The notes under the pieces: generated by a model
Database searches by the model: none
Told to the model about the DNA's origin: nothing
Seen by the model: only the letters and a program-made list of their open reading frames with translations
In this document: positions 1 to 64,000 of the stretch, in pieces
How the letters are laid out: every line of letters starts with the position of its first letter
Numbering within the stretch: position 1 is the first letter of the stretch
Program-made: the position numbers and the translations under genes
Assembly: GCF_037996765.1 (NCBI RefSeq)
Contig: NZ_JBBNAD010000005.1
Coordinates: 342,001 to 406,000 of the forward strand
Source: Bdellovibrio sp. GT3
GTDB lineage: Bacteria; Bdellovibrionota; Bdellovibrionia; Bdellovibrionales; Bdellovibrionaceae
Reading direction: 5' to 3'
Length of the DNA stretch: 64,000 nt

Positions 1-1
1 A

Positions 2-484
2 TACTATGCCCCTACTGACAATGTCGGCCGTGAAAATCACGAACTGGGTCGTATTCGTCTTGATAACTATTTCGAGTGGACGGTGACTCCGAAGTTCACG
101 ATGGCGGCCTACGTGTCTCCACGTGTCCTACTTAACAGCCAGGACAATCCAAACAAAGCCGTCGGTGCTGATGCTGAATACTATCAATTGAAAGCAGCAC
201 CTTACTTCATCTATACCATGAACGATCACATCAATCCGTACTATGCCTACACCGTTTCCGGCAGATCCAGCCAAGCTCAACGCGGGAATTGGGATTTGGA
301 TATGGCAAACACAGGTTCTCACGAAGTCGGATTGAATCTTTATTATGGCGCCTTCTATATCAATCCAGCGGTGATCAGCGATACGAACCTGGATGACGGC
401 AGCGGATCTGTAGTTAGCAACGACTCGCGTGCGTTCTCTTATGATAACTTAAGCTATAATTTTAACGTTTACGCCGTTTTCTAA
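2..484 (+). CDS. C-terminal part of an outer-membrane beta-barrel protein (5'-truncated by window edge)
   Basis: An open frame runs in from the left edge with no start codon, so only the last 160 residues or so are present. The visible part alternates polar and aromatic residues in short stretches, and the chain ends ...VYAVF, with the terminal phenylalanine typical of BAM-assembled barrels. The family is therefore an outer-membrane porin or transporter-like barrel; the substrate cannot be told. A strong hairpin terminator follows about 30 bases downstream, so this is the end of a transcript. Confidence is moderate because the signal peptide and most strands lie outside the window. Confidence 0.6.
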   Translation, partial: YYAPTDNVGRENHELGRIRLDNYFEWTVTPKFTMAAYVSPRVLLNSQDNPNKAVGADAEYYQLKAAPYFIYTMNDHINPYYAYTVSGRSSQAQRGNWDLDMANTGSHEVGLNLYYGAFYINPAVISDTNLDDGSGSVVSNDSRAFSYDNLSYNFNVYAVF

Positions 485-514
485 ATTCATAAAAAGTTAA
501 ATCTTAGAATTTGA

Positions 515-541
515 AGCCTCCCAATTGGGAGGCTTTTTTTA
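515..541 (+). terminator. Rho-independent terminator after the beta-barrel gene
   Basis: GCCTCCC (516-522), loop AATT, GGGAGGC (527-533), then a run of eight T on the plus strand. It lies about 30 bases past the stop at 484 and separates the gene from the secreted Gly-rich protein. Confidence 0.9.
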
Positions 542-653
542 TTTAACGTACGCTGGTGAACAAATGACCACACTTCGCGTGGCATACCCCTTGCTTTGTG
601 AGTTCCTCAAAACATATTGGAGCAAATTGGCTCCGTTACTGAGGGGAATCACA

Positions 654-1994
654 ATGAATCGATTTTTTACCTTGCTGTGCGGCGTTTTGATCTGCTCATC
701 CACATGGGCAGGAACATTTGGAAGACCAGGTCAGTCCGGTCAAACTGGAAACTCGGGCCACTACGGTGGCAACGGAGACGACGTCACTATCTTTGCTCCA
801 AACGCTCAAGGCGGAAGATACAATCTGAACGGTGGCGATGGTGGTGATGGTCACCCCGGAGAAGATGGCGGTGACGCCTACTTTTGCAGTCAAGACCGTG
901 TCTCCGAAGACCTTTTTGGAGCTAATGCAGGCGACGGTGGAGCCGGCGGTAACGGTGGTAGTGGTGGTCATGGCGGTGATGCAACCATTTATTATACTGA
1001 TATATCTCAACTCAAAAAAATATTGATCATCTCTGAAGGCGGCGAAGGCGGCCGAGGCTCCTATGGTGGGCGCGGCGGATCACGAGGTTGCCGTTGCGAC
1101 TACAGAAACTGGGAAATGCCCCCACGTTGTTATGACTATAAAGATAAAGACGGAAAACTGTGCCGCCGCTGCGACCCACCTCCCCGCTTTACCTGCGACG
1201 ATGGATATTCCGGTCGCGACGGTTCCCGTGGTAACGATGGCAATGATGGACACAACGGCTCTGTCACACTTATCAAATCCGCAACGCCACTACTGGAAGA
1301 AAACAGTATTGCAGCAGTTTCTGTAAATAAACTGAACACAAACCAAACCGTGCGTGCAGTTCTGACAGAAAATCTTTTCACAGGAAAAGCAGGCATTCGC
1401 TCATTCCTGGCGCCCGGCTCAAAGGTAAACGACAACTACGATGAGTTTGTTCGTCGTGCCTCTGAAAATGTCGCGATCGTTTGGCAAGCGCCCCGCAAAC
1501 CAGCAGATCACACAGGTAAAGTTGCCGCATACATCCGCAATGGCAAAGTAGGTTTCGAAGTCAGCTCCAATGATATTCTGATCACCGAAAGATCAGATTC
1601 AACACAAGAGCACACACTGACGATTAAAGAAGCTTACAAAGTCGACGAGTTTTCACGCATTGGTATCACCAAAGAGGGCTTGGGCAAGAATTCAAAGATC
1701 AAAGTACAGGCGATTTCACCAAGACCGGATATGGTCACTGACTCTTACCATGTGACGATCACTTATGTGCGTTTGATCCTAAGAGACAAAGTCGTTTTCT
1801 CGGGTGCAGTTCCAAAACAATTCATCACCAAAAGCGGCAATCAAACGATTGTGAACATCGGCCAGATCAAGTTCGAAGACTCGGACAAGATTTGGAATAA
1901 GAAGCTGGTAATCAACTTCTCATTCAACCGCAAAATCGCAAACAGCTACGAGAACATCTCGAAGTCTGCGACTTATAAGCAGGATAAGCTGTAG
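654..1994 (+). CDS. Secreted glycine-rich, collagen-like repeat protein
   Basis: 446 residues. I chose ATG 654 because GAGGGGAA lies just upstream and the product then begins with a clean signal peptide (MNRFFTLLCGVLICSSTWA, cleaved before GTFG). The frame is open upstream to 525, but that part runs through the preceding terminator. After the signal peptide there are about 180 residues of interrupted Gly-X-Y triplets (for example GRPGQSGQTGNSG and GDGGAGGNGGSGG), with a Cys-rich insert (CRC, CRRC and other Cys) and a last Gly block ending GNDGNDGHNGS. The C-terminal 260 residues are non-repetitive and look like beta-rich globular sequence. I do not recognise a named family. An extracellular or periplasmic structural or adhesive role is inference. 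Confidence 0.8.
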   Translation: MNRFFTLLCGVLICSSTWAGTFGRPGQSGQTGNSGHYGGNGDDVTIFAPNAQGGRYNLNGGDGGDGHPGEDGGDAYFCSQDRVSEDLFGANAGDGGAGGNGGSGGHGGDATIYYTDISQLKKILIISEGGEGGRGSYGGRGGSRGCRCDYRNWEMPPRCYDYKDKDGKLCRRCDPPPRFTCDDGYSGRDGSRGNDGNDGHNGSVTLIKSATPLLEENSIAAVSVNKLNTNQTVRAVLTENLFTGKAGIRSFLAPGSKVNDNYDEFVRRASENVAIVWQAPRKPADHTGKVAAYIRNGKVGFEVSSNDILITERSDSTQEHTLTIKEAYKVDEFSRIGITKEGLGKNSKIKVQAISPRPDMVTDSYHVTITYVRLILRDKVVFSGAVPKQFITKSGNQTIVNIGQIKFEDSDKIWNKKLVINFSFNRKIANSYENISKSATYKQDKL

Positions 1995-2010
1995 GAGCAT
2001 TTCGGTACAA

Positions 2011-2036
2011 ATTCCCGCAGGAACTCCTGCGGGAAT
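2011..2036. repeat. Perfect hairpin at the left boundary of the ssrA-associated islet
   Basis: ATTCCCGCAGG (2011-2021), loop AACT, CCTGCGGGAAT (2026-2036). Its right arm runs directly into a tmRNA-derived sequence starting GGGAATTGAACCC. A related hairpin stands at 3731-3756. The two 33-base units 2011-2043 and 3731-3763 match at about 26 positions, giving a degenerate direct repeat around the DUF1801 and AraC genes. Confidence 0.7.
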
Positions 2037-2099
2037 TGAACCCGCGTCCACAAGTGATCCGTCATAAGACGCTACATACTTAGTCGATATTTTAATTTG
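2031..2099 (-). pseudogene. Decayed copy of the tmRNA 3' end (attachment-site remnant)
   Basis: These 69 bases align without gaps to 3809-3877, the T-arm and adjoining 3' part of the real ssrA gene, with 8 mismatches by eye (about 88% identity). Orientation is the same as ssrA (minus strand). The CCA-proximal acceptor is replaced by the hairpin at 2011-2036, so this cannot be a functional end. Integrases that target tmRNA genes leave such duplicated 3' ends at the far boundary of the inserted DNA. That reading is inference; the duplication itself is seen directly. Confidence 0.8.
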
Positions 2100-2136
2100 A
2101 TGATGGGACCGCTAGTGTGTGAGATTTAAAGACACT

Positions 2137-2589
2137 ATGAAAAAGAAGGCTGCAAAAAAGATTTCAAAAAAAGTAGTTCGCAAAAGTCCGAAACCAAAGC
2201 TTTTGTCAGGTGGAAATCCTCAAATTGCTAAAGGCGATGGCGACGAGCCCGTGCAAGCTTACATTTCAGCTGTTCCTGGATGGAAAAAAGAAGTTGCTCG
2301 CAATCTTGATAAACTAATTACGCAGCATATTCCCACCGTAAATAAAGCTGTGAAATGGAATTCGCCCTTTTATGGAATGGAAGGCAAGGGATGGTTTTTA
2401 GGTTTCCATGTCTTTACGAAGTACGTGAAAGTCACTTTCTTCAATGGCGGATCACTAAAACCACTTCCACCCGTGGAAGCAAAACACAAAATCATCCGAT
2501 ATCTCCATATTTATGAAGACGGTTTTGATGATGCACAGTTTGTGAAGTGGATTAAACAGGCCTCTAAGTTACAGGGATGGAAGCCGTAG
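2137..2589 (+). CDS. DUF1801 (YdhG-like) domain protein
   Basis: 150 residues from ATG 2137; a GTG at 2119 would add six residues (MRFKDT). Neither start has a strong ribosome site. A short Lys-rich head (KKKAAKKISKKVVRK) precedes a domain with the DUF1801 layout: a helical first half (VQAYISAVPGWKKEVARNL), then KWNSPFYGMEGKGWFLGF and KYVKVTFFNGGSLKP. The biochemical role of the family is not established. The gene sits between two tmRNA-end remnants beside a convergent AraC-type regulator, which suggests it came in as small integrated cargo. A stem-loop overlaps its stop codon. Confidence 0.8.
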   Translation: MKKKAAKKISKKVVRKSPKPKLLSGGNPQIAKGDGDEPVQAYISAVPGWKKEVARNLDKLITQHIPTVNKAVKWNSPFYGMEGKGWFLGFHVFTKYVKVTFFNGGSLKPLPPVEAKHKIIRYLHIYEDGFDDAQFVKWIKQASKLQGWKP

Positions 2590-2608
2590 CTCCCCGAAGG
2601 GGAGTTAC
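2586..2608 (+). terminator. Hairpin at the 3' end of the DUF1801 gene
   Basis: GTAGCTCCCC (2586-2595), loop GAA, GGGGAGTTAC (2599-2608), with one G-T pair. It includes the stop codon. The following sequence is T-rich but has no uninterrupted T run at once, so termination is possible rather than certain. Confidence 0.4.
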
Positions 2609-2780
2609 TTATCAATTATTTTTCTTTGAAAAATCGGTGGAGGCGAGTCGCGACTTATCGAAACTTCCTCCAGAGACAAAACTCATCCTATGTTGTGGAA
2701 TTCATTCGATTCATAGATATCTAGTAAGTTTCTTCTGGAGGAAAAATGCAACGTGGAGGAAGACGTTCTTCCTCCGCAGT

Positions 2781-3647
2781 CTAGGATTTAAACGGAACTA
2801 AGATATCAAACTCACTGTCTGCCGAATCACGATTGAATTTTGATCCATATACCTCGATAGACATGCCGTCCAAAATCTCTAGTCCACTTTCGGGCATCCA
2901 TACGTTCCAAATCTTGCGAACTGTATCGCCTGAATCTGCCAAATGCCCCTTGTGGGTAAATTTCGCGTACTTGCCAGCAGAAACTACGACTTCTGTAAAT
3001 CCAATTGGAAGAGGGTGCTGGCTTCCAACCTCAATTCCTGCCAAGTACACATATCTATCCGTAGCTGATTTCTTGATCTGCCGATGGGACTCTAGCCCAA
3101 CTCCATAGACAACTTCTGGATCAATTGGATTTATTTCTGACCAACGGGCCACAAATTGATCCCAGTGATTATGAGCCGCCTGAAAATCATACTCACTATA
3201 TGGTTTTGCAACTCCGATCAGTCGCTTCTCTTTCATTTCAATAATTTCTGGTCTCACCGCATCCCCTTTTGTTAAGGCGTTGATATCGTCCAATGTTAGA
3301 GGTCGATCGACCTCAATGGACTTCCTCATTTTGCGGAGTTGGCCAGGAGTAACATCATAGGCATTTTTAAAAGCGCGAGTGAATGCTTCTTGTGATTCGT
3401 ACTGACACTCAAGAGCAAGATCCAAAATATCTTGGTCGGTATCAATCAATCGACGAGCAGCTTCACTCATTCTGCGTTTGCGTACATACTCACTCACAGT
3501 CATTCCCATCAAGCTTGTGAATACTCTATGGAAATGAAATGGAGAAAATGCACCAGCACTAGCAATCAAATCCAAATCTATCTGCGCAAATAAATTCTGA
3601 TCAATATATTGAATTGCTTTGTAGACTCTAAACCCATGGTCACTCAT
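2781..3647 (-). CDS. AraC-family regulator with GyrI-like effector-binding domain
   Basis: 288 residues from ATG 3647, chosen because GAGGGAAG lies just upstream; the frame stays open to 3731. Residues 1 to about 105 form the two-helix-turn-helix AraC/XylS DNA-binding domain (RVYKAIQYIDQNL, FSPFHFHRVFTSLMGMTV, YESQEAFTRAFKNAYDVTP). The C-terminal 180 residues resemble the GyrI/SOUL-like small-molecule binding fold found in Rob and similar regulators (EMKEKRLIGVAKPYSEYD near its start, DILVPFKS at the end). Such proteins usually sense hydrophobic ligands and control transporter genes. The gene lies in the islet between the tmRNA remnants and ssrA, convergent to the DUF1801 gene. The target is unknown. 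Confidence 0.88.
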   Translation of the reverse strand: MSDHGFRVYKAIQYIDQNLFAQIDLDLIASAGAFSPFHFHRVFTSLMGMTVSEYVRKRRMSEAARRLIDTDQDILDLALECQYESQEAFTRAFKNAYDVTPGQLRKMRKSIEVDRPLTLDDINALTKGDAVRPEIIEMKEKRLIGVAKPYSEYDFQAAHNHWDQFVARWSEINPIDPEVVYGVGLESHRQIKKSATDRYVYLAGIEVGSQHPLPIGFTEVVVSAGKYAKFTHKGHLADSGDTVRKIWNVWMPESGLEILDGMSIEVYGSKFNRDSADSEFDILVPFKS

Positions 3648-3730
3648 GACTTCCCTCTGCTGAAAGTACATATAACGAACTTTCAGCGGTGATTTTTGAT
3701 CTATCTTGCTAAAGTAATAACAGAAATTCA

Positions 3731-3763
3731 ATTCCCCCAGGCTACCCTGTGGGAATTGAACCC
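3731..3763. repeat. Right-hand islet repeat: hairpin joined to 13 bases of tmRNA T-arm
   Basis: ATTCCCCCAGG (3731-3741) pairs with CCTGTGGGAAT (3746-3756) with one mismatch, and GGGAATTGAACCC (3751-3763) is identical to the T-arm of ssrA at 3809-3821. The unit is a degenerate direct repeat of 2011-2043. It lies only 33 bases from the true tmRNA 3' end, so successive insertions or slippage at this site are plausible. Confidence 0.65.
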
Positions 3764-3795
3764 AAATAAATCAACATAATTAATGATTTAGAAAA

Positions 3796-4143
3796 TGGTG
3801 GAGGCGGGGGGAATTGAACCCCCGTCCGCAAGTGATCCGCGATAAGGCGCTACATACTTAGTCAGTGTTTTAATTTGTTCGTAAGTCTTCCACAGACAAA
3901 ATCCTTACGACACATTCCCCCAGTAAATTTAAGCAAGTCTGCTGGAGAAAACCCAACTCGCCGAGGTCTCTAATTTGACAATCTACTCCAAAAGCGAAAC
4001 CACCTTAAGGGAGATCGTGCGGCTAATTAAGCTGCAAGTGCGTAATCGTTGCCAATTACAAAATGGACGTTTTTATCGAGGTCCTCATCCGCCCCGGTAT
4101 GCTCCTTATGTTTCAGCACCCACGTCGAAGCCAGTACGCCCCC
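3796..4143 (-). ncRNA. ssrA: Transfer-messenger RNA (tmRNA)
   Basis: About 348 nt. The 5' end reads GGGGGCGTACTGGC (from 4143) and pairs with CGCCTCC before the encoded ACCA ending at 3796, giving a seven-pair acceptor stem with one G-U. The T-arm reads GGGGGTTCAATTCCCCCC. The tag frame, from 4053 down to 4027, encodes GNDYALAA followed by UAA and a second in-frame stop UAG. tmRNA rescues ribosomes stalled on broken mRNA and tags the nascent protein for ClpXP, whose genes are also in this window. The 3' end has been an integration target: remnants lie at 2031-2099 and 3751-3763. Confidence 0.97.
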
Positions 4144-4529
4144 GTAGTGTTAAACATTACTCGTTCATTGTAGCACAGATTTTCAATTCACCTAATCGAA
4201 GTAAATTTGAAGTTCTAGTCTGCTCAAAACGATCGGACATAGTGTGTTTTTGGATCGTAGAAAACAACACCCAATTCACCACGTCAAAGCACGGTTTTTA
4301 AGCACGTTATGTTACACCACCTTAACAGTACGCTAACGTGAGCATGACAATTCACCTGGTAAAAGGTCCAGATATCCACCATTTATAGGGGTCTTCCACA
4401 GACTTATCCACATTGTTGCTGAAATTTTGGTGCTTTTTTTAAGGGAAATTTAAGATTCTTAAATTTTCGTGAAAACGATTCGTGTTTTCTGACATGCTCG
4501 GTAACATAGCAAAATGGACTTAAAAGGAC
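4144..4529. other. Intergenic stretch without a gene between ssrA and the TIGR02147 gene
   Basis: About 390 bases, AT-rich, with no credible coding frame. It should hold the ssrA promoter; I cannot fix its boxes with confidence. It contains one perfect consensus DnaA box, TTATCCACA, at 4404-4412, and a T7 run at 4434-4440. Nothing else stands out. Confidence 0.6.
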
Positions 4530-4553
4530 AAAAAAAGGGAGCAATTTGCTCCC
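4530..4553 (-). terminator. Terminator of the TIGR02147-family gene
   Basis: On the minus strand GGGAGCAA, one-base loop, TTGCTCCC (4553-4537) runs into a T run (4536-4531). It lies about 30 bases past the stop at 4583. Confidence 0.85.
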
Positions 4554-4582
4554 CATTTTCGCTTCAAAATTTGATCTAAAAC

Positions 4583-5833
4583 TTAGCGGAAAAGTTCCGC
4601 TGCCGATGCCGCTGATGCCGCCAAAGAACTTACATTAGAACGTTCTTTGTTAGCATCCTGGTTCGCGTTCGGAATCAAGGAAGACTTCTTCGCTGGTGGA
4701 GGTGGAGCCTCCGTTTGTGGTGCCACTGCCACCGGCTTCGCTACAGCTTCAGGTTGCGCTTGCGGAGGTACAGGAGCTGCTTGAACTGCTGCCACCTCTA
4801 CCGCTTGGGCAAGAACTGCCTCAGCTTTTGCTACCGCTTCAGCACTTGGTGCCGCTGCTTCCATCACAGAGTCAGCAAGTTTCACATCAAGAGCACTTTG
4901 CATAACTGGTTGAGAAGACGCGTTCACAGAGTTTGTTACCGGGAACAATTGGATGTTCAGTTGGTACACTCTTTCGCCTTTTGATTTCATACGAGCGATG
5001 GAGTTGTCTTTATGCAAACCTTTGCGCATCTGACGAAGTTTGAATTTGATTTCCTCGAACTCAGCTTTCGTCAAAGACATCGTAAGCGTACCGAATTCAC
5101 GATCTGTCGGTTGATCCTGGTAAATGGATTCAAGACCCAAGTACATCAATTGAGATTGAAGTTTACGAACCAACGCAACCGGGATGTCTTCAGGAGATTC
5201 AGTCAGGCTGCGGGCCTTCTTGATCTCCCCTGTTTTTTCATCACGACGAAGTTCGCCAGAAGCGATCAATGCCTGAAGAGAGTTTTCGATTTCGTCTTCA
5301 GAAGCTTTGCCGCGCAAAAGGTTTTTCAATGATTGCGTATCAAACGTCACGCCATCTTGATCCACCATCGCATAAACGATCCAAGCAACCCAGTTCGGAA
5401 CTTTCTCGAAGGACTTACGATCGATCTCACCCGATTTAAGTTTCACACCCACGCGGTGCTCAGACATTTTTTTAAGGAAGATATTACGATCTGCAGGGTC
5501 GGTCGCTTGCGTGAAGTTTACCAGCAGGCGGAATTCTTCGGTTTGCTCTTTATTGAAACCAAGTGCTTTACCGAATTTACCGATCATGTCCTCGGAAAGG
5601 TTTCTTTTACCTTCGATGATCATTTTCAGATAATTTGGAGATTTGATGTTCGCCGCTGCAGAGAAAACTGCGTAGTTATACTGGCGCAAAGAACCCTTGG
5701 AAGCTTTACGTTTATACTGATAAAAATCCGCAAGATATTCGCGGTAGTTCATGTAATCGGACAATGCTGGCGAAACCAGCGAAGTGTTTGAAATTTCTTT
5801 GCCTTTGCCGAACTCGTGTTGATTGTGTTGCAT
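4583..5833 (-). CDS. TIGR02147-family protein with Ala/Pro-rich tail
   Basis: 416 residues. Residues from about 25 to 300 match the TIGR02147 pattern as I know it: DYMNYREYLADFYQYKR, then AAANIKSPNYLKMIIEGKRNLS, a helix-turn-helix-like stretch that makes a regulatory role likely. The family is expanded in Bdellovibrio and Fibrobacter, and its targets are mostly unknown. The last 100 residues are an unstructured, Ala/Pro/Val-rich tail (QAAPVPPQAQPEAVAKPVAV) ending in a Ser/Ala-rich segment. Such a tail is not part of the usual domain and may be a linker or interaction region. The gene has its own terminator and no operon partner. Confidence 0.8.
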   Translation of the reverse strand: MQHNQHEFGKGKEISNTSLVSPALSDYMNYREYLADFYQYKRKASKGSLRQYNYAVFSAAANIKSPNYLKMIIEGKRNLSEDMIGKFGKALGFNKEQTEEFRLLVNFTQATDPADRNIFLKKMSEHRVGVKLKSGEIDRKSFEKVPNWVAWIVYAMVDQDGVTFDTQSLKNLLRGKASEDEIENSLQALIASGELRRDEKTGEIKKARSLTESPEDIPVALVRKLQSQLMYLGLESIYQDQPTDREFGTLTMSLTKAEFEEIKFKLRQMRKGLHKDNSIARMKSKGERVYQLNIQLFPVTNSVNASSQPVMQSALDVKLADSVMEAAAPSAEAVAKAEAVLAQAVEVAAVQAAPVPPQAQPEAVAKPVAVAPQTEAPPPPAKKSSLIPNANQDANKERSNVSSLAASAASAAELFR

Positions 5834-5928
5834 TGAAATTGCTCCTTTTGCGCCTAAATAGTTGAACGCAGTTGGAGCTTCAAAACAAGGGGATTCAATA
5901 CGTAAGGCGGCATGTTTTCGCGCGGCAT

Positions 5929-5962
5929 AAAAAAAGGGCCTCCGTTTTCACGAAAGCCCCTT
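5929..5962 (-). terminator. Probable terminator of the Pro-rich exported protein gene
   Basis: On the minus strand AAGGGGC...GGCCCTT with an imperfect stem is followed by seven T (complement of 5929-5935). It lies 27 bases downstream of the stop at 5989. Confidence 0.65.
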
Positions 5963-5988
5963 GATGAAGAACAAAATTTTCGAACTAC

Positions 5989-7044
5989 CTAGCGTGGACG
6001 CGGTGGTTCTGGTGGAGGAACCGGGCGATCGTTATGACATTTTTCAAGAATCAATGTGACGTTATGAATGTCCATGCTGCCATATGTGTAGATCACCATA
6101 TTTTGCGTATTTGGTCCGATCACCACATTTTGTGGATTCCATAGATATGTTTGAGTCCATGGCCCAATTTGCAAACGAGGGTAGACGAACACTCCATTAA
6201 TAGATAGATCCGCAAACGAAGAGTTCACCAACGACATTGCTTCGAAACGCACAGATGCCAAACGGTACCCACGGTACTGACGGGAATTAAAGTATCTGCC
6301 AATATCCAGGACATCATTGCCCATCATACGACGGCTGATACCAAGACTTACTTGCTCACAACGGCATGGGTTTTCAACTCCCCCACCACCGCCGCCGCCA
6401 CCTTGGCAACGAAGATTCAAAGCAATTGTGGAGATATCAGACATGCCACGCACTTCGATCTCCATCATGCGCACGCCTTGGCCGATCACAGCGCGGAAGC
6501 GCGGCACAAAGTGCACGTAGCCTTGTGGAGAGTTCGCCCACTGATCAACTTGACCGTTAATCAGGAAACCCATTTGTGTGCGGATGTCAGAACCAAGCAC
6601 TTGCACACCTACAGATTCAACCACGCAACCTTGATAGCGATGGTCAATTCCCGCAAGCGCAAACAAATTCAAACGTTGATTGATCACGCGACGTTGAACG
6701 TAAATAACTTTTTGATCTGAACCATAACCGCCGTTACCCGGTTGACCTGGATTTGGACTGTGCGGCGGCGGAGGTGGAGGAATCGGAGTCGTCGCCGGTG
6801 GCTTGCCCGGATTTGGTCTCGGGTTAGGTTTTGGATTCGGTTTTGGCTGAGGGCGCGGTTGCGGCTCTGGCTGCGGATATTCTGGCTCACCTGGAACCGG
6901 AAGATCGTCATCTGGTAATGGAAGTGGATTGTTATACCCACCGCTTTGCGGTCCTTGGTTTTGTCTTGTTTGCGCTTCACTGACTTGCGGTCCAAAAACC
7001 ATCGCCATGGAAATCGCCAAGATAAAAATCTGATTCAGAGCCAT
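5989..7044 (-). CDS. Exported proline-rich protein of unknown function
   Basis: 351 residues from ATG 7044, supported by AGGGGGA just upstream and by a signal peptide (MALNQIFILAISMAMVFG...VSEA). A Pro/Asn/Lys-rich spacer follows (about residues 30-110: PEPQPRPQPKPNPKPNPRPN, then a run of Pro in PIPPPPPPHS), likely extended and able to cross peptidoglycan. The C-terminal 240 residues form a beta-rich region with two similar halves, each with a Cys (RYQGCVVESVGVQVLGSDIRTQ and YRGYRLASVRFEAMSLVN), split by a Gly run (GGGGGGGG) and CRCEQ. I do not recognise the family. A cell-wall-spanning or surface role is inference. Confidence 0.75.
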   Translation of the reverse strand: MALNQIFILAISMAMVFGPQVSEAQTRQNQGPQSGGYNNPLPLPDDDLPVPGEPEYPQPEPQPRPQPKPNPKPNPRPNPGKPPATTPIPPPPPPHSPNPGQPGNGGYGSDQKVIYVQRRVINQRLNLFALAGIDHRYQGCVVESVGVQVLGSDIRTQMGFLINGQVDQWANSPQGYVHFVPRFRAVIGQGVRMMEIEVRGMSDISTIALNLRCQGGGGGGGGVENPCRCEQVSLGISRRMMGNDVLDIGRYFNSRQYRGYRLASVRFEAMSLVNSSFADLSINGVFVYPRLQIGPWTQTYLWNPQNVVIGPNTQNMVIYTYGSMDIHNVTLILEKCHNDRPVPPPEPPRPR

Positions 7045-7146
7045 CTCGTCCCCCTTTTGCATAATTAGAATCTGCGCAGAGGGCATAAAGCAAGCGTTAT
7101 ACCAATCATTTGGGTGTCATAAAGTACCCAGGAAGCATGACAGCAT

Positions 7147-7182
7147 AAAAAAAAGGGCTGCAGCTTGGAGTCTGCAGCCCTT
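7147..7182 (-). terminator. Strong terminator after the Asp/Gly-tailed lipoprotein gene
   Basis: AAGGGCTGCAG (7153-7163) and CTGCAGCCCTT (7172-7182) form a perfect 11-bp stem with an 8-base loop, followed on the minus strand by a run of T. Confidence 0.9.
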
Positions 7183-7220
7183 GGGCAAACAAAGGGGGAT
7201 CCTTTATTTGTATTTTGGGT

Positions 7221-8486
7221 TTATTCAACAGATGGCAAGTCTTCACCGATGCCATCATCGTAACCGCCATCGTAACCGCCATCGAAACCACCGTCGTCAT
7301 TTTGACCTTGGTAGTCGTTAAGATCGATTACTGGTTTGATACGTCTCATGAACGTGATCGCAAATGCATCTTGCTTAAACGTCGCAAGCTTTCTCATTTT
7401 AAATACGATACGCAATTGACCCAAACCATTGTTAGCTGTCAAACGAGCTTCGCCAATCATGTTTTGGTAGCTCAATTTACCAGAGCTTGTCAGACCATCT
7501 TCATCCGCATTTGGATCTGTTTTCAATGGCTTCAATACGATGTTCGTGGAGTTGCCAGATTGTGGCGCAACCAACGGACCCGCGAAAGCCAAAAGTTGAT
7601 TCGAGCGAGTTGTAATAGTCACTGTGAAACCAGAACGACCGTTAACAACTTCCCAAGTATTCATAAACGCAGTTTTAACGCTGTTTGAAGACTGGTTGTA
7701 TTCCTTGGAGTTTTTCGCCAAGTCACGCATTACGTCGTATTCTGGATTGCCATTTTTAGACAACGGCATTTTGAAGTGAAGGTCTGCGATGGATTGACGG
7801 AAAACGATATCAAACTTGCTTGCAGAACCCGCGTAACCCAACTCCGCTTTTACCAAAGTCGTTTCGCATTTACCGTCCAAATCAAGGCACTGAAGAGTAC
7901 CATGAGAAGGAAGTGAACCTGTCGTCTTAGTTCCGTTGCCAGCACGTGCTGACTGAAGCTTGATGATATCGTTGTTTTCTTCCAAAGAAGAGTTACCAAC
8001 AAAGTTGTAAACTTTCGGGAAACCATTTTCCTGAACTTTCAATGTCACAACAGATTGATCAGATACACTGTCAAACTTCAATTTAGCTTCAGTAATAGAA
8101 GATGCATTGCCAACATAATCACGTTTCAAACCGCGAATTACATCCAACGTATCGTCTGTAGAAGAGGACGTATAAAGAAGACCTTCGCTAGATACAGCAC
8201 CGGTCACACGTTTACCGTATTTGTTGCTGTCAACATTAGCCGGCTGAGCCGTCTCGTAGTTAGGACCCACGATAACGCCGTCAGAGTTCATCACACCGTC
8301 AGCCACTGGAGCTGTCGGATTAACATTTGTGCCAGCTCCTTCAAGAACCGGAAGATCAGATTCATCCAAGGTGGATTGAGTTTCAGGTGGTGGGGCACCA
8401 ACACCTGCAGTTTTATCTTTGCTGCAGGCAGCAAGACCTAGTGTTGCGACCAAAGCCGCAGTAATCAGAGAATGTTTTTGCAACAT
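7221..8486 (-). CDS. Lipoprotein of unknown function with Asp/Gly-repeat C terminus
   Basis: 421 residues from ATG 8486, chosen for the GGAGG site upstream and for the lipoprotein signal MLQKHSLITAALVATLGLAAC (lipobox LAAC). After a low-complexity linker, the body (about residues 60-390) is beta-rich and contains two Cys (CLDLDGKCE). The chain ends in a Gly/Asp/Tyr repeat (DGGFDGGYDGGYDDG), encoded by near-identical tandem triplets around 7256-7300. I do not recognise a family. It is probably anchored to a membrane facing the periplasm or the surface. The acidic tail could bind cations or interact with basic partners; this is inference. Confidence 0.8.
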   Translation of the reverse strand: MLQKHSLITAALVATLGLAACSKDKTAGVGAPPPETQSTLDESDLPVLEGAGTNVNPTAPVADGVMNSDGVIVGPNYETAQPANVDSNKYGKRVTGAVSSEGLLYTSSSTDDTLDVIRGLKRDYVGNASSITEAKLKFDSVSDQSVVTLKVQENGFPKVYNFVGNSSLEENNDIIKLQSARAGNGTKTTGSLPSHGTLQCLDLDGKCETTLVKAELGYAGSASKFDIVFRQSIADLHFKMPLSKNGNPEYDVMRDLAKNSKEYNQSSNSVKTAFMNTWEVVNGRSGFTVTITTRSNQLLAFAGPLVAPQSGNSTNIVLKPLKTDPNADEDGLTSSGKLSYQNMIGEARLTANNGLGQLRIVFKMRKLATFKQDAFAITFMRRIKPVIDLNDYQGQNDDGGFDGGYDGGYDDGIGEDLPSVE

Positions 8487-8623
8487 TGAAAACCTCCAAG
8501 TTTTTTCAGTCACGAGTTTTGATAGTCCCAGCAATAGCAAGGCTCAGGCCAAGTATTGTCACTGCTGAACATGCTTGTATTGCAATACAGACCTATCCTA
8601 TGATGCCTTAGAGAAGGAATTAC

Positions 8624-9313
8624 ATGGCTGCTTACAATTTGAACGCCCTATTGAATGATAAGAGGAAATTTCGACACCACCTCCTGCTGGTCACAGTTTT
8701 GGCCCTGGCTTTGGCGGGTTCCGTGGCAGTCCTATTTGACCAGTCTGTGGCTCTATATTTCAATACTCCAGAAATGCACCAATTCATCAGACCGCTAGCC
8801 CGCGAGGTCACCAATATTGGGCTTTCTGAGCATTATTTTACTATCTGTATCCTGACCTGGATTTTTTGCGCCTATGTGGCGCCCCGATTCGCCAAACTCA
8901 AAAAGTATTCAGCATCTGTTGATTACTTCCGTCGTTGGGGTCTGAATTTTCTTGTGGCCTTGTTAGTCAGTGGCGCGATGACTCACGTCGTGAAATTCCT
9001 GGTGGGTCGCCAACGCCCTCACAAAAGCCCCTCTTTTGATCCCTTTGTTTTCGACCACATCACCACTCATTGGCACTGGCATTCATTTTCCTCAGGGCAC
9101 TCGCAAGTGATGTTTACGACGGCCACAATGTTCTGTATCGCATTTCCCAAGTACAAATGGTTGTGGCTTGCAATTGCGGTGATGGCTTGTGCGACACGTG
9201 TGATTATCCAGGACCACTTTATCAGTGACACGATTTTTGGTGCTTGTGTGGGTTACGTTGGAACTTTGCTTGCACTTAAATGGATGCAAAGAAGCAAGAA
9301 CGCCCTTATCTAA
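8624..9313 (+). CDS. PAP2-family membrane phosphatase
   Basis: 229 residues with about five or six membrane segments. The three phosphatase motifs of the PAP2/acid phosphatase family are present: KFLVGRQRP (KX6RP), SFSSGH (PSGH variant) and TRVIIQDHFISD (SRX5HX3D variant with Thr for Ser). Members remove phosphate from lipid phosphates such as phosphatidic acid, undecaprenyl pyrophosphate or lipid A. The active site should face the periplasm; the substrate cannot be told. ATG 8624 follows GAGAAGGAATTAC. The neighbours are unrelated: a divergent lipoprotein gene upstream and a convergent gene downstream that overlaps its last 4 bases. Confidence 0.9.
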   Translation: MAAYNLNALLNDKRKFRHHLLLVTVLALALAGSVAVLFDQSVALYFNTPEMHQFIRPLAREVTNIGLSEHYFTICILTWIFCAYVAPRFAKLKKYSASVDYFRRWGLNFLVALLVSGAMTHVVKFLVGRQRPHKSPSFDPFVFDHITTHWHWHSFSSGHSQVMFTTATMFCIAFPKYKWLWLAIAVMACATRVIIQDHFISDTIFGACVGYVGTLLALKWMQRSKNALI

Positions 9314-10068
9314 GAACGTTCAGATAAAAAGTCAGTAAGGCCCTGGGATGATTTCAGGGTCTTTACGATGCGCGCATACTCAGGAATAAACGATTCCACC
9401 ACGCCCCAGAATTTCGGTGAATGATCCATGTGTTTTAAATGTGCCAACTCGTGCACGATCACATAGTCGATAATCTCCTCACCAAAAACCACCAGACGCC
9501 AGTTTAAATTGATCGCCTTTCTGGAAGAGCAACTCCCCCAGCGGGTTTTCTGTTCTCGGAATTTCAATTCCGAAGGATGAAGGTTCATCACTTCCGCCCA
9601 ATGACTTACCTTTTGCGACAGAAGCTTTACGGCTTCACGTTTATAAAAGTGTCTCAGCTCGGCAATGGCTTTCGGATGATGCTCTAAAGAGGAATTAGCC
9701 TCCCACTGAGCTTTCGGAATATGCAGGAATAACTGATCCTCACTGACCGATACAAAGGCTTTTTTGGAGAGTGTGATGACGACCTTCAGTTCGCGGTCGC
9801 GCCCCAGATAGGGAAACCTCTCCCCGGCTTTGATGGTTTTCTTTGGATAAAGATCCGCGATCGCTTCAAACTTAATAAAGTTCTTTTCAATCCATTCACG
9901 CTTTGTGGACAGAAAATCCAGGACGGTTTGCTTGGTGGTGATTTTGTTAGTCACCACTTTAATGGGACGATTGGGATACAGGTAAATCGACAGCGACCTG
10001 CGAAAAGGCTTACGGTGCAATTCCACCGCCCAGTTTGCAAAATCAAATAATTCCACCGACCCACTCAT
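9310..10068 (-). CDS. YgjP-like (DUF45/M48-type) zinc metallopeptidase
   Basis: 252 residues. The zinc signature HELAHLKHMDHSPKFW near residue 210 (HEXXH plus a downstream His) is the hallmark of the YgjP/WLM-like group, and the preceding REQKTRWGSCSSRKAINLNWRLV segment is equally typical. The protein is cytosolic with no signal peptide. Members are presumed peptidases, often found near type I restriction genes, but none is here. The start lies 3 bases from the start of the divergent srkA-like gene, so the two must share a compact promoter zone or be expressed from within each other. Confidence 0.9.
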   Translation of the reverse strand: MSGSVELFDFANWAVELHRKPFRRSLSIYLYPNRPIKVVTNKITTKQTVLDFLSTKREWIEKNFIKFEAIADLYPKKTIKAGERFPYLGRDRELKVVITLSKKAFVSVSEDQLFLHIPKAQWEANSSLEHHPKAIAELRHFYKREAVKLLSQKVSHWAEVMNLHPSELKFREQKTRWGSCSSRKAINLNWRLVVFGEEIIDYVIVHELAHLKHMDHSPKFWGVVESFIPEYARIVKTLKSSQGLTDFLSERS

Positions 10069-10071
10069 GCA

Positions 10072-11094
10072 ATGGAGAATGACTTAAGCCCCAAGAAGTG
10101 GCAATCTAAATCCATGGACAAGAATTCCTCTTTTTATAATTTAGATCCCGACAAAGTACTGCAAGCAGCGGATAATGCAGGCTTTTACCCAACCGGGGAA
10201 TTCACGCAACTGAACTCCTATGAGAACCGCGTCTTTGATATCAAATTGGAAGAACCAGTTGAGCCAAACTCACAAAGCAAGAACGTCATCGCCAAATTTT
10301 ACCGCCCCAATCGCTGGAGCAAAGAGGCGATTTTAGAAGAGCACGAGTTTCTGCTTTCCTTAAGAAATGAAGGCATTCCCGCTGTGGCACCTTTGTTTCA
10401 AGGACATGATTCCACGGTTTCTGAAGTTGACGGCATGTATGTTTCATTCTTCCCGAAAGTTTTGGGGCGCATGCCTCAGGAATTTTTAGGGGATGACTAC
10501 CGCAAAGTAGGCCGCCTGATGGCGCATGTTCATAATGTGGGTGCGCGCAAGAAAGCGCCACATCGTCCGACTTTGGATACAAGTTACTACGGCGGCTGGG
10601 ATACTTTGGACAATCTTCAGGACTGGGTCACGCCGGAATTACGCTCCCGCTATAATGTTGCTGCCGAAGACATTCTTTACGCCATCGACGATAACTTTGA
10701 CCCGTCAGAATTCATTCGTATTCACGGCGATTGCCACAAGGGGAATTTACTAAATAACGGCACACAGTTTTTCCTGGTGGATTTTGACGATTTCGTCAAT
10801 GGCCCGGTGGTGCAGGATTTCTGGATGTTGCTTTCAGGCGATCAGGATTCCTTCGGTGAAGAAAAAGATCTGATCATCTCTGGTTATGAGGAGCTTCGTG
10901 AATTCCCGGAGCATCAGTGGTCATGGATTCCAATGTTGCGTGGACTGCGAATCATCTCTTATGCCGGATGGATCGCCAAACGCTGGGAGGATCCAAGTTT
11001 CCCACGGTTGTTCCCTGAGTTTAACACCTACCGCTATTGGGCGGAGGAAGTTGAAGCGCTTGAGAAAATCGCGTGGTCCATTAATCCCGCCTAA
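10072..11094 (+). CDS. srkA: SrkA/YihE-type stress-response protein kinase
   Basis: 340 residues. It follows E. coli SrkA (RdoA) closely along its length: LNSYENRVFDI near the N terminus, KFYRPNRWSKEAILEEH with the ATP-binding Lys, RIHGDCHKGNLL (catalytic loop, Brenner motif) and LVDFDDFVNGPVVQDFWMLLSGD (metal-binding Asp). SrkA is a cytosolic Ser/Thr kinase that counters death signals under envelope and oxidative stress; the CpxR link in enterics may not apply here. A second ATG at 10114 (MDKNSS) would shorten it by 14 residues; no clear ribosome site favours either. Confidence 0.92.
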   Translation: MENDLSPKKWQSKSMDKNSSFYNLDPDKVLQAADNAGFYPTGEFTQLNSYENRVFDIKLEEPVEPNSQSKNVIAKFYRPNRWSKEAILEEHEFLLSLRNEGIPAVAPLFQGHDSTVSEVDGMYVSFFPKVLGRMPQEFLGDDYRKVGRLMAHVHNVGARKKAPHRPTLDTSYYGGWDTLDNLQDWVTPELRSRYNVAAEDILYAIDDNFDPSEFIRIHGDCHKGNLLNNGTQFFLVDFDDFVNGPVVQDFWMLLSGDQDSFGEEKDLIISGYEELREFPEHQWSWIPMLRGLRIISYAGWIAKRWEDPSFPRLFPEFNTYRYWAEEVEALEKIAWSINPA

Positions 11095-11160
11095 ATTTCG
11101 TTGACGGACCGTCCTTGGAAAGCAAAGCTTTTAATTAACAAGCTTCACCAAGGACGGACC

Positions 11161-11655
11161 ATGAAATTTCTTATTTCAGTATTGTTGCTGGGACTGACCC
11201 TGAATTTGACTGCCTGCAAAGTTGCAGAAGTTGAGGAAGAGGAACTTCCTCCAGACTCTCTCGTCAACCAAACAGACTACAGCTCCTGCAACACGGGTAG
11301 CAGCGGAACCAGAACTATCATTGGTTCTTGGCTATATCGCCAAGGCGTCGGTAACACCAGCTTTACAAAAACATTCACTTTTTCCCGCGAATACGTGCGC
11401 ATGACCAATGACTGCGTGTTTGACGGCATCCCGGTTCGCGCGACTTCCACGTCACGCGTAATGCTTGGCATAAACTCTGTGAGCTATTTGGATGCGGTAC
11501 TTAATGAAAACGCATTGCAAAGAGAGGACTACAAACTGGTTTGCCAGTCGAAAATTGACCTCGCTGACCTAAGCTATCGCTTCCAGGGCAACTGCCTTGT
11601 CCTTACAGGCCAAGACGGCAAAGGCTCTTTGACACTTATTCCGGCCACCAACTAG
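11161..11655 (+). CDS. Small lipoprotein of unknown function
   Basis: 164 residues from ATG 11161, with AAGGACGG upstream; the open frame from 11101 has no such site. The signal is MKFLISVLLLGLTLNLTAC (lipobox LTAC), followed by an acidic stretch (EVEEEELPPD) and a beta-rich domain with several Cys that could pair (SSCNTGSSG, NDCVFDG, LVCQS, GNCLVL). I do not recognise the family. It stands alone between srkA and icd. Confidence 0.8.
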   Translation: MKFLISVLLLGLTLNLTACKVAEVEEEELPPDSLVNQTDYSSCNTGSSGTRTIIGSWLYRQGVGNTSFTKTFTFSREYVRMTNDCVFDGIPVRATSTSRVMLGINSVSYLDAVLNENALQREDYKLVCQSKIDLADLSYRFQGNCLVLTGQDGKGSLTLIPATN

Positions 11656-11779
11656 TTCATTGCCGCCCCAGCATCAAAACCTGGGGCTCGCCGCAAAGCA
11701 GAACTTCCTCAATCCTTTGTCATGAGGTCCGCCCCTGATCTATATTTCTAGGGCTTATTAACCTATCAAAGGACAACTC

Positions 11780-13009
11780 ATGAAAAAAATCAAAGTTGCA
11801 AATCCCGTCGTTGAACTAGACGGCGACGAAATGACAAGAATCATCTGGAAATTCATCAAGGAACAATTGATCCTTCCTTACCTTGATATCGACATTAAGT
11901 ACTACGACTTGGGCATGGAACATCGTGATGCTACTAACGACCAAGTAACTGTTGACGCTGCTGAAGCGATCAAAAAATACAACGTTGGTATCAAATGCGC
12001 GACAATCACTCCTGACGAAGCTCGCGTTACTGAATTCAAATTGAAACAAATGTGGAAGTCACCAAACGGCACAATCCGTAACATCCTGGATGGTACTGTT
12101 TTCCGTGAACCAATCATCTGCAAAAACGTTCCACGCTTGGTTCCTAACTGGACAGCACCAATCTGTATCGGCCGTCACGCATTCGGCGACCAATACCGTG
12201 CAACAGATTTCGTGACTAAAGGTAAAGGTAAATTGACTGTTACTTTCCAACCTGAAAACGGTGGCGAAACGATCACTCACGAAGTTTATAACTTCAAAGG
12301 TGATGGCGTTGCTTTGACTATGTACAACACTGATGAATCCATCACTGGCTTTGCTCGTTCTTGCTTCAACCAAGCATTGACGAAAAAATGGCCTTTGTAC
12401 CTTTCCACTAAAAACACGATCCTGAAAAAGTACGATGGCCGTTTCAAAGACATCTTTGAAGACATCTACCAAAAAGAATTCAAAGCGAAGTTCGATGCAG
12501 CTGGCATCACTTACGAACATCGCCTGATCGACGACATGGTTGCTTCTGCTCTTAAATGGAATGGTAACTTCGTATGGGCTTGTAAGAACTACGATGGCGA
12601 CGTTCAATCAGACACAGTTGCACAAGGTTTCGGTTCTCTTGGTTTGATGACTTCAGTTCTTGTTACACCAGATGGTAAAACAATGGAATCTGAGGCAGCT
12701 CACGGAACTGTGACTCGTCACTACCGTCAGCACCAACAAGGTAAACCAACTTCTACAAATCCAATCGCTTCTATCTTTGCTTGGACTCGTGGTCTTGAGC
12801 ACCGTGGTAACTTGGATAACAACCCTGAGTTGGTTAAGTTCGCTCAAACTTTGGAAAAAGTTTGCGTAGCTACTGTTGAAGCGGGCCACATGACTAAGGA
12901 CCTTGCAGTTTGCATCTATGGCGACAAAGTTCCTGCAGACAAATACATGAACACCGAGCCGTTCTTGGCAAAACTTGATGAGAACTTGAAAAAAGCTCTT
13001 TCAATGTAA
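11780..13009 (+). CDS. icd: NADP-dependent isocitrate dehydrogenase (eukaryotic-type)
   Basis: 409 residues, the normal length for the homodimeric subfamily that includes mitochondrial and cytosolic IDP enzymes rather than E. coli Icd. Visible family blocks are [13 protein letters not shown] at the N terminus, [29 protein letters not shown] (substrate loop), [36 protein letters not shown] and [14 protein letters not shown]. It oxidises isocitrate to 2-oxoglutarate in the TCA cycle with NADPH formation. ATG 11780 follows AAAGGAC. It is a single gene with its own terminator and strongly codon-biased, suggesting high expression. Confidence 0.98.
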
Positions 13010-13040
13010 GCTGGTCTAATTCTTTAATAAGAATTCAAAA

Positions 13041-13069
13041 GCCCTGGGGAAACCCGGGGCTTTTTTTTT
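13041..13069 (+). terminator. Terminator of icd
   Basis: GCCCTGGG (13041-13048) and CCCGGGGC (13053-13060), with one T-G pair and loop GAAA, are followed by nine T. Confidence 0.92.
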
Positions 13070-13074
13070 GAGAT

Positions 13075-13503
13075 TTAGAAGGTAATCTTAATCGCATCAG
13101 CATTCTTTTTCGCAGGTCCGTGAAAGACGGCCTCGATATTGTTGCCATCCGGATCAATCACAAATGCGGCGTAATAACCTGGATGATAGGGGCGCTCCCC
13201 GGGTTTACCGTTATCTTTTCCACCCGACTTCAAAGCGACTTCATAGAATTTATCAACCATCGTGCGGTCTTTTGCCTGAAAGGCTAAATGCGTGCGGCCC
13301 GTTAGCTCCCCAGCTGCTGCCTGGCTGGATTTTGTGGAAATGAAAAGCTCATCGACCCAAATGAAATCCGGGCCTTCGCCGCCCAATGGAATTTGCAAAG
13401 TTTCAAAGAGCGGAAGATAGAACTTCTTCGTGGCCTCAAGATCACGAACAACCAGCTGAAGGTGATCGATCAAACGACCGCGATAAATCTCATTTGTTTC
13501 CAT
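13075..13503 (-). CDS. VOC-family (glyoxalase/bleomycin-resistance fold) protein
   Basis: 142 residues with the two beta-alpha-beta-beta-beta modules of the vicinal oxygen chelate fold. LIDHLQLVVRDLEATKKFY carries the first metal His, GRTHLAFQAKD the second, and YYAAFVIDPDGNNIEAVFHG the terminal Glu. Members include glyoxalases, dioxygenases and drug-binding proteins; the exact reaction is not readable. It may be the last gene of the transcript from the sugar operon, since it lies only 23 bases past the epimerase stop, but a unit of its own is equally possible. Confidence 0.87.
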   Translation of the reverse strand: METNEIYRGRLIDHLQLVVRDLEATKKFYLPLFETLQIPLGGEGPDFIWVDELFISTKSSQAAAGELTGRTHLAFQAKDRTMVDKFYEVALKSGGKDNGKPGERPYHPGYYAAFVIDPDGNNIEAVFHGPAKKNADAIKITF

Positions 13504-13526
13504 GATCTCTCCTTTGCTGGGGGCGA

Positions 13527-14456
13527 CTATTGGTTGGAATCCTCTTTGGACCTACCAAGGATGAAGAGTTTTTTTAGCTCTGCCAATCCCTGAGGTAGTG
13601 TCATTTCGCAGGAGAAACCGGTCATTTCGATTTTCTGATTTGATACAACATAGTCCCGCTTATCAGGGTCTTTCATGGATTCATTTGCGGTGATCTGCAA
13701 ATGAGGAACAACCTTCTGGATTTCGCTACATAGATCCAGCTTGGTCATGTTCGCAGAACTAAGTCCCACGTTAAAAATCTGCCCACGCATTTGATCCCAG
13801 TTATTAAGCGCATGAAGGTAAACCCGCGCGCCATCCAACACATGAAGAAAGTTTCTTCTGAAGTGTCCTTCAAAAAGATGGATCTCCCCGCTGTCCATAG
13901 CCTTCCACATAAAGTCATTCACCAAAAGATCATAGCGCATGCGGTAGCTGGCTCCGAACAAGGTCGCAAAGCGGAAGGAAAGAGAATTTTCCCTGGCTAG
14001 CACTTCCTGTTCAGTTTCAACTTTCAATTTTGCATAGTGCGAAAGCGGAGTCAGTGGACTGTTTTCATCGCAATAAGCTTCGCCACCCACACCGTATCCA
14101 CTGTTGGTCATCGGAAAAAGCACCATTTGATTCTTGGATAGCACCTTCAGTGAATCGACGATTGACTGATGATTGATGGCTCGGGCAAGTTCCGGATTTT
14201 TTTCACAAACAGGTGCCCCCGTCAGACAAGCCAAGGGAAGCAAGGCATCGCACTGTTTTAACCAGTCTTCGTAAGAATTGAGATCGCAGACATCCGCTTT
14301 ACGCAAATGAAGTTTCGGATTCTTGAAATGATTCTGAAGTACCTTTTGGTTGTATCTGAAATCATCCAAAGCAAAGACTTCGTGACCTGATGCCAGCATC
14401 AAGTCCACCAATTGAGTCCCTTTGTATCCGGCAGCCCCGGTAATCAGGATTTTCAT
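13527..14456 (-). CDS. NAD-dependent sugar epimerase/dehydratase (extended SDR)
   Basis: 309 residues. The N terminus MKILITGAAGYKGTQLVDLML carries the Rossmann GXXGXXG pattern. The catalytic set is present: NSGYG with the Ser/Thr position and YAKLK (YXXXK). It is last in the overlapping operon 18879-13527 and overlaps the transketolase C-terminal subunit gene by 4 bases (ATGA). In this context it probably epimerises or reduces a keto group on a nucleotide-activated deoxysugar made by the neighbouring dehydrase. The substrate is unknown. Confidence 0.88.
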   Translation of the reverse strand: MKILITGAAGYKGTQLVDLMLASGHEVFALDDFRYNQKVLQNHFKNPKLHLRKADVCDLNSYEDWLKQCDALLPLACLTGAPVCEKNPELARAINHQSIVDSLKVLSKNQMVLFPMTNSGYGVGGEAYCDENSPLTPLSHYAKLKVETEQEVLARENSLSFRFATLFGASYRMRYDLLVNDFMWKAMDSGEIHLFEGHFRRNFLHVLDGARVYLHALNNWDQMRGQIFNVGLSSANMTKLDLCSEIQKVVPHLQITANESMKDPDKRDYVVSNQKIEMTGFSCEMTLPQGLAELKKLFILGRSKEDSNQ

Positions 14457-15382
14457 GCCGTCACTGCAGATTCAAACAGTTCAGACACATCCAAACCCAG
14501 GTCTTTGCGCAGAACTTCCCTGCCGCCGTACTGGTAGGTGTATCCACCGTTCATATTCAACGCCATACGTTTTACTGAGCATTTTAAATCATGATCGACG
14601 ACGGTTTCAGCCACCAAGGTCCCCAGACCACCATTTTTAAAGTGCTCTTCTAGGCAGATTACATGAGTGAATGTTTTAAGTTCTTGAATAAGCTTTTCGT
14701 GTACGAAATCCAATCTGGCCACTTCGATCACATTAAGATCAGGATTCTTGCTGATGATCTCCGGGGATTTAGCCACCAGATTGCCTGTCACCAGAAGCGC
14801 CTTCTTGCTTGCGCCTTTGCTTAAGTATCTAAAGCCCTGGGCAAAATTCATTGCGGATTCACCTGCAACGTGCGCAAGTACCTCGCGATCCATGCGAATG
14901 TATCGCGGAGTTTTTGGATGATCCAAAACATACTTCGCGGCTAGCTCTGCATTTTCCGCACTGGAGATATTCAAGATCTCGATATTGGGGAAGGCACGCA
15001 TAACTGCCACATCTTCAATCCCATGATGAGTGGGGCCGGAGTCAGCATAACTGAATCCCCCGCCGACGGCGATGATCTGCACCGGCAACTTCATGATGGA
15101 CATTTGCACACGGATTTTTTCCAGACAGTTAATCGTGATAAAGGAGGCAATCGCAAACGCAAATGGCTTTTTGCCTTCCAAGGCCAATCCCGAAGCCACA
15201 AGAATCGCATTTTGTTCAGCAATGCCCACGTTGTAGAACTGCCCCGGCAGGTTGCGACGAATCAGGTCCAAAGCCGGCGCACCCATATCAGCAGAAATAA
15301 CCACGACGTCGCGATCGATTTTTCCGCGCTCATAGATTTCAGACAATAGAGCATCACGCTGGGAAAGTTCTGTGTGTGACAT
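14453..15382 (-). CDS. Transketolase-like protein, C-terminal subunit
   Basis: 309 residues covering the pyrimidine-binding and C-terminal domains of transketolase. Visible blocks are VVISADMGAPALDLIRR, QFYNVGIAEQNAILVASGLALEGKKPF (with the catalytic Glu in AEQN), SYADSGPTHHGIEDVAVMRAFPN and a C-terminal ketoacid-dehydrogenase-like fold (VIEVARLDFVHEKL). It needs the separately encoded N-terminal subunit just upstream, and the two genes overlap by one base (TAATG). Split transketolases of this kind occur in sugar or natural-product clusters as well as in central metabolism. Here the operon context favours two-carbon transfer to a nucleotide sugar; this is inference. Confidence 0.93.
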   Translation of the reverse strand: MSHTELSQRDALLSEIYERGKIDRDVVVISADMGAPALDLIRRNLPGQFYNVGIAEQNAILVASGLALEGKKPFAFAIASFITINCLEKIRVQMSIMKLPVQIIAVGGGFSYADSGPTHHGIEDVAVMRAFPNIEILNISSAENAELAAKYVLDHPKTPRYIRMDREVLAHVAGESAMNFAQGFRYLSKGASKKALLVTGNLVAKSPEIISKNPDLNVIEVARLDFVHEKLIQELKTFTHVICLEEHFKNGGLGTLVAETVVDHDLKCSVKRMALNMNGGYTYQYGGREVLRKDLGLDVSELFESAVTA

Positions 15383-16212
15383 TATCTGGATCCTTTCGCC
15401 AAATCCTTGCGGGCTTGGTTGATTTCCTGAGTTCCTTTTGGCGGAACACCATGCATGACCGGATTATGGGAAAGGGATGGAATACCGGCGCCTTTTGTAG
15501 TTTCTGCGATAATCACCGTGGGTTGTCGATATTTACGATTGCGAAGTCCTGACATGCTTTGCACCAGTGACTCAATGTCATGACCATTTACTGTGACTAC
15601 ATTAAAGCCAAAGGATTCAAACTTTTTATCCAAAGGCTCAAGTGCCAGCATATTTTCAGTGAAATCCGTGGTTGCCAAAAAATTCCTGTCCACAATCACG
15701 ACCAGATTGTTCAGCTGATTGTGAGCCGCAAACATCGCCGACTCCCAGATCGAACCCTCATACAATTCACCATCCCCCAACAGACAATAAACCATGTGCA
15801 GGTCCCGATTCATTTTTGCAGCCAATGCCACTCCGGCGGCCACGCCAAGTCCGTGCCCCAAGGCCCCCGTTGTCAGCTCGACGCCGGGAACACTGTTTTG
15901 CAAGTGAACACCGAAATGACCACCTTTTTGGGCAAAGCCATTTAGCCAGTCTTTGGGGAAAAATCCTTTTCTGGAAAGAATACTGTAAATAAGAGGACTG
16001 CATTGTCCTTTGCTGATGATCACGCGATCACGGCCCGGCCATTTCGGCTCTTCAGGCTTTACGTTCACCAGTCCACCAAAGTAGAGACTGATCAGCACTT
16101 CCACCGAAGACATTGAGGAAGTCACATGTCCCGTGCCGGCCTTAATACACATTTCCAAAACTTCGGTGCGCGTTTCGTGCGCAAGTTTGTTTAATTCTTC
16201 AACGTTCATCAT
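15382..16212 (-). CDS. Transketolase-like protein, N-terminal (thiamine diphosphate) subunit
   Basis: 276 residues. It carries the PP-domain of transketolase: GHVTSSMSSVEVLISLYFG, GHGLGVAAGVALAAKM and the ThDP/Mg signature GDGELYEGSIWESAMFAAHNQL...DRN. About half the length of a full transketolase, it is completed by the next gene. The start overlaps the stop of the dehydrase gene by 4 bases. With the upstream PMP-type dehydrase and downstream epimerase it probably forms a branched-sugar pathway rather than serving the pentose phosphate route. Confidence 0.93.
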   Translation of the reverse strand: MMNVEELNKLAHETRTEVLEMCIKAGTGHVTSSMSSVEVLISLYFGGLVNVKPEEPKWPGRDRVIISKGQCSPLIYSILSRKGFFPKDWLNGFAQKGGHFGVHLQNSVPGVELTTGALGHGLGVAAGVALAAKMNRDLHMVYCLLGDGELYEGSIWESAMFAAHNQLNNLVVIVDRNFLATTDFTENMLALEPLDKKFESFGFNVVTVNGHDIESLVQSMSGLRNRKYRQPTVIIAETTKGAGIPSLSHNPVMHGVPPKGTQEINQARKDLAKGSR

Positions 16213-17387
16213 CTGCCGACCTCAATAAGAGCTTTACATAGCTCGTCGATCCATTTTAACGGTAGACCTGGGAAGTTTCCCAGATAGAAACCATTGTGGT
16301 GAATTTGTTCAGTGTTTGTATAAAGTGCCGGATTCACATCAATGCCGCGGGTTTTTAAAAAACCCTGACGAAGTTGGTTGCCACCGCCCGACATTCCACG
16401 GCGATACTCCACCCCAAGGTTTAGCAAGACCTTTTCCACCTGAGGTTTTAGATGTGCGTGCTCTGAGCGCAATTGCAAAAGAAGTGCGTAGCTGGAGCTG
16501 CCTTTAATTGAGTAGTCAACGAAGTAAATCTGCTTATTCAGGTTACTCAGAAATCTTTGCAGTCTTAGGTTTCTTTGGGAGTTGTTCTTATCCAGACGCT
16601 TTAACTGGCTTAATCCCAAAACCGCACCAAGTTCGTTGTTGCGAAAGTTGTAACCTACAACCGGAAAATCAAATTCCTTGTAAACGTCTTTTGAGTTCCC
16701 AAGATATTCCTGCAATTCCTGGGGAGCCGTCGACTCGCGAAGAAGCCCATGCCCCCGCTTAATACGAATCAACTGCGCAAACTTGGAATCATTGGTGGAT
16801 ACCATTCCACCTTCAATGGTGGTCATGTGATGGCCATAGTAAAAGGAGAAATTCGAGGCAAATCCAATGCTGCCGACTTTCTTCTTACCAAAAACAGCGC
16901 CATGGGATTCACAGGCATCCTCGATAAGCGGAATATTTTTGCTTTTAAGCAAATCCAAAAGACTTTTACTCACCCCATTCAACCCCAGAACGTGTGTCAG
17001 AAAAACTGCTTTCGTTTTGGAGGTGATTGCTTTCTTTACGCTCTCAAAATCCAAAGCCAGGGTGTTTGGATTGATATCCACAAATACAGGCGTGAAACCA
17101 TTTTCAATTACCGAGACCACATCAGACACCCAAGTCAAAGGCGGAAGAATCACCTCACCCAAGCCCACGGTGTCGCGCAGCGCAGACATTGTTAGAAAGT
17201 TCGCAGCAGATCCGGAGCTGACAAAGATACTGTGCTTTACACCCAACCACTGCGACCATGACTTTTCAAAAAGCTTTACTTTTTCACCTTGGGTAAACCG
17301 ATCCGAAGTCATGATGTGTTTCACCAGAGCGGTTTTATCAGCGTCGGTGATATTGTTTTGAATCAAGGGCCAACGAATGTTATTCAT
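16209..17387 (-). CDS. ColD/RfbH-like PMP-dependent sugar 3-dehydrase (DegT/DnrJ/EryC1 fold)
   Basis: 392 residues with the fold-type I aminotransferase layout (VSSGSAANFLTMSAL, EDACESHGAVFGKKKVGSIG). In sugar aminotransferases the Schiff-base Lys sits in SFHATKXXTTGEGG. Here the motif is SFYYGHHMTTIEGG, with His186 at the lysine position. The same Lys-to-His change defines E1/RfbH and ColD, which use pyridoxamine phosphate to remove the C3 hydroxyl of a 4-keto-6-deoxysugar. No E3-type iron-sulfur reductase gene is nearby, so a ColD-like, self-deaminating mode is more likely. It overlaps both neighbours (8 bases with the radical SAM gene, 4 with tktN). The identity of the nucleotide sugar is unknown. 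Confidence 0.88.
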   Translation of the reverse strand: MNNIRWPLIQNNITDADKTALVKHIMTSDRFTQGEKVKLFEKSWSQWLGVKHSIFVSSGSAANFLTMSALRDTVGLGEVILPPLTWVSDVVSVIENGFTPVFVDINPNTLALDFESVKKAITSKTKAVFLTHVLGLNGVSKSLLDLLKSKNIPLIEDACESHGAVFGKKKVGSIGFASNFSFYYGHHMTTIEGGMVSTNDSKFAQLIRIKRGHGLLRESTAPQELQEYLGNSKDVYKEFDFPVVGYNFRNNELGAVLGLSQLKRLDKNNSQRNLRLQRFLSNLNKQIYFVDYSIKGSSSYALLLQLRSEHAHLKPQVEKVLLNLGVEYRRGMSGGGNQLRQGFLKTRGIDVNPALYTNTEQIHHNGFYLGNFPGLPLKWIDELCKALIEVGR

Positions 17388-18879
17388 ATGAGGCCTTCGC
17401 CAGAACTTTATCGACAGAGTATTTGCGACTTAGGTTTATCTTTTTCAAATTTACAATGTAGTCATAGGTCTTCTGACCAAATTTCGTTTTGATCAGATTC
17501 AGATAAGAGGGGCTGTTGTGATAAATGCTCCAGGCCTGATCGCGGAACGTCAGCACTTCCGAAGAACTGATATACTTTGTCGGGAGTGGCTTGCAATCAT
17601 AGGAATGCTGACTGTAGCCCAACCACGTCTCCGGAAGTTCCGTATTATTACGAACCGCCTCACGATAAAGCTCTGAACCTGGATATGCCATGGCAGAATA
17701 GAAATTGGCAGTTTCAAGATTCAGCTCAACCGCCAAATCCAAACTTCTTTGCATGGTTTCCAACGTATCGTCCGGTAAGCCAAAGACGAAGTTACCATGA
17801 ACGTGAATGCCGCCATCTTTAAGCATCTTGGTTTTTTCGAAGATATCCTCTTCGGTATAGCGGCCTTTATTCACACCGGTTCTGACTTTTTGATCAAAAG
17901 CTTCTATCCCCAGCACAATCCAATTGATTCCAGCGGCTTTTAACTTATCGACGTGATGAGGTTTGATTGTATCAATGCGCCCGAACACCCAGATATTGAA
18001 GTTGTACTTTCGCTCAATCAATAGCTCGGCAATCCTAAGAAAGTGCTCTTCTTTTAGAACAAACATCTCGTCAGCGATCTTGATGTTTTTAACTCCCAAT
18101 GAGGCGTAAACATCAAATTGCTTTATGATAAACTCTGGATCCCAATAGCGAAATGTTCCCTGTTTGCCGAACGGAGCACTGATGCAACAAAAGCTGCATT
18201 TGAATGGGCAGCCCAGGCTAGTGTAAACCGTGGCATAGGGCTGGCGTTGATCGATATGATCAAAACAATGCCAGTTCGGTGCTTTGTAATTTCCCATCGG
18301 CAAAGACTGCAAATCAACTTCTGGAAATACACTGCCCAATAGTTTTTGCTCAATCAGTGGAGCCGTGGGATTGTGCTCGATTCGCCCGTCATCGCGAAAC
18401 CACAAACCAGGAACTTTTCTTAAGTAAGAAATAGTCTCCAAGTCCGTTTGCAAAAGAGCATCCAGTGTTCTTGGTCCTTCGCCCTCGCAAACAAAATCAC
18501 ATACCTCATCCTGCATGGTACGCAGTGGAAGGGCTGAGATATGACCACCCAACATGATGACTTTTAGTTGAGGATTCAGTTTCTTTAGTTCCGTACACAG
18601 ATAACTTGCCCCAAACATCGCCTGGGTCGAAGCAGATGGATGCTGTCCATAAACCACGATACAGACCAGTTTGGGATTTAGCTGAGTGATTCGATCGTAG
18701 GTTTGCGAGGTCTGCAGCGCCTCGGCCGCACAATCAATCTGATCAGCGGAGTGCCCCATGCTTTTCATGGAAGCCGTCAGCATCCCCATCCATACCGGAA
18801 GCTCCAGTGTGGCAACGCCACCACTCAAATTCTGGTAGACGTGTTCAGATATTGGGGGATTTAGAAAAAGTATGTCCAC
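17380..18879 (-). CDS. B12-binding-domain radical SAM protein
   Basis: 499 residues. The N-terminal 140 residues form a cobalamin-binding-like Rossmann domain (MDILFLNPPI..., VIMLGGHISALPLRTM). The radical SAM core follows with the 4Fe-4S cysteines C224, C228 and C231 in GCPFKCSFC, and later GIEAFDQKVRTGVNKGRYTEED and HGNFVFGLPDDT. Members carry out methylations and rearrangements, and many of unknown function lie in polysaccharide or lipid clusters. It is first in the five-gene operon, with its start 56 bases from the divergent membrane-protein gene. A C-methyl or skeletal change on the sugar is a reasonable guess, not shown. Confidence 0.9.
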   Translation of the reverse strand: MDILFLNPPISEHVYQNLSGGVATLELPVWMGMLTASMKSMGHSADQIDCAAEALQTSQTYDRITQLNPKLVCIVVYGQHPSASTQAMFGASYLCTELKKLNPQLKVIMLGGHISALPLRTMQDEVCDFVCEGEGPRTLDALLQTDLETISYLRKVPGLWFRDDGRIEHNPTAPLIEQKLLGSVFPEVDLQSLPMGNYKAPNWHCFDHIDQRQPYATVYTSLGCPFKCSFCCISAPFGKQGTFRYWDPEFIIKQFDVYASLGVKNIKIADEMFVLKEEHFLRIAELLIERKYNFNIWVFGRIDTIKPHHVDKLKAAGINWIVLGIEAFDQKVRTGVNKGRYTEEDIFEKTKMLKDGGIHVHGNFVFGLPDDTLETMQRSLDLAVELNLETANFYSAMAYPGSELYREAVRNNTELPETWLGYSQHSYDCKPLPTKYISSSEVLTFRDQAWSIYHNSPSYLNLIKTKFGQKTYDYIVNLKKINLSRKYSVDKVLAKASYE

Positions 18880-18935
18880 TGATTTTACTCCAAAATTATT
18901 ATTTGGATAAACAGCAGTTTGTGCAATAATTAATC

Positions 18936-20444
18936 ATGTTATTATATTGCATTATATTTTTGCTTGTCGTCGTTTACTGGCCAACAGCCCTTTACTGGAA
19001 CGACGACATTCTATGGGCCCGAGGTATTTCAAATTACATTGATTGGCCCGTTCATTTTGCCCACGCCACCAAAGTTCACTATCAGTCCATAGTTGAATGG
19101 TACACCCACAATCCGTTCGTTTATAACACGCGAAACAACTATCCATTCTGGGCAGATGTTCCATCAGGACTACTACTGCGCTTAGGACTGCCATTTAAGA
19201 CTTCATTTCTTATCCCGTCCGTTTTGCTCACCGTATTCTTTCTTTATTGCGTTTATAAGTTCCTGAATAAAAGAGGTTTCGACAAAAATTCCATTGCCGC
19301 AGTCCTGGTGCTTTTTCTATTTGCCAGTATGCCCAACGGAGAAGGAACTCAGCCGCAACTTTGGCTTAATACTTTTAGCCCCAACCGCAGTCTACTTCTT
19401 ACCTTTTCACTGCTTTTGATTGTGTATGGTATATTTAGTGACTTCCTGAATTCGGGATGGAACTCCGACCGAAAAAAGAAATTCCTGACTTTCACGAAAC
19501 TGAGTCTTATCACTTTGATAATGTGCCTTACTCACCCACACACCCTGCTTTCCACAGCAGTAACTGCCACCGTATTCTCCGTCCTTATCTTTAAGAAAAA
19601 GAAATCTATTCCCATCGAAGCAGTGGCATGGGCCTTCAGCAGTTTGGCGATAATTCTAGCCTTCAAACATTACCTTTGGGGGGAAGCAACTGCGGGATAC
19701 CCAATATTTCGACCCAATTGGACTTCTGAAAGGTTCTTCATCAGTCCCTTCTTATTTTGGCCGATGTTCGGTGGCGTCGTTTATACTCTGGGAATCGGAT
19801 TGGCGATCTACAAGAAGAAGTTCCTGGAACTTTCGATCGTCATCACTTTAACTCTGGTCCACTTGCTATTCCAATGGCAAATCAACGAGTATGACAACAT
19901 CAAGAACACCCTCTTGATGATGTTCTTGTGTGCCGTAATTTTGGTGGAAGTACTTCCATCAAAAAAGCTTCTGGCCGTAATTTGCGTTATCTGCATTTTG
20001 CCATCCCTCAAAGAGTGGACCGAAATCTATCCAATCAGTTCGCGAATAGAAATGGATATCGCTGAAAGAATTCAAAAGACTACTCCCAAAGACTATGTCG
20101 CAATTATCGATAGCCGCCACAACCATCTGGTGCCGATGTTTACGACAGTGCCAGTTATGGCGTGGTGGGACTTTTATTCCTGGACTCTGGGATTGAACAC
20201 AAAACCCGAAACACTATTTAGATTCGAAGCTTTGCGAATACCACAGAAGACTTCATATTCAAAGCCGCTGCTTTATGTAGCCCGTCTTGACGGAGGCTAT
20301 TCGCCATTCGAAGTGGCAGGACGATTCAAAGATTTGACAGGAGTTTATCTGCAATTCGATGCAAACGCTCTAAAAAATCTTGCACCTTACGAACAGTTTC
20401 CAGGATATACAATCTACAGGAAGCTCGCAGCCCCGTCTCCTTAA
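18936..20444 (+). CDS. Polytopic membrane protein, probable GT-C-type glycosyltransferase or polymerase
   Basis: 502 residues with about ten hydrophobic segments, the first at the very N terminus (MLLYCIIFLLVVVYWPTALY). It is followed by an acidic WNDDILWARG loop of the kind seen in the first periplasmic loop of GT-C enzymes. The C terminus is a soluble region (LYVARLDGGYSPFEVAGRF). No close family is recognised. The ATG at 18936 has no clear ribosome site. It is divergent from the sugar operon and convergent with the GT2 gene, overlapping by 4 bases. Base composition is AT-rich compared with the housekeeping genes. Confidence 0.7.
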   Translation: MLLYCIIFLLVVVYWPTALYWNDDILWARGISNYIDWPVHFAHATKVHYQSIVEWYTHNPFVYNTRNNYPFWADVPSGLLLRLGLPFKTSFLIPSVLLTVFFLYCVYKFLNKRGFDKNSIAAVLVLFLFASMPNGEGTQPQLWLNTFSPNRSLLLTFSLLLIVYGIFSDFLNSGWNSDRKKKFLTFTKLSLITLIMCLTHPHTLLSTAVTATVFSVLIFKKKKSIPIEAVAWAFSSLAIILAFKHYLWGEATAGYPIFRPNWTSERFFISPFLFWPMFGGVVYTLGIGLAIYKKKFLELSIVITLTLVHLLFQWQINEYDNIKNTLLMMFLCAVILVEVLPSKKLLAVICVICILPSLKEWTEIYPISSRIEMDIAERIQKTTPKDYVAIIDSRHNHLVPMFTTVPVMAWWDFYSWTLGLNTKPETLFRFEALRIPQKTSYSKPLLYVARLDGGYSPFEVAGRFKDLTGVYLQFDANALKNLAPYEQFPGYTIYRKLAAPSP

Positions 20445-21370
20445 TGATCCAGGTTTACGGCTTCATTAACGATATAGTGAGGCCTATTGCGAGTGGCTGT
20501 ATGTACTTGACGAAGATAAAAACCAAAAAGCCATACGATAAAGAAAAGCCCTGAGAAACCAAAGCTCACAACCGTCAAAAGCAAAGTATTCTGGTTAAAA
20601 GAACCTGCCATCGACCATACACCAATTAGAGTACCAATGAAAAAAATCACGCCCACGAAGAAGGGCAGATGCAATGGAAAGTACGAGAAGTGAGTCCATG
20701 CCCTGAAAAATTCAAGATAGCTTCTTGTGCGACCCAATGAAAAATTCGTTTCACCCGCAAAACGTGGCTGTCGCTTAAACGGCAAATAAGCCTGCTTCAA
20801 ACCAACCCAATCAGTGTATGCACGGAAATACGGATCCACCTCTCCAGAGCGTAAAATCTCATTTACAGCCCGACGAGTAAGAAGCTTAAAATTTCCACAA
20901 TCGATTGAATACTTAAATGGATATGAAGCGGCCAGAATTCTATAGGACAGTTTCAGCATGATTCTTTTATACAAAGTCTCACCGTGACGTTCGACCATAT
21001 GGGTATTCACCACGTCAGCATCAGTGGATTGCCACAACTTGACCAAATCGGCAAAGAGTTCGGGTGGGTCCTGAAGATCGGAATCCATCGTAACCACCAG
21101 ATCACCCTTGGCAACCTTCAGTCCGGCAAAAAAACAGATATCCCGTCCCATTTGGCGGGTCATCTGCAGGATCCGAATTCGCTTATCAGATTTTATAGAC
21201 TCTTTGATCAAATTTGGCGAAAAGTCCCGGGAATGGTCGTCGACAAAGATCATTTCTCCGTCGATATCAAAATCCTGTTTCAATTTATCCAAAGCAGATC
21301 CACAGCGAGCAATGAACTCTTGAATTGTGGCGCCTTCATTTAAATTCGTAAGTACTACTGATAGAAGCAT
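20441..21370 (-). CDS. GT2 glycosyltransferase with two C-terminal membrane helices (DPM1/GtrB-like)
   Basis: 309 residues. The GT-A domain starts MLLSVVLTNLNEGATIQEFI, has FVDDHSRD, QMGRDICFFAGLKVAKGDLVVTMDSDLQDPPE (the DXD region) and CGNFKLLTRRAVNEIL. Two hydrophobic helices follow (about residues 225-290), as in polyprenyl-phosphate mannosyl or glucosyl transferases such as GtrB. Such enzymes load a sugar on undecaprenyl phosphate for a GT-C partner, and three candidate GT-C-like genes lie close by. The donor sugar is not known. Confidence 0.9.
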   Translation of the reverse strand: MLLSVVLTNLNEGATIQEFIARCGSALDKLKQDFDIDGEMIFVDDHSRDFSPNLIKESIKSDKRIRILQMTRQMGRDICFFAGLKVAKGDLVVTMDSDLQDPPELFADLVKLWQSTDADVVNTHMVERHGETLYKRIMLKLSYRILAASYPFKYSIDCGNFKLLTRRAVNEILRSGEVDPYFRAYTDWVGLKQAYLPFKRQPRFAGETNFSLGRTRSYLEFFRAWTHFSYFPLHLPFFVGVIFFIGTLIGVWSMAGSFNQNTLLLTVVSFGFSGLFFIVWLFGFYLRQVHTATRNRPHYIVNEAVNLDH

Positions 21371-21416
21371 ATCATCTACTTTGCCATAGCCATTTTGATC
21401 ATGCTAGCTTTAAAGA

Positions 21417-22868
21417 ATGAAGAAGCCATCCCTCAATGAATTCATTTTTTACTACTTGATTCCTTTGATTTTCATTGGCAGCTACCTCTTTACTGCGGTT
21501 AAGGAAGTTAGGTATGGCTTAAATCGCGATTATGCCGAGGGAACAACCTTGGCATTTGTGGACAAGTACAGAAGCGCCACAAGCCCACGCGATATTTACT
21601 CCGCAGAATCATTTCAAGAAGGAGAGATCATCGGTTATCCAGCTCTGCACCTTGCCTTGATTAGCGCTCTTTCAAGCGATGCATCGACTGCACTTTCCTC
21701 CGGCAGAATCGTCTCGGTTACTTCAATATTACTCATCTCAGTTCTTGCGTGGCTCATATTGTTTAAAGGTCAGCTGGTAAATCTGAAATTTCTACCCCTG
21801 ATAACTACTTTACTTCTGTATCAATCGGCAATTTACGACTGGTCGCTCTTGGCAAGAGCCGACCTGCTGGCCGCGCTCTTCGAAGTTCTCGGTATATTTA
21901 TTTTCCTAAGATCCAATGGAAAGTCGATCGGTTCACTCGCCATCTCGATGATTTGTTTTGCAGGTGCATTCTTATGCAAGCAAAACGCCGTTGCTGGCCC
22001 GATCCTGATAGTCATTCTTTTGGCTTTAAACAACCGTCGCACCTTCCTGAAATCACTTCCGGTTTTAGCCGTTGTCAGCATAAGCATCGGCTTGATCGTC
22101 ACTGCTTTATTTGGCGGCTCATACTGGCAACACACGATTCTGCAACTTGGTAAGCAGGAGTTCTTCCTTTCCAGATTGCTCCAATTAATCTCAGGATACT
22201 TGCCCGCTCATCTTTTTCTGTTCGCTCTTGCCCTGATCGCAATGAAGTTCTCGGATCATAAGCTGGCAAAACGTGTACTGCCTGTGTGGATTGGTATTGC
22301 ATTGATACTGGCGTTGACGGGCCTGGGTAGATCCGGTTCAAACTATAACTACTTTATCTCCCTGAGTGTTCCACTGGGAATTATCGCATTCCTTGGCATA
22401 CGAGTTGTCATGCAAATGGAAATGTCCTCTAAAAAATTGATGGCCTTGATTTGCCTGGCCCTTTTCACAGGAATGGCATTTGCGGAGAATAGCAACTTGG
22501 CCGGAAGGCTCACCTTCCTGGATCATCGCTCTTGGCCACCTTCGCGACAAGAACCTGAGATTGCTCTGTCCAAAACAAGAACTCACCTGGAAAGTATCGG
22601 CGCTAAAAATGTGTTTTGCGATGAACCTGGAATCTGCGCCCTGCTGGGCTATCCCACCAAATATATGTACTTTGAGAATCAAATGCATTCGGTGCGCAAG
22701 ACGGACTTAACCCAGGTGTTCGATACCTTACTTCTCACGGAGTATCCCGACAAGAATCTCGCGTGGACTCAGTTTAAGCTGCCTGCGGGTTTTTTGGATC
22801 AGATCCAAGCCGATTATGAACTGCAACGAATCACCGAAATGGGATTCGTCTTTGCACGAAAGCAGTAG
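21417..22868 (+). CDS. GT-C-like membrane glycosyltransferase, paralogue of the gene at 28682-30127
   Basis: 483 residues, about ten to twelve membrane segments. It shares an ordered set of motifs with the protein of 28682-30127: an acidic first loop (RDYAEGTTLA here, IDYGEATTLS there), ARADLLAALFEVLGIFIFL versus GRVDGLALFLQILGLFFYL, CKQNAVAGP versus TKQSAVWIP, and GRSGSNYNYFISLSV versus GREGSSSNFLLELSV. The arrangement suits a polyprenyl-phosphate-dependent glycosyltransferase of the PMT/ArnT type. It stands alone on the plus strand with its stop abutting a convergent small gene. Confidence 0.75.
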   Translation: MKKPSLNEFIFYYLIPLIFIGSYLFTAVKEVRYGLNRDYAEGTTLAFVDKYRSATSPRDIYSAESFQEGEIIGYPALHLALISALSSDASTALSSGRIVSVTSILLISVLAWLILFKGQLVNLKFLPLITTLLLYQSAIYDWSLLARADLLAALFEVLGIFIFLRSNGKSIGSLAISMICFAGAFLCKQNAVAGPILIVILLALNNRRTFLKSLPVLAVVSISIGLIVTALFGGSYWQHTILQLGKQEFFLSRLLQLISGYLPAHLFLFALALIAMKFSDHKLAKRVLPVWIGIALILALTGLGRSGSNYNYFISLSVPLGIIAFLGIRVVMQMEMSSKKLMALICLALFTGMAFAENSNLAGRLTFLDHRSWPPSRQEPEIALSKTRTHLESIGAKNVFCDEPGICALLGYPTKYMYFENQMHSVRKTDLTQVFDTLLLTEYPDKNLAWTQFKLPAGFLDQIQADYELQRITEMGFVFARKQ

Positions 22869-23225
22869 CTACAGAAACTTGCACTGATTATTCTGAACCA
22901 GTACAACTCTATCCAGAATACAATTGAATTTGAAACCCAGCCAGCCAGGATTTTGAACCCAGGATACATCCGTCAGTTCTTTCTTTATAAGATATGCTTC
23001 TGCGTTGGAATTGGCTTTGGGTATTCTGACTTGAACCAGCCCTTCAATACTCTGCCAATCCGTTTTGTAGCCGCTCTCTGAACAGATCATTTCGGAAAAA
23101 TGGGCTTTGTGAACCTCACAAACCTGGCTCTGTGACGTTAAATAATCGAAGCGAAAACCACCCGCCGCAAAAACCAGGAGCGCTGCACCCATTATAATTA
23201 AAGCAATCAATTTCGATCTGTTCAC
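22869..23225 (-). CDS. Small single-span membrane protein of unknown function
   Basis: 118 residues. A hydrophobic segment (LIALIIMGAALLVFAAGGF) near the N terminus anchors or exports a short domain containing Cys pairs (VCEVHKAHFSEMICSE, FNCILDRV). It is convergent with the GT-C-like gene, with stops adjacent, and divergent from the SDR gene 48 bases away. No family recognised. Confidence 0.65.
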   Translation of the reverse strand: MNRSKLIALIIMGAALLVFAAGGFRFDYLTSQSQVCEVHKAHFSEMICSESGYKTDWQSIEGLVQVRIPKANSNAEAYLIKKELTDVSWVQNPGWLGFKFNCILDRVVLVQNNQCKFL

Positions 23226-23272
23226 AGGTATTAATTGTTGCTTTCGCCACTTGGATAGTCACTAAATAAACC

Positions 23273-24172
23273 ATGAATATGAAAAAAGTTATTCTCTTGG
23301 GTGAATCAGGTTTAATTGGAGGTGCTTTAGCAAAAAAGCTTGGGGCCAGTGGGCAATTCGCTTTAACAATGCCATCTTCCAAAGAGCTTAATCTGCTGAA
23401 CTCAGACGCGGTTGAATCATATTTTGCGAAACACAAGCCCGATCTGATACTCAATGCCGCCGGCAAATGTGGTGGCGTTGCTGCAAACATTCAAATGCCA
23501 GGAGACTTTTCCCTGGAAAACACGATCATCAGTGCATCCGTATTTAGTGCCGCAATAAAAACTGGTGTCACTCGTATTATTCATTTCATCCCTGCGTGTA
23601 TTTACCCTACGAATGCCACCCTTCCCTATTCAGAGGATTCTATCCTAAGTGGTGCCCCCGAGGAATCCAGCCAGTATTTTGCGGTGGCGAAGCTAAATGC
23701 TTTATTTATGGCGGAAGCCCTGAACAAGCAGCATAAAACCAATTTTGTATCAATCATTCCCAGTAATGTATATGGCCCCTGCCATAGAGCCTCTGTAGAC
23801 CATTCACATGTCATTCCCTCATTGATAAAGAAAATGACCACGGCAAAAAACAGCAACTCTCCCTCAGTGGAAATTTGGGGCAACGGTACCAATCAAAGGG
23901 ATTTTTTGCATGTCGAAGATCTCGCCGAAGCCACTTATCAAGTCATGATGGCAATCAACCCACCACCGGTGATCAATGTCGGGAGCGGTGAAGTAACAAC
24001 CATCGAGAATCTGGCCCGCATCATTCAGTTGCATGTCGGATATACTGGAAAACTTAACTTTTCAGACAACGGTTTGTCGGGCGCTCAGCACAAATACGTC
24101 GATACTTCCAAAATCAAAAAGCTTGGCTGGACGGCCAAAGTCTCTTTGCGCGATGGAATCAAATCTTTGTGA
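23273..24172 (+). CDS. GDP-L-fucose-synthase-like SDR with altered catalytic residues
   Basis: 299 residues. The protein follows the GMER (WcaG) pattern: VILLGESGLIGGALAKKL (Rossmann loop), AAGKCGGVAANIQMPGDF and PSNVYGPCHRASVDHSHVIPSLI. The catalytic Ser region, SSCIYP in GMER, reads IPACIYP here. The YXXXK motif, PYAIAK in GMER, reads YFAVAK, so Phe stands at the Tyr position with a Tyr one residue earlier. The Lys is kept. Either the chemistry differs or the enzyme is impaired. ATG at 23273 is followed by a second ATG two codons on. It overlaps the convergent dioxygenase gene by 14 bases. Confidence 0.83.
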   Translation: MNMKKVILLGESGLIGGALAKKLGASGQFALTMPSSKELNLLNSDAVESYFAKHKPDLILNAAGKCGGVAANIQMPGDFSLENTIISASVFSAAIKTGVTRIIHFIPACIYPTNATLPYSEDSILSGAPEESSQYFAVAKLNALFMAEALNKQHKTNFVSIIPSNVYGPCHRASVDHSHVIPSLIKKMTTAKNSNSPSVEIWGNGTNQRDFLHVEDLAEATYQVMMAINPPPVINVGSGEVTTIENLARIIQLHVGYTGKLNFSDNGLSGAQHKYVDTSKIKKLGWTAKVSLRDGIKSL

Positions 24173-25067
24173 TTTTAATATTCGCAGGGTGCCTCATTCC
24201 ATCAACTGGAAGGAAGATATCGTCCTCACCATCCGGGGACTGCACTCTCAAGGTTTTTCCAATCTCAAAAAAATGCTGATTGGAAACTTTTTGCCGATCG
24301 GCCAATAAATTGAAACCATCCGGAAAAACATCTTCCGGATAGCTCTTTAATACTAAATTCAGATCAATTGAGACCCGCAGCCCGGCGTTTTCAGTCCGAT
24401 GCGTGCCATGCAAAAGAGACGAATCCACCATCAGAATAGTGCCAGGAGCGCTGGTCACCGGCAGCTCTTGGCTATTGGCTATTAATTCATTCGCATCGTG
24501 ATAGCTGCCAAGTGGTTTCATCCATTCGCTGCCCATTTCATTATTGGGTCGCCATACTTTCAGGCGATTGCCCTCCATATCCCCCAAAACTGGAATATGC
24601 AAAAGCACTGAGCGGGCTGAACACCCTACCCACGTTTCTGAATGCGGTAGCTCTGTTGGATAACTAAGGGATTTTGCCGTTTTATCAATGCCCTTCAAAC
24701 GAACGTTGAATGGGTAAATCCAGAAATCGACAACATTAGAAATTTTCGACTGCGTAAGAATTTCTGCGATCAGTTTGTGAACTTGGGTAAACTTTTGGTC
24801 ACAGTATGATTTGGGGATAACAATGCCTGAGGTGCTCAGGTTCTTGGCTTTCCTTAATACTTCCCCCAGAAACTGACCACTATCAATGTCGGACCAATCC
24901 GTTACACCGGCTGAAATACTCAAATACTCGCTGACGTGATTCTGCAACTGAGTATATAGCTGGGCCGGTATCTTGTAGCTTGCAGTCAATGGCTCGTCAG
25001 ACTGAAATCCTGTGCGCGCCATTGCCTCATCAAAATACATTTTTCTGGAAAGCTGATAATCATTCAT
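24159..25067 (-). CDS. Putative Fe(II)/2-oxoglutarate dioxygenase (phytanoyl-CoA dioxygenase-like)
   Basis: 302 residues. A double-stranded beta-helix oxygenase is suggested by LPHSETWVGCSARSVLLHIPV (candidate HXE metal pair), SAPGTILMVDSSLLHGTHRTE (distal metal His) and AGLRVSIDLNLV (Arg for 2-oxoglutarate). Order and spacing fit the phytanoyl-CoA dioxygenase group. It overlaps the HddC-like gene by 4 bases, so the two are cotranscribed. In this glycan cluster a hydroxylation of a sugar or lipid intermediate is possible, but the substrate cannot be read from sequence. Confidence 0.65.
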   Translation of the reverse strand: MNDYQLSRKMYFDEAMARTGFQSDEPLTASYKIPAQLYTQLQNHVSEYLSISAGVTDWSDIDSGQFLGEVLRKAKNLSTSGIVIPKSYCDQKFTQVHKLIAEILTQSKISNVVDFWIYPFNVRLKGIDKTAKSLSYPTELPHSETWVGCSARSVLLHIPVLGDMEGNRLKVWRPNNEMGSEWMKPLGSYHDANELIANSQELPVTSAPGTILMVDSSLLHGTHRTENAGLRVSIDLNLVLKSYPEDVFPDGFNLLADRQKVSNQHFFEIGKTLRVQSPDGEDDIFLPVDGMRHPANIKITKI

Positions 25068-25780
25068 ACCAGCTCCCCTTCCAAATGAGCCTTCAGTTGG
25101 AGATAACCTTCACGGGTTCCAAAATCAATCTCTGCGAACGAACCCAGAAGAAAGTCAGACTCATCCCTGATTTTCCCGAAAACATCCTTCTCAAAGGAAC
25201 ATTCAGCAGGCAATCCCAATTTTTCCCATTCATAAATGATGTCAGAATTTAAAAGCGCAACTCCGACATATTTATACTCTTCGGTGTTGTACAGATCTGA
25301 CCATTTCTGCACCTCACCTTTGGAAACCAACTCAAGCATCTTGATGCCGTCAGACCTACCCATCAAGAATATAGATTTACCAGAAATGGGATGTTTCGAC
25401 AGAGCCGGGAAAGGACATTCCTCGAAAAATGTGTCCGCGTTTGAAAGAATGAAACTGCTTTCCTTCAGGTAGGGCCCAATCAAAGCCAGAGCCCCACCGG
25501 TTCCAAGGCGTATTGGCTCCTCGGGGAATGAGAATCTCATACTATAGCTCTTCCCACTGACGTATTCCATAAGGGAATCTCGATCCGGTCCCGCCAAGAG
25601 AATTACGTGTTGAATTCCTGATTGCTGTGCTTGTTTGAGCAGATAATCCAGAAAAATAAAATTGCCAAACCGACTCAGACATTTGATCTGACCCTGAGCA
25701 TTCAAAAAATCGTTTAGACGAGATGCTTTTCCACCCGCCAAGAGAACCAAAGTTTTTGTTTCCAATTCTGAAGTTCCCAA
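25064..25780 (-). CDS. HddC-like sugar-1-phosphate nucleotidyltransferase
   Basis: About 239 residues from a TTG start at 25780, with AGGGAA 8 bases upstream; a TTG at 25765 is equally possible. The frame is open to 25894, but that part would overlap the divergent kinase gene by nearly 100 bases and carries no family sequence. Family blocks are LVLLAGGKASRL (a variant of LAGGXGTRL), IKCL with the substrate Lys, FILSNADTFFEE (metal Asp) and YKYVGVALLNSDIIYEW. HddC makes GDP-D-glycero-D-manno-heptose for surface polysaccharide. The adjoining HddA-like kinase supports this pathway, but the variant signature loop makes the exact substrate uncertain. Confidence 0.75.
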   Translation of the reverse strand: MGTSELETKTLVLLAGGKASRLNDFLNAQGQIKCLSRFGNFIFLDYLLKQAQQSGIQHVILLAGPDRDSLMEYVSGKSYSMRFSFPEEPIRLGTGGALALIGPYLKESSFILSNADTFFEECPFPALSKHPISGKSIFLMGRSDGIKMLELVSKGEVQKWSDLYNTEEYKYVGVALLNSDIIYEWEKLGLPAECSFEKDVFGKIRDESDFLLGSFAEIDFGTREGYLQLKAHLEGELV

Positions 25781-25796
25781 AGTAGCATTTCCCTGA

Positions 25797-26702
25797 ATGA
25801 TATTTAAAACGAGTATACCATATCGAATAGGTTTAATTGGAGGCGGAACAGATCTGCCTTTTTTTACTAACGAACATGGAACCGAAATCATCAACGCATC
25901 ATTTAATGCTTTCTCTCATTGTGAAATTCAGAAAATCCAAAGTCCACACATTTTTATTGAGACACAGGATTATAAAACTCATGCACAAATAGACAAGCTT
26001 CCGGAGCTGGCCCTGATCGCCAAAGATGAATTCAGAATCTGTCTTGCAGTACTGAATCATTTTGCGGATCAGATAATGAATCTAAAATCTGGTATTCACA
26101 TTAAATCCTATTCAGAGTTTGCTCCGCAAACAGGACTGGGGGGAAGCTCGGCACATTTGATATCTGTCTTAAAAACATGCCTGGAGTTTCTAAATCAATC
26201 ATGGGATGACGAGAAGATTCTAGATACCGCCCATTCACTTGAAAGAAATACGCTAAGTATTTTTGGTGGCTTTCAGGATTTCTATCCGTGCCTTCATCAA
26301 GGCGCGCATCATTTGTCCAAAAAACCCGATGCAGAAATCATCCATCACAAATTAGATAGCTCTTTCCTTAGGAACCTGGATCTTGCATTTTTTGTGTCTG
26401 AAACAACTGGTGTCAGTTTAGGCGAAATGGAATTGCCGGATGCAAGTTCGCTTCAGTTGCAAAAAAAGTACGCCCGTGAAGCAGCTCTAGCCTGGAAGTC
26501 CGGTGACGGAAAGACGTTCAAGCAAACTCTTAAAAGCAGCTGGAACGTCAAACAAGGTTCTGATCAAGCGCCGAAACATGTCTTTGCAATGAAAAGCTGC
26601 GGTCTTTCCAAGAAAATGAACGTTCTGGCTGTGGAGAATTCCAATGAAAAGATTTTTTTGGAAACCATCGGCCGTGGAGTGCGTAAAGTTGAGTGGACTT
26701 AA
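25797..26702 (+). CDS. HddA-like GHMP sugar kinase lacking the third GHMP motif
   Basis: 301 residues; HddA proteins are usually about 340. The N terminus MIFKTSIPYRIGLIGGGTDLPFF is characteristic of D-glycero-D-manno-heptose 7-phosphate kinase, and the phosphate loop reads TGLGGSSAHLISVLKT. Near the C terminus, where family members have a GAGGGG motif, the sequence passes from GLSKKMN straight to VLAVENSNEK, so that glycine loop is missing. The frame is otherwise intact and ends RKVEWT, as in relatives. It is divergent from the HddC-like gene and overlaps the following membrane-protein gene. Confidence 0.78.
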   Translation: MIFKTSIPYRIGLIGGGTDLPFFTNEHGTEIINASFNAFSHCEIQKIQSPHIFIETQDYKTHAQIDKLPELALIAKDEFRICLAVLNHFADQIMNLKSGIHIKSYSEFAPQTGLGGSSAHLISVLKTCLEFLNQSWDDEKILDTAHSLERNTLSIFGGFQDFYPCLHQGAHHLSKKPDAEIIHHKLDSSFLRNLDLAFFVSETTGVSLGEMELPDASSLQLQKKYAREAALAWKSGDGKTFKQTLKSSWNVKQGSDQAPKHVFAMKSCGLSKKMNVLAVENSNEKIFLETIGRGVRKVEWT

Positions 26703-28728
26703 AAATTTTATCAAACGTCACTGGGAGAAGTTGATCTTCCTAAACTGCATTGGTGCATTCTTAGCGCTTTATACTCATGACATCCTGTTTACACTGGATG
26801 GTGGCGGCAGATACGTCAGTGGCAAAGACCTGTTGGAAGTGGGTTATCACGGCTTCAATGACCACTACTTTATGGGAGGAATTCAAAATCTATTCTATCC
26901 CCCTCTTCATGATTTCCTGTTAGCAGGTGCAATAAAATTCAACGAATGGATTCTGTTCGGCGCATTGAATGAACGCCTTCTTTATAGCGCATTCGTATTC
27001 GGAATATTCACCTTCTTCATTTATTCCCTTTATAGAGTGAGCAGAAGTTTTGAAAACGCGTTCGCAAAAATATTCTTCGTTATTTTTGCGTCGTGGCCAC
27101 TGTATTTGAATATTTACTCTTTCGAAAAGAAGTTTGGCTATTTTCTGAATTTCTACAAAACACCCTATACGGTCTATTTTCAGGGTTTAACTCTACATGA
27201 CATATTCGTGACTGGAATCACCAATCAGTTTCTGTCGGCCGGATTTCTGGTTTTGGGAATTCTTTCAATCCAGAAAAAGAACAAGTACCTCTCGGCACTT
27301 TGGATTTCCCTTACGATTCTTAGTCACTTCGTCTTTGGACTGGTGATCGTGCTTATCTATGCAATAAAGAAGATTTTTGAGAAGGACTTCCGCACACTTT
27401 TTGCGGTTGGATTAGCATCCTTGGGTTTAACTGCCTTTTTTCTGATACCAATGATCGCAAATGGAAGCTATTTGATAACCATCAATTCAATTCCTATACG
27501 CACTGGCTTCTGGCTGTCGATCGTTGGTTTTTCATTTCTGTTCTATAAAAGCAGAACATATTCGTACTATCTATCCTTCTCCGCATTTATATTGGTAAGT
27601 TTAATAGGTATTTCAAAATTAGCGGATAAGTACGATCTGGCGTTCATACCTTTTCATTATTACCGTCTTTTGTTCGTCTCTCTTTTGGTGTTCATATTTG
27701 CCACAGCATTCGCTTTGAACGAACCACTGTCCCGTTTGCGTAAAGGCTTGATTCTGAGCGTATTTTTGGTCGCTTGGATTATGAATTTTGGCGGCCACTT
27801 CACGTTAGATAACTTATTTGATAAATATGAACCTGAAGTCGTCAGTATCACCCCTGAAAAACAGAATGACTTTTCTTTTGGGCGCACCTATTTTTTCGGG
27901 ATCACAAGGGGCGTGGACTTTGCATCTGAAATAACCTTGCACAGAATGCAATCGAGATCGTTCTTCACCAAAGGTCTTTACTGGGAAAGCGCACCGGCAA
28001 ACAGAATGACTTCTTCTGCTCTATTTTTCCTTACAGGTCCTCCTTCTGTCATGGAAGATGGATTTGATGATCCTTTTCATGGCAAAACCTGTCAGATCAT
28101 GAGTTGTTTCTTCAGATCCTTCTTAAACCAATCCGTCGCAACGGAAGTTTTCATGCCGCCCAAATACACAGTCGTCGAACACTTCTGGCAGGGCATGAAT
28201 TCGCGAAGTAACTTGGTTTCCTGCTATGATACCATTCTTAAGGATCTTGGCGAAAAGTCAGGACAACTCGCCTACGATTCTGTGAGCTTGGATCGGTATC
28301 TAAACAAAGCAACGGGAATGGTGCGCACCTTGAACACCAACTCCACCCGTCCCTCTTCACAATATTTCCTGGATCGCTGTACTGCAGATGTTAATGATGA
28401 CGGACGCGTCCCTGCGAATCAACTTCACAAGATTTCCCGAGTTTCATCTGGAGATTATGAGTTTTTCGCACCAGACACCAAAACCTCACTTTTAGTTTCC
28501 TTGCAATACTTCCCAGGATTTAAGTACGAAGCCAACGGTTTGAAAGATCTTTTACCTGAAGATTCGCCGTCTGCAGGTATGATTCTAAATGGATCAGGCA
28601 CTATAAAACTTCACTACAGCCGCACCCCACTCATGTGGGTTTCGTATTTTATTTCGGTATTAGCGTGGTCAGGAATGATTGTTATGGGTTTGGCCCATAT
28701 ACGACGTAGAATTCGTTCTGATAAATAA
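26689..28728 (+). CDS. Large polytopic membrane protein with periplasmic C-terminal domain
   Basis: About 679 residues. Start choice: TTG 26689 has GGAG about 9 bases upstream and gives a 14-base overlap with the kinase stop; the frame is open to ATG 26644, which lacks a ribosome site. The N-terminal 400 residues carry about ten membrane segments and an acidic first loop (LFTLDGGGRYVSGKDLLEVGYHG). The C-terminal 270 residues are soluble with several Cys (TCQIMSCFFRS, DRCTADVND) and finish with one more helix. The layout resembles YfhO/GT-C-type membrane glycosyltransferases, but no family is recognised. It is translationally linked to the kinase. Confidence 0.7.
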   Translation: MSGLKNFIKRHWEKLIFLNCIGAFLALYTHDILFTLDGGGRYVSGKDLLEVGYHGFNDHYFMGGIQNLFYPPLHDFLLAGAIKFNEWILFGALNERLLYSAFVFGIFTFFIYSLYRVSRSFENAFAKIFFVIFASWPLYLNIYSFEKKFGYFLNFYKTPYTVYFQGLTLHDIFVTGITNQFLSAGFLVLGILSIQKKNKYLSALWISLTILSHFVFGLVIVLIYAIKKIFEKDFRTLFAVGLASLGLTAFFLIPMIANGSYLITINSIPIRTGFWLSIVGFSFLFYKSRTYSYYLSFSAFILVSLIGISKLADKYDLAFIPFHYYRLLFVSLLVFIFATAFALNEPLSRLRKGLILSVFLVAWIMNFGGHFTLDNLFDKYEPEVVSITPEKQNDFSFGRTYFFGITRGVDFASEITLHRMQSRSFFTKGLYWESAPANRMTSSALFFLTGPPSVMEDGFDDPFHGKTCQIMSCFFRSFLNQSVATEVFMPPKYTVVEHFWQGMNSRSNLVSCYDTILKDLGEKSGQLAYDSVSLDRYLNKATGMVRTLNTNSTRPSSQYFLDRCTADVNDDGRVPANQLHKISRVSSGDYEFFAPDTKTSLLVSLQYFPGFKYEANGLKDLLPEDSPSAGMILNGSGTIKLHYSRTPLMWVSYFISVLAWSGMIVMGLAHIRRRIRSDK

Positions 28729-30127
28729 TGTGGTACTGAGTTTCGATAAGATCCAAAACGTTATTAGAGAGTCTTTGCACTGGGACCACGTGAGCTGCGG
28801 ACTCGCGAACGATCAATGCTATACTTTTACTTTTAAGCTGCTGCAAAAGAAGATCTTCTGAATATTCGCCCCTTGCGATGGACTGCCCGATTTCAAAGGG
28901 CCAAAATTCAGTGTTTTTATCTGCAAACATTGGCAGCGCCGGGTTTTCTGACCAGATAGACCCTTTGGCTTCACGAATATATTTTAAAACAACGTCCGTT
29001 TCTTCTTTAGCCTGATTTGTGTAATTAGCCCAGAATATATTAGGTCCCGGGTCCTTTATAAAATAGGAACGCACCTTCATATTTGGCCAACACGTAATCA
29101 GAACAACGGCGGCAGCAATGGAGGATTTAAGCAGTGACTTGTTTAAGTAGGTCTCTCCTCGGGCTACCAATAAAGTTAAAACGACGGACAACTCCAGCAG
29201 AAAATTTGAACTACTGCCCTCGCGCCCAGCACCCACAACCCAAATCAGGGAACTTGCCAAAAGCAATAACAATAACGCGTCAGCTTTTTTCAAATCCATT
29301 TTAACTAACCCATATACCGCCACCAATAGAACTCCTAAATGGAACTCAATATTGGACATCAGCATCTCAGTCAGGTTCAATAATTTGAACTGGTTTTGGT
29401 TGGATTTAATCAGATGGTCCCATACGAATCCCCCACTGAAATAGTGCAGGATTAAAAGCCCCCCAATGACGCCAGCAAAGTAAATTGACCAACGGCCCAG
29501 CTCTTTCTTTTGGAACCGGACCGTTTCCCAAAGCATCAACGTAAACGGAATCCACACAGCACTTTGCTTGGTAAAGAACGCCAGTATAAAACACACCAGA
29601 CTTAGAATTTTGAAAGAACTCTTTTCTGTCACCTTCAGGTAAAAGAACAGTCCCAGTATTTGAAGAAATAATGCCAATCCATCGACGCGCCCCATGGCCA
29701 TCCAGTTAGAAACCGAAAACCATGAAAACCAAAGCAGAAATGGCAGTGCAAAATCCCATGCCGTTGCCTTGTCCTCTTTCCAGTCGCAGTTTATTTTAGC
29801 AAGCAACAAGCCGACACCAACCAAAGCCAGCGTATTTATAAGACGAGCCGTGAACAACCAAGCTTCAGGTTCTTGCCCAATTAGCGACGTGATGTATTGA
29901 AATAAAGGAGTGTACGAAAAGTAGTTGAGATGTTCCGCGGCCTCGCGGGAGTATGGAAATAAACCCGAAAATAACGTTTTTACCTGGGAAAGCGTCGTCG
30001 CTTCCCCGTAGTCAATCGTATAGGGAAACCGCAGTATTTGTGCAGACCTGACGACGACGGCCAGATAGCAGATGAAGCCATAGAGAAAAAGAACGATTGA
30101 TAGTGGTTTTAACCTTTTCAATTGCAT
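28682..30127 (-). CDS. GT-C-like membrane glycosyltransferase, paralogue of the gene at 21417-22868
   Basis: 481 residues, about ten membrane segments beginning near the N terminus (SIVLFLYGFICYLAVVV). The conserved motifs shared with the 21417 gene product (acidic IDYGEATTLS loop, MGRVDGLALFLQILG, FTKQSAVWIPF, GREGSSSNFLLELSV) point to a common family and probably a common lipid-linked donor. Its last 47 bases overlap the 3' end of the preceding plus-strand gene on the opposite strand, so both proteins' C termini are encoded by the same DNA. Start ATG 30127 has no obvious ribosome site. Confidence 0.75.
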   Translation of the reverse strand: MQLKRLKPLSIVLFLYGFICYLAVVVRSAQILRFPYTIDYGEATTLSQVKTLFSGLFPYSREAAEHLNYFSYTPLFQYITSLIGQEPEAWLFTARLINTLALVGVGLLLAKINCDWKEDKATAWDFALPFLLWFSWFSVSNWMAMGRVDGLALFLQILGLFFYLKVTEKSSFKILSLVCFILAFFTKQSAVWIPFTLMLWETVRFQKKELGRWSIYFAGVIGGLLILHYFSGGFVWDHLIKSNQNQFKLLNLTEMLMSNIEFHLGVLLVAVYGLVKMDLKKADALLLLLLASSLIWVVGAGREGSSSNFLLELSVVLTLLVARGETYLNKSLLKSSIAAAVVLITCWPNMKVRSYFIKDPGPNIFWANYTNQAKEETDVVLKYIREAKGSIWSENPALPMFADKNTEFWPFEIGQSIARGEYSEDLLLQQLKSKSIALIVRESAAHVVPVQRLSNNVLDLIETQYHIIYQNEFYVVYGPNP

Positions 30128-30130
30128 GAA

Positions 30131-31264
30131 TTAAAAAGTCGGCGAGTTATTACATCTATCTGGAGACGCCAAATCGCAATTATTGTTATTACATCGCAAA
30201 TATCGCACTACTTGAGTGGAAATAGATGCACCACTACCCTGAACAGGAATTCGTTGCGAGTAACCGGTCGTGCCCCCTGCACCAACACATCTACCGGGAA
30301 TTGTAATTGTTGACGTCGAAGCTGACGCAGGTCTGGTTCCTGAGCCCGGAATTGTTATGGTAACAGGCACCGATTGATCAGGAAAACAAACATTGCCGCC
30401 TGATTGCCCTGGCACATTGATGTCAACATAGCCACCACCACCAACTGTGCTATTCACAGTCTGCCCGCATGCTCTTGTAGAACACTGGGAATCTGCTGTT
30501 ACAGCCCCTACGCCCTCACAATTGGCATTCGTGATCTTGTATATCTGTTCACAGCCTACACCGGTACCACCGACACCTTTTATCATTTGAGTGTTATTTG
30601 TTCCGCTTGGGCAAACTTTGCCAAGCTCATTGCGCACGGTTGTACCTGCAGGAGTACAAGTCCATGAACCACCCTGAATAGTTTGAATATCGTTTTCGTT
30701 GGGACAAAGAAAGTTACCATAGATCGTACCAAAGCAATTTGCAATTCTAGCTGCCGGACCAATTGGTCCTGTGGTCACAAAATAGGCCTTACCGACTTCA
30801 GTAAATTTTAAATCAACAGTTCTGGTATTTCCCGCATTCTGACGAACCTTCATTTTCAAATCAGTTACATACAGCCTCTGCGGAGCAGGAACTGCATTAA
30901 GTATTTCAGTTGGCTCAAATGCACGGATCCATTCGGTAGTTAAACCGTAGCTATTAAGACTTACGCCATCTGCAACAGTGTTTAGCGTGTCCAATCTAAA
31001 CGAAACGGCGATATTATTTCCTGTTAGGCCTGGGATTGAGCCTGGTATCGCTGGTGCCAATTGGAAAGGATTCGTTTTATTAACTAACTGCGAACATACG
31101 GCGTTCGAAGAGATAACAGATTGTAAAGTTGAAGTAAGGGACGCTCGCGACAAAGATGCGCGAACTTGGGCTGCTTGTTTACTAGATGTATTTCCCATCT
31201 CAGCAACTGCTAAGCCAAGTATTGCAGCCAATCCGAAGCCTACAAGCACCTGTATTATACTCAT
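30131..31264 (-). CDS. Pilin-like exported protein with Cys-rich C-terminal half
   Basis: 377 residues. The N terminus SIIQVLVGFGLAAILGLAVAEMG looks like the hydrophobic helix of type IV pilins and pseudopilins, but the basic leader and the Gly-Phe cleavage site before it are missing. AGGGGA precedes ATG 31264 and an in-frame stop TGA lies directly upstream, so the short start seems real. The C-terminal half is rich in Cys and Gly (CEGVGAVTADSQCSTRACGQ, RCNNNNCDLASPDRCNN), with a predicted set of disulfides. A surface or pilus-associated role is inference. Confidence 0.7.
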   Translation of the reverse strand: MSIIQVLVGFGLAAILGLAVAEMGNTSSKQAAQVRASLSRASLTSTLQSVISSNAVCSQLVNKTNPFQLAPAIPGSIPGLTGNNIAVSFRLDTLNTVADGVSLNSYGLTTEWIRAFEPTEILNAVPAPQRLYVTDLKMKVRQNAGNTRTVDLKFTEVGKAYFVTTGPIGPAARIANCFGTIYGNFLCPNENDIQTIQGGSWTCTPAGTTVRNELGKVCPSGTNNTQMIKGVGGTGVGCEQIYKITNANCEGVGAVTADSQCSTRACGQTVNSTVGGGGYVDINVPGQSGGNVCFPDQSVPVTITIPGSGTRPASASTSTITIPGRCVGAGGTTGYSQRIPVQGSGASISTQVVRYLRCNNNNCDLASPDRCNNSPTF

Positions 31265-31444
31265 TCATTCCCCTAAATAACGAACCAACGACTCCAAAGA
31301 TAAGTACTGATATAATGACATCATTTGAGCAGATTGAAGTAAATACTTAAAAATTTACGTCTCAACCTAATACATTGGTCCAGCTAATTAAGAGCTTATT
31401 TGATGGGGTTTGCGATCTTATGTTCGCTTCACTAACAGTTGAAA

Positions 31445-31474
31445 GAACGGCACCAAACAGGTGTCGTTCTTTTC
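31445..31474 (-). terminator. Hairpin terminator after the YceI gene
   Basis: GAACGGCACC (31445-31454), loop AAACA, GGTGTCGTTC (31460-31469), with one mismatch-type pair. Short T runs lie on both sides, so it may act in both directions; it is 22 bases past the YceI stop at 31497. Confidence 0.75.
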
Positions 31475-31496
31475 AGAAAATTTCCTGCTAATAAAA

Positions 31497-32033
31497 CTAC
31501 TTATTTTTTGCGAATTGAATATCCAATGAAATCGTCACATCATCACCGACCAGAACTCCACCGGCTTCCAAGGCCGCATTCCAGTTCAAGCCAAAGTCTT
31601 TGCGTTTGATTTTGGTTTTGCCGGAAATGGCAATTTTAGTATTACCCCAAGGATCTGTGTGCTCGGCGGATGGCCCTTCAACTTCAAGAACAACCTCTTT
31701 CGTCACACCGTGAATCGAAAGTTCGCCGGTCACTTTTAGCTCTTCGTCTCCAGAGCGCTCTACTTTGGTGGATTTAAAAGTGATCGTCGGATATTTTTCA
31801 ACGTCGAAAAAGTCCGCACTCTTCAAGTGGGCATCACGCTGAGCTTCGCGCGTATTGATACTTGCTGACTCGATGGAGGCTTCGATCACTGATTTTGTAA
31901 TGTCCGAAGAATCCAAAGCCAAAGTTCCGCTGAGTTTTTCAAAGCCACCATGAACTTTTGCGATCATCATGTGTTTGATGGAGAAGTTTGCGCTTGAGTG
32001 AGCCGGGTCGATTTGCCATTTAGTTGTAGTCAT
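31497..32033 (-). CDS. YceI-family lipid-binding-like protein
   Basis: 178 residues, close to the family length for the mature domain. The lipocalin-like YceI pattern is clear: WQIDPAHSSANFSIKHMMIAKVHGGF, then DVEKYPTITFKSTKVE and LNWNAALEAGGVLVGDDVTISLDIQ. YceI proteins bind isoprenoid lipids in a beta-barrel. Many are periplasmic, but this one has no signal peptide, so it should be cytosolic. AGGAGGACACT precedes ATG 32033. It is a single-gene unit. Confidence 0.93.
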   Translation of the reverse strand: MTTTKWQIDPAHSSANFSIKHMMIAKVHGGFEKLSGTLALDSSDITKSVIEASIESASINTREAQRDAHLKSADFFDVEKYPTITFKSTKVERSGDEELKVTGELSIHGVTKEVVLEVEGPSAEHTDPWGNTKIAISGKTKIKRKDFGLNWNAALEAGGVLVGDDVTISLDIQFAKNK

Positions 32034-32258
32034 AGTGTCCTCCTAGAGACTTGTTTATTTGCTACTCCCTTACTATCGACCATAACTGATTGTCGCGGCA
32101 GAGGACTGATATGCAAATCATTGTTGCATTTGTGTACCCCCTTCTCTTCAGAGGACCTTGTTAAGGTTCAAATAACGTCTTCCCACAAAACGAAAAACAA
32201 ATTAGTTTACGAATAAGCCGGAATAAGACAGTATCTCCAGGGGAATTCGGACTTAACT

Positions 32259-33134
32259 ATGAATTTACTAAGAATCATCTCAGCATCGGCAATACTACTC
32301 GTCTGCAGCCAAAGCTTTGCAGACATGCGATTTGTTTATCATGCTCCCGAATCCAGCAGCGATCATCGGTATAAATACCATTGGGAAATTCTGAAAACCG
32401 CATTGGATTTGACCACAAAGAAATTCGGACCTTACTCTTTTGTGCCTTCTGAAGTATTCAGTGAGAATCAACAACTGGCTGAAATGAAAAAGAGCAGTCC
32501 AAAGCTGACTGTGATGATTCGGGAAACCAACAAAGTATACGAATCGGAACTGACGTCAGTGAAAATTCCGATCGACAAAAACCTTATTGGCTATCGCGTT
32601 TTCCTGATTGAAAAGAAAACCCAAAAAGAGCTTAACAACGTAAACTCATTGAAACAGCTGCTTACTTTTTCAATTGGGCAAGGCACTGGCTGGGGAGATA
32701 TCTCGATTTTAAAGAACGCAGGATTTAACGTTCTGACTGAAGACAAGTACAACGATCTATTCAAATCCCTGAGTGGCGGAAAGTTCAAAATATTTCCTCG
32801 TGGAGTCGTCGAAGTCCTGGAGGAGTATCGCCAATTCAAGGGCAAGTATCCAAATTTGATGATCGAGAAAAATCTGTTGCTGTACTATCCTCTACCCACC
32901 TACTTCTGGTTTCACAATTCGCCAGACGGCCTTCTGATGGCACGCAGAGTGGAAGAAGGATTAAGATTCATGATTAAAACCGGTGCTTATCGCAAAATCT
33001 TCGACAAGCACTATTCAAAAGTCATTCGAGAACTGGATTTGAAAGACCGAACGATGATTGAAATCTCAAACCCCGATCTTCCAAACTCCGTACCCTTTGA
33101 CCGAAAAGAACTCTGGTACGATTCGGCCGAGTAA
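32259..33134 (+). CDS. Periplasmic solute-binding-like protein (SBP_bac_3 type)
   Basis: 291 residues with a signal peptide (MNLLRIISASAILLVCSQSFA, cleaved before DMRF). The body has the two-lobed architecture of family 3 solute-binding proteins: an early strand-helix unit (FVYHAPESSSDHRYKYHWEILKTAL), a hinge region (SIGQGTGWGDISILKNAGF) and a closing helix (GLRFMIKTGAYRKIFDKHYSKV). No permease or ATPase gene is adjacent, so the role may be sensing rather than transport. It is a single plus-strand gene, with its stop 5 bases from a convergent small gene. Confidence 0.75.
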   Translation: MNLLRIISASAILLVCSQSFADMRFVYHAPESSSDHRYKYHWEILKTALDLTTKKFGPYSFVPSEVFSENQQLAEMKKSSPKLTVMIRETNKVYESELTSVKIPIDKNLIGYRVFLIEKKTQKELNNVNSLKQLLTFSIGQGTGWGDISILKNAGFNVLTEDKYNDLFKSLSGGKFKIFPRGVVEVLEEYRQFKGKYPNLMIEKNLLLYYPLPTYFWFHNSPDGLLMARRVEEGLRFMIKTGAYRKIFDKHYSKVIRELDLKDRTMIEISNPDLPNSVPFDRKELWYDSAE

Positions 33135-33138
33135 CAAG

Positions 33139-33507
33139 TTATTTAATTTGAATCTTTAATTTGTACTTCGCTTTGGAAGTGCAAGTGTTCTCGACACCAT
33201 CTTTTGCACAAATCATTTTGCCACAGTTCATGGAAAGAACCTGATTGTCTTTGTTAAGCTCTTTCAATTCCTTCTTCCAATCAGCACAAGCCTTCTTCCA
33301 ATTCACACGAGCATCTTTAATCATAGTGGCTTCGTCGCCTTGAATTTCGTCCTCGCCCTCAGTCACTTCAAACTTATTATCAGCCGTAGAACCCTTCTTA
33401 ACCGAAATAGTAGTATCCCCATCCGCCGGAATGTCCTTAACCCCAATAGACTGAGCAAATGAAACCGAAACCAACAAAGTAACCAAAACCACAAAAACAG
33501 CTTTCAT
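33139..33507 (-). CDS. Small secreted protein of unknown function
   Basis: 122 residues with a signal peptide (MKAVFVVLVTLLVSVSFA, cleaved before QSIG). The mature part is short and charged (DGDTTISVKKGSTADNKFEV) with four Cys in the last 60 residues (KKACADWKKEL, SMNCGKMICAKDG, NTCTSKAKYK). AGGTTTTC precedes the start. No family recognised. It would be a disulfide-stabilised periplasmic protein. Confidence 0.72.
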   Translation of the reverse strand: MKAVFVVLVTLLVSVSFAQSIGVKDIPADGDTTISVKKGSTADNKFEVTEGEDEIQGDEATMIKDARVNWKKACADWKKELKELNKDNQVLSMNCGKMICAKDGVENTCTSKAKYKLKIQIK

Positions 33508-33664
33508 AAGAAAACCTCCAATTCAAAAATCCTACCCACTCCCCCAAAAACAAAAAAGCCATAACACCCCCGCTCCCCAACACAACCGTTCACCCAACGC
33601 ACAAAGTCATCCCCCAAACTCTCCATGGAGCAGCTCTTCCGACTGGTTTTTACAAAGAACTCAC

Positions 33665-33810
33665 TTCCACAGAGGAAATTTAGGATGGAGAGCAGGTTCG
33701 TGCAGACCTCCGCGGGGCCAGGAAGGCCCCCCGCCAAAGGCGGGAGCGGCAAGGGCAGGATGCCCGGGTCGAAACGAGCCTGCTCTCCATCCTAAATTTC
33801 CTCTGTGGGA
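33665..33810 (+). ncRNA. Putative structured RNA or repeat element: 37-bp helix closing a multibranched core
   Basis: Arms 33665-33701 and 33774-33810 pair as 37 bp with only two non-Watson-Crick pairs (33666/33809 and 33697/33778). Both are T-G on the plus strand and A-C on the minus strand, so the plus-strand RNA folds better. Inside are GACC/GGTC (33705-33708 with 33767-33770), CCGC/GCGG (33710-33713 with 33746-33749), GGGGCC/GGCCCC (33714-33719 with 33725-33730), CCGCC/GGCGG (33731-33735 with 33739-33743) and GGGCA/TGCCC (33753-33757 with 33761-33765). It ends 50 bases before the SRP RNA. No family recognised; a mobile palindromic repeat is the alternative. Confidence 0.6.
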
Positions 33811-33860
33811 CGACGAGTTATCGAATGTAACCCAACCCCCAGTAGGATAGACCAATCCAT

Positions 33861-33956
33861 GGCCGGGTCCCATGCAATGGCTCCCTTGACGAACTCCGCT
33901 AGGTCCGGAAGGAAGCAACGGCACTCGAGGGTCCATGTGATATGGGGTGCTCGGCC
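33861..33956 (+). ncRNA. ffs: Signal recognition particle RNA (4.5S type)
   Basis: The universal SRP core GGTCCGGAAGGAAGCA stands at 33902-33917, with the GGAA tetraloop and asymmetric loop that bind Ffh. Outer ends GGCCGGGTCCCAT (from 33861) and ATGGGGTGCTCGGCC (to 33956) pair to close a single hairpin of about 96 nt, the small bacterial form without Alu domain. A T run follows at once as terminator. A TAGGAT box lies 12 bases before the start. It targets inner-membrane proteins with Ffh and FtsY. Confidence 0.95.
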
Positions 33957-33968
33957 ACTTTTTTGTTT
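33957..33968 (+). terminator. T-run terminator of ffs
   Basis: After the closing GC-rich stem of the SRP RNA, the sequence ACTTTTTTGTTTT gives a U tract. The RNA's own outer helix serves as the terminator stem. Confidence 0.7.
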
Positions 33969-33988
33969 TAAGCAGTTCGGAGAATGTT

Positions 33989-35773
33989 TTGTCTTATCAG
34001 GTGATTGCACGCAAATGGCGTCCCCAATCTTTCACTGACGTAGTCGGACAGAATCATATTACCCAAACACTGGCGAACGCGCTTAAAAACAACCGCCTTC
34101 CTCACGCTCTACTTTTCACAGGTCCTCGTGGTACCGGTAAGACTTCATCCGCTCGCATCCTGGCAAAAGCTTTGCGCTGCCCGAATGCAGTGAATTTCGT
34201 TCCGTGCAACACGTGTGATTCCTGCCGTGAGATCGCAATCGGTTCCAGCGTTGACGTTATGGAAATCGATGGAGCCTCCAACAACGGTGTTGATTCCATC
34301 CGTGAGCTTCGCGAAACCGTGGCATTCATGCCCACCAGCGGTAAATACAAAATCTACATCATCGACGAAGTTCACATGTTGTCGACAAGTGCCTTCAACG
34401 CCCTTCTGAAAACTTTGGAAGAGCCGCCAGGCCACGTGATCTTCATCATGGCGACGACTGAGGTTCACAAAATCCCACAAACGATTTTGTCCCGTTGCCA
34501 ACGTTTTGATTTCCGCCGCATCACCACTCGTCAAATCACTGAGCGTTTGAAACTTATCTGTGACCAGGAAGGCGTCCCAGCCGAAGAAGAAGCTCTTTGG
34601 GTGATCGCACGCCAAGGTGACGGTTCCATGCGGGACTCGCAAAGCTTGCTTGATCAGGTCATCACGTTTGCAAACGGTCCTTTGACCCGCACGAACGTTG
34701 TGGAAATTCTGGGTCTGACTGATCGCGCTTTGTTGTTTGAAACTTTGACTGCATTGGTGGAGCGCAACTCCCAAGCAGTTTTGGCTGTCATCGAAAAGAT
34801 CTCCAAGGCGGGTTTTGAACCGCATTTGTTCTCTCAAGATTTGCTTGAGATGATTCGCAATTTATTGTTGGTGAAGGTTTCTGAGTCTCAAGCCGCTCAA
34901 ATTCTGGAAATGCCGGATACTGAGTTGCAGGCTTTGAACGATCTTGCCCAACGCCTGTCAGAAGAAGACATTCACATGCTTTTCGACATGGCCTTAAAAG
35001 GTGGAAATGATATTCCCCGCGCTCAAGATCCTCGCATCGTTCTTGAAGTGATTTTACTTCGCATGGCATCTGCGCCGAAGCTTTCCGACCTGAAGACCCT
35101 ATTGGCCAACGGTCCCCAAGCCTCTCACAGCGCAGGTGGTGCCAGGCCCTACGTTCCGCCGGTAGTTCCCACCGCTCCAGGCCATCAAAGACTGAAAGAA
35201 TCCCAAACCGTTCCGGAAGTTCCGTCGGGTTTGGAGAAAATGAAATCTACATTCGAGGCCCCGGCAAAGAAGGCCGCTGACAAACCGGCTGCGCCAGCAC
35301 CGGCTCCAGTGGTGGAGGAGGCTAAACCAGAACCTCCGAAGCTTGCCACGGGCGCCACTCCGACCGAGCGTTGGATGCATTTTGTAGAACTTCTGCGCCA
35401 GGATGACGCTCTGTTTGCAGCAAAGATCGAAAACCTTCTGTTTGTTAAAGAGGAAGGCAAGCTTTTGACCCTGGGAGTGCCGACAAAATTGGTATTCCTA
35501 AAGGACCAAATGGCTGACACTTCTGTGCGTAAAAAGCTGCAAGGATTTATTGATTCGTACTGGGGTGCTGGGTATTCTTTTGAAGTATTAATGAAGGGTG
35601 ATCAGGTCGGCGAATCCGCTCAGGCTCTGCAACAGAAAAAGGTGCAGTTGGCCGAAGATGAAATTCGCACCAAGATTACCGAAAACCCGATGGTGAAAGC
35701 AGCTCAGGAAGCATTCCAGGGCAAAATCAAATCCATCGTAGAACTTAAAGGCGAAACTTCGCCAAAGAAATAA
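33989..35773 (+). CDS. dnaX: DNA polymerase III subunits gamma/tau
   Basis: 594 residues. I place the start at TTG 33989 because the family begins (M)SYQVLARKWRPQ and GGAG lies 7 bases upstream; the in-frame ATG at 33947 lies inside the SRP RNA. Residues 1-230 form the AAA+ clamp-loader core: GPRGTGKTSSAR (Walker A), the zinc cysteines in CPNAVNFVPCNTCDSC, DEVHMLS (Walker B) and the SRC arginine finger in ILSRCQRF. The tail has a Pro/Ala-rich linker followed by a tau-like domain. It is the first gene of dnaX-ybaB-recR-mglA. Confidence 0.96.
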   Translation: MSYQVIARKWRPQSFTDVVGQNHITQTLANALKNNRLPHALLFTGPRGTGKTSSARILAKALRCPNAVNFVPCNTCDSCREIAIGSSVDVMEIDGASNNGVDSIRELRETVAFMPTSGKYKIYIIDEVHMLSTSAFNALLKTLEEPPGHVIFIMATTEVHKIPQTILSRCQRFDFRRITTRQITERLKLICDQEGVPAEEEALWVIARQGDGSMRDSQSLLDQVITFANGPLTRTNVVEILGLTDRALLFETLTALVERNSQAVLAVIEKISKAGFEPHLFSQDLLEMIRNLLLVKVSESQAAQILEMPDTELQALNDLAQRLSEEDIHMLFDMALKGGNDIPRAQDPRIVLEVILLRMASAPKLSDLKTLLANGPQASHSAGGARPYVPPVVPTAPGHQRLKESQTVPEVPSGLEKMKSTFEAPAKKAADKPAAPAPAPVVEEAKPEPPKLATGATPTERWMHFVELLRQDDALFAAKIENLLFVKEEGKLLTLGVPTKLVFLKDQMADTSVRKKLQGFIDSYWGAGYSFEVLMKGDQVGESAQALQQKKVQLAEDEIRTKITENPMVKAAQEAFQGKIKSIVELKGETSPKK

Positions 35774-35782
35774 GGAGTTCCT

Positions 35783-36106
35783 ATGAAAGGCCTAGGCGGC
35801 GGAATGGCAGCTTTGATGAAGCAAGCCAATCAAATGCAAATGAAAATGAAAAAAGCCCAGGAAGAACTTGCTAAAGCTGAATACGAAGCAAGCACTGGCG
35901 GCGGCGCTGTAACTGTAAAAGTTAACGGCGACCACATGATCACTTCTTTGAAAATCAGCGCTGATGTTATGAAAGACGGCGACGTTGAAATGCTTCAGGA
36001 CATGATCACTTCTGCAACTAACGAAGCAGTTAAAAAAGCCCGTGATATTTCTGCTAAAGAAATGGAAAAAATCACTGGCGGTATGAACATTCCAGGTATG
36101 TTCTAG
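35783..36106 (+). CDS. ybaB: YbaB/EbfC-family nucleoid-associated protein
   Basis: 107 residues, the usual length. An N-terminal helical hairpin (MAALMKQANQMQMKMKKAQEEL) is followed by the beta core (TGGGAVTVKVNGDHMITSLKI) and a C-terminal helix (MEKITGGMNIPGMF). Members are dimeric, bind DNA as tweezer-like clamps, and commonly sit between dnaX and recR, as here. AAGGAG precedes ATG; the gap to dnaX is 9 bases. Confidence 0.96.
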   Translation: MKGLGGGMAALMKQANQMQMKMKKAQEELAKAEYEASTGGGAVTVKVNGDHMITSLKISADVMKDGDVEMLQDMITSATNEAVKKARDISAKEMEKITGGMNIPGMF

Positions 36107-36126
36107 TCAGATAATCGGAGAATCTC

Positions 36127-36741
36127 TTGCTTCACATCACCGCTCTTGAAAAATTAGTCCACGAAATGAGTCGTCTGCCTGGTATCGGGCCGAAGACGGC
36201 TCAGCGTTTGGCCTATTTCATTCTCAAATCCGAGACTGAGTTTCCAGAGCGCTTAAGTGAAGCCCTTCTTCGTGTGCGCGCGGAAGTTCACGACTGCCCT
36301 CAGTGCTTCAACTTTACGGATGCAGACCTTTGCCGTTATTGCAAAGATGCTCACCGTGCGGATGATTCCCTGTGCATCGTGGAAGAACCTTCCGATATTA
36401 TGCGCATTGAATCCTCTGGTGCTTTCCGCGGCCGCTACCATGTTTTGCACGGGGCGATCTCTCCACTGGAAGGCATTGGCCCGAAAGAGCTTAAAATCCA
36501 TGAATTGATTGAGCGCGTGGACGCTGGAATTCGTGGTGAAAGTCCCGTGATTAAGGAGATCATCCTGGCATTGGACGCAGATCTTGAGGGTGATACGACG
36601 ATTTTGTACCTAGCAAAGCAACTTCAAGGCAAAGGATTGAAACTTTCTCGCATTGCCCATGGAGTTCCTATTGGCAGCGACATCGATTTCATAGATGATA
36701 GAACTATGGGTCGTGCCCTGCAAAATAGAGTGGAGCTGTAA
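36127..36741 (+). CDS. recR: Recombination protein RecR
   Basis: 204 residues from a TTG start at 36127, with CGGAG upstream. Order of elements: helix-hairpin-helix (MSRLPGIGPKTAQRLAYFIL), four-Cys zinc finger (CPQCFNFTDADLCRYC), Toprim domain (LCIVEEPSDIMRIE, LALDADLEGDTT) and C-terminal Walker-B-like region (GSDIDFIDDRTMGRALQNR). RecR loads RecA on gapped DNA together with RecF and RecO. Its stop overlaps the start of mglA (TAATG). Confidence 0.97.
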   Translation: MLHITALEKLVHEMSRLPGIGPKTAQRLAYFILKSETEFPERLSEALLRVRAEVHDCPQCFNFTDADLCRYCKDAHRADDSLCIVEEPSDIMRIESSGAFRGRYHVLHGAISPLEGIGPKELKIHELIERVDAGIRGESPVIKEIILALDADLEGDTTILYLAKQLQGKGLKLSRIAHGVPIGSDIDFIDDRTMGRALQNRVEL

Positions 36742-37334
36742 TGTCCTTTATTAACTACAATGCCAAAGAAATTCACTGCAAAGTCGTGTACTACGGTCCT
36801 TCATTGGGCGGTAAAACGACAAATATTCAGTGGGTTTACCAAAAAACAGCTGAGGATCAAAAATCCAAGCTCGTGGCATTGAACACGGACATTGAGCGCA
36901 CTCTGTTCTTTGACTTCCTGCCATTGAACGTGGGAGAAATCCGCGGCTTTAAAACCCGCTTCCATCTTTACACAGTTCCGGGCCAGGTTGTTTACGATGC
37001 TTCCAGAAAGCTGATTCTAAAAGGTCTTGATGGCGTTATTTTCGTCGCTGACTCGCAAATCGAGCGTATGGACGAAAACTTGGAATCCCTTCGCAATCTG
37101 GAAACGAACCTTGAGCAACAAGGCTACGATATCCGCGAAATCCCATTGATCATGCAGTACAACAAGCGCGACCTTCCAAATGTCGCTTCATTGGCTGAGA
37201 TGAGAAGCGCCCTGAACCCTTACAACGCCCCTGAAATCGAAGGCTGTGCCTCCGAAGGTAAAGGCGTGTTTGAATCTCTGAAAACCGCTTCCAAGTCCAT
37301 TATCAACGTCCTTAAGGGCGGAACTACACTCTAG
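36741..37334 (+). CDS. mglA: MglA-type Ras-like GTPase
   Basis: 197 residues. The P-loop GPSLGGKTTN starts near residue 19, followed by ALNTDIERTLFFDFLPL (switch I region), LYTVPGQVVYDASRK, with the Thr-X-Pro-Gly-Gln form that marks MglA in place of the usual DXXGQ, and QYNKRDLP (NKXD). In Myxococcus MglA sets cell polarity; in Bdellovibrio a single MglA is known to matter for prey invasion. No mglB gene is adjacent. It is last in the dnaX-ybaB-recR operon and overlaps recR by one base. Confidence 0.94.
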   Translation: MSFINYNAKEIHCKVVYYGPSLGGKTTNIQWVYQKTAEDQKSKLVALNTDIERTLFFDFLPLNVGEIRGFKTRFHLYTVPGQVVYDASRKLILKGLDGVIFVADSQIERMDENLESLRNLETNLEQQGYDIREIPLIMQYNKRDLPNVASLAEMRSALNPYNAPEIEGCASEGKGVFESLKTASKSIINVLKGGTTL

Positions 37335-37400
37335 TTCATATTCAGATTTTCCTTACGACCTAGGCACTGCTGTGCTATAGGATACGGCACCTTTTGGGCG

Positions 37401-37406
37401 TATAAT
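37401..37406 (+). promoter_or_regulatory. Candidate -10 element for nadA
   Basis: TATAAT lies 39 bases before the nadA start in the 110-base gap after mglA. The -35 position reads TAGGAT, a poor match, so the call rests on the perfect -10 box and on the need for a new start after mglA. Confidence 0.35.
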
Positions 37407-37444
37407 TTACGTTCAAAGCGTGAGTATGACGTGAGGTTGTGACG

Positions 37445-38410
37445 ATGAACTATGATGTTGCTGCTGAAATTCAAAGACTGAAAAAAGAAAAGAACGCCGT
37501 CGTTCTGGCTCACTACTATGAAGATGGCGAGATCCAGGATGTTGCCGACTACGTGGGCGACAGTTTCTTTTTGGCCAAGAAAGGTCAGGAAGTGAAAGAG
37601 CAGGTCATCCTGCTTGCTGGCGTGGTCTTCATGGCTGAGTCCGTGAAAATCATGAACCCGACTAAAACAGTGTTGGTTCCGGAACTTGAAGCCTCATGTT
37701 CATTGGTTAAAGGCGCGCCTTACGACAAGTACCTGGCTTGGCGCCAACAACATCGCGATGGTATCGCGGTGACGTACATTAACTCTTCTGCTGAAGTTAA
37801 ATCCATCTCTGATGTGATCATTACCTCTTCCAATGCCGCGCAAATCGTGGAAGCGATTCCTAAGGATCGCAAAATCCTGTTTGGCCCGGATCAACACTTG
37901 GGCCGTTGGTTGTCCAAGAAATTGAATCGCGAAATGGAATTCTGGAATGGCTCCTGCGAAGTGCATGTCTTGTTCAATGCAAATCGCCTGGCGGCGCTTA
38001 TCAAGGAAAATCCAGATGCATTGATTCTGGCGCATCCAGAGTGCGATGATTCCGTATTGGCTTACGCCAATGTGATCGGATCAACACAGCACCTGCTGGA
38101 TTCCGTTTCCACTCAACCACATAAGAAATTTATTGTGGCGACTGAAACCGGTATCTTCCACCAGATGCAAAAACGTCGTCCGGATGCCACATTCATTCAA
38201 GCGCCCGTTGTCGATGAAGGCTGTCAGTGCAATGACTGCCCTTACATGAAGATGAACAACATGGAAAAAATCAAACGCGCTCTTGAAACGTTGAAGCCGG
38301 AACTGAATCTGCCAGAAGCACTTCGCCTGGAAGCCAAAGTTTCTTTGGATCGTATGATGGATATCACCAGCGGCAAGCCCGTGCAGTGGCCATCTGAATT
38401 CACCCTGTAA
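37445..38410 (+). CDS. nadA: Quinolinate synthase A
   Basis: 321 residues from ATG 37445, with GAGG 8 bases upstream; the GTG at 37439 is too close to that site. NadA condenses iminoaspartate with dihydroxyacetone phosphate to quinolinate in NAD synthesis, using a 4Fe-4S cluster. Family blocks: VVLAHYYEDGEIQDVADYVGDS, LEASCSLVKG, FWNGSCEVHVLF, ATETGIFHQM and GCQCNDCPYMKMN, which carry the cluster Cys. nadB and nadC are not in the window. The PPTase gene follows 20 bases later and may be cotranscribed. Confidence 0.96.
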   Translation: MNYDVAAEIQRLKKEKNAVVLAHYYEDGEIQDVADYVGDSFFLAKKGQEVKEQVILLAGVVFMAESVKIMNPTKTVLVPELEASCSLVKGAPYDKYLAWRQQHRDGIAVTYINSSAEVKSISDVIITSSNAAQIVEAIPKDRKILFGPDQHLGRWLSKKLNREMEFWNGSCEVHVLFNANRLAALIKENPDALILAHPECDDSVLAYANVIGSTQHLLDSVSTQPHKKFIVATETGIFHQMQKRRPDATFIQAPVVDEGCQCNDCPYMKMNNMEKIKRALETLKPELNLPEALRLEAKVSLDRMMDITSGKPVQWPSEFTL

Positions 38411-38430
38411 AATTCCGAAGGGACTTTGAC

Positions 38431-38967
38431 ATGTTCATTGATAAAATGCTGTTGGAGTCCTTGAAAGCACATCTGAATTGCCCCGACTTGCTGGTCTTTG
38501 CGTACACCGAGTGGGGCAGCAGAAATCCCGATCACCGCAAACTGATTCATGCACATCGCGATCAGATTATTTTAAACTCCAACTCCCCTTTGCATTCCAG
38601 TATTGCTCATACCAGCGAGATGGGAGTTTTAGCGGTCTCCTCCCACGTTATTGGTGTCGACATTGAATCCACAACGAGAGTTTCAGAAGTCGTTGCAAAG
38701 CGCGTATCACGCCCTGGAGAGTACGAACAGGCCCCGAGCCCTGCCAGTCTGTGGATTGCGAAAGAGGCGTGCTTTAAGGCCCTGCGCCCCTTCAAACAGC
38801 CCTCGGTTCTTTCTGATTTTTCTGTAGGAAAATGGCAGAAAAATGCATCCCAATTTGAGACATTCACTCTGCTTGATTACTCTGAACATCAAGTCCCGTC
38901 TGAGGGAGCTGGCGTGTGTTTCCACCAGGAAAAATTTAGCTTTGGATTTTTCTGCGTGAACCTTTAA
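38431..38967 (+). CDS. 4'-phosphopantetheinyl transferase superfamily protein
   Basis: 178 residues. The two superfamily motifs are present: GVDIE (Asp77, Glu79, Mg binding) and WIAKEACFKAL (Lys111, Glu112). They are about 30 residues apart, shorter than in Sfp. Such enzymes transfer the phosphopantetheine arm from CoA to a carrier protein. No carrier-protein gene is near, and size suggests a compact, AcpS/Sfp-intermediate type. It is probably cotranscribed with nadA. Confidence 0.85.
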   Translation: MFIDKMLLESLKAHLNCPDLLVFAYTEWGSRNPDHRKLIHAHRDQIILNSNSPLHSSIAHTSEMGVLAVSSHVIGVDIESTTRVSEVVAKRVSRPGEYEQAPSPASLWIAKEACFKALRPFKQPSVLSDFSVGKWQKNASQFETFTLLDYSEHQVPSEGAGVCFHQEKFSFGFFCVNL

Positions 38968-39035
38968 CTTTGGTCCGGTCCTGCCGAAGAGTTTAATAGC
39001 TCATATGCAAGTTCCTTAAGAGCAAGGTAGGTAAA

Positions 39036-39434
39036 ATGGGAAACACAGCTGCAAATAAAAGAGTTGCTCCACGCAAGGAAGTCACACCAATTCACGTCTC
39101 TTACATGACGTCGTTGGATGATTTCGCAAAGATCGCAAAAAATTGCGAAATTGTTGAGGCCTCATCATCAGGTCTGCTTTTACTGGTTAAAAGAGAAGAC
39201 TTGATTCCCACGGCTTTAAGAAAAAATCTGACTCTGGATGTGTTGATTGGCGATCGCGTCTTCATGCATCTGGATGAAATGAACCTGGAAATTTCCGGCG
39301 TTATCAAAAGAACGAAATTGCTGGGCAAAAAAGGTTTCCACGTCGCTGTCGATTACAGTGAAGATGCTCCAGAATACTGGAGAGAATGTCTGATGGATCT
39401 TTTACCGACTCCAGGTGAGCTGGAAGAGGAATAG
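39036..39434 (+). CDS. PilZ-domain protein
   Basis: 132 residues, a stand-alone PilZ domain. The cyclic-di-GMP motifs appear as KRVAPRKE (RXXXR-like region) and EASSSGLLLLV (D/NXSXXG with Glu at the first position). The incomplete match means binding is likely but not sure. Bdellovibrio uses several PilZ proteins and c-di-GMP to choose between predatory and host-independent growth. AAGGTAGGTAAA precedes ATG 39036. It ends at a strong terminator. Confidence 0.8.
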   Translation: MGNTAANKRVAPRKEVTPIHVSYMTSLDDFAKIAKNCEIVEASSSGLLLLVKREDLIPTALRKNLTLDVLIGDRVFMHLDEMNLEISGVIKRTKLLGKKGFHVAVDYSEDAPEYWRECLMDLLPTPGELEEE

Positions 39435-39464
39435 TTCCAGGGCTCATTTGCATATGAAAGCAAA

Positions 39465-39493
39465 AAGGGAATCCGTTTGGATTCCCTTTTTTA
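39465..39493 (+). terminator. Terminator between the PilZ gene and the convergent caspase-like gene
   Basis: AAGGGAATCC (39465-39474), loop GTTT, GGATTCCCTT (39479-39488), followed by T on the plus strand and, on the minus strand, by a T run. It can serve both genes. Confidence 0.9.
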
Positions 39494-39496
39494 TTT

Positions 39497-41257
39497 TTAG
39501 CGCGCATCCTTGGCATAGGACTTCATAAGCTCATCAAGCTTTGCGCTAAAGATCACCTGACCTTCAGCGCTGGCATAGTTTTCAGATTTAAGATCCTGAC
39601 TATATTTTTCAATTTCTTGCGAAATCGCCGACCAATTGCTGTTCCGAATACTCAATTTATCTTCATCAATTTTTTGTGCCGGTCCCATTATGTCCCTAAA
39701 GTTGGGTCCCGCTTCCATTTGCTTTTGCAGCTGACGTTCTCGAACGGCAATGTCTTCCATTTGTGATTTAGTAGCAGGATTGTTTTTCAATACATCCTCT
39801 ATCTTTTGGCGTAATAAACGATTCGCCCTTTCATTTTCATAATCTTTACGAAGACGTGCAACATTCGCCGGAGTTGCCGTGGACATTCCATTCTTCATTC
39901 CTTCGCCAGGACCCGCGCCCGACTCAACCCAGGTAAATGGCACATTCAGATCGCCAAGAACGGGTTGGATTCCCATGCGAAAAAAATTTTTTAAAGCGCT
40001 GAACTCAGGATTTAATGCGGTATCAACATCACCTTTATCATCAAGATAGCTCGCAGTGGCATTGAGCTTCGAAAGAATTTCCCCTCGGCTCAATTTCTTA
40101 ATATCACCCCACTGTAAACTTTGTGGAGCCCCCACTTTATCCAACAGCTTGTTATATTCTGAAATCTCCTGGGAAAAGTTTTGAACGAAATTATTCTTTA
40201 TATTCGAAAAATGAATCAATCGAATCATTGTATCAGCAGAAGGCATTCCGACTTGCTGATCTGGTTCCAGAACCTCTTTACAGTGAGCATAATCCTGAAG
40301 TTGCTCGTAAAAACGTCGCAATTCGCTGTTCGAAGTATTGGCAGGAGGATTTTCACATCCTGTTTCTGCATTCAAATAGCAGGTGTATATCTTCGCATCT
40401 TTGAGGTATGCACCCTGACACATCGATTGAACATTCTTAAGATCCATCGTGACACTTTTATTGGAAAACTTGTCACCTACACAAATAGCCGCATCGGTAA
40501 TTCTAACGCCATCCAAGCGCTTAAGTGCTTTCTGTAACTCGTTTTCATCTTTGATCGCCGATAACTTTTTTTCTTGAGTCAGAAAGTCCTTAAGTAAAGC
40601 CCAATTCGCGGGGCTATTCCCAAGGGGTCCTTTCTTATCAAAACCCACGACAACCTCGACCTGAGGAAATGACTTCTTCCAGTACATACTAAGACTACTC
40701 AAGTTTGCAGTATAGCATCCCCATAAAGCCAGAGAGCGAATTCCATCGCCCAGAGGAGGATTACTTGAAAATGCGCTCGCCAAGTCTTTATCTGATAGAT
40801 CTCCATAGATTCCTCCAAATTGGCCATTTCCGTCATGACCAGAAACAACCATGGAAGAAAGATGAACGTCCTTATTTTTTAAGTCTTTAAGAAATTTGTC
40901 GAGCTTCTCGCGATCAAGCTGATACTTTTGACGAAATTCATTCTCGTTGGCCATGGCTTCATTTAGGTATTTGGATGCACTTGAACATGCTGCCGATTCC
41001 GAATTTCTTTTGGAGCAACCCTTACGAAAATACTCTTCATTCGCCTTTTCAGTCTTTGCCTTGAGTGCAATCTGGTTTGCCGCGATTTCTTTTGTCACCT
41101 CAGGTATGGCAATGACTTTCTCCCCTCGAAGAGACGCTGCAGCCTTTGCAGCCTCTATTTCCTTTGGATTTCCATTCAAATCCAAAAAAAGAATGTCTGC
41201 GTGAGACTTGCATGAGAAGCATAGGAATACGACAACTCCGATTATAAAATTCTTCAC
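39497..41257 (-). CDS. Exported protein with caspase-like (clan CD) His-Cys dyad, putative peptidase
   Basis: 586 residues. It begins with a signal peptide (MKNFIIGVVVFLCFSCKSHA, cleaved before DILFL). Residues 130-190 show the clan CD pattern: a hydrophobic strand ending in SGHDGNG (His141), then, 40 residues on, a second strand LALWGCYTAN with Cys181. The order and spacing match caspases, gingipains and CHAT proteins. The remaining 400 residues are helical and Lys/Glu-rich, with Cys-bearing patches, and match nothing I know. It is cotranscribed with the small gene upstream (4-base overlap), also exported. No substrate is evident; prey or self protein processing is inference. Confidence 0.65.
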   Translation of the reverse strand: MKNFIIGVVVFLCFSCKSHADILFLDLNGNPKEIEAAKAAASLRGEKVIAIPEVTKEIAANQIALKAKTEKANEEYFRKGCSKRNSESAACSSASKYLNEAMANENEFRQKYQLDREKLDKFLKDLKNKDVHLSSMVVSGHDGNGQFGGIYGDLSDKDLASAFSSNPPLGDGIRSLALWGCYTANLSSLSMYWKKSFPQVEVVVGFDKKGPLGNSPANWALLKDFLTQEKKLSAIKDENELQKALKRLDGVRITDAAICVGDKFSNKSVTMDLKNVQSMCQGAYLKDAKIYTCYLNAETGCENPPANTSNSELRRFYEQLQDYAHCKEVLEPDQQVGMPSADTMIRLIHFSNIKNNFVQNFSQEISEYNKLLDKVGAPQSLQWGDIKKLSRGEILSKLNATASYLDDKGDVDTALNPEFSALKNFFRMGIQPVLGDLNVPFTWVESGAGPGEGMKNGMSTATPANVARLRKDYENERANRLLRQKIEDVLKNNPATKSQMEDIAVRERQLQKQMEAGPNFRDIMGPAQKIDEDKLSIRNSNWSAISQEIEKYSQDLKSENYASAEGQVIFSAKLDELMKSYAKDAR

Positions 41258-41619
41258 TGGCGCTGCACCTTGATTAGATTTTTAATCTTAACTAGCTGCC
41301 TCTTGGAAAGATCCGGATACTTTTTTGCGAGTTCGTTCGCACTGTAATTTTGTGCGCGCAAAACAAACATGTCTCTGTCATAGTGACTTTTATCTTTAAA
41401 ATACTTTTCCAGTCCGGCTTTATCGATCAAGTCATCGCGCTGCCCAGGAGAGATCACTTGATGTTCTCTTTGGGTTTTATTCACGGGTCCTTTAAGTTGT
41501 TCAGCTGGATACTGATTGGAATAAACTGAATGGTTTAACTCCACCCCAGGGCTCAGGTTCGTCGCGAAAGCGGATGGCGCGCTTAAAAGAATGGTTAGCG
41601 AAAGACGAGTTCCAAACAT
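41254..41619 (-). CDS. Small exported protein, operon partner of the caspase-like protein
   Basis: 121 residues with a signal peptide (MFGTRLSLTILLSAPSAFA, cleaved before TNLS). The mature part is basic and helical at the end (SANELAKKYPDLSKRQLVKIKNLIKVQ). Its stop overlaps the start of the caspase-like gene (ATGA), so translation is coupled. An inhibitor, chaperone or substrate role would fit this position, but nothing in the sequence proves it. Confidence 0.7.
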   Translation of the reverse strand: MFGTRLSLTILLSAPSAFATNLSPGVELNHSVYSNQYPAEQLKGPVNKTQREHQVISPGQRDDLIDKAGLEKYFKDKSHYDRDMFVLRAQNYSANELAKKYPDLSKRQLVKIKNLIKVQRQ

Positions 41620-41697
41620 GAATTATCCTCTCCAATATCATAATACAGGAGCGAACAATTGTAAGGGCGAGTGCAATTGACCCGTCCTTAGACTAGC

Positions 41698-41722
41698 TTT
41701 CCTCCAGCCTAACTGGAGGAAA
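41698..41722. repeat. Palindromic hairpin between two minus-strand genes
   Basis: TTTCCTCCAG, loop CCTAA, CTGGAGGAAA. The stem is perfect but no T run follows on either strand, so it may act as an mRNA-end stabiliser or weak terminator after the gene at 41726. Confidence 0.5.
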
Positions 41723-41725
41723 CTC

Positions 41726-42361
41726 TTATAGATCGTAGAACTTAGGAAGACCCATCTCTGAAACCAGAACGATGGAGTAATGCGGAGGCAGAAACCAGCT
41801 TAGGGCTTCTGCAATTCCCTGATGTTCCTTCTCTGGCGGATTCCCCAAGGACTCCAGGGAGAATGCCAGATCGTAATTCTTACGATCCTGACTCATCACC
41901 AAAATACGCGGGCGCAAAACTGCCTGATCACGGAAGAATTCTTTGATGATTGTGCGAACATATTGTGGAAGATACTGTGGAGAAGCGTCCCCAGCATGAA
42001 GCGCCTGACCTTGTTGCAATTCCAAAGTACCTACTGGAGCTTCATCGGCAGTTCTGTAGAACAAGCCGGTCTCTTTGAAGTGCCAAAGCATACCGTAAGT
42101 GAAAACATAGTCCGGATAGTTCTTTTGCGGATTTACGGCCAAGCCCACACCTTTAAGTGCCGCCCACTGCATGATCTTATTTGCCGGCTCTGAAGCATCC
42201 ATGGAAGTTTCAGTCAGCATATAGGGCCAGCCATCCGGTCCTTGTTGAGGAGCATCCAACATCAATTTCACGCTGCCGGAAGTGATCGCCATGAAGAAAT
42301 CAATCTCCCATTGGTGATCACGTTGTTCGTCAGGTACTTTTACGATTTCGTTCAAAGTCAT
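41726..42361 (-). CDS. Conserved-looking cytosolic protein of unknown function
   Basis: 211 residues with no signal peptide or membrane segment. It is a mixed alpha/beta protein (DHQWEIDFFMAITSGSVKLM, GWPYMLTETSMDASEPANK, YPDYVFTYGMLWHFKETG) that ends with a Tyr/Leu-rich strand (PPHYSIVLVSEMGLPKFYDL). I do not recognise a family with confidence. GGAGCAAAT precedes the start. It is a single gene between a hairpin and the L,D-transpeptidase gene. Confidence 0.65.
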   Translation of the reverse strand: MTLNEIVKVPDEQRDHQWEIDFFMAITSGSVKLMLDAPQQGPDGWPYMLTETSMDASEPANKIMQWAALKGVGLAVNPQKNYPDYVFTYGMLWHFKETGLFYRTADEAPVGTLELQQGQALHAGDASPQYLPQYVRTIIKEFFRDQAVLRPRILVMSQDRKNYDLAFSLESLGNPPEKEHQGIAEALSWFLPPHYSIVLVSEMGLPKFYDL

Positions 42362-42450
42362 ATTTGCTCCATCAAGGATCCAAAAAACAAAAGGCCAAAC
42401 CCGCAGGTTCAGCCTTTGTATTGCCCTTCAAAGTTTGGGTCAAGACGCGA

Positions 42451-43209
42451 TTAGTACTCTTCAACAATCACGATAGAACTGAAGCCAACTTTAGTTTGTG
42501 CCTTGCCGTTCTCATAAACTTGACGACCCGTTCTTGAATCGATCACTGGCATATGGCCTTTATCAGCTCTTACAACTGCGTCGTGGATCAAGTTGATTGG
42601 ACCGGATTTAACGCGAACACAGCCACCAGAAGCACGGGAACCCAATGCCGCAACACCATTCGCCTCGCCACCTACGATATCTGGCGGAACCTGGTGAATA
42701 GCCAAACCGCGTTTGTCGTTAAAGAACATCGCATAAGGCATCATGAATTTAGACTCACCTGAGCGGTAGTCATAATTGTAAACGCGTTTGATGTTATAGA
42801 ATCCGCGAGTTGTGTGTCTCCAGTGAGATTCACGAGAACCTTTGAAGATACCGTTTACGATACCTTTGAATTTACCGATGTATTCCAACTGTTCAGTACC
42901 AGTGGAAACATTAGTGGAAAGAACCAAGCGACGGTTTGTGTACAGACGAAGTTTCTGAGCACCAGGACCCTTCGCAGCTTTATTGATAACGATCACGTTG
43001 GTGAAATCGTTGTAGGCAGTGTCACCTGCAAGATATGCAGCCTCATTAAAAAGAATACCTTTTGGAGCTTCGTAAGCATCTTCAACCATCAAACGCTTTG
43101 CTGCTTCTTCACGCTTGGAAAGTTTAAGAGGTTGCTCTTCAGGGATGGATTGAGCAAATGCTGCCAAAGAGAATGTGGACGCCAAAAGCGCTGCCAGTAC
43201 AAGTTTCAT
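42451..43209 (-). CDS. L,D-transpeptidase (YkuD family), exported
   Basis: 252 residues with a signal peptide (MKLVLAALLASTFSLAAFA). The YkuD active-site region is clear: RGLAIHQVP with His172 and GSRASGGCVRVKSG with the nucleophile Cys197. L,D-transpeptidases make 3-3 crosslinks in peptidoglycan or attach proteins and amino acids to it. In Bdellovibrio such enzymes strengthen the prey-derived bdelloplast wall; whether this one acts on self or prey wall cannot be told. There is no lipoprotein signal or second domain. AAGGAGTCGCA precedes ATG 43209. Confidence 0.92.
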   Translation of the reverse strand: MKLVLAALLASTFSLAAFAQSIPEEQPLKLSKREEAAKRLMVEDAYEAPKGILFNEAAYLAGDTAYNDFTNVIVINKAAKGPGAQKLRLYTNRRLVLSTNVSTGTEQLEYIGKFKGIVNGIFKGSRESHWRHTTRGFYNIKRVYNYDYRSGESKFMMPYAMFFNDKRGLAIHQVPPDIVGGEANGVAALGSRASGGCVRVKSGPINLIHDAVVRADKGHMPVIDSRTGRQVYENGKAQTKVGFSSIVIVEEY

Positions 43210-43486
43210 TGCGACTCCTTACAATACGTTCTGGTACTTTCAATCAAGTTCCATTCGAGGAGTCAGATAACTTAGGTACCGTTGGAAATCATTAGTTTTG
43301 TGAAGAATGGAACAAATCACCATACTTCGCACACTTAAAGTTAATCACGTTTAACCAAAAACACCCTACTTTGCAGTTGACCGCCCAAAAAACGCATAGC
43401 GTCACTGGCCATCTCTCGACTTCCCACTCTATGACGACGGGCCTACGATTGTTGTTCAACAAGTTAATCCTCAAAAGGAATTGAAC

Positions 43487-43906
43487 ATGAAAATCCTAGC
43501 TCGCTTTGCACTTCTGATCTCTGTTTCTATTCTTGGCTTCGCCTGCGCACATCACCGCGATGTCAGACCCAGCGCCAGTGGTGATCACAAAGTGATCCTG
43601 AATCAGGAAGATAAAGAAGCTGGCTATAGAGATGCGATGTCTCAGGCAGAAGACTACTGCAAACAAACCGGCAAAATGCCTCTGATCGTAACTGAGGGAT
43701 CTAAATACCAAGGCAATATGGATGAAGGCACATATCAAAAAGCCAAAACCGCTTCCAAAGTAGCCCAAGCAGCCGGCAGTGCCGTCTTCGCATTGGGTGG
43801 CCAAACAGAATCCACCGTTGGCGGCATCACAGGCCTTGGCGGCTCCGTAGCCCGCGGCGCTCTAGGCAACGGCTACCGCTACGAACTAGTCTTCCGCTGC
43901 CAATAG
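43487..43906 (+). CDS. Small lipoprotein with Gly-rich C-terminal half
   Basis: 139 residues from ATG 43487, with AAAGGA 7 bases upstream. Lipoprotein signal MKILARFALLISVSILGFAC (lipobox GFAC). After an acidic stretch (NQEDKEAGYRDAMSQAEDYC) the C-terminal half is Ala/Gly-rich (AAGSAVFALGGQTESTVGG), like glycine-zipper proteins, and ends YELVFRC. No family recognised. It is convergent with the M3 oligopeptidase gene, 2 bases between stops. Confidence 0.75.
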   Translation: MKILARFALLISVSILGFACAHHRDVRPSASGDHKVILNQEDKEAGYRDAMSQAEDYCKQTGKMPLIVTEGSKYQGNMDEGTYQKAKTASKVAQAAGSAVFALGGQTESTVGGITGLGGSVARGALGNGYRYELVFRCQ

Positions 43907-43908
43907 CA

Positions 43909-45987
43909 CTAAGGGGTCTGCTTGGAAGTTCTGCTTAAAGCAAACCCTTCAAAATCCGGTACGTCTTTACCGGTTGCCAACTTCAAAGCATGCATGGACT
44001 GACCGACGAGCGAATACCGATACAGGGTGGACTTAAGTGTCTGCCCTAGTTTTTTCATAGATTGATCGTTCCAACCCGTGGATTCGATTTCCGCGTGATA
44101 AGTGTAAGCAACCGTCATTGCCCATAAGTACATATAGCAGTTTGCCAGATATCCATTCAGAGTAAATACGGGGGTTGTTCCCCACATACTTCTGTCCTCT
44201 TCAAAGTAAGGCGCAGCCTTAACGGACTTGGTGATTTCATTTACAACAGACTGCAGATCATCTTTGTCTGGATTAAACCCGGAATACACATGCAAAGAAA
44301 TTTGCGACAAATGCAACAATCCATGCGCTCTCTCATCGACTTCTTTTCTCATAAATTTAGTAAGCATTCCAACTTGCGCATCGGTTAAGGACTCGCCCGT
44401 TTTATAGTGCTTGGCAATTTTCTTTAGAACGTAGGGATTCTGCCCCCAATACTCAAGAACCATACTCTCAAACTCTAAGCTATCCTCTTCAATTCTGAAC
44501 TGTGGACTGATCGTGCCTTGATTTTTCTTCCTCAAATATAACGCAAACAAATGTCCAAACTCATGGAAGAATCCAGAAAGCTCCTCAAAGTCCAGAAGGG
44601 AAGGTTTATCTGGAGTCGGGGAAGGAAAGCCGAAGGACAGCACACCAATGGGAGTGATGCTTTCACCATTCTCCAAAGAAGGTTCTCGTAAAGTTGACCA
44701 AAATGCACCAATGCTCTGAGTGCCAACAATTTTTTCTCCGGCTCTTTGGTACGGATCAATATAAAATCCACCAAGCTTCGTGCCGTCTTCATCAAACAGC
44801 CAATAAAACTCGACGTCGGCATTCCAGGATTTAACCTCGGCAGTTGCATTTTCAAAACGGATCGAAAAGCATTCTTCAAATAATTTGAATATTCTTTCTT
44901 TGGTTTCCTTATAGGGAAAGTACTCTGCAATCTTCGCTGCATCAAAGCCCTGTGACTCATTATAAAGTCGACCATAAAGCGCAAGATCCCAAGCCTCTAG
45001 CTCCTGAATACCGTCCCGAGCTGCCATTTCACGATAGGAGTCATGAAGCTGTTCCTGGGTTTTCTTATAAGCTAAGGCAAGAGACTTACAAAGCTGATCC
45101 AACTGATCAGCCGTTGCCGTATTAACATCCAAGGAGCTTTCCAAGAAATTCTCAAAGCCGCGAATCTGCGCCAGCTCTTTTCTTTTTGTCAGGATATTTC
45201 GAATCGCCTCGCTGTTATCAAACTCACCATGTGAGGCGATTTGCTTTCTTTGTTTGTAAATTTGCTTTTTCAATTCACGATTTGGGGAATATTCCATGAA
45301 GGGAAGGTAAACACCTGTGGTGAATGAAATTAACCAAGGACCCTGCTCTGGTGTTGATTCGTTTTTCTTGAGATGAGTATTGAAATGTTCGGAAGCACGC
45401 ACGACCCATTGCTGCGGAAGTTCTCCCAGGTCCTTGCGATCATGAACAACGATTCCACCCGCCACCGTGGCCTTTTGAATATTTGAATTAAAAACTTCGG
45501 ACCATTTTGCGATCTCTTTATTGATCCCAGAAATGCTTTGTTTTAATTGGGCATCCGCCAAGGTTCCTTGGCTTTTTGCATTATTAAGAATGCTCTGGAT
45601 ATACTTCTTCTGTTCTTGTTTAAAAGATTGATATTCATTGCCCTCTTGCAGGGATTGAACTTTCGCGATGATTTCAGTGGTGGAAACAAGTCTTCGTTCC
45701 AACTCAGTATAGTCCGAGAAGATTTCCGAATAGGCCTCTTGGTACTCATCGTTAGAAATGGAATAGACATAGACCACAATAAGTCGACTGGCAAAGCTGG
45801 CCACTAAAACTTCCGCCTCATAGAACGGAACCATAAAGTTATCCCAAGTCGGATCACTGACAGCTTTCAGAGTGGCGATTTTCGCATCAAGTTCTTTACT
45901 AAGCTGCGCAAAGGCAGCCTTGATCTCGGCCTTTGATGAATGAGTCATCTCGAAGCATCCGTTGGAACTTAAAAAACGCTCTGACAT
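43909..45987 (-). CDS. M3-family oligopeptidase (PepF/thimet-like)
   Basis: 692 residues from ATG 45987, chosen for GGAGAG at a good distance; the frame is open to 46047. The zinc signature FFHEFGHLFALYL (HEXXH) lies near residue 476, with a downstream Glu-rich helix (RIEEDSLEFESMVLEYW) supplying the third ligand, as in M3 peptidases. The C terminus has PYFEEDRSMWGTTPVFTLNGYLANCYMYLW with the expected His/Tyr-like substrate region. No signal peptide, so cytosolic. It degrades oligopeptides, useful in a cell that takes up digested prey protein. Confidence 0.92.
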   Translation of the reverse strand: MSERFLSSNGCFEMTHSSKAEIKAAFAQLSKELDAKIATLKAVSDPTWDNFMVPFYEAEVLVASFASRLIVVYVYSISNDEYQEAYSEIFSDYTELERRLVSTTEIIAKVQSLQEGNEYQSFKQEQKKYIQSILNNAKSQGTLADAQLKQSISGINKEIAKWSEVFNSNIQKATVAGGIVVHDRKDLGELPQQWVVRASEHFNTHLKKNESTPEQGPWLISFTTGVYLPFMEYSPNRELKKQIYKQRKQIASHGEFDNSEAIRNILTKRKELAQIRGFENFLESSLDVNTATADQLDQLCKSLALAYKKTQEQLHDSYREMAARDGIQELEAWDLALYGRLYNESQGFDAAKIAEYFPYKETKERIFKLFEECFSIRFENATAEVKSWNADVEFYWLFDEDGTKLGGFYIDPYQRAGEKIVGTQSIGAFWSTLREPSLENGESITPIGVLSFGFPSPTPDKPSLLDFEELSGFFHEFGHLFALYLRKKNQGTISPQFRIEEDSLEFESMVLEYWGQNPYVLKKIAKHYKTGESLTDAQVGMLTKFMRKEVDERAHGLLHLSQISLHVYSGFNPDKDDLQSVVNEITKSVKAAPYFEEDRSMWGTTPVFTLNGYLANCYMYLWAMTVAYTYHAEIESTGWNDQSMKKLGQTLKSTLYRYSLVGQSMHALKLATGKDVPDFEGFALSRTSKQTP

Positions 45988-46279
45988 TTTTCTCTCCACA
46001 CCTGCTGTTCCACGAAAGAACAACGCCCCTGTCAAGGCAATGGACAACAGGCAAATAAGTTCAAAGAAGCCCCGCTAAGAGCCCCCTGATTCGGTTCTAA
46101 GTACTACTCACGAAAAATAGCAAACCAGAGGCCAATCCAAAGATTGGAATGAAAGCAGCGAACACTGCTCGGAGTTATCTGCCGGCGGCAGATAACAACA
46201 AAACCTGAACTTCGATTTTAGGGGATGTTTCTTTAGAAAATACTTCGGCGACGCCGAAGTGCAGACAGTACAAATAAAA

Positions 46280-46298
46280 AAACCGCCCTATGGCGGTT
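46280..46298 (-). terminator. Second terminator downstream of tRNA-Val
   Basis: AACCGCC (46281-46287), loop CTAT, GGCGGTT (46292-46298). On the minus strand it runs into seven T, so it backs up the nearer terminator. Confidence 0.75.
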
Positions 46299-46345
46299 GT
46301 TTTTACGGGGCCCTATCGCGGAAGCGATGGGGAGATCCAGAAATT

Positions 46346-46373
46346 AAAAAAGCTGCTCTAAGGCAGCTTTTTT
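46346..46373 (-). terminator. Terminator directly after tRNA-Val
   Basis: GCTGC (46352-46356) pairs with GCAGC (46363-46367), extended by six A-T pairs on each flank, giving a T run on the minus strand 4 bases after the tRNA 3' end. Confidence 0.85.
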
Positions 46374-46376
46374 AAT

Positions 46377-46452
46377 TGGTAGGGAGTACAGGATTCGAAC
46401 CTGCGACATCCACCTTGTAAGGGTGGCGCTCTACCAACTGAGCTAACTCCCT
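46377..46452 (-). tRNA. tRNA-Val (anticodon UAC)
   Basis: 76 nt on the minus strand with encoded CCA. Acceptor AGGGAGT pairs with ACTCCCT and discriminator A follows. D-arm TAGCTCAGTTGGTAGAGC, anticodon stem CCACC/GGTGG with loop CTTACAA (anticodon TAC), T-arm GCAGGTTCGAATCCTGT. The anticodon loop and surroundings match bacterial tRNA-Val. Confidence 0.96.
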
Positions 46453-46535
46453 ATTGGTAAGAAGGACCTATGTTTATCTGCGTCCTTCCGACTTTGCAAT
46501 AACTTTTTTAAATATTTTAATAAATTTCTTAAGCC

Positions 46536-47087
46536 CTAGCGGGACACACACGTTTCTTGCGAGAAGCGGAAACGCGATGAAACCTTGGACAGCTGTAAGT
46601 TCACCATTTCACTGGTAGTTTTAGCTTCCACGCTGCCTACAGAAAGAACCATCACAGAATTTTTGTAGAGATTACCTGAAGTCGGTGGCTGAGGAGAGTT
46701 CTCCAAGCTAAATGACGTCAGTCTCAATCTGTAAACCGTACCACCACAGCTGGTCATTTGCGCCAGGATCATTTTTCCTGTCTCAAAGCCCACGCCCTCA
46801 GCCAACACTCTGCGAGTTTCCCCGTCAATTTGTCTGACCAAAAGTTGGCGACCACCGCTGGTCTTTTCTTTCACAACTTTAAATGCGAAATAAGACACGT
46901 AATCGTCTTGTTCGATTCTCCACAACCCTTGGATATCATCCCATGGGAACGGCTGAGCCGAAGACCATGGCCAAGGAATTGGTCGGTTGTCTCCAGACGG
47001 CATGATCGTACCTTCGTCATTCGAAGGATAAGCATGACCAACACTGGAAAAGATCAAAAGAGCTGCTAGTAAAATATGACGTAACAT
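46536..47087 (-). CDS. Small exported protein of unknown function
   Basis: 183 residues with a signal peptide (MLRHILLAALLIFSSVGHA, cleaved before YPSND). The mature part begins with a Trp-rich stretch (PWPWSSAQPFPWDDIQGLWRI), then a beta-rich domain (YVSYFAFKVVKEKTSGGRQL) and a Cys near the end (SQETCVSR). GGGGAATTTC precedes ATG. It is separated by 11 bases from the upstream TPR regulator gene and could be cotranscribed with it. No family recognised. Confidence 0.72.
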   Translation of the reverse strand: MLRHILLAALLIFSSVGHAYPSNDEGTIMPSGDNRPIPWPWSSAQPFPWDDIQGLWRIEQDDYVSYFAFKVVKEKTSGGRQLLVRQIDGETRRVLAEGVGFETGKMILAQMTSCGGTVYRLRLTSFSLENSPQPPTSGNLYKNSVMVLSVGSVEAKTTSEMVNLQLSKVSSRFRFSQETCVSR

Positions 47088-47098
47088 GAAATTCCCCT

Positions 47099-48202
47099 TT
47101 AGTGCTCGAAATGAATGCGAGCAGCTTTATTCATGTAATAGCCGTTTTTGGCTCTAAAAATATATTTTGGTTTTTCGTAGTCTGGTTCAATCAACTTACG
47201 AAGACGTTTAATCGTCACGTAAATCTTATTGTCATGAACAGCCGGATCATACGGTTGTTTCCAGACGTTCTCGACCAGGAATTCCTTGGAGTAGATCGTG
47301 CCTTGGTTCTGAACGAACAGGCGCAATAGATCCAAAAGAATGAACTGATTTTTGAAATCGATGCGACCCAGCTTGCGCTCGGTAACCGCATGATTAACTT
47401 CATCAAACACAAGGTCGTAGCTGTGTTGAGAATCCGCTCCGATTTTAGAAGCATAGAATTGGGCAATTTTCGCAAGACGAACGTGGTTTTCAGTGTCGAT
47501 GGATTTTTGTGCCAAAGACAGATAAACACGCGCCAGATCTTTTTCGCCCATTTCGAAGTACACATCACCCAACTGAATCATCAGGTAAGACGCAGAAACC
47601 ACGTTACGAGTCTCTTTCAAAGCATCATATGCTTTCCAAAGAACCGTGATGGATTCCTCGTACTTTTTCATCTGAGCCAAAATGTTACCATTCAGGATCA
47701 AAGCAGAAATTCTTAGCTCTGGGAAATTATAAACCTGGAAGAAAACCTCAAGGTTGTAGATCTCTTTCAGGGCGTCCGCGTAGCGAGCGACTGAAGGATT
47801 GGAGTAAACCATCGCAAGACCGAAAATAGCATTGCAGATGTCTTCCTTATTATCCGTAGCAAGCGCCAGCGCCAGGGCCTTTTGTACGTAATCAAGGGCA
47901 TCGTCCGTCTGATTTTTGTAAGACGCACATACCGCAAGGAAGTAGTAAGTTTTAGAATTAAGTTCGAAGCCTTCTTTAAGGACAAGGTCTTGGAGTTTTT
48001 CCTTGGTCGCATTGATGTCTTCGATTTGTTCGCGTTCGGCAAAAATACGCAACAAAAGTGTTTGGCACTTCAAATAAGCAGAATGATTTTTCTCGGCGAA
48101 ATAGCCATTAGCTGCTTCGCGGAGATGGTCCGTTGCGGGACCGAACTCTCCACGATCGCAATACAGCTTGCCGAGCTCATAGGCGCGATCGAATTGACTC
48201 AT
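47099..48202 (-). CDS. TPR-repeat protein with C-terminal OmpR/PhoB-type winged helix
   Basis: 367 residues. The first 240 residues are helical repeats with TPR character (AYELGKLYCDRGEFGPATDHL, YFLAVCASYKNQTDDALDYVQKALAL, ASYLMIQLGDVYFEMGEKDLARVY). The last 100 form a winged helix of the Trans_reg_C type (LGRIDFKNQFILLDLLRLFV, KEFLVENVWKQPYDPAVHDNKIYVTIKRLRKLI, YIFRAKNGYYM). The order is reverse of SARP regulators, where the DNA-binding domain comes first. It lacks a receiver domain, so control may be by protein partners bound through TPRs. Confidence 0.8.
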   Translation of the reverse strand: MSQFDRAYELGKLYCDRGEFGPATDHLREAANGYFAEKNHSAYLKCQTLLLRIFAEREQIEDINATKEKLQDLVLKEGFELNSKTYYFLAVCASYKNQTDDALDYVQKALALALATDNKEDICNAIFGLAMVYSNPSVARYADALKEIYNLEVFFQVYNFPELRISALILNGNILAQMKKYEESITVLWKAYDALKETRNVVSASYLMIQLGDVYFEMGEKDLARVYLSLAQKSIDTENHVRLAKIAQFYASKIGADSQHSYDLVFDEVNHAVTERKLGRIDFKNQFILLDLLRLFVQNQGTIYSKEFLVENVWKQPYDPAVHDNKIYVTIKRLRKLIEPDYEKPKYIFRAKNGYYMNKAARIHFEH

Positions 48203-48387
48203 AGAAATTAAAACTCCAAATATTTCCAGATTCTGAGGAACGACAGGTTCTGTCAGATTGTCAGGATATCGTCAATGCGAGATGCGGGATGTTGCTCAAA
48301 AAGTGAGCATACTGAGAATTGATTTCAGTAAATTAATGTTCTGAGCTGGAACGGATGTAGTTGCTCGGCGCATCATTTCGCAATCAC

Positions 48388-49287
48388 TTAAAAAAGTACG
48401 TGTTTGAAGTCGTCCGCGAGGTGCTTTTTCACTTCCTGAATAAAAAGCTTCACATTGATGTTCTGTTTATGGCGAACCGGAGTTACGGCCCAGATATCTT
48501 TTTTACCTTCATTGTAATTTTCCAAAACCGAAACAAGTCGGCCGCGCTTTATATCCTCGAAAGCATAAGAGCCAGGCAGTCTGGCGATTCCCAGTCCCGC
48601 CAAAGCCGCCTTATGCAAAACCCGGGGATTGTTACTTTTAAAATTTCCCGAGATCGGCACTTGAAAACCTTTGCCGCGTTTTTTGAAGCTCCACGAACTG
48701 CGCTCCCCGATGCAGTTGTGATGAATCAAATCCGCCGGCTCATTCAGTTCCGGCGCGGAGGCGAGATAACTTTTGGTACAAACAATGTATTCAAAACGCG
48801 AAGCGATTCTTTGCGCCAGCAACGATGAGTTTTCCAAGTGCCCGATACGAATAGCCACATCGAATTTTTCCTCAATCAAATCCACAATGCGGGTTGAGAA
48901 ATTCAACTCCACCTTAAGCTCGGGATAGCGCTTGGCCATCTCCACCACAACAGGCGCGATATAGTCCTCGCCAAACACCCCTGCCAGAGTCACGCGCAAG
49001 CTGCCCCGCGGAGTATCAGACAAATCCAGGATTTCCTGTCTGGCCAGATCCAGATTCTTCAATGACTCACGGCAGGTTTGCAAATAACGCTCACCCATGT
49101 GCGTGAGTTGAACTTTTCGGGTGGAGCGGACGAAAAGCGCAATTCCCAGATCGCTTTCAAGCTGTCGGATGTTTTTGCTAATATGAGACTTGGATACATC
49201 CAGAACCTCGGCGGCTTTTGAAAAGCTTCCGGATTCGGCAACTTTGACAAAGGCAATGATTCCCTGGAGCGACTTTATTGTTTCCAT
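48388..49287 (-). CDS. LysR-family transcriptional regulator
   Basis: 299 residues, the usual LysR length. Helix-turn-helix: LQGIIAFVKVAESGSFSKAAEVLDVSKSHISKNIRQLESDLG. The substrate-binding domain follows (LRVTLAGVFGEDYIAPVVVEMAKRYPELKVELNFS). It is divergent from frmA with a 95-base gap. LysR regulators often control the divergent gene, so it may govern the formaldehyde genes, in place of FrmR. The inducer is unknown. Confidence 0.93.
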   Translation of the reverse strand: METIKSLQGIIAFVKVAESGSFSKAAEVLDVSKSHISKNIRQLESDLGIALFVRSTRKVQLTHMGERYLQTCRESLKNLDLARQEILDLSDTPRGSLRVTLAGVFGEDYIAPVVVEMAKRYPELKVELNFSTRIVDLIEEKFDVAIRIGHLENSSLLAQRIASRFEYIVCTKSYLASAPELNEPADLIHHNCIGERSSWSFKKRGKGFQVPISGNFKSNNPRVLHKAALAGLGIARLPGSYAFEDIKRGRLVSVLENYNEGKKDIWAVTPVRHKQNINVKLFIQEVKKHLADDFKHVLF

Positions 49288-49339
49288 GCAGAAACAGTAT
49301 TGTTCCTTTCACTGGCTAGTCAAGTAAGTGCTATGTTCA

Positions 49340-49345
49340 TATAAT
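49340..49345 (+). promoter_or_regulatory. Candidate -10 box of the frmA promoter
   Basis: TATAAT 38 bases upstream of GTG 49383. TAGTCA stands 17 bases further upstream as a partial -35. The gap between the divergent genes should also hold a LysR binding site, but I could not pick one out. Confidence 0.45.
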
Positions 49346-49373
49346 TTCTCTCATCATTTAATTCACAAGTTAA

Positions 49374-50492
<1,119 letters not shown>

Positions 50493-50500
50493 GAGCAACG

Positions 50501-51337
50501 ATGGAAGCAACTCTTCTGAAGTCCCATAAGACATTCGAGGGAAAAACCCAGTTTTGGGAACACGACTCAACGTCGACTAAAACCAAAATGAAGTTTTCCA
50601 CGTTTATTCCCACAGGCTTGGTGAAGGGTTGCGTGATCTGGCTGTCCGGTTTGACCTGCACAGATGAAAATTTCATCACCAAAGCCGGCGCGCAAAAGTA
50701 TCTGGCAGAACACCAATTGATGGTCATCTGCCCGGACACTTCACCCCGCGGTTTACAACTCCCGGGCGAGCACGAAGCTTATGACTTTGGCTCTGGTGCC
50801 AGCTTCTATGTTGACGCAAAAACAGAAGGCTACAATGCGCACTACAATATGTTTTCCTATGTAGCGAACGAGCTTTTTGATTTGATCCAGTCCCAATTCC
50901 AAGTTCCCAAAAACAAAATCTCCATCATGGGTCACTCGATGGGCGGGCATGGCGCCCTGGTGATTGGCCTTCGCGAAAGTCAGAAGTTTCAATCCATCTC
51001 GGCATTTTCGCCGATTGTGAATCCCACCAAAGCCCCTTGGGGCGTTAAAGCCTTCACGGGCTACCTGGGTGAGGATCAGGATAACTGGAAACAATATGAC
51101 GCCACAGAATTGATTCGCAGTGGAGCTCGTCACGAAGGCACCATACTTATCGATCAGGGCCGCGCCGACGAATTCTTCATCAAAGGTCAGCTTTTAACCA
51201 GTAATTTTGAAAACTCCTGTGAAGGGTCTGGTCAGAAAGTAAAAGTAAATTACCGTGATGACTATGATCACAGCTATTACTTTATTGCGACCTTCATCGA
51301 AGGGCACATCAAGCATCACGCGAGCTTCTTAACTTAG
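50501..51337 (+). CDS. frmB: S-formylglutathione hydrolase
   Basis: 278 residues, the normal length. Alpha/beta-hydrolase with nucleophile in IMGHSMGGHGALV, oxyanion region WLSGLTCTDENFITKAGAQ and catalytic His in DDYDHSYYFIATFI. It hydrolyses S-formylglutathione to formate and glutathione. It is cotranscribed with frmA: AGGAGCAACG precedes ATG. No formate dehydrogenase gene is in the window. Confidence 0.97.
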   Translation: MEATLLKSHKTFEGKTQFWEHDSTSTKTKMKFSTFIPTGLVKGCVIWLSGLTCTDENFITKAGAQKYLAEHQLMVICPDTSPRGLQLPGEHEAYDFGSGASFYVDAKTEGYNAHYNMFSYVANELFDLIQSQFQVPKNKISIMGHSMGGHGALVIGLRESQKFQSISAFSPIVNPTKAPWGVKAFTGYLGEDQDNWKQYDATELIRSGARHEGTILIDQGRADEFFIKGQLLTSNFENSCEGSGQKVKVNYRDDYDHSYYFIATFIEGHIKHHASFLT

Positions 51338-51356
51338 TTCAAAATACGGCTGTTCT

Positions 51357-52205
51357 TCACAAACTTAGAAGGACAGCCCCAGCGCCGACGATCAGCGCGC
51401 CAATCAATTGAATTCGCGTCAGGGATTCCTTCAGCAGGAACGAAAACAAAACCGCAAAAAATATCGAGGAGTTTCTGAGGGAAATTGCAAATCCCGGAAC
51501 GGAAACCTTCAGGCCATACAGAAAAATCACAAAAGACAAATTGGCGGCAACACCGGCGGCGACGGCTTTGACGGATTCAGTTTTCAGAATTTGTTTAACG
51601 CGGTTCACGCGCGATCCTTTGATCGCAAACCATAAAAAAGGCCATGATATGACCATGGCAACCGCAAACAAGCTTTTCGGTTCTGCTCCATGGTGAAGCG
51701 CCTGATGATAGCTCAGATGATATCCGCCGATAAATACCGCGCAAACCCAGGCCCACGGCACTTTCGCAAACCAACCACCATTTTGCTCTGAAATCTTTGA
51801 GGGTGGAAAACTGAGAATAACGATGCCGCCCAAAACCGCAAGCGCCCCCACGGTCTGCAAAACTGTCGCCGTTTCACCCATGAAGGTCGTGGAGACAATC
51901 CATACAAAGATCATCGCTCCGCCTCGCATGATCGAATAGGCTTTGCCCAATTGGCTTTGCTTAAGAGACCACGCCAAGGTCACGAAATAAGCCCCTTCAA
52001 AAATGCCTGAAAGCAGCGCGTATATCAGCGGAGTGCCAGCGTTGAATTTGTCTGACATAAATAACAGTGAAACGGCAATAACCAGATTACTGACGGTCAT
52101 TGCCACAAACAGGAATGCCTCTTTGTCCTTGGTGGTTTTTGCAATTGCATTCCAACTCGCATGAAGGAACGCAGAAGATAGTAGTAACAGGGCACTCGTG
52201 TTCAT
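51357..52205 (-). CDS. EamA/DMT-family transporter
   Basis: 282 residues, about ten membrane helices in two EamA halves (NTSALLLLSSAFLHASWNAIAK and LIGALIVGAGAVLLSL at the ends). Drug/metabolite transporters of this group move small metabolites or amino acids out of the cell; the substrate is unknown. It is convergent with frmB and stands alone. Confidence 0.9.
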   Translation of the reverse strand: MNTSALLLLSSAFLHASWNAIAKTTKDKEAFLFVAMTVSNLVIAVSLLFMSDKFNAGTPLIYALLSGIFEGAYFVTLAWSLKQSQLGKAYSIMRGGAMIFVWIVSTTFMGETATVLQTVGALAVLGGIVILSFPPSKISEQNGGWFAKVPWAWVCAVFIGGYHLSYHQALHHGAEPKSLFAVAMVISWPFLWFAIKGSRVNRVKQILKTESVKAVAAGVAANLSFVIFLYGLKVSVPGFAISLRNSSIFFAVLFSFLLKESLTRIQLIGALIVGAGAVLLSL

Positions 52206-52229
52206 CGAGGCCCATCATACGCATCGGAT

Positions 52230-53159
52230 CTATTTGCGGGAAGAAATTTGTTTATTCAACTGCGTTTTCCGATCTTCCAGACGCTGAAAAATCTGATCCA
52301 CTTCTCGCTGAAAATCCTTTTCTGGTTGCTGAAGACCATTTAGAAAAGTGCTCCAGTGACGCGTGATTGCCGCCATCGCGACCGTTTCACGCATTTGCTC
52401 TTCGGTAGCGCCATGAAGTTTTGCAAACTCTGAATAGATATACACGCAACGTTCGCAGGAAGTTTGTGCGGAAACAGCATAACTAATAAGATCAATGGTT
52501 GCCGGAGACAGAGGAGATTTTGGATTCATGCTTAGCATCTTGTGTTCGTTCCACGCACCCGCGACACCTTTAGCTGCATAGGTTTTGATAAAGTTTGGCA
52601 CGATCCCCACCGTTTTTTCCATATCCTTGTGGGCAGCGTTGACATCGCCGACCAATGGCGAAGGCTTGAGTTCGCTCATCTCCGCGGGCTTTTTCTTGCG
52701 CAGGAACTTAATCATATTATCCACGTCCATTTTAAACTTGGGCATTTCAATGGGAGAACCCTCCCAAAACGTGGCCCATTTCCGGGTGTCTGCCGCCACC
52801 GCGATCGCATAGTTTATCTCCTGAGGAGTTGCGCCATTAAATTTGGCTGCGCGCTTATGAAAATACACGCAATAAGTGCAAGGGATCTGCGCCGCCACCG
52901 CCACCCCGATCAGCTCTTTGGTTTTAGGAGTGAGTGCTGTCGTGGGATTTAACTGAATGTCGCGAATCTCCTGCCAGGCACCGGAAATAGCTTCCTGAGG
53001 AAACTCCTTCATATACGTCGGAACCATATCAAAAGTCGCACGAATCTCCTCATAAGCCGCTTGTGCCTGGGGATTCTGAGGAGCAATACTTTCCGGTTGT
53101 GCCGCATAAGCCACCAGAAAAAATAGTAAAGGAGCCAATAAGGGAAGGATGACTTTCAT
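52230..53159 (-). CDS. Exported tandem carboxymuconolactone-decarboxylase/AhpD-like protein
   Basis: 309 residues with a signal peptide (MKVILPLLAPLLFFLVAYA, cleaved before AQPE). Two CMD/AhpD-type domains follow; each carries the redox pair: IPCTYCVYFHKRAAKFNGATPQEI (about residue 95) and TSCERCVYIYSEFAKLHGATEEQM (about residue 235). AhpD-like CXXC proteins reduce peroxides or their partner enzymes, usually in the cytosol. A periplasmic location for a doubled form is uncommon. AGAACCTT precedes ATG. It is next to lon but on a separate transcript. Confidence 0.88.
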   Translation of the reverse strand: MKVILPLLAPLLFFLVAYAAQPESIAPQNPQAQAAYEEIRATFDMVPTYMKEFPQEAISGAWQEIRDIQLNPTTALTPKTKELIGVAVAAQIPCTYCVYFHKRAAKFNGATPQEINYAIAVAADTRKWATFWEGSPIEMPKFKMDVDNMIKFLRKKKPAEMSELKPSPLVGDVNAAHKDMEKTVGIVPNFIKTYAAKGVAGAWNEHKMLSMNPKSPLSPATIDLISYAVSAQTSCERCVYIYSEFAKLHGATEEQMRETVAMAAITRHWSTFLNGLQQPEKDFQREVDQIFQRLEDRKTQLNKQISSRK

Positions 53160-53232
53160 AAGGTTCTCCGATGTGTGAATACCTAAATCCTAAACACACC
53201 AAAGATCGTCCGTTAGACCCAGCTCCAAAAAA

Positions 53233-53262
53233 CAAAGGGCCGGTCATCTGACCAGCCCTTCG
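53233..53262 (-). terminator. Terminator of lon
   Basis: AAGGGC and CGGTCA pair with TGACC and GCCCTT around a TC loop (53235-53260), with one mismatch. On the minus strand a T run (complement of 53227-53233) follows. Confidence 0.85.
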
Positions 53263-53298
53263 CATTCAATTACTTCTAATTTCTAATGTCGTTCACCA

Positions 53299-55818
53299 CT
53301 AGTGGTGAGCAACATTCTGTTGGCCCGTGTACTGAGCCTTGATACCAAACTCGCGTTCCTTTTGGATTTTGAAGATCTCTTTTGGATTTTTGATATCCAA
53401 AGCGTTGATCAACACTTGATCCACATGGTCCACAAGGATGACTTTCAAGTCTTTCATCACTTCCTTAGGGATGTCCTTAAGATCTTTTTCATTCTCTTTA
53501 GGACAGATGATCATCTTGATACCACCACGGTGAGCTGCCAGAGTTTTCTCTTTCAAACCACCGATTGCCATTACACGTCCGCGAAGTGAAACCTCACCAG
53601 TCATCGCAACTGTGCGCTTAACCGGGATTTTCGTGATCGCTGACACGATGGAAGTCGTCAAGGCGATACCTGCTGAAGGACCGTCCTTAGGAACAGCGCC
53701 TTCCGGCAAATGGATGTGCACGTCGATGTTCGCGAAGTATTCTTTGTCCAAACCGAACAAAGGACCTCTGGAACGTACGTAGCTCATTGCTGCCGCACAG
53801 GATTCTTTCATCACATCACCAAGTTGACCCGTTACCGTGAACTTGCCTTTACCAGGCACCACGCTCACTTCGACTGCCAACAAGTCCCCGCCCACTTCTG
53901 TCCAAGCCATTCCGTTCGTAAGACCGATTTCGTTCTCCGCCTCGATTTGACCGAACTTGAATTTGTGAGGGCCCAAAAGCTCTACCAGTTTTTGTGAAGT
54001 TACAACGTAACCTGCATTCTTACCAGTTTCCGCTTTCGTTGAAGTCTTCGCTCCTTTAGCACCTTTCTTGGCAGCTACTGTTTTACCAGCGGCTTTCTTA
54101 GCTGTGCCTTCAGATTTGAAGTCATTCAAAGTTTCATTCATCACGATATCTTTAGCCACTTTACGGCAAACGTTTGCAACTTGTCTTTCAAGGTTACGAA
54201 CGCCGGCTTCTCTTGTGTAGAAGCGGATGATGTCGCGGATAGCTTCATCTTTTACCGTTACTTTGTGATCTTTCAGACCATGGTTTTCCAATTGTTTTGG
54301 AACCAGGTAGTTTTTCGCAATGTGGAATTTTTCCTGCTCGATATAACCTTCAAGCTGGATGATTTCCATACGATCCAACAATGGACGTGGGATTGTATGA
54401 AGGCTGTTCGCCGTTGCGATAAACATTACTTTTGAAAGATCGTATTCAACTTCAAGGTAGTGATCCTGGAACGTCGAGTTTTGCTCTGGATCCAAGACTT
54501 CAAGCATCGCTGCTGAAGGGTCACCTCTGAAGTCATTCGCCATTTTGTCGATTTCATCCAGAAGAACCAGTGGATTGCCTTTATCAACCTTGCGCAAAGC
54601 TTGGATGATTTTACCTGGCATCGCACCAACGTAAGTTTTTCTGTGACCGCGGATCTCTGCTTCGTCTCTCACGCCACCCAAAGAGATACGTGCGAAAGAA
54701 CGATTCAAAGATTCAGCGATAGATTTCGCCAATGACGTTTTACCAACACCCGGAGGACCTGCAAGGCACAAGATAGGGCCTTTCATGTCTTTCGAAATCG
54801 AAAGAACAGCTAGGTACTCAAGGATACGGTCTTTAACTTTTTCCAATCCGAAGTGCTCGTCATCCAAAATGCGTTGAGCATTTTTGATGTCATGTTTCTC
54901 TTCGGAGTAATCCTGCCATGGAAGTGACAAGATCCAGTCGATGTAGTTACGAACAACTGTCGCTTCAGCTGACATCGGTGACATAAGCTTCAATTTCTTG
55001 ATCTCTTTCATCACTTTGTCTTTAGCTTCCTGGGACATTTTCTTGTTCTTACATTTGATCTCTAGATCCTGAAGCTCAGCTTGGTAATCGTCTTTCTCGC
55101 CAAGTTCTTTTTGAATGGCCTGCATTTGCTCATTCAAGTAGTACTCTTTCTGAGAACGTTCCATTTGTTTCTTCACGCGAGTGCGGATCTTTTTCTCCAC
55201 TTCAAGGATTTCGATCTCACCCGTCATCAAGTTCAACAAATGTTCCAAACGTTTGCTTGCATCGATGATCTCAAGAACTGCCTGCTTGTCTTCAAGCTTC
55301 AAGTTCAATTGAGCCACGATAATGTCAGCCAATTCACCTGGGTTCTCGATAGTGGAAACTCTCATCAAAATTTCAGGCGGGATGCGTTTGTTCAATTTTA
55401 CGTAAGTTTCGAAAGTCGTCTTCACCGAGCGAACCAGCGCTTGGGCTTCAACTACGTTCGTGCCGTCTTCGTCCAAGGACTCAACCGCAACCATGAAGAA
55501 GTTTTCGTTGTTTACGAAATTCTTAATCTTTACGCGACGTTTGCCCTCTACCAGAACTTTCACAGTTCCATCCGGAAGACGCAGCAACTGGATGATTGTA
55601 CCTACGGTACCGATTGTGAAGATATCCTTGGGCTCGGGATTGTTCGTTTTAGCGTCCTTTTGCGCCGCCAATACGATATCGGTTTGCTTGCTCATCGCTT
55701 CTTCCAGAGCATTGATACTCTTTTCGCGACCTACAAACAGAGGCATCATCATATGTGGAAATATGATCAAATCTCTTAGGGGCAAAAGCGGTAGTTGTGT
55801 GACTTTTCCCTCGCTCAT
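53299..55818 (-). CDS. lon: ATP-dependent Lon protease
   Basis: 839 residues. N domain first ([23 protein letters not shown]), then AAA+ with [14 protein letters not shown] near residue 355 and the Walker [11 protein letters not shown], then the Ser-Lys protease domain ([13 protein letters not shown] near 715, [14 protein letters not shown] near 757). It degrades misfolded and regulatory proteins. A Lys/Ala-rich insert of about 38 residues ([20 protein letters not shown] and on, about 570-606) separates the ATPase from the protease domain and is not part of the usual family. GGGAGAGGAT precedes ATG 55818. Confidence 0.97.
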
Positions 55819-56069
55819 ATCCTCTCCCTCCCTTGGGTTAACGAGCTTCTTGTACGATTAGAACAAGAGGATGTTCATTCAGGTTAATTTAATCCGTTAA
55901 AACCTTAGCGAATCCTTCCTTATTTTAACTATGGTAACTATTGCGTGGGAAGCAATATGTGGAACCAGAAATATAAGTCTGGCCCCTGTCAGTTTAGACC
56001 CCGGTTTTTGCCTATTTTTGAGGCAAAATTGCCACCAACGGACCTACCGCTTCCGAACCCTTAAAATAC

Positions 56070-57680
56070 GTGAAAAATAGAAAAACTTTCCTAATTGTAA
56101 TACCTGTAAGAGAGATTTTCGTCCCCTTTTTCAAAAACTTGTTCGATAAGTGCTATGTGACACGTAAAGAATCCAAATGGTCCAATACCAACTCACTGAG
56201 CCTGAAGTTGCTTATCGCAACCTGGGCCGTCAGCTCCTTTGCCACGTTAATTCTAACGGCGGGGCAGCTTATTTTGGATTACCAAAAGGATTTCGATAAG
56301 CTACAGAACAACTTCTCCATCATTAAAAACTCCTACCTGGATTCCATGGCCGAGCATTTGTGGTCTTATGACACTCGCCTGTTGGAAATCCAGCTGGATG
56401 GACTAAGCCGTCTGCAAGGCGTGAGTTACCTGAAATTGGTTGCCGATAATAAAACCATCTACGAAACCGGTATTACGGATCCTGCTGAGGAAAGTCATCG
56501 CAGCTTTGAAATCCTGCATAAGAACACCAATGAAGTCCTGGGCACCCTGGAAGTCGAGCTGGATATCAGAAACCTGCGTGAGAAATACTTCCACGAGGCT
56601 ATCTGGATTTTCATCCGCCAAGCCGCAAAAACCATGATCGTGGTTTTCTGTTTGTACTTCATCTTCAATCACATTGTGGTTGTGCACATTAAACGCATTG
56701 TTGAATATTTGACCTCCGACGAGCGCACTCGTGGTGAATTGCATTTGGATCGTCAATCCAGCGAAGTGAAAGACGAACTCGACATTCTGGTCGACTCCAT
56801 CAACCAATTCAAAATCGAACTCCTGGAAGCAAACCAGCAGTTGGAGCAATTGAACCAGGCCCTTGAACACAAGGTGATGAATCGTACGCGCGAATTAACG
56901 ACAAAAAATCAGAGTCTTGAAAAAGCCATGCTTCAGATCAAACGCATGCAGGCGACTCTTGTTGCACAGGAAAAACTGGCGTCCTTGGGTAGCCTAACAG
57001 CCAGCGTGGCCCACGAGATCCGCAATCCATTGAACTTCGTGCTGAATTTCAGCGAACTTCTCAGTGAGTCTGAGGATAACGAGGAAATCCGGGAGATCAG
57101 CCGTGTTATCCTAAAACACAGTCAGCGCATTGACCAAATCGTTCGCTCCATGCAGATTTTGTCGAGCTATGACAGCGACATTCTGGAAAACACAGATATC
57201 AACGAAATCGTAAAGAAGGCATATCAACAAACGATCGCCAACCGCGCGTTGGGCTCTGCCTACATTCCTCCAAAAGTGAACTATCGCCTTACTGAATCCA
57301 TTCATGCTCAGGCGTATTCCGCTTCCTTGATGAGAGCCTTGTCAAACATCATTGACAACTCCATCCACGCGCTTGAGAAGAAAGTTTTAACTGAGAAAAA
57401 CACTGAACCAGAACTCACTATTACAACTGCGGTCCGTGGGGACAATGTGGAAATTTCGATTCGTGACAATGGTATCGGCATCCCATCTATATTGGGAGAA
57501 AAGGTCTTTGACCCATTCCTCACTACCAAAGCACCCGGAGAAGGGGCTGGACTTGGTCTCACCGTTGCGTTTAACATTGCTCAAAAGCACGGTGGCACAT
57601 TAAAGTACACAAGTGAGTTTGGTCAGTGGACTGAATTCGTGATGTCGTTACCTATGGTTCACGAAAGAATTCATGCATGA
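56070..57680 (+). CDS. Membrane sensor histidine kinase
   Basis: 536 residues from GTG 56070; a GTG at 56157 is also possible and neither start has a strong site. Two membrane helices (about residues 45-67 and 178-205) bracket a periplasmic sensor domain. A long coiled coil ([20 protein letters not shown]) leads to the H box [18 protein letters not shown] with His315, and then to the ATPase domain ([41 protein letters not shown]). Its stop overlaps the response regulator start (ATGA). The signal it senses is unknown. Confidence 0.93.
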
Positions 57681-58063
57681 TTCATATTGTGGTCGTCGAT
57701 GATGAGGCAGATACGCATCTGCTTTATAAATTGAAATTTAAAAAGTTCTTCGCTGACCTTGGCGGAGTGAAACTTGTTTCATTTCTAAGTGCCCTTGACT
57801 GCCTGAACTACCTGCGTGTTGCCGATACTAAAGTTGACCTCATTATGTCTGATATTAATATGCCCGAGATGGATGGCTTTGAGCTTCTTCAGGAAGTTCG
57901 CAAGTCGAACACCACCCTTCCTTTCTATGTGGTCAGTGCATACGAATCCTCCGAATTCAGAAATCGCGCTGAGCAACTTGGCGCACAACGCTTCCTAAGC
58001 AAGCCCGTCGATTTCCACGCCTTGGGCGAAGCATTAAAATCCGATCTGAACCTATCTTTGTAA
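57677..58063 (+). CDS. Single-domain response regulator
   Basis: 128 residues, a CheY-like receiver only. Acidic pocket IVVVDDEADTH, phosphoacceptor Asp in VDLIMSDINMPEMDGF, YVVSAYES switch residue and RFLSKPVD with the conserved Lys. No output domain, so it acts through protein contacts, perhaps as a phosphorelay link for the kinase that it overlaps by 4 bases. Confidence 0.94.
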   Translation: MIHIVVVDDEADTHLLYKLKFKKFFADLGGVKLVSFLSALDCLNYLRVADTKVDLIMSDINMPEMDGFELLQEVRKSNTTLPFYVVSAYESSEFRNRAEQLGAQRFLSKPVDFHALGEALKSDLNLSL

Positions 58064-58150
58064 TCCAACGTATTCTTCCATTTACTTTGGCTCCCCTTTT
58101 ATAAGTTTCGTATAAGAAGAACACTACGAAATAAATCAAGGAGGACCTCA

Positions 58151-58600
58151 ATGAAGAAGTTCGTTTTACCTTTGCTACTGATGGTTTCTGGAAGTATTCC
58201 CGCTTTTGCAACACCTCTTACCGCCGACAATATTGTGGGCCGCTACAATGTCGAAGCATCTTATATGTTCCAAAAGGCATATATGAAGTTTCACGTCATG
58301 AACAACAAGGAATTTGAAATCACCCGCTATCATAAAGATGGTCGCACTGAAGCAACCTGCCAAGGTTCATTCATAGTGACCAATAAATCATTCTATGATG
58401 AATACGGCATCCGCAACAACAATGGGCGCTACTTCAAAGGTGTCTTCACCTGCCCCAACGATCGCTCCAAGAAAATCGACTTCAACATCGACTACAAAAA
58501 CACCCAGCTTGAAGATCTGCCAAAAGGTGTAAAGGTAACTGCAACCACCTCCATGGTTCCACGTGCCACCCTAAAAGCCTATGTAATCAAACTACCTTAA
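58151..58600 (+). CDS. Small secreted protein of unknown function
   Basis: 149 residues with a signal peptide (MKKFVLPLLLMVSGSIPAFA, cleaved before TPLT). The mature part is beta-rich, with two Cys (TCQGSFIV, FTCPNDRSKK), and resembles small lipocalin-type or META-like domains in outline (VGRYNVEASYMFQKAYMKFH). Family not recognised. AAGGAGGACC precedes ATG. It ends at a terminator shared with clpX. Confidence 0.72.
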   Translation: MKKFVLPLLLMVSGSIPAFATPLTADNIVGRYNVEASYMFQKAYMKFHVMNNKEFEITRYHKDGRTEATCQGSFIVTNKSFYDEYGIRNNNGRYFKGVFTCPNDRSKKIDFNIDYKNTQLEDLPKGVKVTATTSMVPRATLKAYVIKLP

Positions 58601-58605
58601 AAAAC

Positions 58606-58636
58606 AAAAACCCCAGAGATCACTCCCTGGGGTTTC
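58606..58636. terminator. Hairpin between the secreted-protein gene and clpX
   Basis: AACCCCAG and CTGGGGTT pair around a 10-base loop. A-rich sequence on the left and T on the right allow it to act on both convergent transcripts. Confidence 0.8.
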
Positions 58637-58686
58637 CACTTCGATTTTCGATAATCGATTCTCAATTCTCGGCAAGCGCCAGCTTG

Positions 58687-59985
58687 CTAAGCTGAATCTT
58701 TCTTTTTAGCTTCTGCTGCATCAGCTTCGGCTTTCATTTCCTCGTCGGTTTTGTAAACCATCATCGGAGCCGTGCCATCATTGATAACGTTTTCATCGAT
58801 GATAACTTCTTTCACGTTACCTTTTGATGGAACGTCGTACATGATATCCAGCATTGCTGTCTCAAGCACGCCACGCAGACCACGGGCACCTGTTTTACGT
58901 TTCAAAGCCATTTGCGCCACGGCACGAAGAGCTTTGTCAGTAAATTTCAAGTCAACGCCCTCGAATGAGAACAGTTTTTGGTATTGCTTGGTGATCGCAT
59001 TTTTAGGGCGAACCAAGATATCCATCAACGCATCTTCATCCAATTGACCAAGAACTGCGATCGCCGGTAGACGACCGATAAACTCTGGGATCAAACCGAA
59101 CTTGGACAAGTCATCCGGCTCCACTTTCGCAAGCAAGTCAGACTGTGCAAATTCAGATGCCGTGCGGATTTCCGCTGCGATACCCAATGTTTTATTTGTC
59201 GTTCTGTTTTCGATGATTTTATCCAAACCAACGAATGCACCACCCACGATAAATAGAATGTTCGTCGTATCCACCTGGATGAATTCCTGTTGTGGATGCT
59301 TACGACCACCTTTCGGAGGCAGATTTGCAACTGTACCTTCCAGGATTTTCAGAAGGGCCTGCTGCACACCCTCACCCGATACGTCACGAGTGATGGATGG
59401 ATTTTCTGACTTACGGGAGATTTTATCGATCTCGTCCACGTAGATAACGCCTTTTTGGGCTTTTTCCACGTCGTAGTCAGAAGCTTGAAGTAGATTCAGG
59501 ACAACGTTTTCAACGTCTTCACCCACGTAACCTGCTTCAGTCAATGTTGTTGCATCCGCCATAGCGAATGGAACGTTAAGGATTTTTGCAATTGTTTGCG
59601 CCAACAATGTCTTACCGGAGCCCGTTGGTCCGATCAAAAGGATGTTGGATTTTTGCATTTCCACGTCAGCGGATTTTTTACCACCAGACATAGCATTCAC
59701 ACGCTTGTAGTGATTGTGAACCGCAACTGCCAAAGTTTTCTTGGCTTGAGTTTGGCCGATCACGTAATCATCAAGGTAAGTTTTGATATCAGACGGTTTT
59801 GGTACTTTGAAGGTACCTTTTACCGCTGTCTCTTTCTCTTTTTCCTCGTCGATGATGTCGTTGCACAGGTCAATACACTCATCGCAGATATATACGCCAG
59901 GACCAGCAATAAGTTTTTTAACTTCTTTTTGGCCTTTACCGCAGAAACTGCATCTCAATGCGCCGTTGGTGTCTTTAGTCGTCAT
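58687..59985 (-). CDS. clpX: ClpX ATPase subunit of ClpXP protease
   Basis: 432 residues. N-terminal zinc domain ([26 protein letters not shown]), AAA+ with [15 protein letters not shown] (Walker A), [15 protein letters not shown] (Walker B), pore loop GYVGEDV and sensor 2 [10 protein letters not shown]. It unfolds tagged proteins, including tmRNA-tagged ones, into ClpP. The last 20 residues are Ala/Lys-rich. It lies 6 bases downstream of clpP, in the usual order. Confidence 0.98.
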
Positions 59986-59991
59986 CTCTGA

Positions 59992-60597
59992 TTACCCTTT
60001 TTTCGCCTTACGAGATTCTACAACGTGGTCAAGCAGACCGAATTCTTTAGCTTGGTAAGGGTCCATGAAATTGTCCCTTTCCATTTGCTGCCTTAGGAAT
60101 TCATAGTCCTTGCCAGTGTGAGTTTCATAAATTCGAGTCAATTTTTCCTTGGTTCTTAGTAGCTCGCGCGCATGAATTTCGATGTCCGTCACCTGACCAG
60201 ACAAACCACCACCTGAAAGAAGAGGTTGATGGATCATGATACGGGTATTTGGCAGACTATAACGCATACCTTTGGTACCCGCTGTCAAAAGCAGGGAACC
60301 CATGGATGCTGCCATACCCATGCAATATGTCGCCACATCGCACTTCACGAACTGCATCATGTCGTAAATCGCCATACCGGCAGACACACTGCCCCCTGGG
60401 GAATTGATATACAAATGGATAGGCTTTTCCGGGTTATCGGATTCAAGGAATAGGAATTGGGCAATAAGTGCATTGGCTACTTCATCAGTCACCGCCGAGC
60501 CCAGGATGATAATACGGTCTTTAAGGAGGCGAGAGTAGATGTCGTATGATCTTTCACCTTTGGAAGTTTGCTCTATGACGTAAGGAATGAGTGGCAC
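59992..60597 (-). CDS. clpP: ClpP serine protease subunit
   Basis: 201 residues. Catalytic Ser98 in [12 protein letters not shown], His123 in IMIHQPL and an Asp at about 175 in [26 protein letters not shown] is the family hallmark. It assembles as a 14-mer and works with ClpX just downstream. TAGGAGACATC precedes ATG. The two genes form one operon; the trigger-factor gene often found upstream is not here, as pepA on the plus strand takes its place. Confidence 0.98.
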
Positions 60598-60772
60598 TGA
60601 TGTCTCCTAATGTTGTCTACCCCCGGCCAACGCCGAAGGAATTTAAAGGTCTTATGCTGTGCTACCTATCGGAATACTCCAGCAAGACTTTATGAAAAAG
60701 CCTTTGACCCCTAGGAGTGCTATGTTACATCTAACAAAGCCGAATTACACAATCATTTTAAGAGGTTTAACT

Positions 60773-62284
60773 ATGGCTTTTAACTTACTGAACAAAGATA
60801 TTGATACTTTGACTTGCCCGGCTTTGGTCGTGTTTTCAAAGTCTTCATCACAAAAAGACAAGCTTGCGAAAGTGACTCATAATGAGCTGAACAAACAGCT
60901 GGTTGATTCTATCTCTGAAAAAACCATTACTGGTAAACATCAGGAAGCTATCACTTTCCGTGAATACAACATCAGCGGCTACCGTCATCTTATTGTTGTC
61001 GGTCTGGGTAAAGAAAACGAGATCACACACGAATCCGTTCGCCAATCTGTTGCTTCGGCACTTGAAGCAATCAAAGCATTGAATGTTAAAGAAGCTGCGA
61101 TCCATTTTGACGGCATCACTGCTGGCAAAAAAGACGCTGCTGATTTTGCAAAAGCGGTTGCTGAAGGTTTGGTTTTGACTTCTTACGTATTCGACGAATT
61201 GAAATCGACTACTAAAGCAAAAAAATCTGAAGACGAATTGAACGTACACGTTGTTACTAAATTGGCAGCTGACAAAGCTGTTAAAGCGGCCTTCCACGAA
61301 GGTTCAGTTTTGGCGAACGTAGTTAACTTCTCTCGTCGCCTTGGTGATATGCCAGGTAACTTGATGACTCCGACAATCCTGGCAGACTCTGCAGTGGCAG
61401 CAGCTAAAGGCATCACAAACTTGAAAGTGACTGTTTGGGATAAAGCTCGTATCAAAAAAGAAAAAATGGGCGGCCTTCTTGGTGTTGCTGCTGGTTCTGA
61501 TCAAGAGCCACGTTTCATCATCATGGAATACAAAGGCGCAGCGGCTTCTAAAAAGCCAGTTTGCTTCGTAGGTAAAGGTCTGACTTTTGACTGCGGTGGT
61601 ATCTCTATTAAGCCAGGCGCAGGCATGGAAGAAATGAAATACGACATGTGCGGTGGCGCAAACGTAATCGGTACTTTGCTTGCGATCGCTCAATTGAAAT
61701 TGAAAGTAAATGCAGTTGGTTTGGTAGCTTCTACTGAAAACTTGATCAACGGTTCTGCGACTAAGCCAGGTGACGTTCACACAGCTCGTAACGGTAAAAC
61801 GTTCGAAGTGAACAACACTGATGCTGAAGGTCGTTTGATCCTTGCAGACGCTTTGTCATACGCGACAGAACTTGCTCCGCAAGTTATCTGTGACGCTGCG
61901 ACTTTGACTGGTGCAATGGTTGTTGCTTTGGGTAACACGCACACTGGTTACTTCACTCGCAACTCTGCTTTGAAAACTAAAATCGAAAAAGCAGCCGTTC
62001 AATCTGGTGAATGGGTATGGAACATGCCTTTGACAGATTTCCACTTGAAAGACATGAAAGGCGTTTACGCTGATCTTTCTAACATCTCTTCTGGTAAAGG
62101 CGCTGGTTCTGCAACAGCAGCAGCATTCCTTGAGCAGTTCGTTGGCGAAGGCATCCCTTGGGCTCACTTCGACATCGCAGGCACTGGTTGGGCTGTAGGC
62201 AATCGTCTTCCATACGCTCCTAAAAAAGGTGCTTCTGGCGCGATGATTCGCACTTTCGTTGAAGTAGCAAAACAATACGTTTAA
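60773..62284 (+). CDS. pepA: Leucyl aminopeptidase (M17)
   Basis: 503 residues from ATG 60773, with AAGAGG upstream; the frame is open to 60659. Metal site: GKGLTFDCGGISIKPGAGM (Lys and Asp), the DMCGGANV segment, and NTDAEGRLILADAL with the Asp/Glu/Arg set. The N-terminal third is the usual regulatory or hexamer domain. It removes N-terminal residues from peptides in the cytosol, and codon use suggests strong expression, as expected in a peptide-fed predator. Confidence 0.97.
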   Translation: MAFNLLNKDIDTLTCPALVVFSKSSSQKDKLAKVTHNELNKQLVDSISEKTITGKHQEAITFREYNISGYRHLIVVGLGKENEITHESVRQSVASALEAIKALNVKEAAIHFDGITAGKKDAADFAKAVAEGLVLTSYVFDELKSTTKAKKSEDELNVHVVTKLAADKAVKAAFHEGSVLANVVNFSRRLGDMPGNLMTPTILADSAVAAAKGITNLKVTVWDKARIKKEKMGGLLGVAAGSDQEPRFIIMEYKGAAASKKPVCFVGKGLTFDCGGISIKPGAGMEEMKYDMCGGANVIGTLLAIAQLKLKVNAVGLVASTENLINGSATKPGDVHTARNGKTFEVNNTDAEGRLILADALSYATELAPQVICDAATLTGAMVVALGNTHTGYFTRNSALKTKIEKAAVQSGEWVWNMPLTDFHLKDMKGVYADLSNISSGKGAGSATAAAFLEQFVGEGIPWAHFDIAGTGWAVGNRLPYAPKKGASGAMIRTFVEVAKQYV

Positions 62285-62309
62285 TTGCGTTTTGAATCTT
62301 AAAACATCA

Positions 62310-62341
62310 AAGGCTCTGGTGAACCCAGGGCCTTTTGTTTT
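62310..62341 (+). terminator. Terminator of pepA
   Basis: AAGGCTCTGG (62310-62319) and CCAGGGCCTT (62325-62334), with one T-G pair, followed by TTGTTTTTT. Confidence 0.88.
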
Positions 62342-62389
62342 TTGGCATTAGACCTATCATGCCCCACCCTTCAATTTGATAATTCCTAT

Positions 62390-63940
62390 ATGGGGAATCC
62401 ATTAAAATTTCTTTCGCTTTTGGTGTTATCTTTTCTGCCGATAGCATGTGCCTCGCTGCCAAAGAATGTTAAAAGAACACCCAGCTATACATTTCCTGCC
62501 GACCCCACAACGACAATATCCAAAAACATCAAAGCCAAACTTGCGCAACACAATGGCGACTCCGGATTTAATGCACTATTCAATGGCGAAGACGCCTTCG
62601 TCTCCCGAATGGCTGGCATGCGAACTGCGGAGCGGTCGTTGGATTTGCAGTACTACATTTGGAACAACGATTTGACCGGCACAATTCTGGTGGACGAAGT
62701 CTTAAAGGCCGCGGATCGCGAGGTTCGTGTGCGAATCCTGCTGGATGATCTGAATCTGGGAAAACACGAAAAAATGCTTCGACTGATATCGATGCACCCC
62801 AACGTTGAGGTGCGCATGGTGAATCCCTTTGCCCATCGCAGTATGCGCTTCATGGACATCTTCAGACTGGGAAAAATCGACCGCCGCATGCACAACAAAG
62901 TTTTTATAGCTGATAACGAAATTGCCATCGTCGGCGGAAGAAACATTGGTGACGAGTATTTCTGGGCCAGCAATGAGATGAACTTCGGTGATCTGGATAT
63001 GTGGTGCATAGGCCCCGTGGTCTCCGGCCTGGCCAGCGAATTTGATATATATTGGAACGCAGAGATCTCTTATCCCATAGAATCCCTGACCTCCAATATC
63101 AAACCCACAGAACTTGATTATCTGACTTTTCGAGAAAATCTAAAAGGAAATACATACCAGGCCTATCAAGCACTCTATATTCAGCGACTTTATCAAAGCA
63201 ATATGGGCAAAGCCTATGCTGCTGCCGACGTGCAACTTCAGTGGGCCCCAGCACAGGTGATCTATGATCCTCCTGAAAAGTTTGATCAGAAACCACATGA
63301 ACAAACGAACAATCTTCAGTCACAGGTTCGACCTTACATGCGCGAATCCAAGCGGGAATTGTTCATGATCTCGCCCTACTTTGTTCCCGGGGACAATGGC
63401 GTTAATTACCTGAATAAGAAGGTTGCTGATGGAACATCCGTCACAGTTTTGACCAATTCACTGGCATCCGGCGACGTGGCCGCTGCGTTTTCGGGTTACA
63501 AAGGCTATCGTAAGGATTTAGTAAAAGGTGGCGTTTCCCTTTATGAACTAAAGCCCCACGATCACGAAAATCTTAGAAAAAGAAAACGCTCTATTGGTTC
63601 AAGTTCCTCACATGCAGGTCTGCACGGAAAGACGTTGGTCTTCGACCGGCGCACAATCCTGGTGGGCTCGATGAACCTGGATCCCCGTTCGGTATTCTTG
63701 AATTCAGAAATGGGGGTAATCATCGACAGCACCGAAATGGCTGAAAAGTTCGTTACGCAATTTCAGGAGAATCTGCCAGAGATTGCCTATCAACTGGGTC
63801 TTAACGAAAAGAACAAGTTAACGTGGACAACCCTTGAAGACGGACAAAAAAAAACCTTCACCTCTGAACCGGAAACCACCTGGTGGCAGAGAGTGAAGGC
63901 TTCGTTTCTTTCCTGGATAGTACCGGAAAGTCAGCTTTAG
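62390..63940 (+). CDS. Phospholipase D-family lipoprotein (cardiolipin-synthase-like)
   Basis: 516 residues from ATG 62390, chosen because it yields a lipoprotein signal (MGNPLKFLSLLVLSFLPIAC); the frame is open to 62342. Two HKD modules: RMHNKVFIADNEIAIVGGRNIGDE near residue 167 and GLHGKTLVFDRRTILVGSMNLDPRS near residue 410. These define the phospholipase D superfamily; relatives such as ClsC make cardiolipin from phosphatidylglycerol. The lipid anchor and export suggest it acts outside the cytosol, perhaps on prey or own envelope lipids. It follows pepA without sharing its transcript. Confidence 0.88.
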   Translation: MGNPLKFLSLLVLSFLPIACASLPKNVKRTPSYTFPADPTTTISKNIKAKLAQHNGDSGFNALFNGEDAFVSRMAGMRTAERSLDLQYYIWNNDLTGTILVDEVLKAADREVRVRILLDDLNLGKHEKMLRLISMHPNVEVRMVNPFAHRSMRFMDIFRLGKIDRRMHNKVFIADNEIAIVGGRNIGDEYFWASNEMNFGDLDMWCIGPVVSGLASEFDIYWNAEISYPIESLTSNIKPTELDYLTFRENLKGNTYQAYQALYIQRLYQSNMGKAYAAADVQLQWAPAQVIYDPPEKFDQKPHEQTNNLQSQVRPYMRESKRELFMISPYFVPGDNGVNYLNKKVADGTSVTVLTNSLASGDVAAAFSGYKGYRKDLVKGGVSLYELKPHDHENLRKRKRSIGSSSSHAGLHGKTLVFDRRTILVGSMNLDPRSVFLNSEMGVIIDSTEMAEKFVTQFQENLPEIAYQLGLNEKNKLTWTTLEDGQKKTFTSEPETTWWQRVKASFLSWIVPESQL

Positions 63941-64000
63941 AAATTAACTACAACTGGATGACCCAGGTAGCGGGCAACTTCGTTGCTTTCGATAATCAAG
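63937..64000 (-). CDS. Possible C-terminal end of a minus-strand gene (3' fragment)
   Basis: The minus-strand frame reaching the window edge ends ESNEVARYLGHPVVVNF and a stop whose three bases (63937-63939) overlap the stop of the convergent phospholipase gene. The 20 visible residues have protein-like composition, but the gene lies beyond the window, so no function can be given. Confidence 0.4.
   Translation of the reverse strand, partial: LIIESNEVARYLGHPVVVNF

Follow-up and report, generated by a model that had tools for sequence, protein, structure and literature searches.

A GDP-fucose synthase-like protein of Bdellovibrio sp. GT3 with an incomplete reductase triad and an intact epimerase dyad: a possible epimerase-only relative

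GDP-fucose synthase (GFS, or GMER) carries out epimerisation and reduction in one active site. Ser107, Tyr136 and Lys140 serve the reduction, while Cys109 as the base and His179 as the acid serve the epimerisation at C3 and C5 (PMC7949155). Natural relatives that only reduce are known. These are the Campylobacter jejuni reductases DdahC and MlghC, which keep the Ser-Tyr-Lys triad but carry T/H or Y/R where GFS has the Cys/His dyad (PMC7949155). Has the opposite loss, that of the triad with the dyad kept, also occurred in nature? In the open-access literature we found neither a natural GFS relative without the catalytic Tyr nor a natural GFS relative that only epimerises, and nothing useful on the surface sugars of Bdellovibrio.

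The question is raised by a gene in a stretch of 64,000 nucleotides from Bdellovibrio sp. GT3, referred to here as the window. An earlier note on this DNA had described its product as a GFS-like SDR in which the canonical Ser and Tyr are missing. If the protein is an epimerase only, then it represents the opposite evolutionary split to that of DdahC and MlghC, and a simple epimerase for GDP-4-keto sugars is gained. It would also mark a recurring cassette of Cj1427-like, ColD-like, split transketolase and B12 radical SAM genes, the product of which could be examined in vitro using substrates already prepared by other groups. Here we investigate the protein, its relatives and its genomic surroundings.

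The active site of the window protein

The gene at 23273-24172 (+) is an ATG-initiated open reading frame of 299 amino acids with no internal stop. The top PDB match of the protein is the E. coli GFS (Fcl) structure 1bws (phmmer, 4e-59), to which it is 35% identical, and in this alignment the residue numbers of the two proteins coincide across the active site. It matches the Epimerase family PF01370 with 152.4 bits, above the gathering cut-off of 20.9, and the GFS model NF047922 with 268.2 bits, under the cut-off of 500. This shortfall carries little weight, since L184 and L185, relatives in which the triad is complete, score under 500 as well (387.0 and 282.6 bits). PF00908 is not among its Pfam matches. 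The family membership claimed by the earlier note therefore stands. The window protein is a GFS-like extended SDR by fold and ancestry, but we do not call it a GFS because the triad, a defining feature of GFS, fails.

With E. coli GFS (1bws, 1e6u, 1gfs) the protein shares the fold, the active-site numbering, Cys109, Lys140 and His179; it differs in that Ser107 is replaced by Pro (CCT) and Tyr136 by Phe (TTT), and Ser108 by Ala (GCG). Residues 105-112 read FIPACIYP and residues 134-140 read QYFAVAK. The codons concerned lie at 23588-23599 (+) for I-P-A-C, positions 106-109, and at 23675-23692 (+) for Y-F-A-V-A-K, positions 135-140, and the codon for His179, the epimerase acid in GFS, is at 23807-23809 (+). 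The Gly-rich cofactor motif G10-x-x-G13-x-x-G16 is retained, with all three Gly invariant. Thus the reported substitutions, as well as the reported retention of the Lys and the cofactor loop, were confirmed, and alignment with the characterised structures places P107 and F136 at the catalytic Ser and Tyr. V180, W202, R209 and K274 are retained as well; we take these to be GDP contacts in GFS, so that the GDP-contact positions are presumably also common to the E. coli enzyme and the window protein. Positions 12 and 36, which in GFS are presumably the 2'-phosphate contacts Arg12 and Arg36, are both Ser. An argument on NADPH preference from these two residues was dropped, because both positions are variable among relatives with an intact triad (among 87 viral relatives, position 12 is Arg in 34, and position 36 is Arg in 27 and Ser in 21).

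An AlphaFold2 model was built from the window protein together with 40 viral loci (41 sequences). It has a mean pLDDT of 90.3 and a pTM of 0.90, and is least sure around His179, where the block 171-180 has a mean pLDDT of 64. Its top Foldseek match is E. coli GFS (1gfs, TM 0.95), followed by the C. jejuni GDP-heptose C4-reductases and human GFS. The VIA comparison gave a Z of 41.2 and an rmsd of 1.5 over 298 residues against 1e6u, and a Z of 33.8 against 2c5a, the GDP-mannose 3,5-epimerase (GME). The GFS fold is therefore common to the window protein and to DdahC and MlghC/Cj1428 (7anh, 7anc, 7m13). The fold of GME is similar too; however, GME has a Cys145/Lys217 dyad, a catalytic Tyr174 and bound NAD (PMC7949155; 2c5a title), where the window protein has His at the acid position and Phe at the Tyr position.

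Conservation and ancestry of the substitutions

In a genus set of 24 genomes, the window's own and 23 others, close orthologues are present in three: the window's own genome, G022 and G011. Those of G022 and G011 have 53-54% identity with the window protein. P107, Y135 and F136 are common to all three and C109, K140, N165 and H179 are invariant, so that the reductase triad is incomplete (P107, F136, K140) and the epimerase dyad invariant in 3/3 orthologues; at position 108 the window protein has Ala and the other two have Ser. The substitutions are thus conserved in both close relatives, a check that the earlier note had proposed. When nine sequences are aligned, C109, H179, N165, K140, W202, R209 and K274 are all invariant. 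A distant relative in G004, 31-32% identical, carries Arg in place of Lys140, and the remaining 20 genomes have remote SDR matches only, or none. GFS relatives with Tyr-x3-Arg, in which Arg replaces the catalytic Lys140, were seen at L024, L025 and L026 (G056, G044 and G004).

Between the G022 and G011 orthologues dN is 0.016 and dS 0.93 by NG86 (0.017 and 0.62 by YN00). The dN/dS of about 0.02 covers this pair, as dS against the window protein gave no value, and between the two orthologues there is strong purifying selection. The GFS-like gene is no outlier in its neighbourhood, since its 54% identity between the window's genome and G022 falls within the 46% to 87% of the other 14 cluster genes. 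A sequencing slip was ruled out by the identical changes in G022 and G011. Gene decay was ruled out by the conservation in three species, the intact frames, the dN/dS and the conserved gene order, in agreement with the earlier note, which had thought decay unlikely.

How unusual is this pair of residues? GFS-like matches were found in 105 of 368 genomes, and the residues were read for loci among the matches listed, of which each genome search gave at most 30. Among 62 distinct homologues, the window protein included, position 107 is Ser in 51, Thr in six, Pro in three, Ala in one and a gap in one, and position 136 is Tyr in 58 and Phe in four. Position 109 is Cys in 59, with one Ala, one Glu and one gap, and position 179 is His in 61 and Lys in one. 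P107 occurs in the rows of the window protein and of its two orthologues, and the P107/F136 pair is confined to these three; no other instance was found among the relatives read from the matches listed. Ordinary family variation was ruled out on this ground. The fourth F136 row is L081 of G197, in which Ser107 is retained. Scans of genome contigs with strict peptide patterns, which may have left out records near the window's genome, gave no further P107/F136 homologue. The viral scans, in one of which the best 80 of 429 relatives were retained, gave relatives with Tyr136 only and none with the pair, and S107, Y136 and C109 are kept in 87 of 87 viral relatives. A distant GFS-like SDR (27% identity) at L188:12117-13076 has Cys107 and Val136, in an alignment that is less sure.

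In a tree of 73 proteins the three P107/F136 sequences form one clade (100/100) with a stem length of 1.71. This trio falls in a 44-row clade (83/97) together with E. coli GFS, next to 18 rows from the same phylum (83/85). The L081 protein is placed inside the 18-row clade (99/85), and a protein of G345 with S136 and S107 belongs to a clade of three rows (100/91) at the opposite side of the drawn tree. As these stand apart, the catalytic Tyr has been lost separately at least three times among the GFS relatives read (the trio, G197 and G345). The subfamily also has changes of its own besides those at 107 and 136, including G106I, N133S, L166V, E210D, P268L and R273H; this list proves nothing at 107, 109 and 136, because the comparison set was filtered on those positions (L002 and L084-L090 were dropped beforehand). 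The L081 gene (1462-2394, -) also has Ser at the Asn165 position.

Gene neighbourhood, missing partners and the cassette in other genomes

Upstream of the GFS-like gene in the window are five minus-strand genes that overlap by 1 to 8 bases. The one at 13527-14456 (-) encodes a Cj1427-like SDR, a candidate source of the 4-keto group, with the top PDB match 6vo6 (E 2.2e-80), which we take to be Cj1427, the GDP-heptose C4-dehydrogenase. The next two encode the components of a split transketolase, the C-terminal at 14453-15382 (-), by profile matches, and the N-terminal at 15382-16212 (-), with the split-chain transketolase 6yak as its top PDB match. This is probably not the housekeeping transketolase, because a separate frame of 679 amino acids with a transketolase N domain is present elsewhere in the genome (C5:200020). 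The gene at 16209-17387 (-) encodes a ColD-like PLP/PMP sugar 3-dehydratase (1.8e-49 against ColD 2gms) in which an active-site His replaces the PLP-binding Lys: FYYGHHMTTIEGG aligns with FYSHHIATMEGG of ColD. The last, at 17380-18879 (-), encodes a B12-binding radical SAM protein by its profile matches.

A family 2 glycosyltransferase similar to PgfS/ArnC follows at 20441-21370 (-), also by profile matches. Overlapping the GFS-like gene tail to tail is a gene for a possible Fe(II)/2-oxoglutarate oxygenase of 302 amino acids (24159-25067, -), which has sub-threshold Pfam matches only and is conserved in G022 and G011. Beyond it are a nucleotidyltransferase that is weakly HddC-like (25064-25894, -; 33.8 bits against a cut-off of 300) and probably begins downstream of the listed TTG, and a GHMP kinase that is weakly HddA-like (25797-26702, +; 81.5 bits, cut-off 600). 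Four large membrane-like proteins, encoded at 18936-20444, 21417-22868, 26644-28728 (+) and 28682-30127 (-), have no Pfam match over cut-off; our impression is that they are perhaps glycosyltransferases that use polyprenyl-linked sugars. Between 13527, at the Cj1427-like gene, and 30127, at the last membrane protein, G022 and G011 share the gene order of the window. The cluster looks like a branched-sugar pathway, and its product is probably a branched surface sugar.

The usual partner of a GFS is the gmd product, which supplies GDP-4-keto-6-deoxymannose. No gmd over cut-off was found in the trio genomes (0/3; best 79.8 of 415 bits), nor was an RmlC-type epimerase (PF00908, 0/3). As a yardstick for gmd we chose 20 genomes from those with GFS-like or ColD-like matches, 18 with Tyr136 relatives together with G197 and G345. 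In 16 of these gmd is over cut-off, including 15 of the 18 with Tyr136 (one with an internal stop), and in several, such as G246, G181 and G346, it directly adjoins the GFS gene. G177 has two sub-cut-off gmd pieces at contig ends, and G166 and G215 have no gmd match at 1e-60. G345 has gmd over cut-off on another contig, and G197, which is 56% complete, does not have it over cut-off. A rule that loss of the Tyr goes with lack of gmd thus fails on G345, with G197 only 56% complete. The difference of 0/3 against 15/18 indicates that the usual substrate of a GFS is probably not available to the window protein, and ordinary GDP-fucose synthesis by it is unlikely because neither gmd over cut-off nor an RmlC-type epimerase was found in the trio genomes.

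As no RmlC-type epimerase was found, the role of epimerase may also be vacant in the trio. In C. jejuni the role proposed here for the window protein, that of epimerising a GDP-4-keto sugar, belongs to the C3/C5-epimerases MlghB and DdahB, RmlC-like cupins whose fold is unrelated to that of the window protein (PMC7949155). Is the substrate then a GDP-heptose? Cj1427 is a ping-pong C4-dehydrogenase for GDP-D-glycero-manno-heptose, and a C3-dehydratase is listed as also acting on its product (PMC10680097). Cj1428 acts after the C4-dehydrogenase in a pathway fed by HddA and HddC; among the C4-reductases of C. jejuni, epimerisation in addition to reduction was found in the r2 group alone (PMC10680097). 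Despite the likeness to HddA, HddC and Cj1427, a heptose substrate is doubtful for the window protein, because GmhA was not found in the trio, with no match to the GmhA and SIS_2 models in 3/3 genomes. The window's genome has HddA- and HddC-like genes, and a GmhA/SIS_2 isomerase was not found in it.

Do the same genes occur together elsewhere? With the ColD-like protein as query, 13 of 368 phylum genomes gave hits at E 1e-80 or better, and stretches were read from eight of the ten genomes beyond the trio (G010, G079, G189, G345, G353, G141, G203 and G202, but not G107 and G215). The ColD-like relatives also carry the active-site His in the seven other genomes looked at. Three distant genomes, G189, G202 and G203, combine B12 radical SAM, ColD-like, split transketolase, Cj1427-like and weakly HddA-like genes, and each has a GmhA match (over cut-off in 2/3). 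The five-gene module at 13527-18879 (-) recurs there with weakly HddA-like kinases (L185, L189 and L190) and looks like an uncharacterised branched nucleotide-sugar pathway. In the stretch read from G141 (L188) the cassette genes are present except the radical SAM gene. On a 5.2 kb contig of G010, of the same genus, are the radical SAM, ColD-like and transketolase genes and the start of the Cj1427-like gene. The ColD-like gene on this short draft contig (L183:1616-2837) is split over two overlapping frames, by decay or assembly error.

At a distance of up to about 9 kb from the ColD-like gene there is a GFS-like gene with Tyr136 in G189, G079 and G353, and one with Ser136 in G345. G141 has two distant GFS-like genes without Tyr136 within the same distance. 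In the stretches read from G202 and G203 the cassette is without a GFS-like gene, and GFS relatives are on other contigs. The GFS-like gene is therefore an accessory of the cassette, since these two stretches are without it and the G189 copy has Tyr136, and loss of the Tyr is not required by the cassette. A rule that ColD-like clusters go with Tyr loss was likewise rejected, because G189, G079 and G353 keep Tyr136. The G345 relative (L186:297-1235, -), with GSTVAK, Ser at Tyr136 and S107 kept, adjoins PDH-E1-alpha-like and ColD-like genes. The two G141 genes (L188:10976-12106 and 12117-13076, +) are adjacent GFS-like SDRs of 27% identity within the ColD-like cluster; they have S107/A136 and C107/V136, are absent from the tree and have less sure alignments.

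What the window protein may do

The reading that we favour, and hold tentatively, is that the window protein is a GFS relative in which ketoreduction has been lost and C3/C5 epimerisation kept, because Cys109 and His179, on which the earlier note is silent, are intact. The suggestion by the earlier note of a different reaction is in this way narrowed to the epimerase half of the GFS reaction, as a favoured reading and not a proven one. The Cj1427-like dehydrogenase would supply the GDP-4-keto sugar, which the ColD-like enzyme may deoxygenate at C3. Bound to the window protein, the sugar would be epimerised by Cys109 and His179 at C5, and at C3 where the hydroxyl remains, and would be released with its C4 ketone intact. 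The proposed loss of ketoreduction would thus spare this ketone for branching, in which, less surely, the split transketolase would add a two-carbon unit, and a surface glycan would thereby receive a 4-C-branched sugar. An epimerase that spares the ketone is useful where the final step is branching at C4.

A laboratory counterpart of F136 is Y143F of human GFS, an enzyme in which Cys116 is the base and His186 the acid (PMC12362431). About 3% of the activity is left in Y143F, reduction becomes rate-limiting with an isotope effect of 3.9, and epimerisation, by the authors' inference, suffers less; the residual activity is tentatively ascribed to a water molecule (PMC12362431). By analogy, the shift of the rate limit to reduction supports an epimerase-only reading of the window protein. 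Unlike the window protein, however, this mutant has the Tyr alone changed, and it still makes GDP-L-fucose at about 3% (PMC12362431). The hydroxyls of Ser and Tyr may, on mechanistic reasoning, also stabilise the C4 enolate during epimerisation. Loss of Ser107 and Tyr136 together could then abolish epimerisation too, and the enolate would need another stabiliser because both hydroxyls are gone. Nor is the dyad sufficient alone, because DdahC with the dyad put in by T110C gained no epimerisation (PMC7949155). Also against the epimerase-only reading, the GFS-like gene is optional within the cassette, the HddA and HddC matches are weak, GmhA was not found in the trio, and the model has its lowest confidence near His179.

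Might the protein instead be a non-catalytic member of the GFS fold, such as a mixed-dimer partner of the Cj1427-like SDR, a carrier of the 4-keto sugar or another binding or regulatory subunit? All three orthologues lack two of the three SDR catalytic residues, and purifying selection suits a binding protein no less than an enzyme. The long stem of the trio clade among canonical GFS rows is as expected for a change of function and fits a pseudoenzyme equally. Yet the seven residues invariant in the nine sequences are not obviously needed by a scaffold, and we consider such a role somewhat unlikely. It is quite unlikely that the protein catalyses another reaction of the GFS fold on a branched or 3-deoxy 4-keto sugar, for example a beta-elimination, a retro-aldol reaction or a C6 epimerisation. 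The further subfamily changes and the unusual partners of the gene, B12 radical SAM and split transketolase, would suit this, and the authors of PMC10680097 could identify no enzyme for GDP-heptose C6 epimerisation in C. jejuni HS:3/HS:4; on the other side, nothing points to any one such reaction, and the unchanged Cys/His dyad fits ordinary epimerisation more simply.

That the protein remains a C4-ketoreductase, with or without epimerisation, is distinctly improbable. Water or another group would have to replace Tyr136, as water may do in human Y143F (PMC12362431), and it is true that Lys140 and the Gly-rich motif are retained and that F136 alone occurs in another lineage (L081). But Ser107 is altered along with Tyr136, both of which are kept in 87/87 viral relatives, and the usual precursor enzyme, gmd, was not found over cut-off in the trio genomes. 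The earlier note had also suggested a shifted Tyr, by which Tyr135 would take over in an otherwise ordinary SDR whose motif has moved by one residue. All three orthologues have Tyr135, which is in the first turns, at the N-terminal part, of the model helix 131-154. By ideal-helix arithmetic, however, this Tyr is turned about 100 degrees away from position 136 and 140 degrees away from Lys140, and there is no obvious substitute for Ser107, position 108 being Ala in the window protein. This option is thereby weakened and is in our judgement highly improbable. Decay of the gene or an artefact, which the residue loss itself and nothing further would suggest, is barely credible given changes common to three species in intact, conserved and selected genes.

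The epimerase-only reading can be extended to the pathway as a whole. It would then be a natural epimerase-only GFS in an undescribed GDP-sugar branching pathway, with C4 oxidation, 3-deoxygenation, epimerisation without reduction and two-carbon branching in this order and a B12 radical SAM step included; this larger claim is unlikely. The branching of deoxy-keto sugar nucleotides by ThDP enzymes is known for YerE-type enzymes, and transketolases have been proposed for miharamycin and amipurimycin (PMC12247030). The window resembles these systems, as well as those of yersiniose and erwiniose (YerE, ErwE), in that a (deoxy) keto sugar would be branched by a ThDP enzyme (PMC12247030). It differs from all of them in its split transketolase and Cj1427-like dehydrogenase, and in that branching is here only inferred; the passages of PMC12247030 that were read do not describe a split transketolase as a sugar-branching enzyme.

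A minor observation concerns the acid of the dyad. Seven of the 87 viral relatives (L084-L090), which are distant GFS-like SDRs, have Lys at the His179 position, and the corresponding H186K change in human GFS slows the enzyme by about 4- to 6-fold only (PMC12362431).

Follow-up and report, generated by a model that had tools for sequence, protein, structure and literature searches.

Results

Position and fold of the element

The window, by which we mean the whole stretch of 64,000 nucleotides of Bdellovibrio sp. GT3 that was analysed, contains the gene for the small SRP RNA (ffs), and a large structured element ends 50 bases upstream of it. The gene on the 5' side of the element is divergent and no gene end is found upstream, and on the strand that carries the core there is no T run 3' of the element. 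From 5' to 3' the parts are:

33665-33701, plus strand: 5' arm of the rod helix P1, hypervariable, 37 bp with 33774-33810
33702-33704, plus strand: GCA, 5' side of the 3x3 internal loop (often GNA/GNA) at the boundary of rod and head
33705-33707, plus strand: 5' side of stem S1 (GAC), followed by the unpaired junction CU at 33708-33709
33710-33713, plus strand: 5' side of stem S2 (CCGC), pairs with 33746-33749
33714-33730, plus strand: hairpin A, loop AGGAA at 33720-33724, of GGA type (CGA in a minority of copies)
33731-33743, plus strand: hairpin B, triloop AAA at 33736-33738, absent from some copies (L046, L047, L049, L068)
33746-33749, plus strand: 3' side of stem S2 (GCGG), followed by the junction CAA at 33750-33752, consensus NGA
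33753-33765, plus strand: hairpin C, loop AGGAU at 33757-33761
33768-33770, plus strand: 3' side of stem S1 (GUC), preceded by the junction GG at 33766-33767
33771-33773, plus strand: GAA, 3' side of the 3x3 internal loop
33774-33810, plus strand: 3' arm of the rod helix P1
33815-33823, plus strand: box GAGTTATCG between element and ffs, probably part of the ffs upstream region and not of the element
33861-33959, plus strand: small SRP RNA (ffs), a neighbour outside the element, Rfam match

The two arms form a rod of 37 consecutive base pairs, including two G-U pairs that are A-C on the minus strand, and the internal loop separates it from a head in the form of a three-way junction, where stem S1, hairpin C, and stem S2 with hairpins A and B on top of it meet. 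The minimum free energy of positions 33655-33820 folded as RNA is -116.2 kcal/mol, to be compared with a mean of -58.8 (sd 4.6) for dinucleotide shuffles of the same segment, which gives z = -12.45, and none of the 200 shuffles was as low. The original prediction had described the helix with its two wobbles, a core of at least three hairpins and two short closing stems, the missing T run and the end 50 bases before ffs, and all of this is borne out, down to the exact positions of the arms. It had also stated that no known RNA family explains the element, and in a search of Rfam 15 (gathering thresholds and E ≤ 10) no family was indeed above threshold at the element; the SRP RNA was the sole match in its surroundings, and other matches were weak and below threshold, to microRNA hairpins at L008 and to PrrB_RsmZ at L025, the latter with 21.7 bits against a threshold of 44.

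The ffs locus in related species

The region before ffs was compared by folding in 23 of the 24 Bdellovibrio genomes. The element can be read in 13 of the 23 species, and 11 of these copies are also called by the covariance model (E ≤ 0.01). It is masked in two more (G006 and G003), where the arms are seen beside the masked sequence, G010 has a degenerate remnant, and the element is absent from seven species (G002, G005, G013, G015, G020, G022 and G023). The copy upstream of ffs is vertically inherited. Most species have kept the box GAGTTAYYG before ffs whether or not they carry the element, so it probably belongs to the ffs region.

The covariation alignment was made from the seven species with ffs elements that have no gaps in the arms. 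Here 98.5% of the pair cells are paired, and 33 of the 47 pairs have changed on both sides, while none of 500 shuffles was as high by any measure. In the rod, compensatory changes are found in 25 of the 27 aligned inner pairs, and the covariation score of 0.763 should be seen against 0.195 for shuffled alignments and at most 0.238 when the partners were slid. Covariation at this locus had been named in the original prediction as a check on a structured RNA, and the compensatory changes do exceed the controls. They are in fact overwhelming at this orthologous locus, and of the three explanations that it had offered, a new structured RNA fares best.

Other copies persist for a long time at orthologous sites as well. 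The genomes G014 and G016 are about 90% identical where they were compared, and most of the tested copies are common to both. In one group of orthologous copies from close relatives (examples are the pairs L093/L117, L073/L008 and L002/L007) there is little or no change in the arms while the 5' flanks differ by 17-25% or more; in others the changes are numerous, and most are double changes by which a Watson-Crick pair is restored.

Copies in the genome and in the phylum

A DNA search of the genome of the window found two further loci with the same core and a different stem, and no match elsewhere to the arms of the window copy; when folded, both loci have the same head on top of other long helices. 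The genome-wide search suggested in the original prediction therefore did find copies, although what they have in common is the core only. A first covariance model, built from 19 Bdellovibrio copies, matched 23 of 24 Bdellovibrio genomes with 1-34 copies each. There are nine copies in the genome of the window, so that the suggestion of a palindromic mobile repeat present in one copy is wrong as regards the number, whereas mobility is possible, and the maximum of 34 is reached in G014 and G016. Applied to a sample of 291 genomes from across the phylum, the same model was positive in 38. A second model, built from 100 copies and used with a cut-off of E ≤ 1e-4, found the element in 59 of 369 genomes of the phylum with a patchy spread that extends to other families within the order and to one from outside it, with unmatched genomes of the same phylum serving as a weak substitute for a negative control.

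All copy counts are lower bounds, as only a few candidates per genome are scored in the large scans and the model gives low scores to some copies of the HD100 type. In two of the assemblies (L185 in G006 and L188 in G003, both 5' of ffs) runs of N lie exactly within the inner hairpin, which indicates that some assemblies break at the element, or are masked there, and that the counts are underestimates also for this reason. The element is thereby a warning that genome assemblies can break at such hairpins. A strict DNA pattern run over genome contigs, too strict for measuring breadth, gave a single match, in Nocardioides and probably by chance, and no match to the element was found in the phage and plasmid collections.

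A conserved head on a free rod

Each copy consists of a conserved three-way-junction head on a rod in which only the pairing is preserved. The common head reads GRCCUCC, two hairpins with GGA or CGA loops, and GUGUC, and the rod is a helix that is close to perfect, 20-60 bp long in most copies and with a median arm length of 34 nt in 47 copies, and its sequence is unrelated among copies. Among the copies of G016 the median identity of the cores is 74%, and arms aligned from the core are on average 33% identical, compared with 28% for shuffled arms. Many near-identical copies, which the original prediction had regarded as the mark of a repeat element, are thus not what the genomes contain. Many copies in G286, a genome from another family, have nearly identical heads on stems of 30-40 bp that are perfect or nearly so and unrelated to each other.

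In 100 aligned copies the U of the junction CU (33708-33709) and the first G of the junction GG (33766-33767) are invariant, several junction bases are conserved to 97-100%, and several head positions to more than 95%. Hairpins A and C both end in loops of the type NGGAN, with CGA in place of GGA in a minority: automatic loop assignment gave GGA in 87 and CGA in 13 of 100 copies for hairpin C, and a rough regular expression gave 64 GGA and 28 CGA for hairpin A. Hairpin B is exchanged for a short linker in some copies. Beyond the rod, an outer helix P0 is found in about 40% of 47 copies, which exceeds mismatched controls.

One element of G014 (L117, about 6171-6331) has a second dispersed hairpin sequence inserted in the loop of hairpin A, an insertion that its ortholog in G016 does not have. 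The inserted sequence consists of two AGGA-loop hairpins around GCGCGTYAGCCCG and occurs also at L017 (G001, about 747050).

The preserved strand

The two wobbles had been taken in the original prediction as a sign that the plus strand is the favoured one, an argument that holds over the Bdellovibrio copies examined. Mismatches in 47 copies from the genus were scored in a strand-symmetric way, with the pairs used by the model left out. On the core strand there are 38 G-U against 8 A-C, and 117 G-A against 3 C-T, where a part of the G-A excess stems from an arm module (5' CUGCCUUGGGCACAGCGG, 3' GACCGAUGGGACCAAGGCAG) that related copies have in common. Counted per element the asymmetry is 20:3 for G-U against A-C and 35:1 for G-A against T-C. 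In 30 copies from other genera the trend is the same, 18:11 and 7:3, and not significant. The asymmetry means that selection in Bdellovibrio acts on a folded single core strand, and the fold that is preserved is that of the core (plus) strand. G-T and G-A mismatches are favoured in single-stranded DNA too, so the numbers fit either nucleic acid; most likely the preserved strand acts as RNA.

Genomic context

The copies are largely intergenic, and simple ORF calling around 47 of them gave 17 convergent (+-), 12 ++, 10 -- and 8 divergent (-+) pairs of neighbours. At 15 of the 17 convergent sites the element lies closer to the stop of the opposing gene than to its own 5' neighbour, and it is hence oriented. 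Between co-directional neighbours the orientation is neutral (12 and 10), so that no read-through from the 5' gene has to be assumed. The neighbouring genes are varied, among them PrpD/PrpB-like genes, citrate synthase, CysS, Hsp33, MgsA, histidine kinase, trigger factor and subtilases; no common function or partner gene was found among those scanned, and with such diversity no regulon or partner gene is evident. We saw no enrichment of sigma-70-like promoters upstream of the copies. The genome G001 matches the laboratory strain B. bacteriovorus HD100 in size, and its copies include those at about 976187, 1033009, 1191852, 1192176, 2138258, 2406468 and 3086143, besides the one at ffs. For HD100, eight sRNAs of the attack phase have been published (PMC3627812), and none of the eight overlaps in coordinates with the copies listed for G001.

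A deeply conserved copy (L072, about 2690-2781; L002, about 1488-1579; and orthologs) lies between the prpD-like and prpB-like genes and is antisense to both. Divergent pairs of elements about 300-450 bp apart recur (L104, L077, L091, L179, L044 and L172), and in several of them each element points to the 3' end of a neighbouring gene. The pair at L077 adjoins a citrate synthase gene, and a portion of the region that holds the pair (L077/L113) does not have the same orientation in G014 as in G016.

A Bdellovibrio genome has up to 12 RAYT-like genes for a Y1 transposase, and short inverted repeats flank these genes on both sides (L157-L178). These are of several types, e.g. GGGTATCGGTCA/TGACCGATACCC and AAAGGTACCTGC-like, and the Y1 elements appear to be diverse. 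At L178 a tandem array of TCATCAC/TCACTCA heptamers adjoins a RAYT-like gene on its 3' side.

Discussion

The explanation that we prefer, to which we would give a probability of roughly one half, is that the copies are structured RNA elements of one family, dispersed and persistent over long times, with a docking head on a sequence-free rod. Past mobility or duplication must explain how the copies were dispersed, and it is possible, albeit unlikely, that the element is in itself a non-autonomous mobile element, a hairpin of single-stranded DNA that is recognised by a trans-acting HUH (Y1/RAYT-type) transposase, with the head as the recognition fold. The 1-34 copies per genome and their patchy distribution would fit, as would the very similar heads on unrelated stems in G286 and the tolerance of single-stranded DNA for the same mismatches, and the genomes richest in copies also have the most RAYT-like Y1 genes (10 in G014 and 12 in G016). 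On the other hand, the model found the element at only two of about 20 RAYT loci searched, roughly 1.5 kb away, and the RAYT genes have their own, different inverted repeats; 13 copies occur in G002, which lacks a Y1 gene, and none in G022, which possesses one. The comparisons revealed no clean empty site, the two resolved differences between G014 and G016 being core deletions that left remnants of the arms, and most of the stem sequence is free, which is unlike the target of a transposase.

A bidirectional transcription terminator, or a protector of the 3' ends of the flanking mRNAs with an effect like that of REP/BIME hairpins, seems to us a doubtful alternative. Convergent neighbours are the commonest context and the distance to the convergent gene's stop codon is often just a few tens of bases, but the T run is missing, the head is strongly conserved although a plain hairpin would suffice, in Bdellovibrio it is the strand antisense to the abutting gene that is preserved, the other three contexts are common too, and the window copy is downstream of no gene end. 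It is improbable that the element is a DNA palindrome that is kept perfect purely by mutational correction through template switching, with a stem that is not under selection. The arms are unconstrained in sequence and do change in paired blocks among close relatives, as correction would have it; still, correction cannot yield a conserved head with compensated inner stems, and being strand-neutral it cannot produce 38 G-U against 8 A-C, or 117 G-A against 3 T-C, a part of which is due to the shared arm module. The suggestion in the original prediction of a processing unit for 4.5S RNA, or of a regulatory unit specific to this SRP RNA, has the 13 readable copies 5' of ffs in its favour, together with the arms beside gaps in two species and the remnant in one. 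Nearly all copies are however found far from ffs, seven of the 23 species lack the element there, and the box GAGTTAYYG persists in most species without it, and we regard this suggestion as very improbable indeed.

Returning to a family of structured RNAs, our best guess is that the function is that of a protein-docking head on a sequence-free duplex rod. The core strand would be transcribed and used as RNA, and a protein, possibly a dimer, would dock on the head's two GA-loop hairpins, which are equivalent and mostly have NGGAN loops. The rod would isolate, stabilise and space the head, and may also give the RNA a nuclease-resistant base, as in processing stalks. Known sites of CsrA are GGA in hairpin loops, and a CsrA gene was found in 24 of 24 and 38 of 38 genomes tested, with or without the element. 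The GGA loops and the presence of CsrA in all genomes tested make it the only candidate partner that we can name, a weak one and rather unlikely, since a universal protein makes co-occurrence uninformative and the CGA in 13% of the hairpin C loops is not expected to bind CsrA, which speaks against it. Tentatively, the family could be regarded as a multi-copy RNA (or single-strand) element of predatory bacteria in which the same docking head is carried by a unique and almost fully self-complementary rod at each locus. If that is true, every locus makes a different long duplex bearing one common protein-docking head, up to dozens of times per genome.

The family spans the phylum of Bdellovibrio and includes a genome of HD100 size, and transcription, the partner protein and any effect on predation are thus directly testable. 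A fixed head together with a rod in which only pairing counts is also an unusually clean natural record of compensatory evolution.

As far as the searched libraries go, the structured family is undescribed, and no description of it was found in the literature searched. It resembles REP, BIME and REPIN sequences, which are likewise short dispersed intergenic palindromes in tens of copies and often at the 3' ends of genes, and RAYT-like genes are present in most genomes that bear the element, as in REP/RAYT systems. The stems of REP sequences are conserved and linked to a RAYT gene, whereas our element has a hypervariable stem, is conserved at its apex, and showed no linkage to RAYT genes. From intrinsic terminators it differs in the 3' flank, where T makes up just 6-26% at positions +1 to +7 of the core strand. 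Retron msr/msd RNAs also have long complementary ends and hairpins with conserved loops, but the element has no msd-like second stem, and there is no reverse transcriptase among the neighbouring genes scanned. By automatic loop assignment it appears to have GGA in hairpin loops, two per head, as do the CsrA-binding RNAs of the CsrB/RsmZ class, and it departs from them in its three-way junction, its long rod and the CGA of some loops. The stalks of pre-rRNA that are cut by RNase III are similar in being a long duplex of which only the pairing matters around a conserved body, although the body is here a head of 65 nt in many dispersed copies. The strong covariation and the fixed nucleotides in junction and loops are as in the structured RNAs of Rfam, and there is a fair chance that the design, with a fixed head on a free rod, is new in kind.
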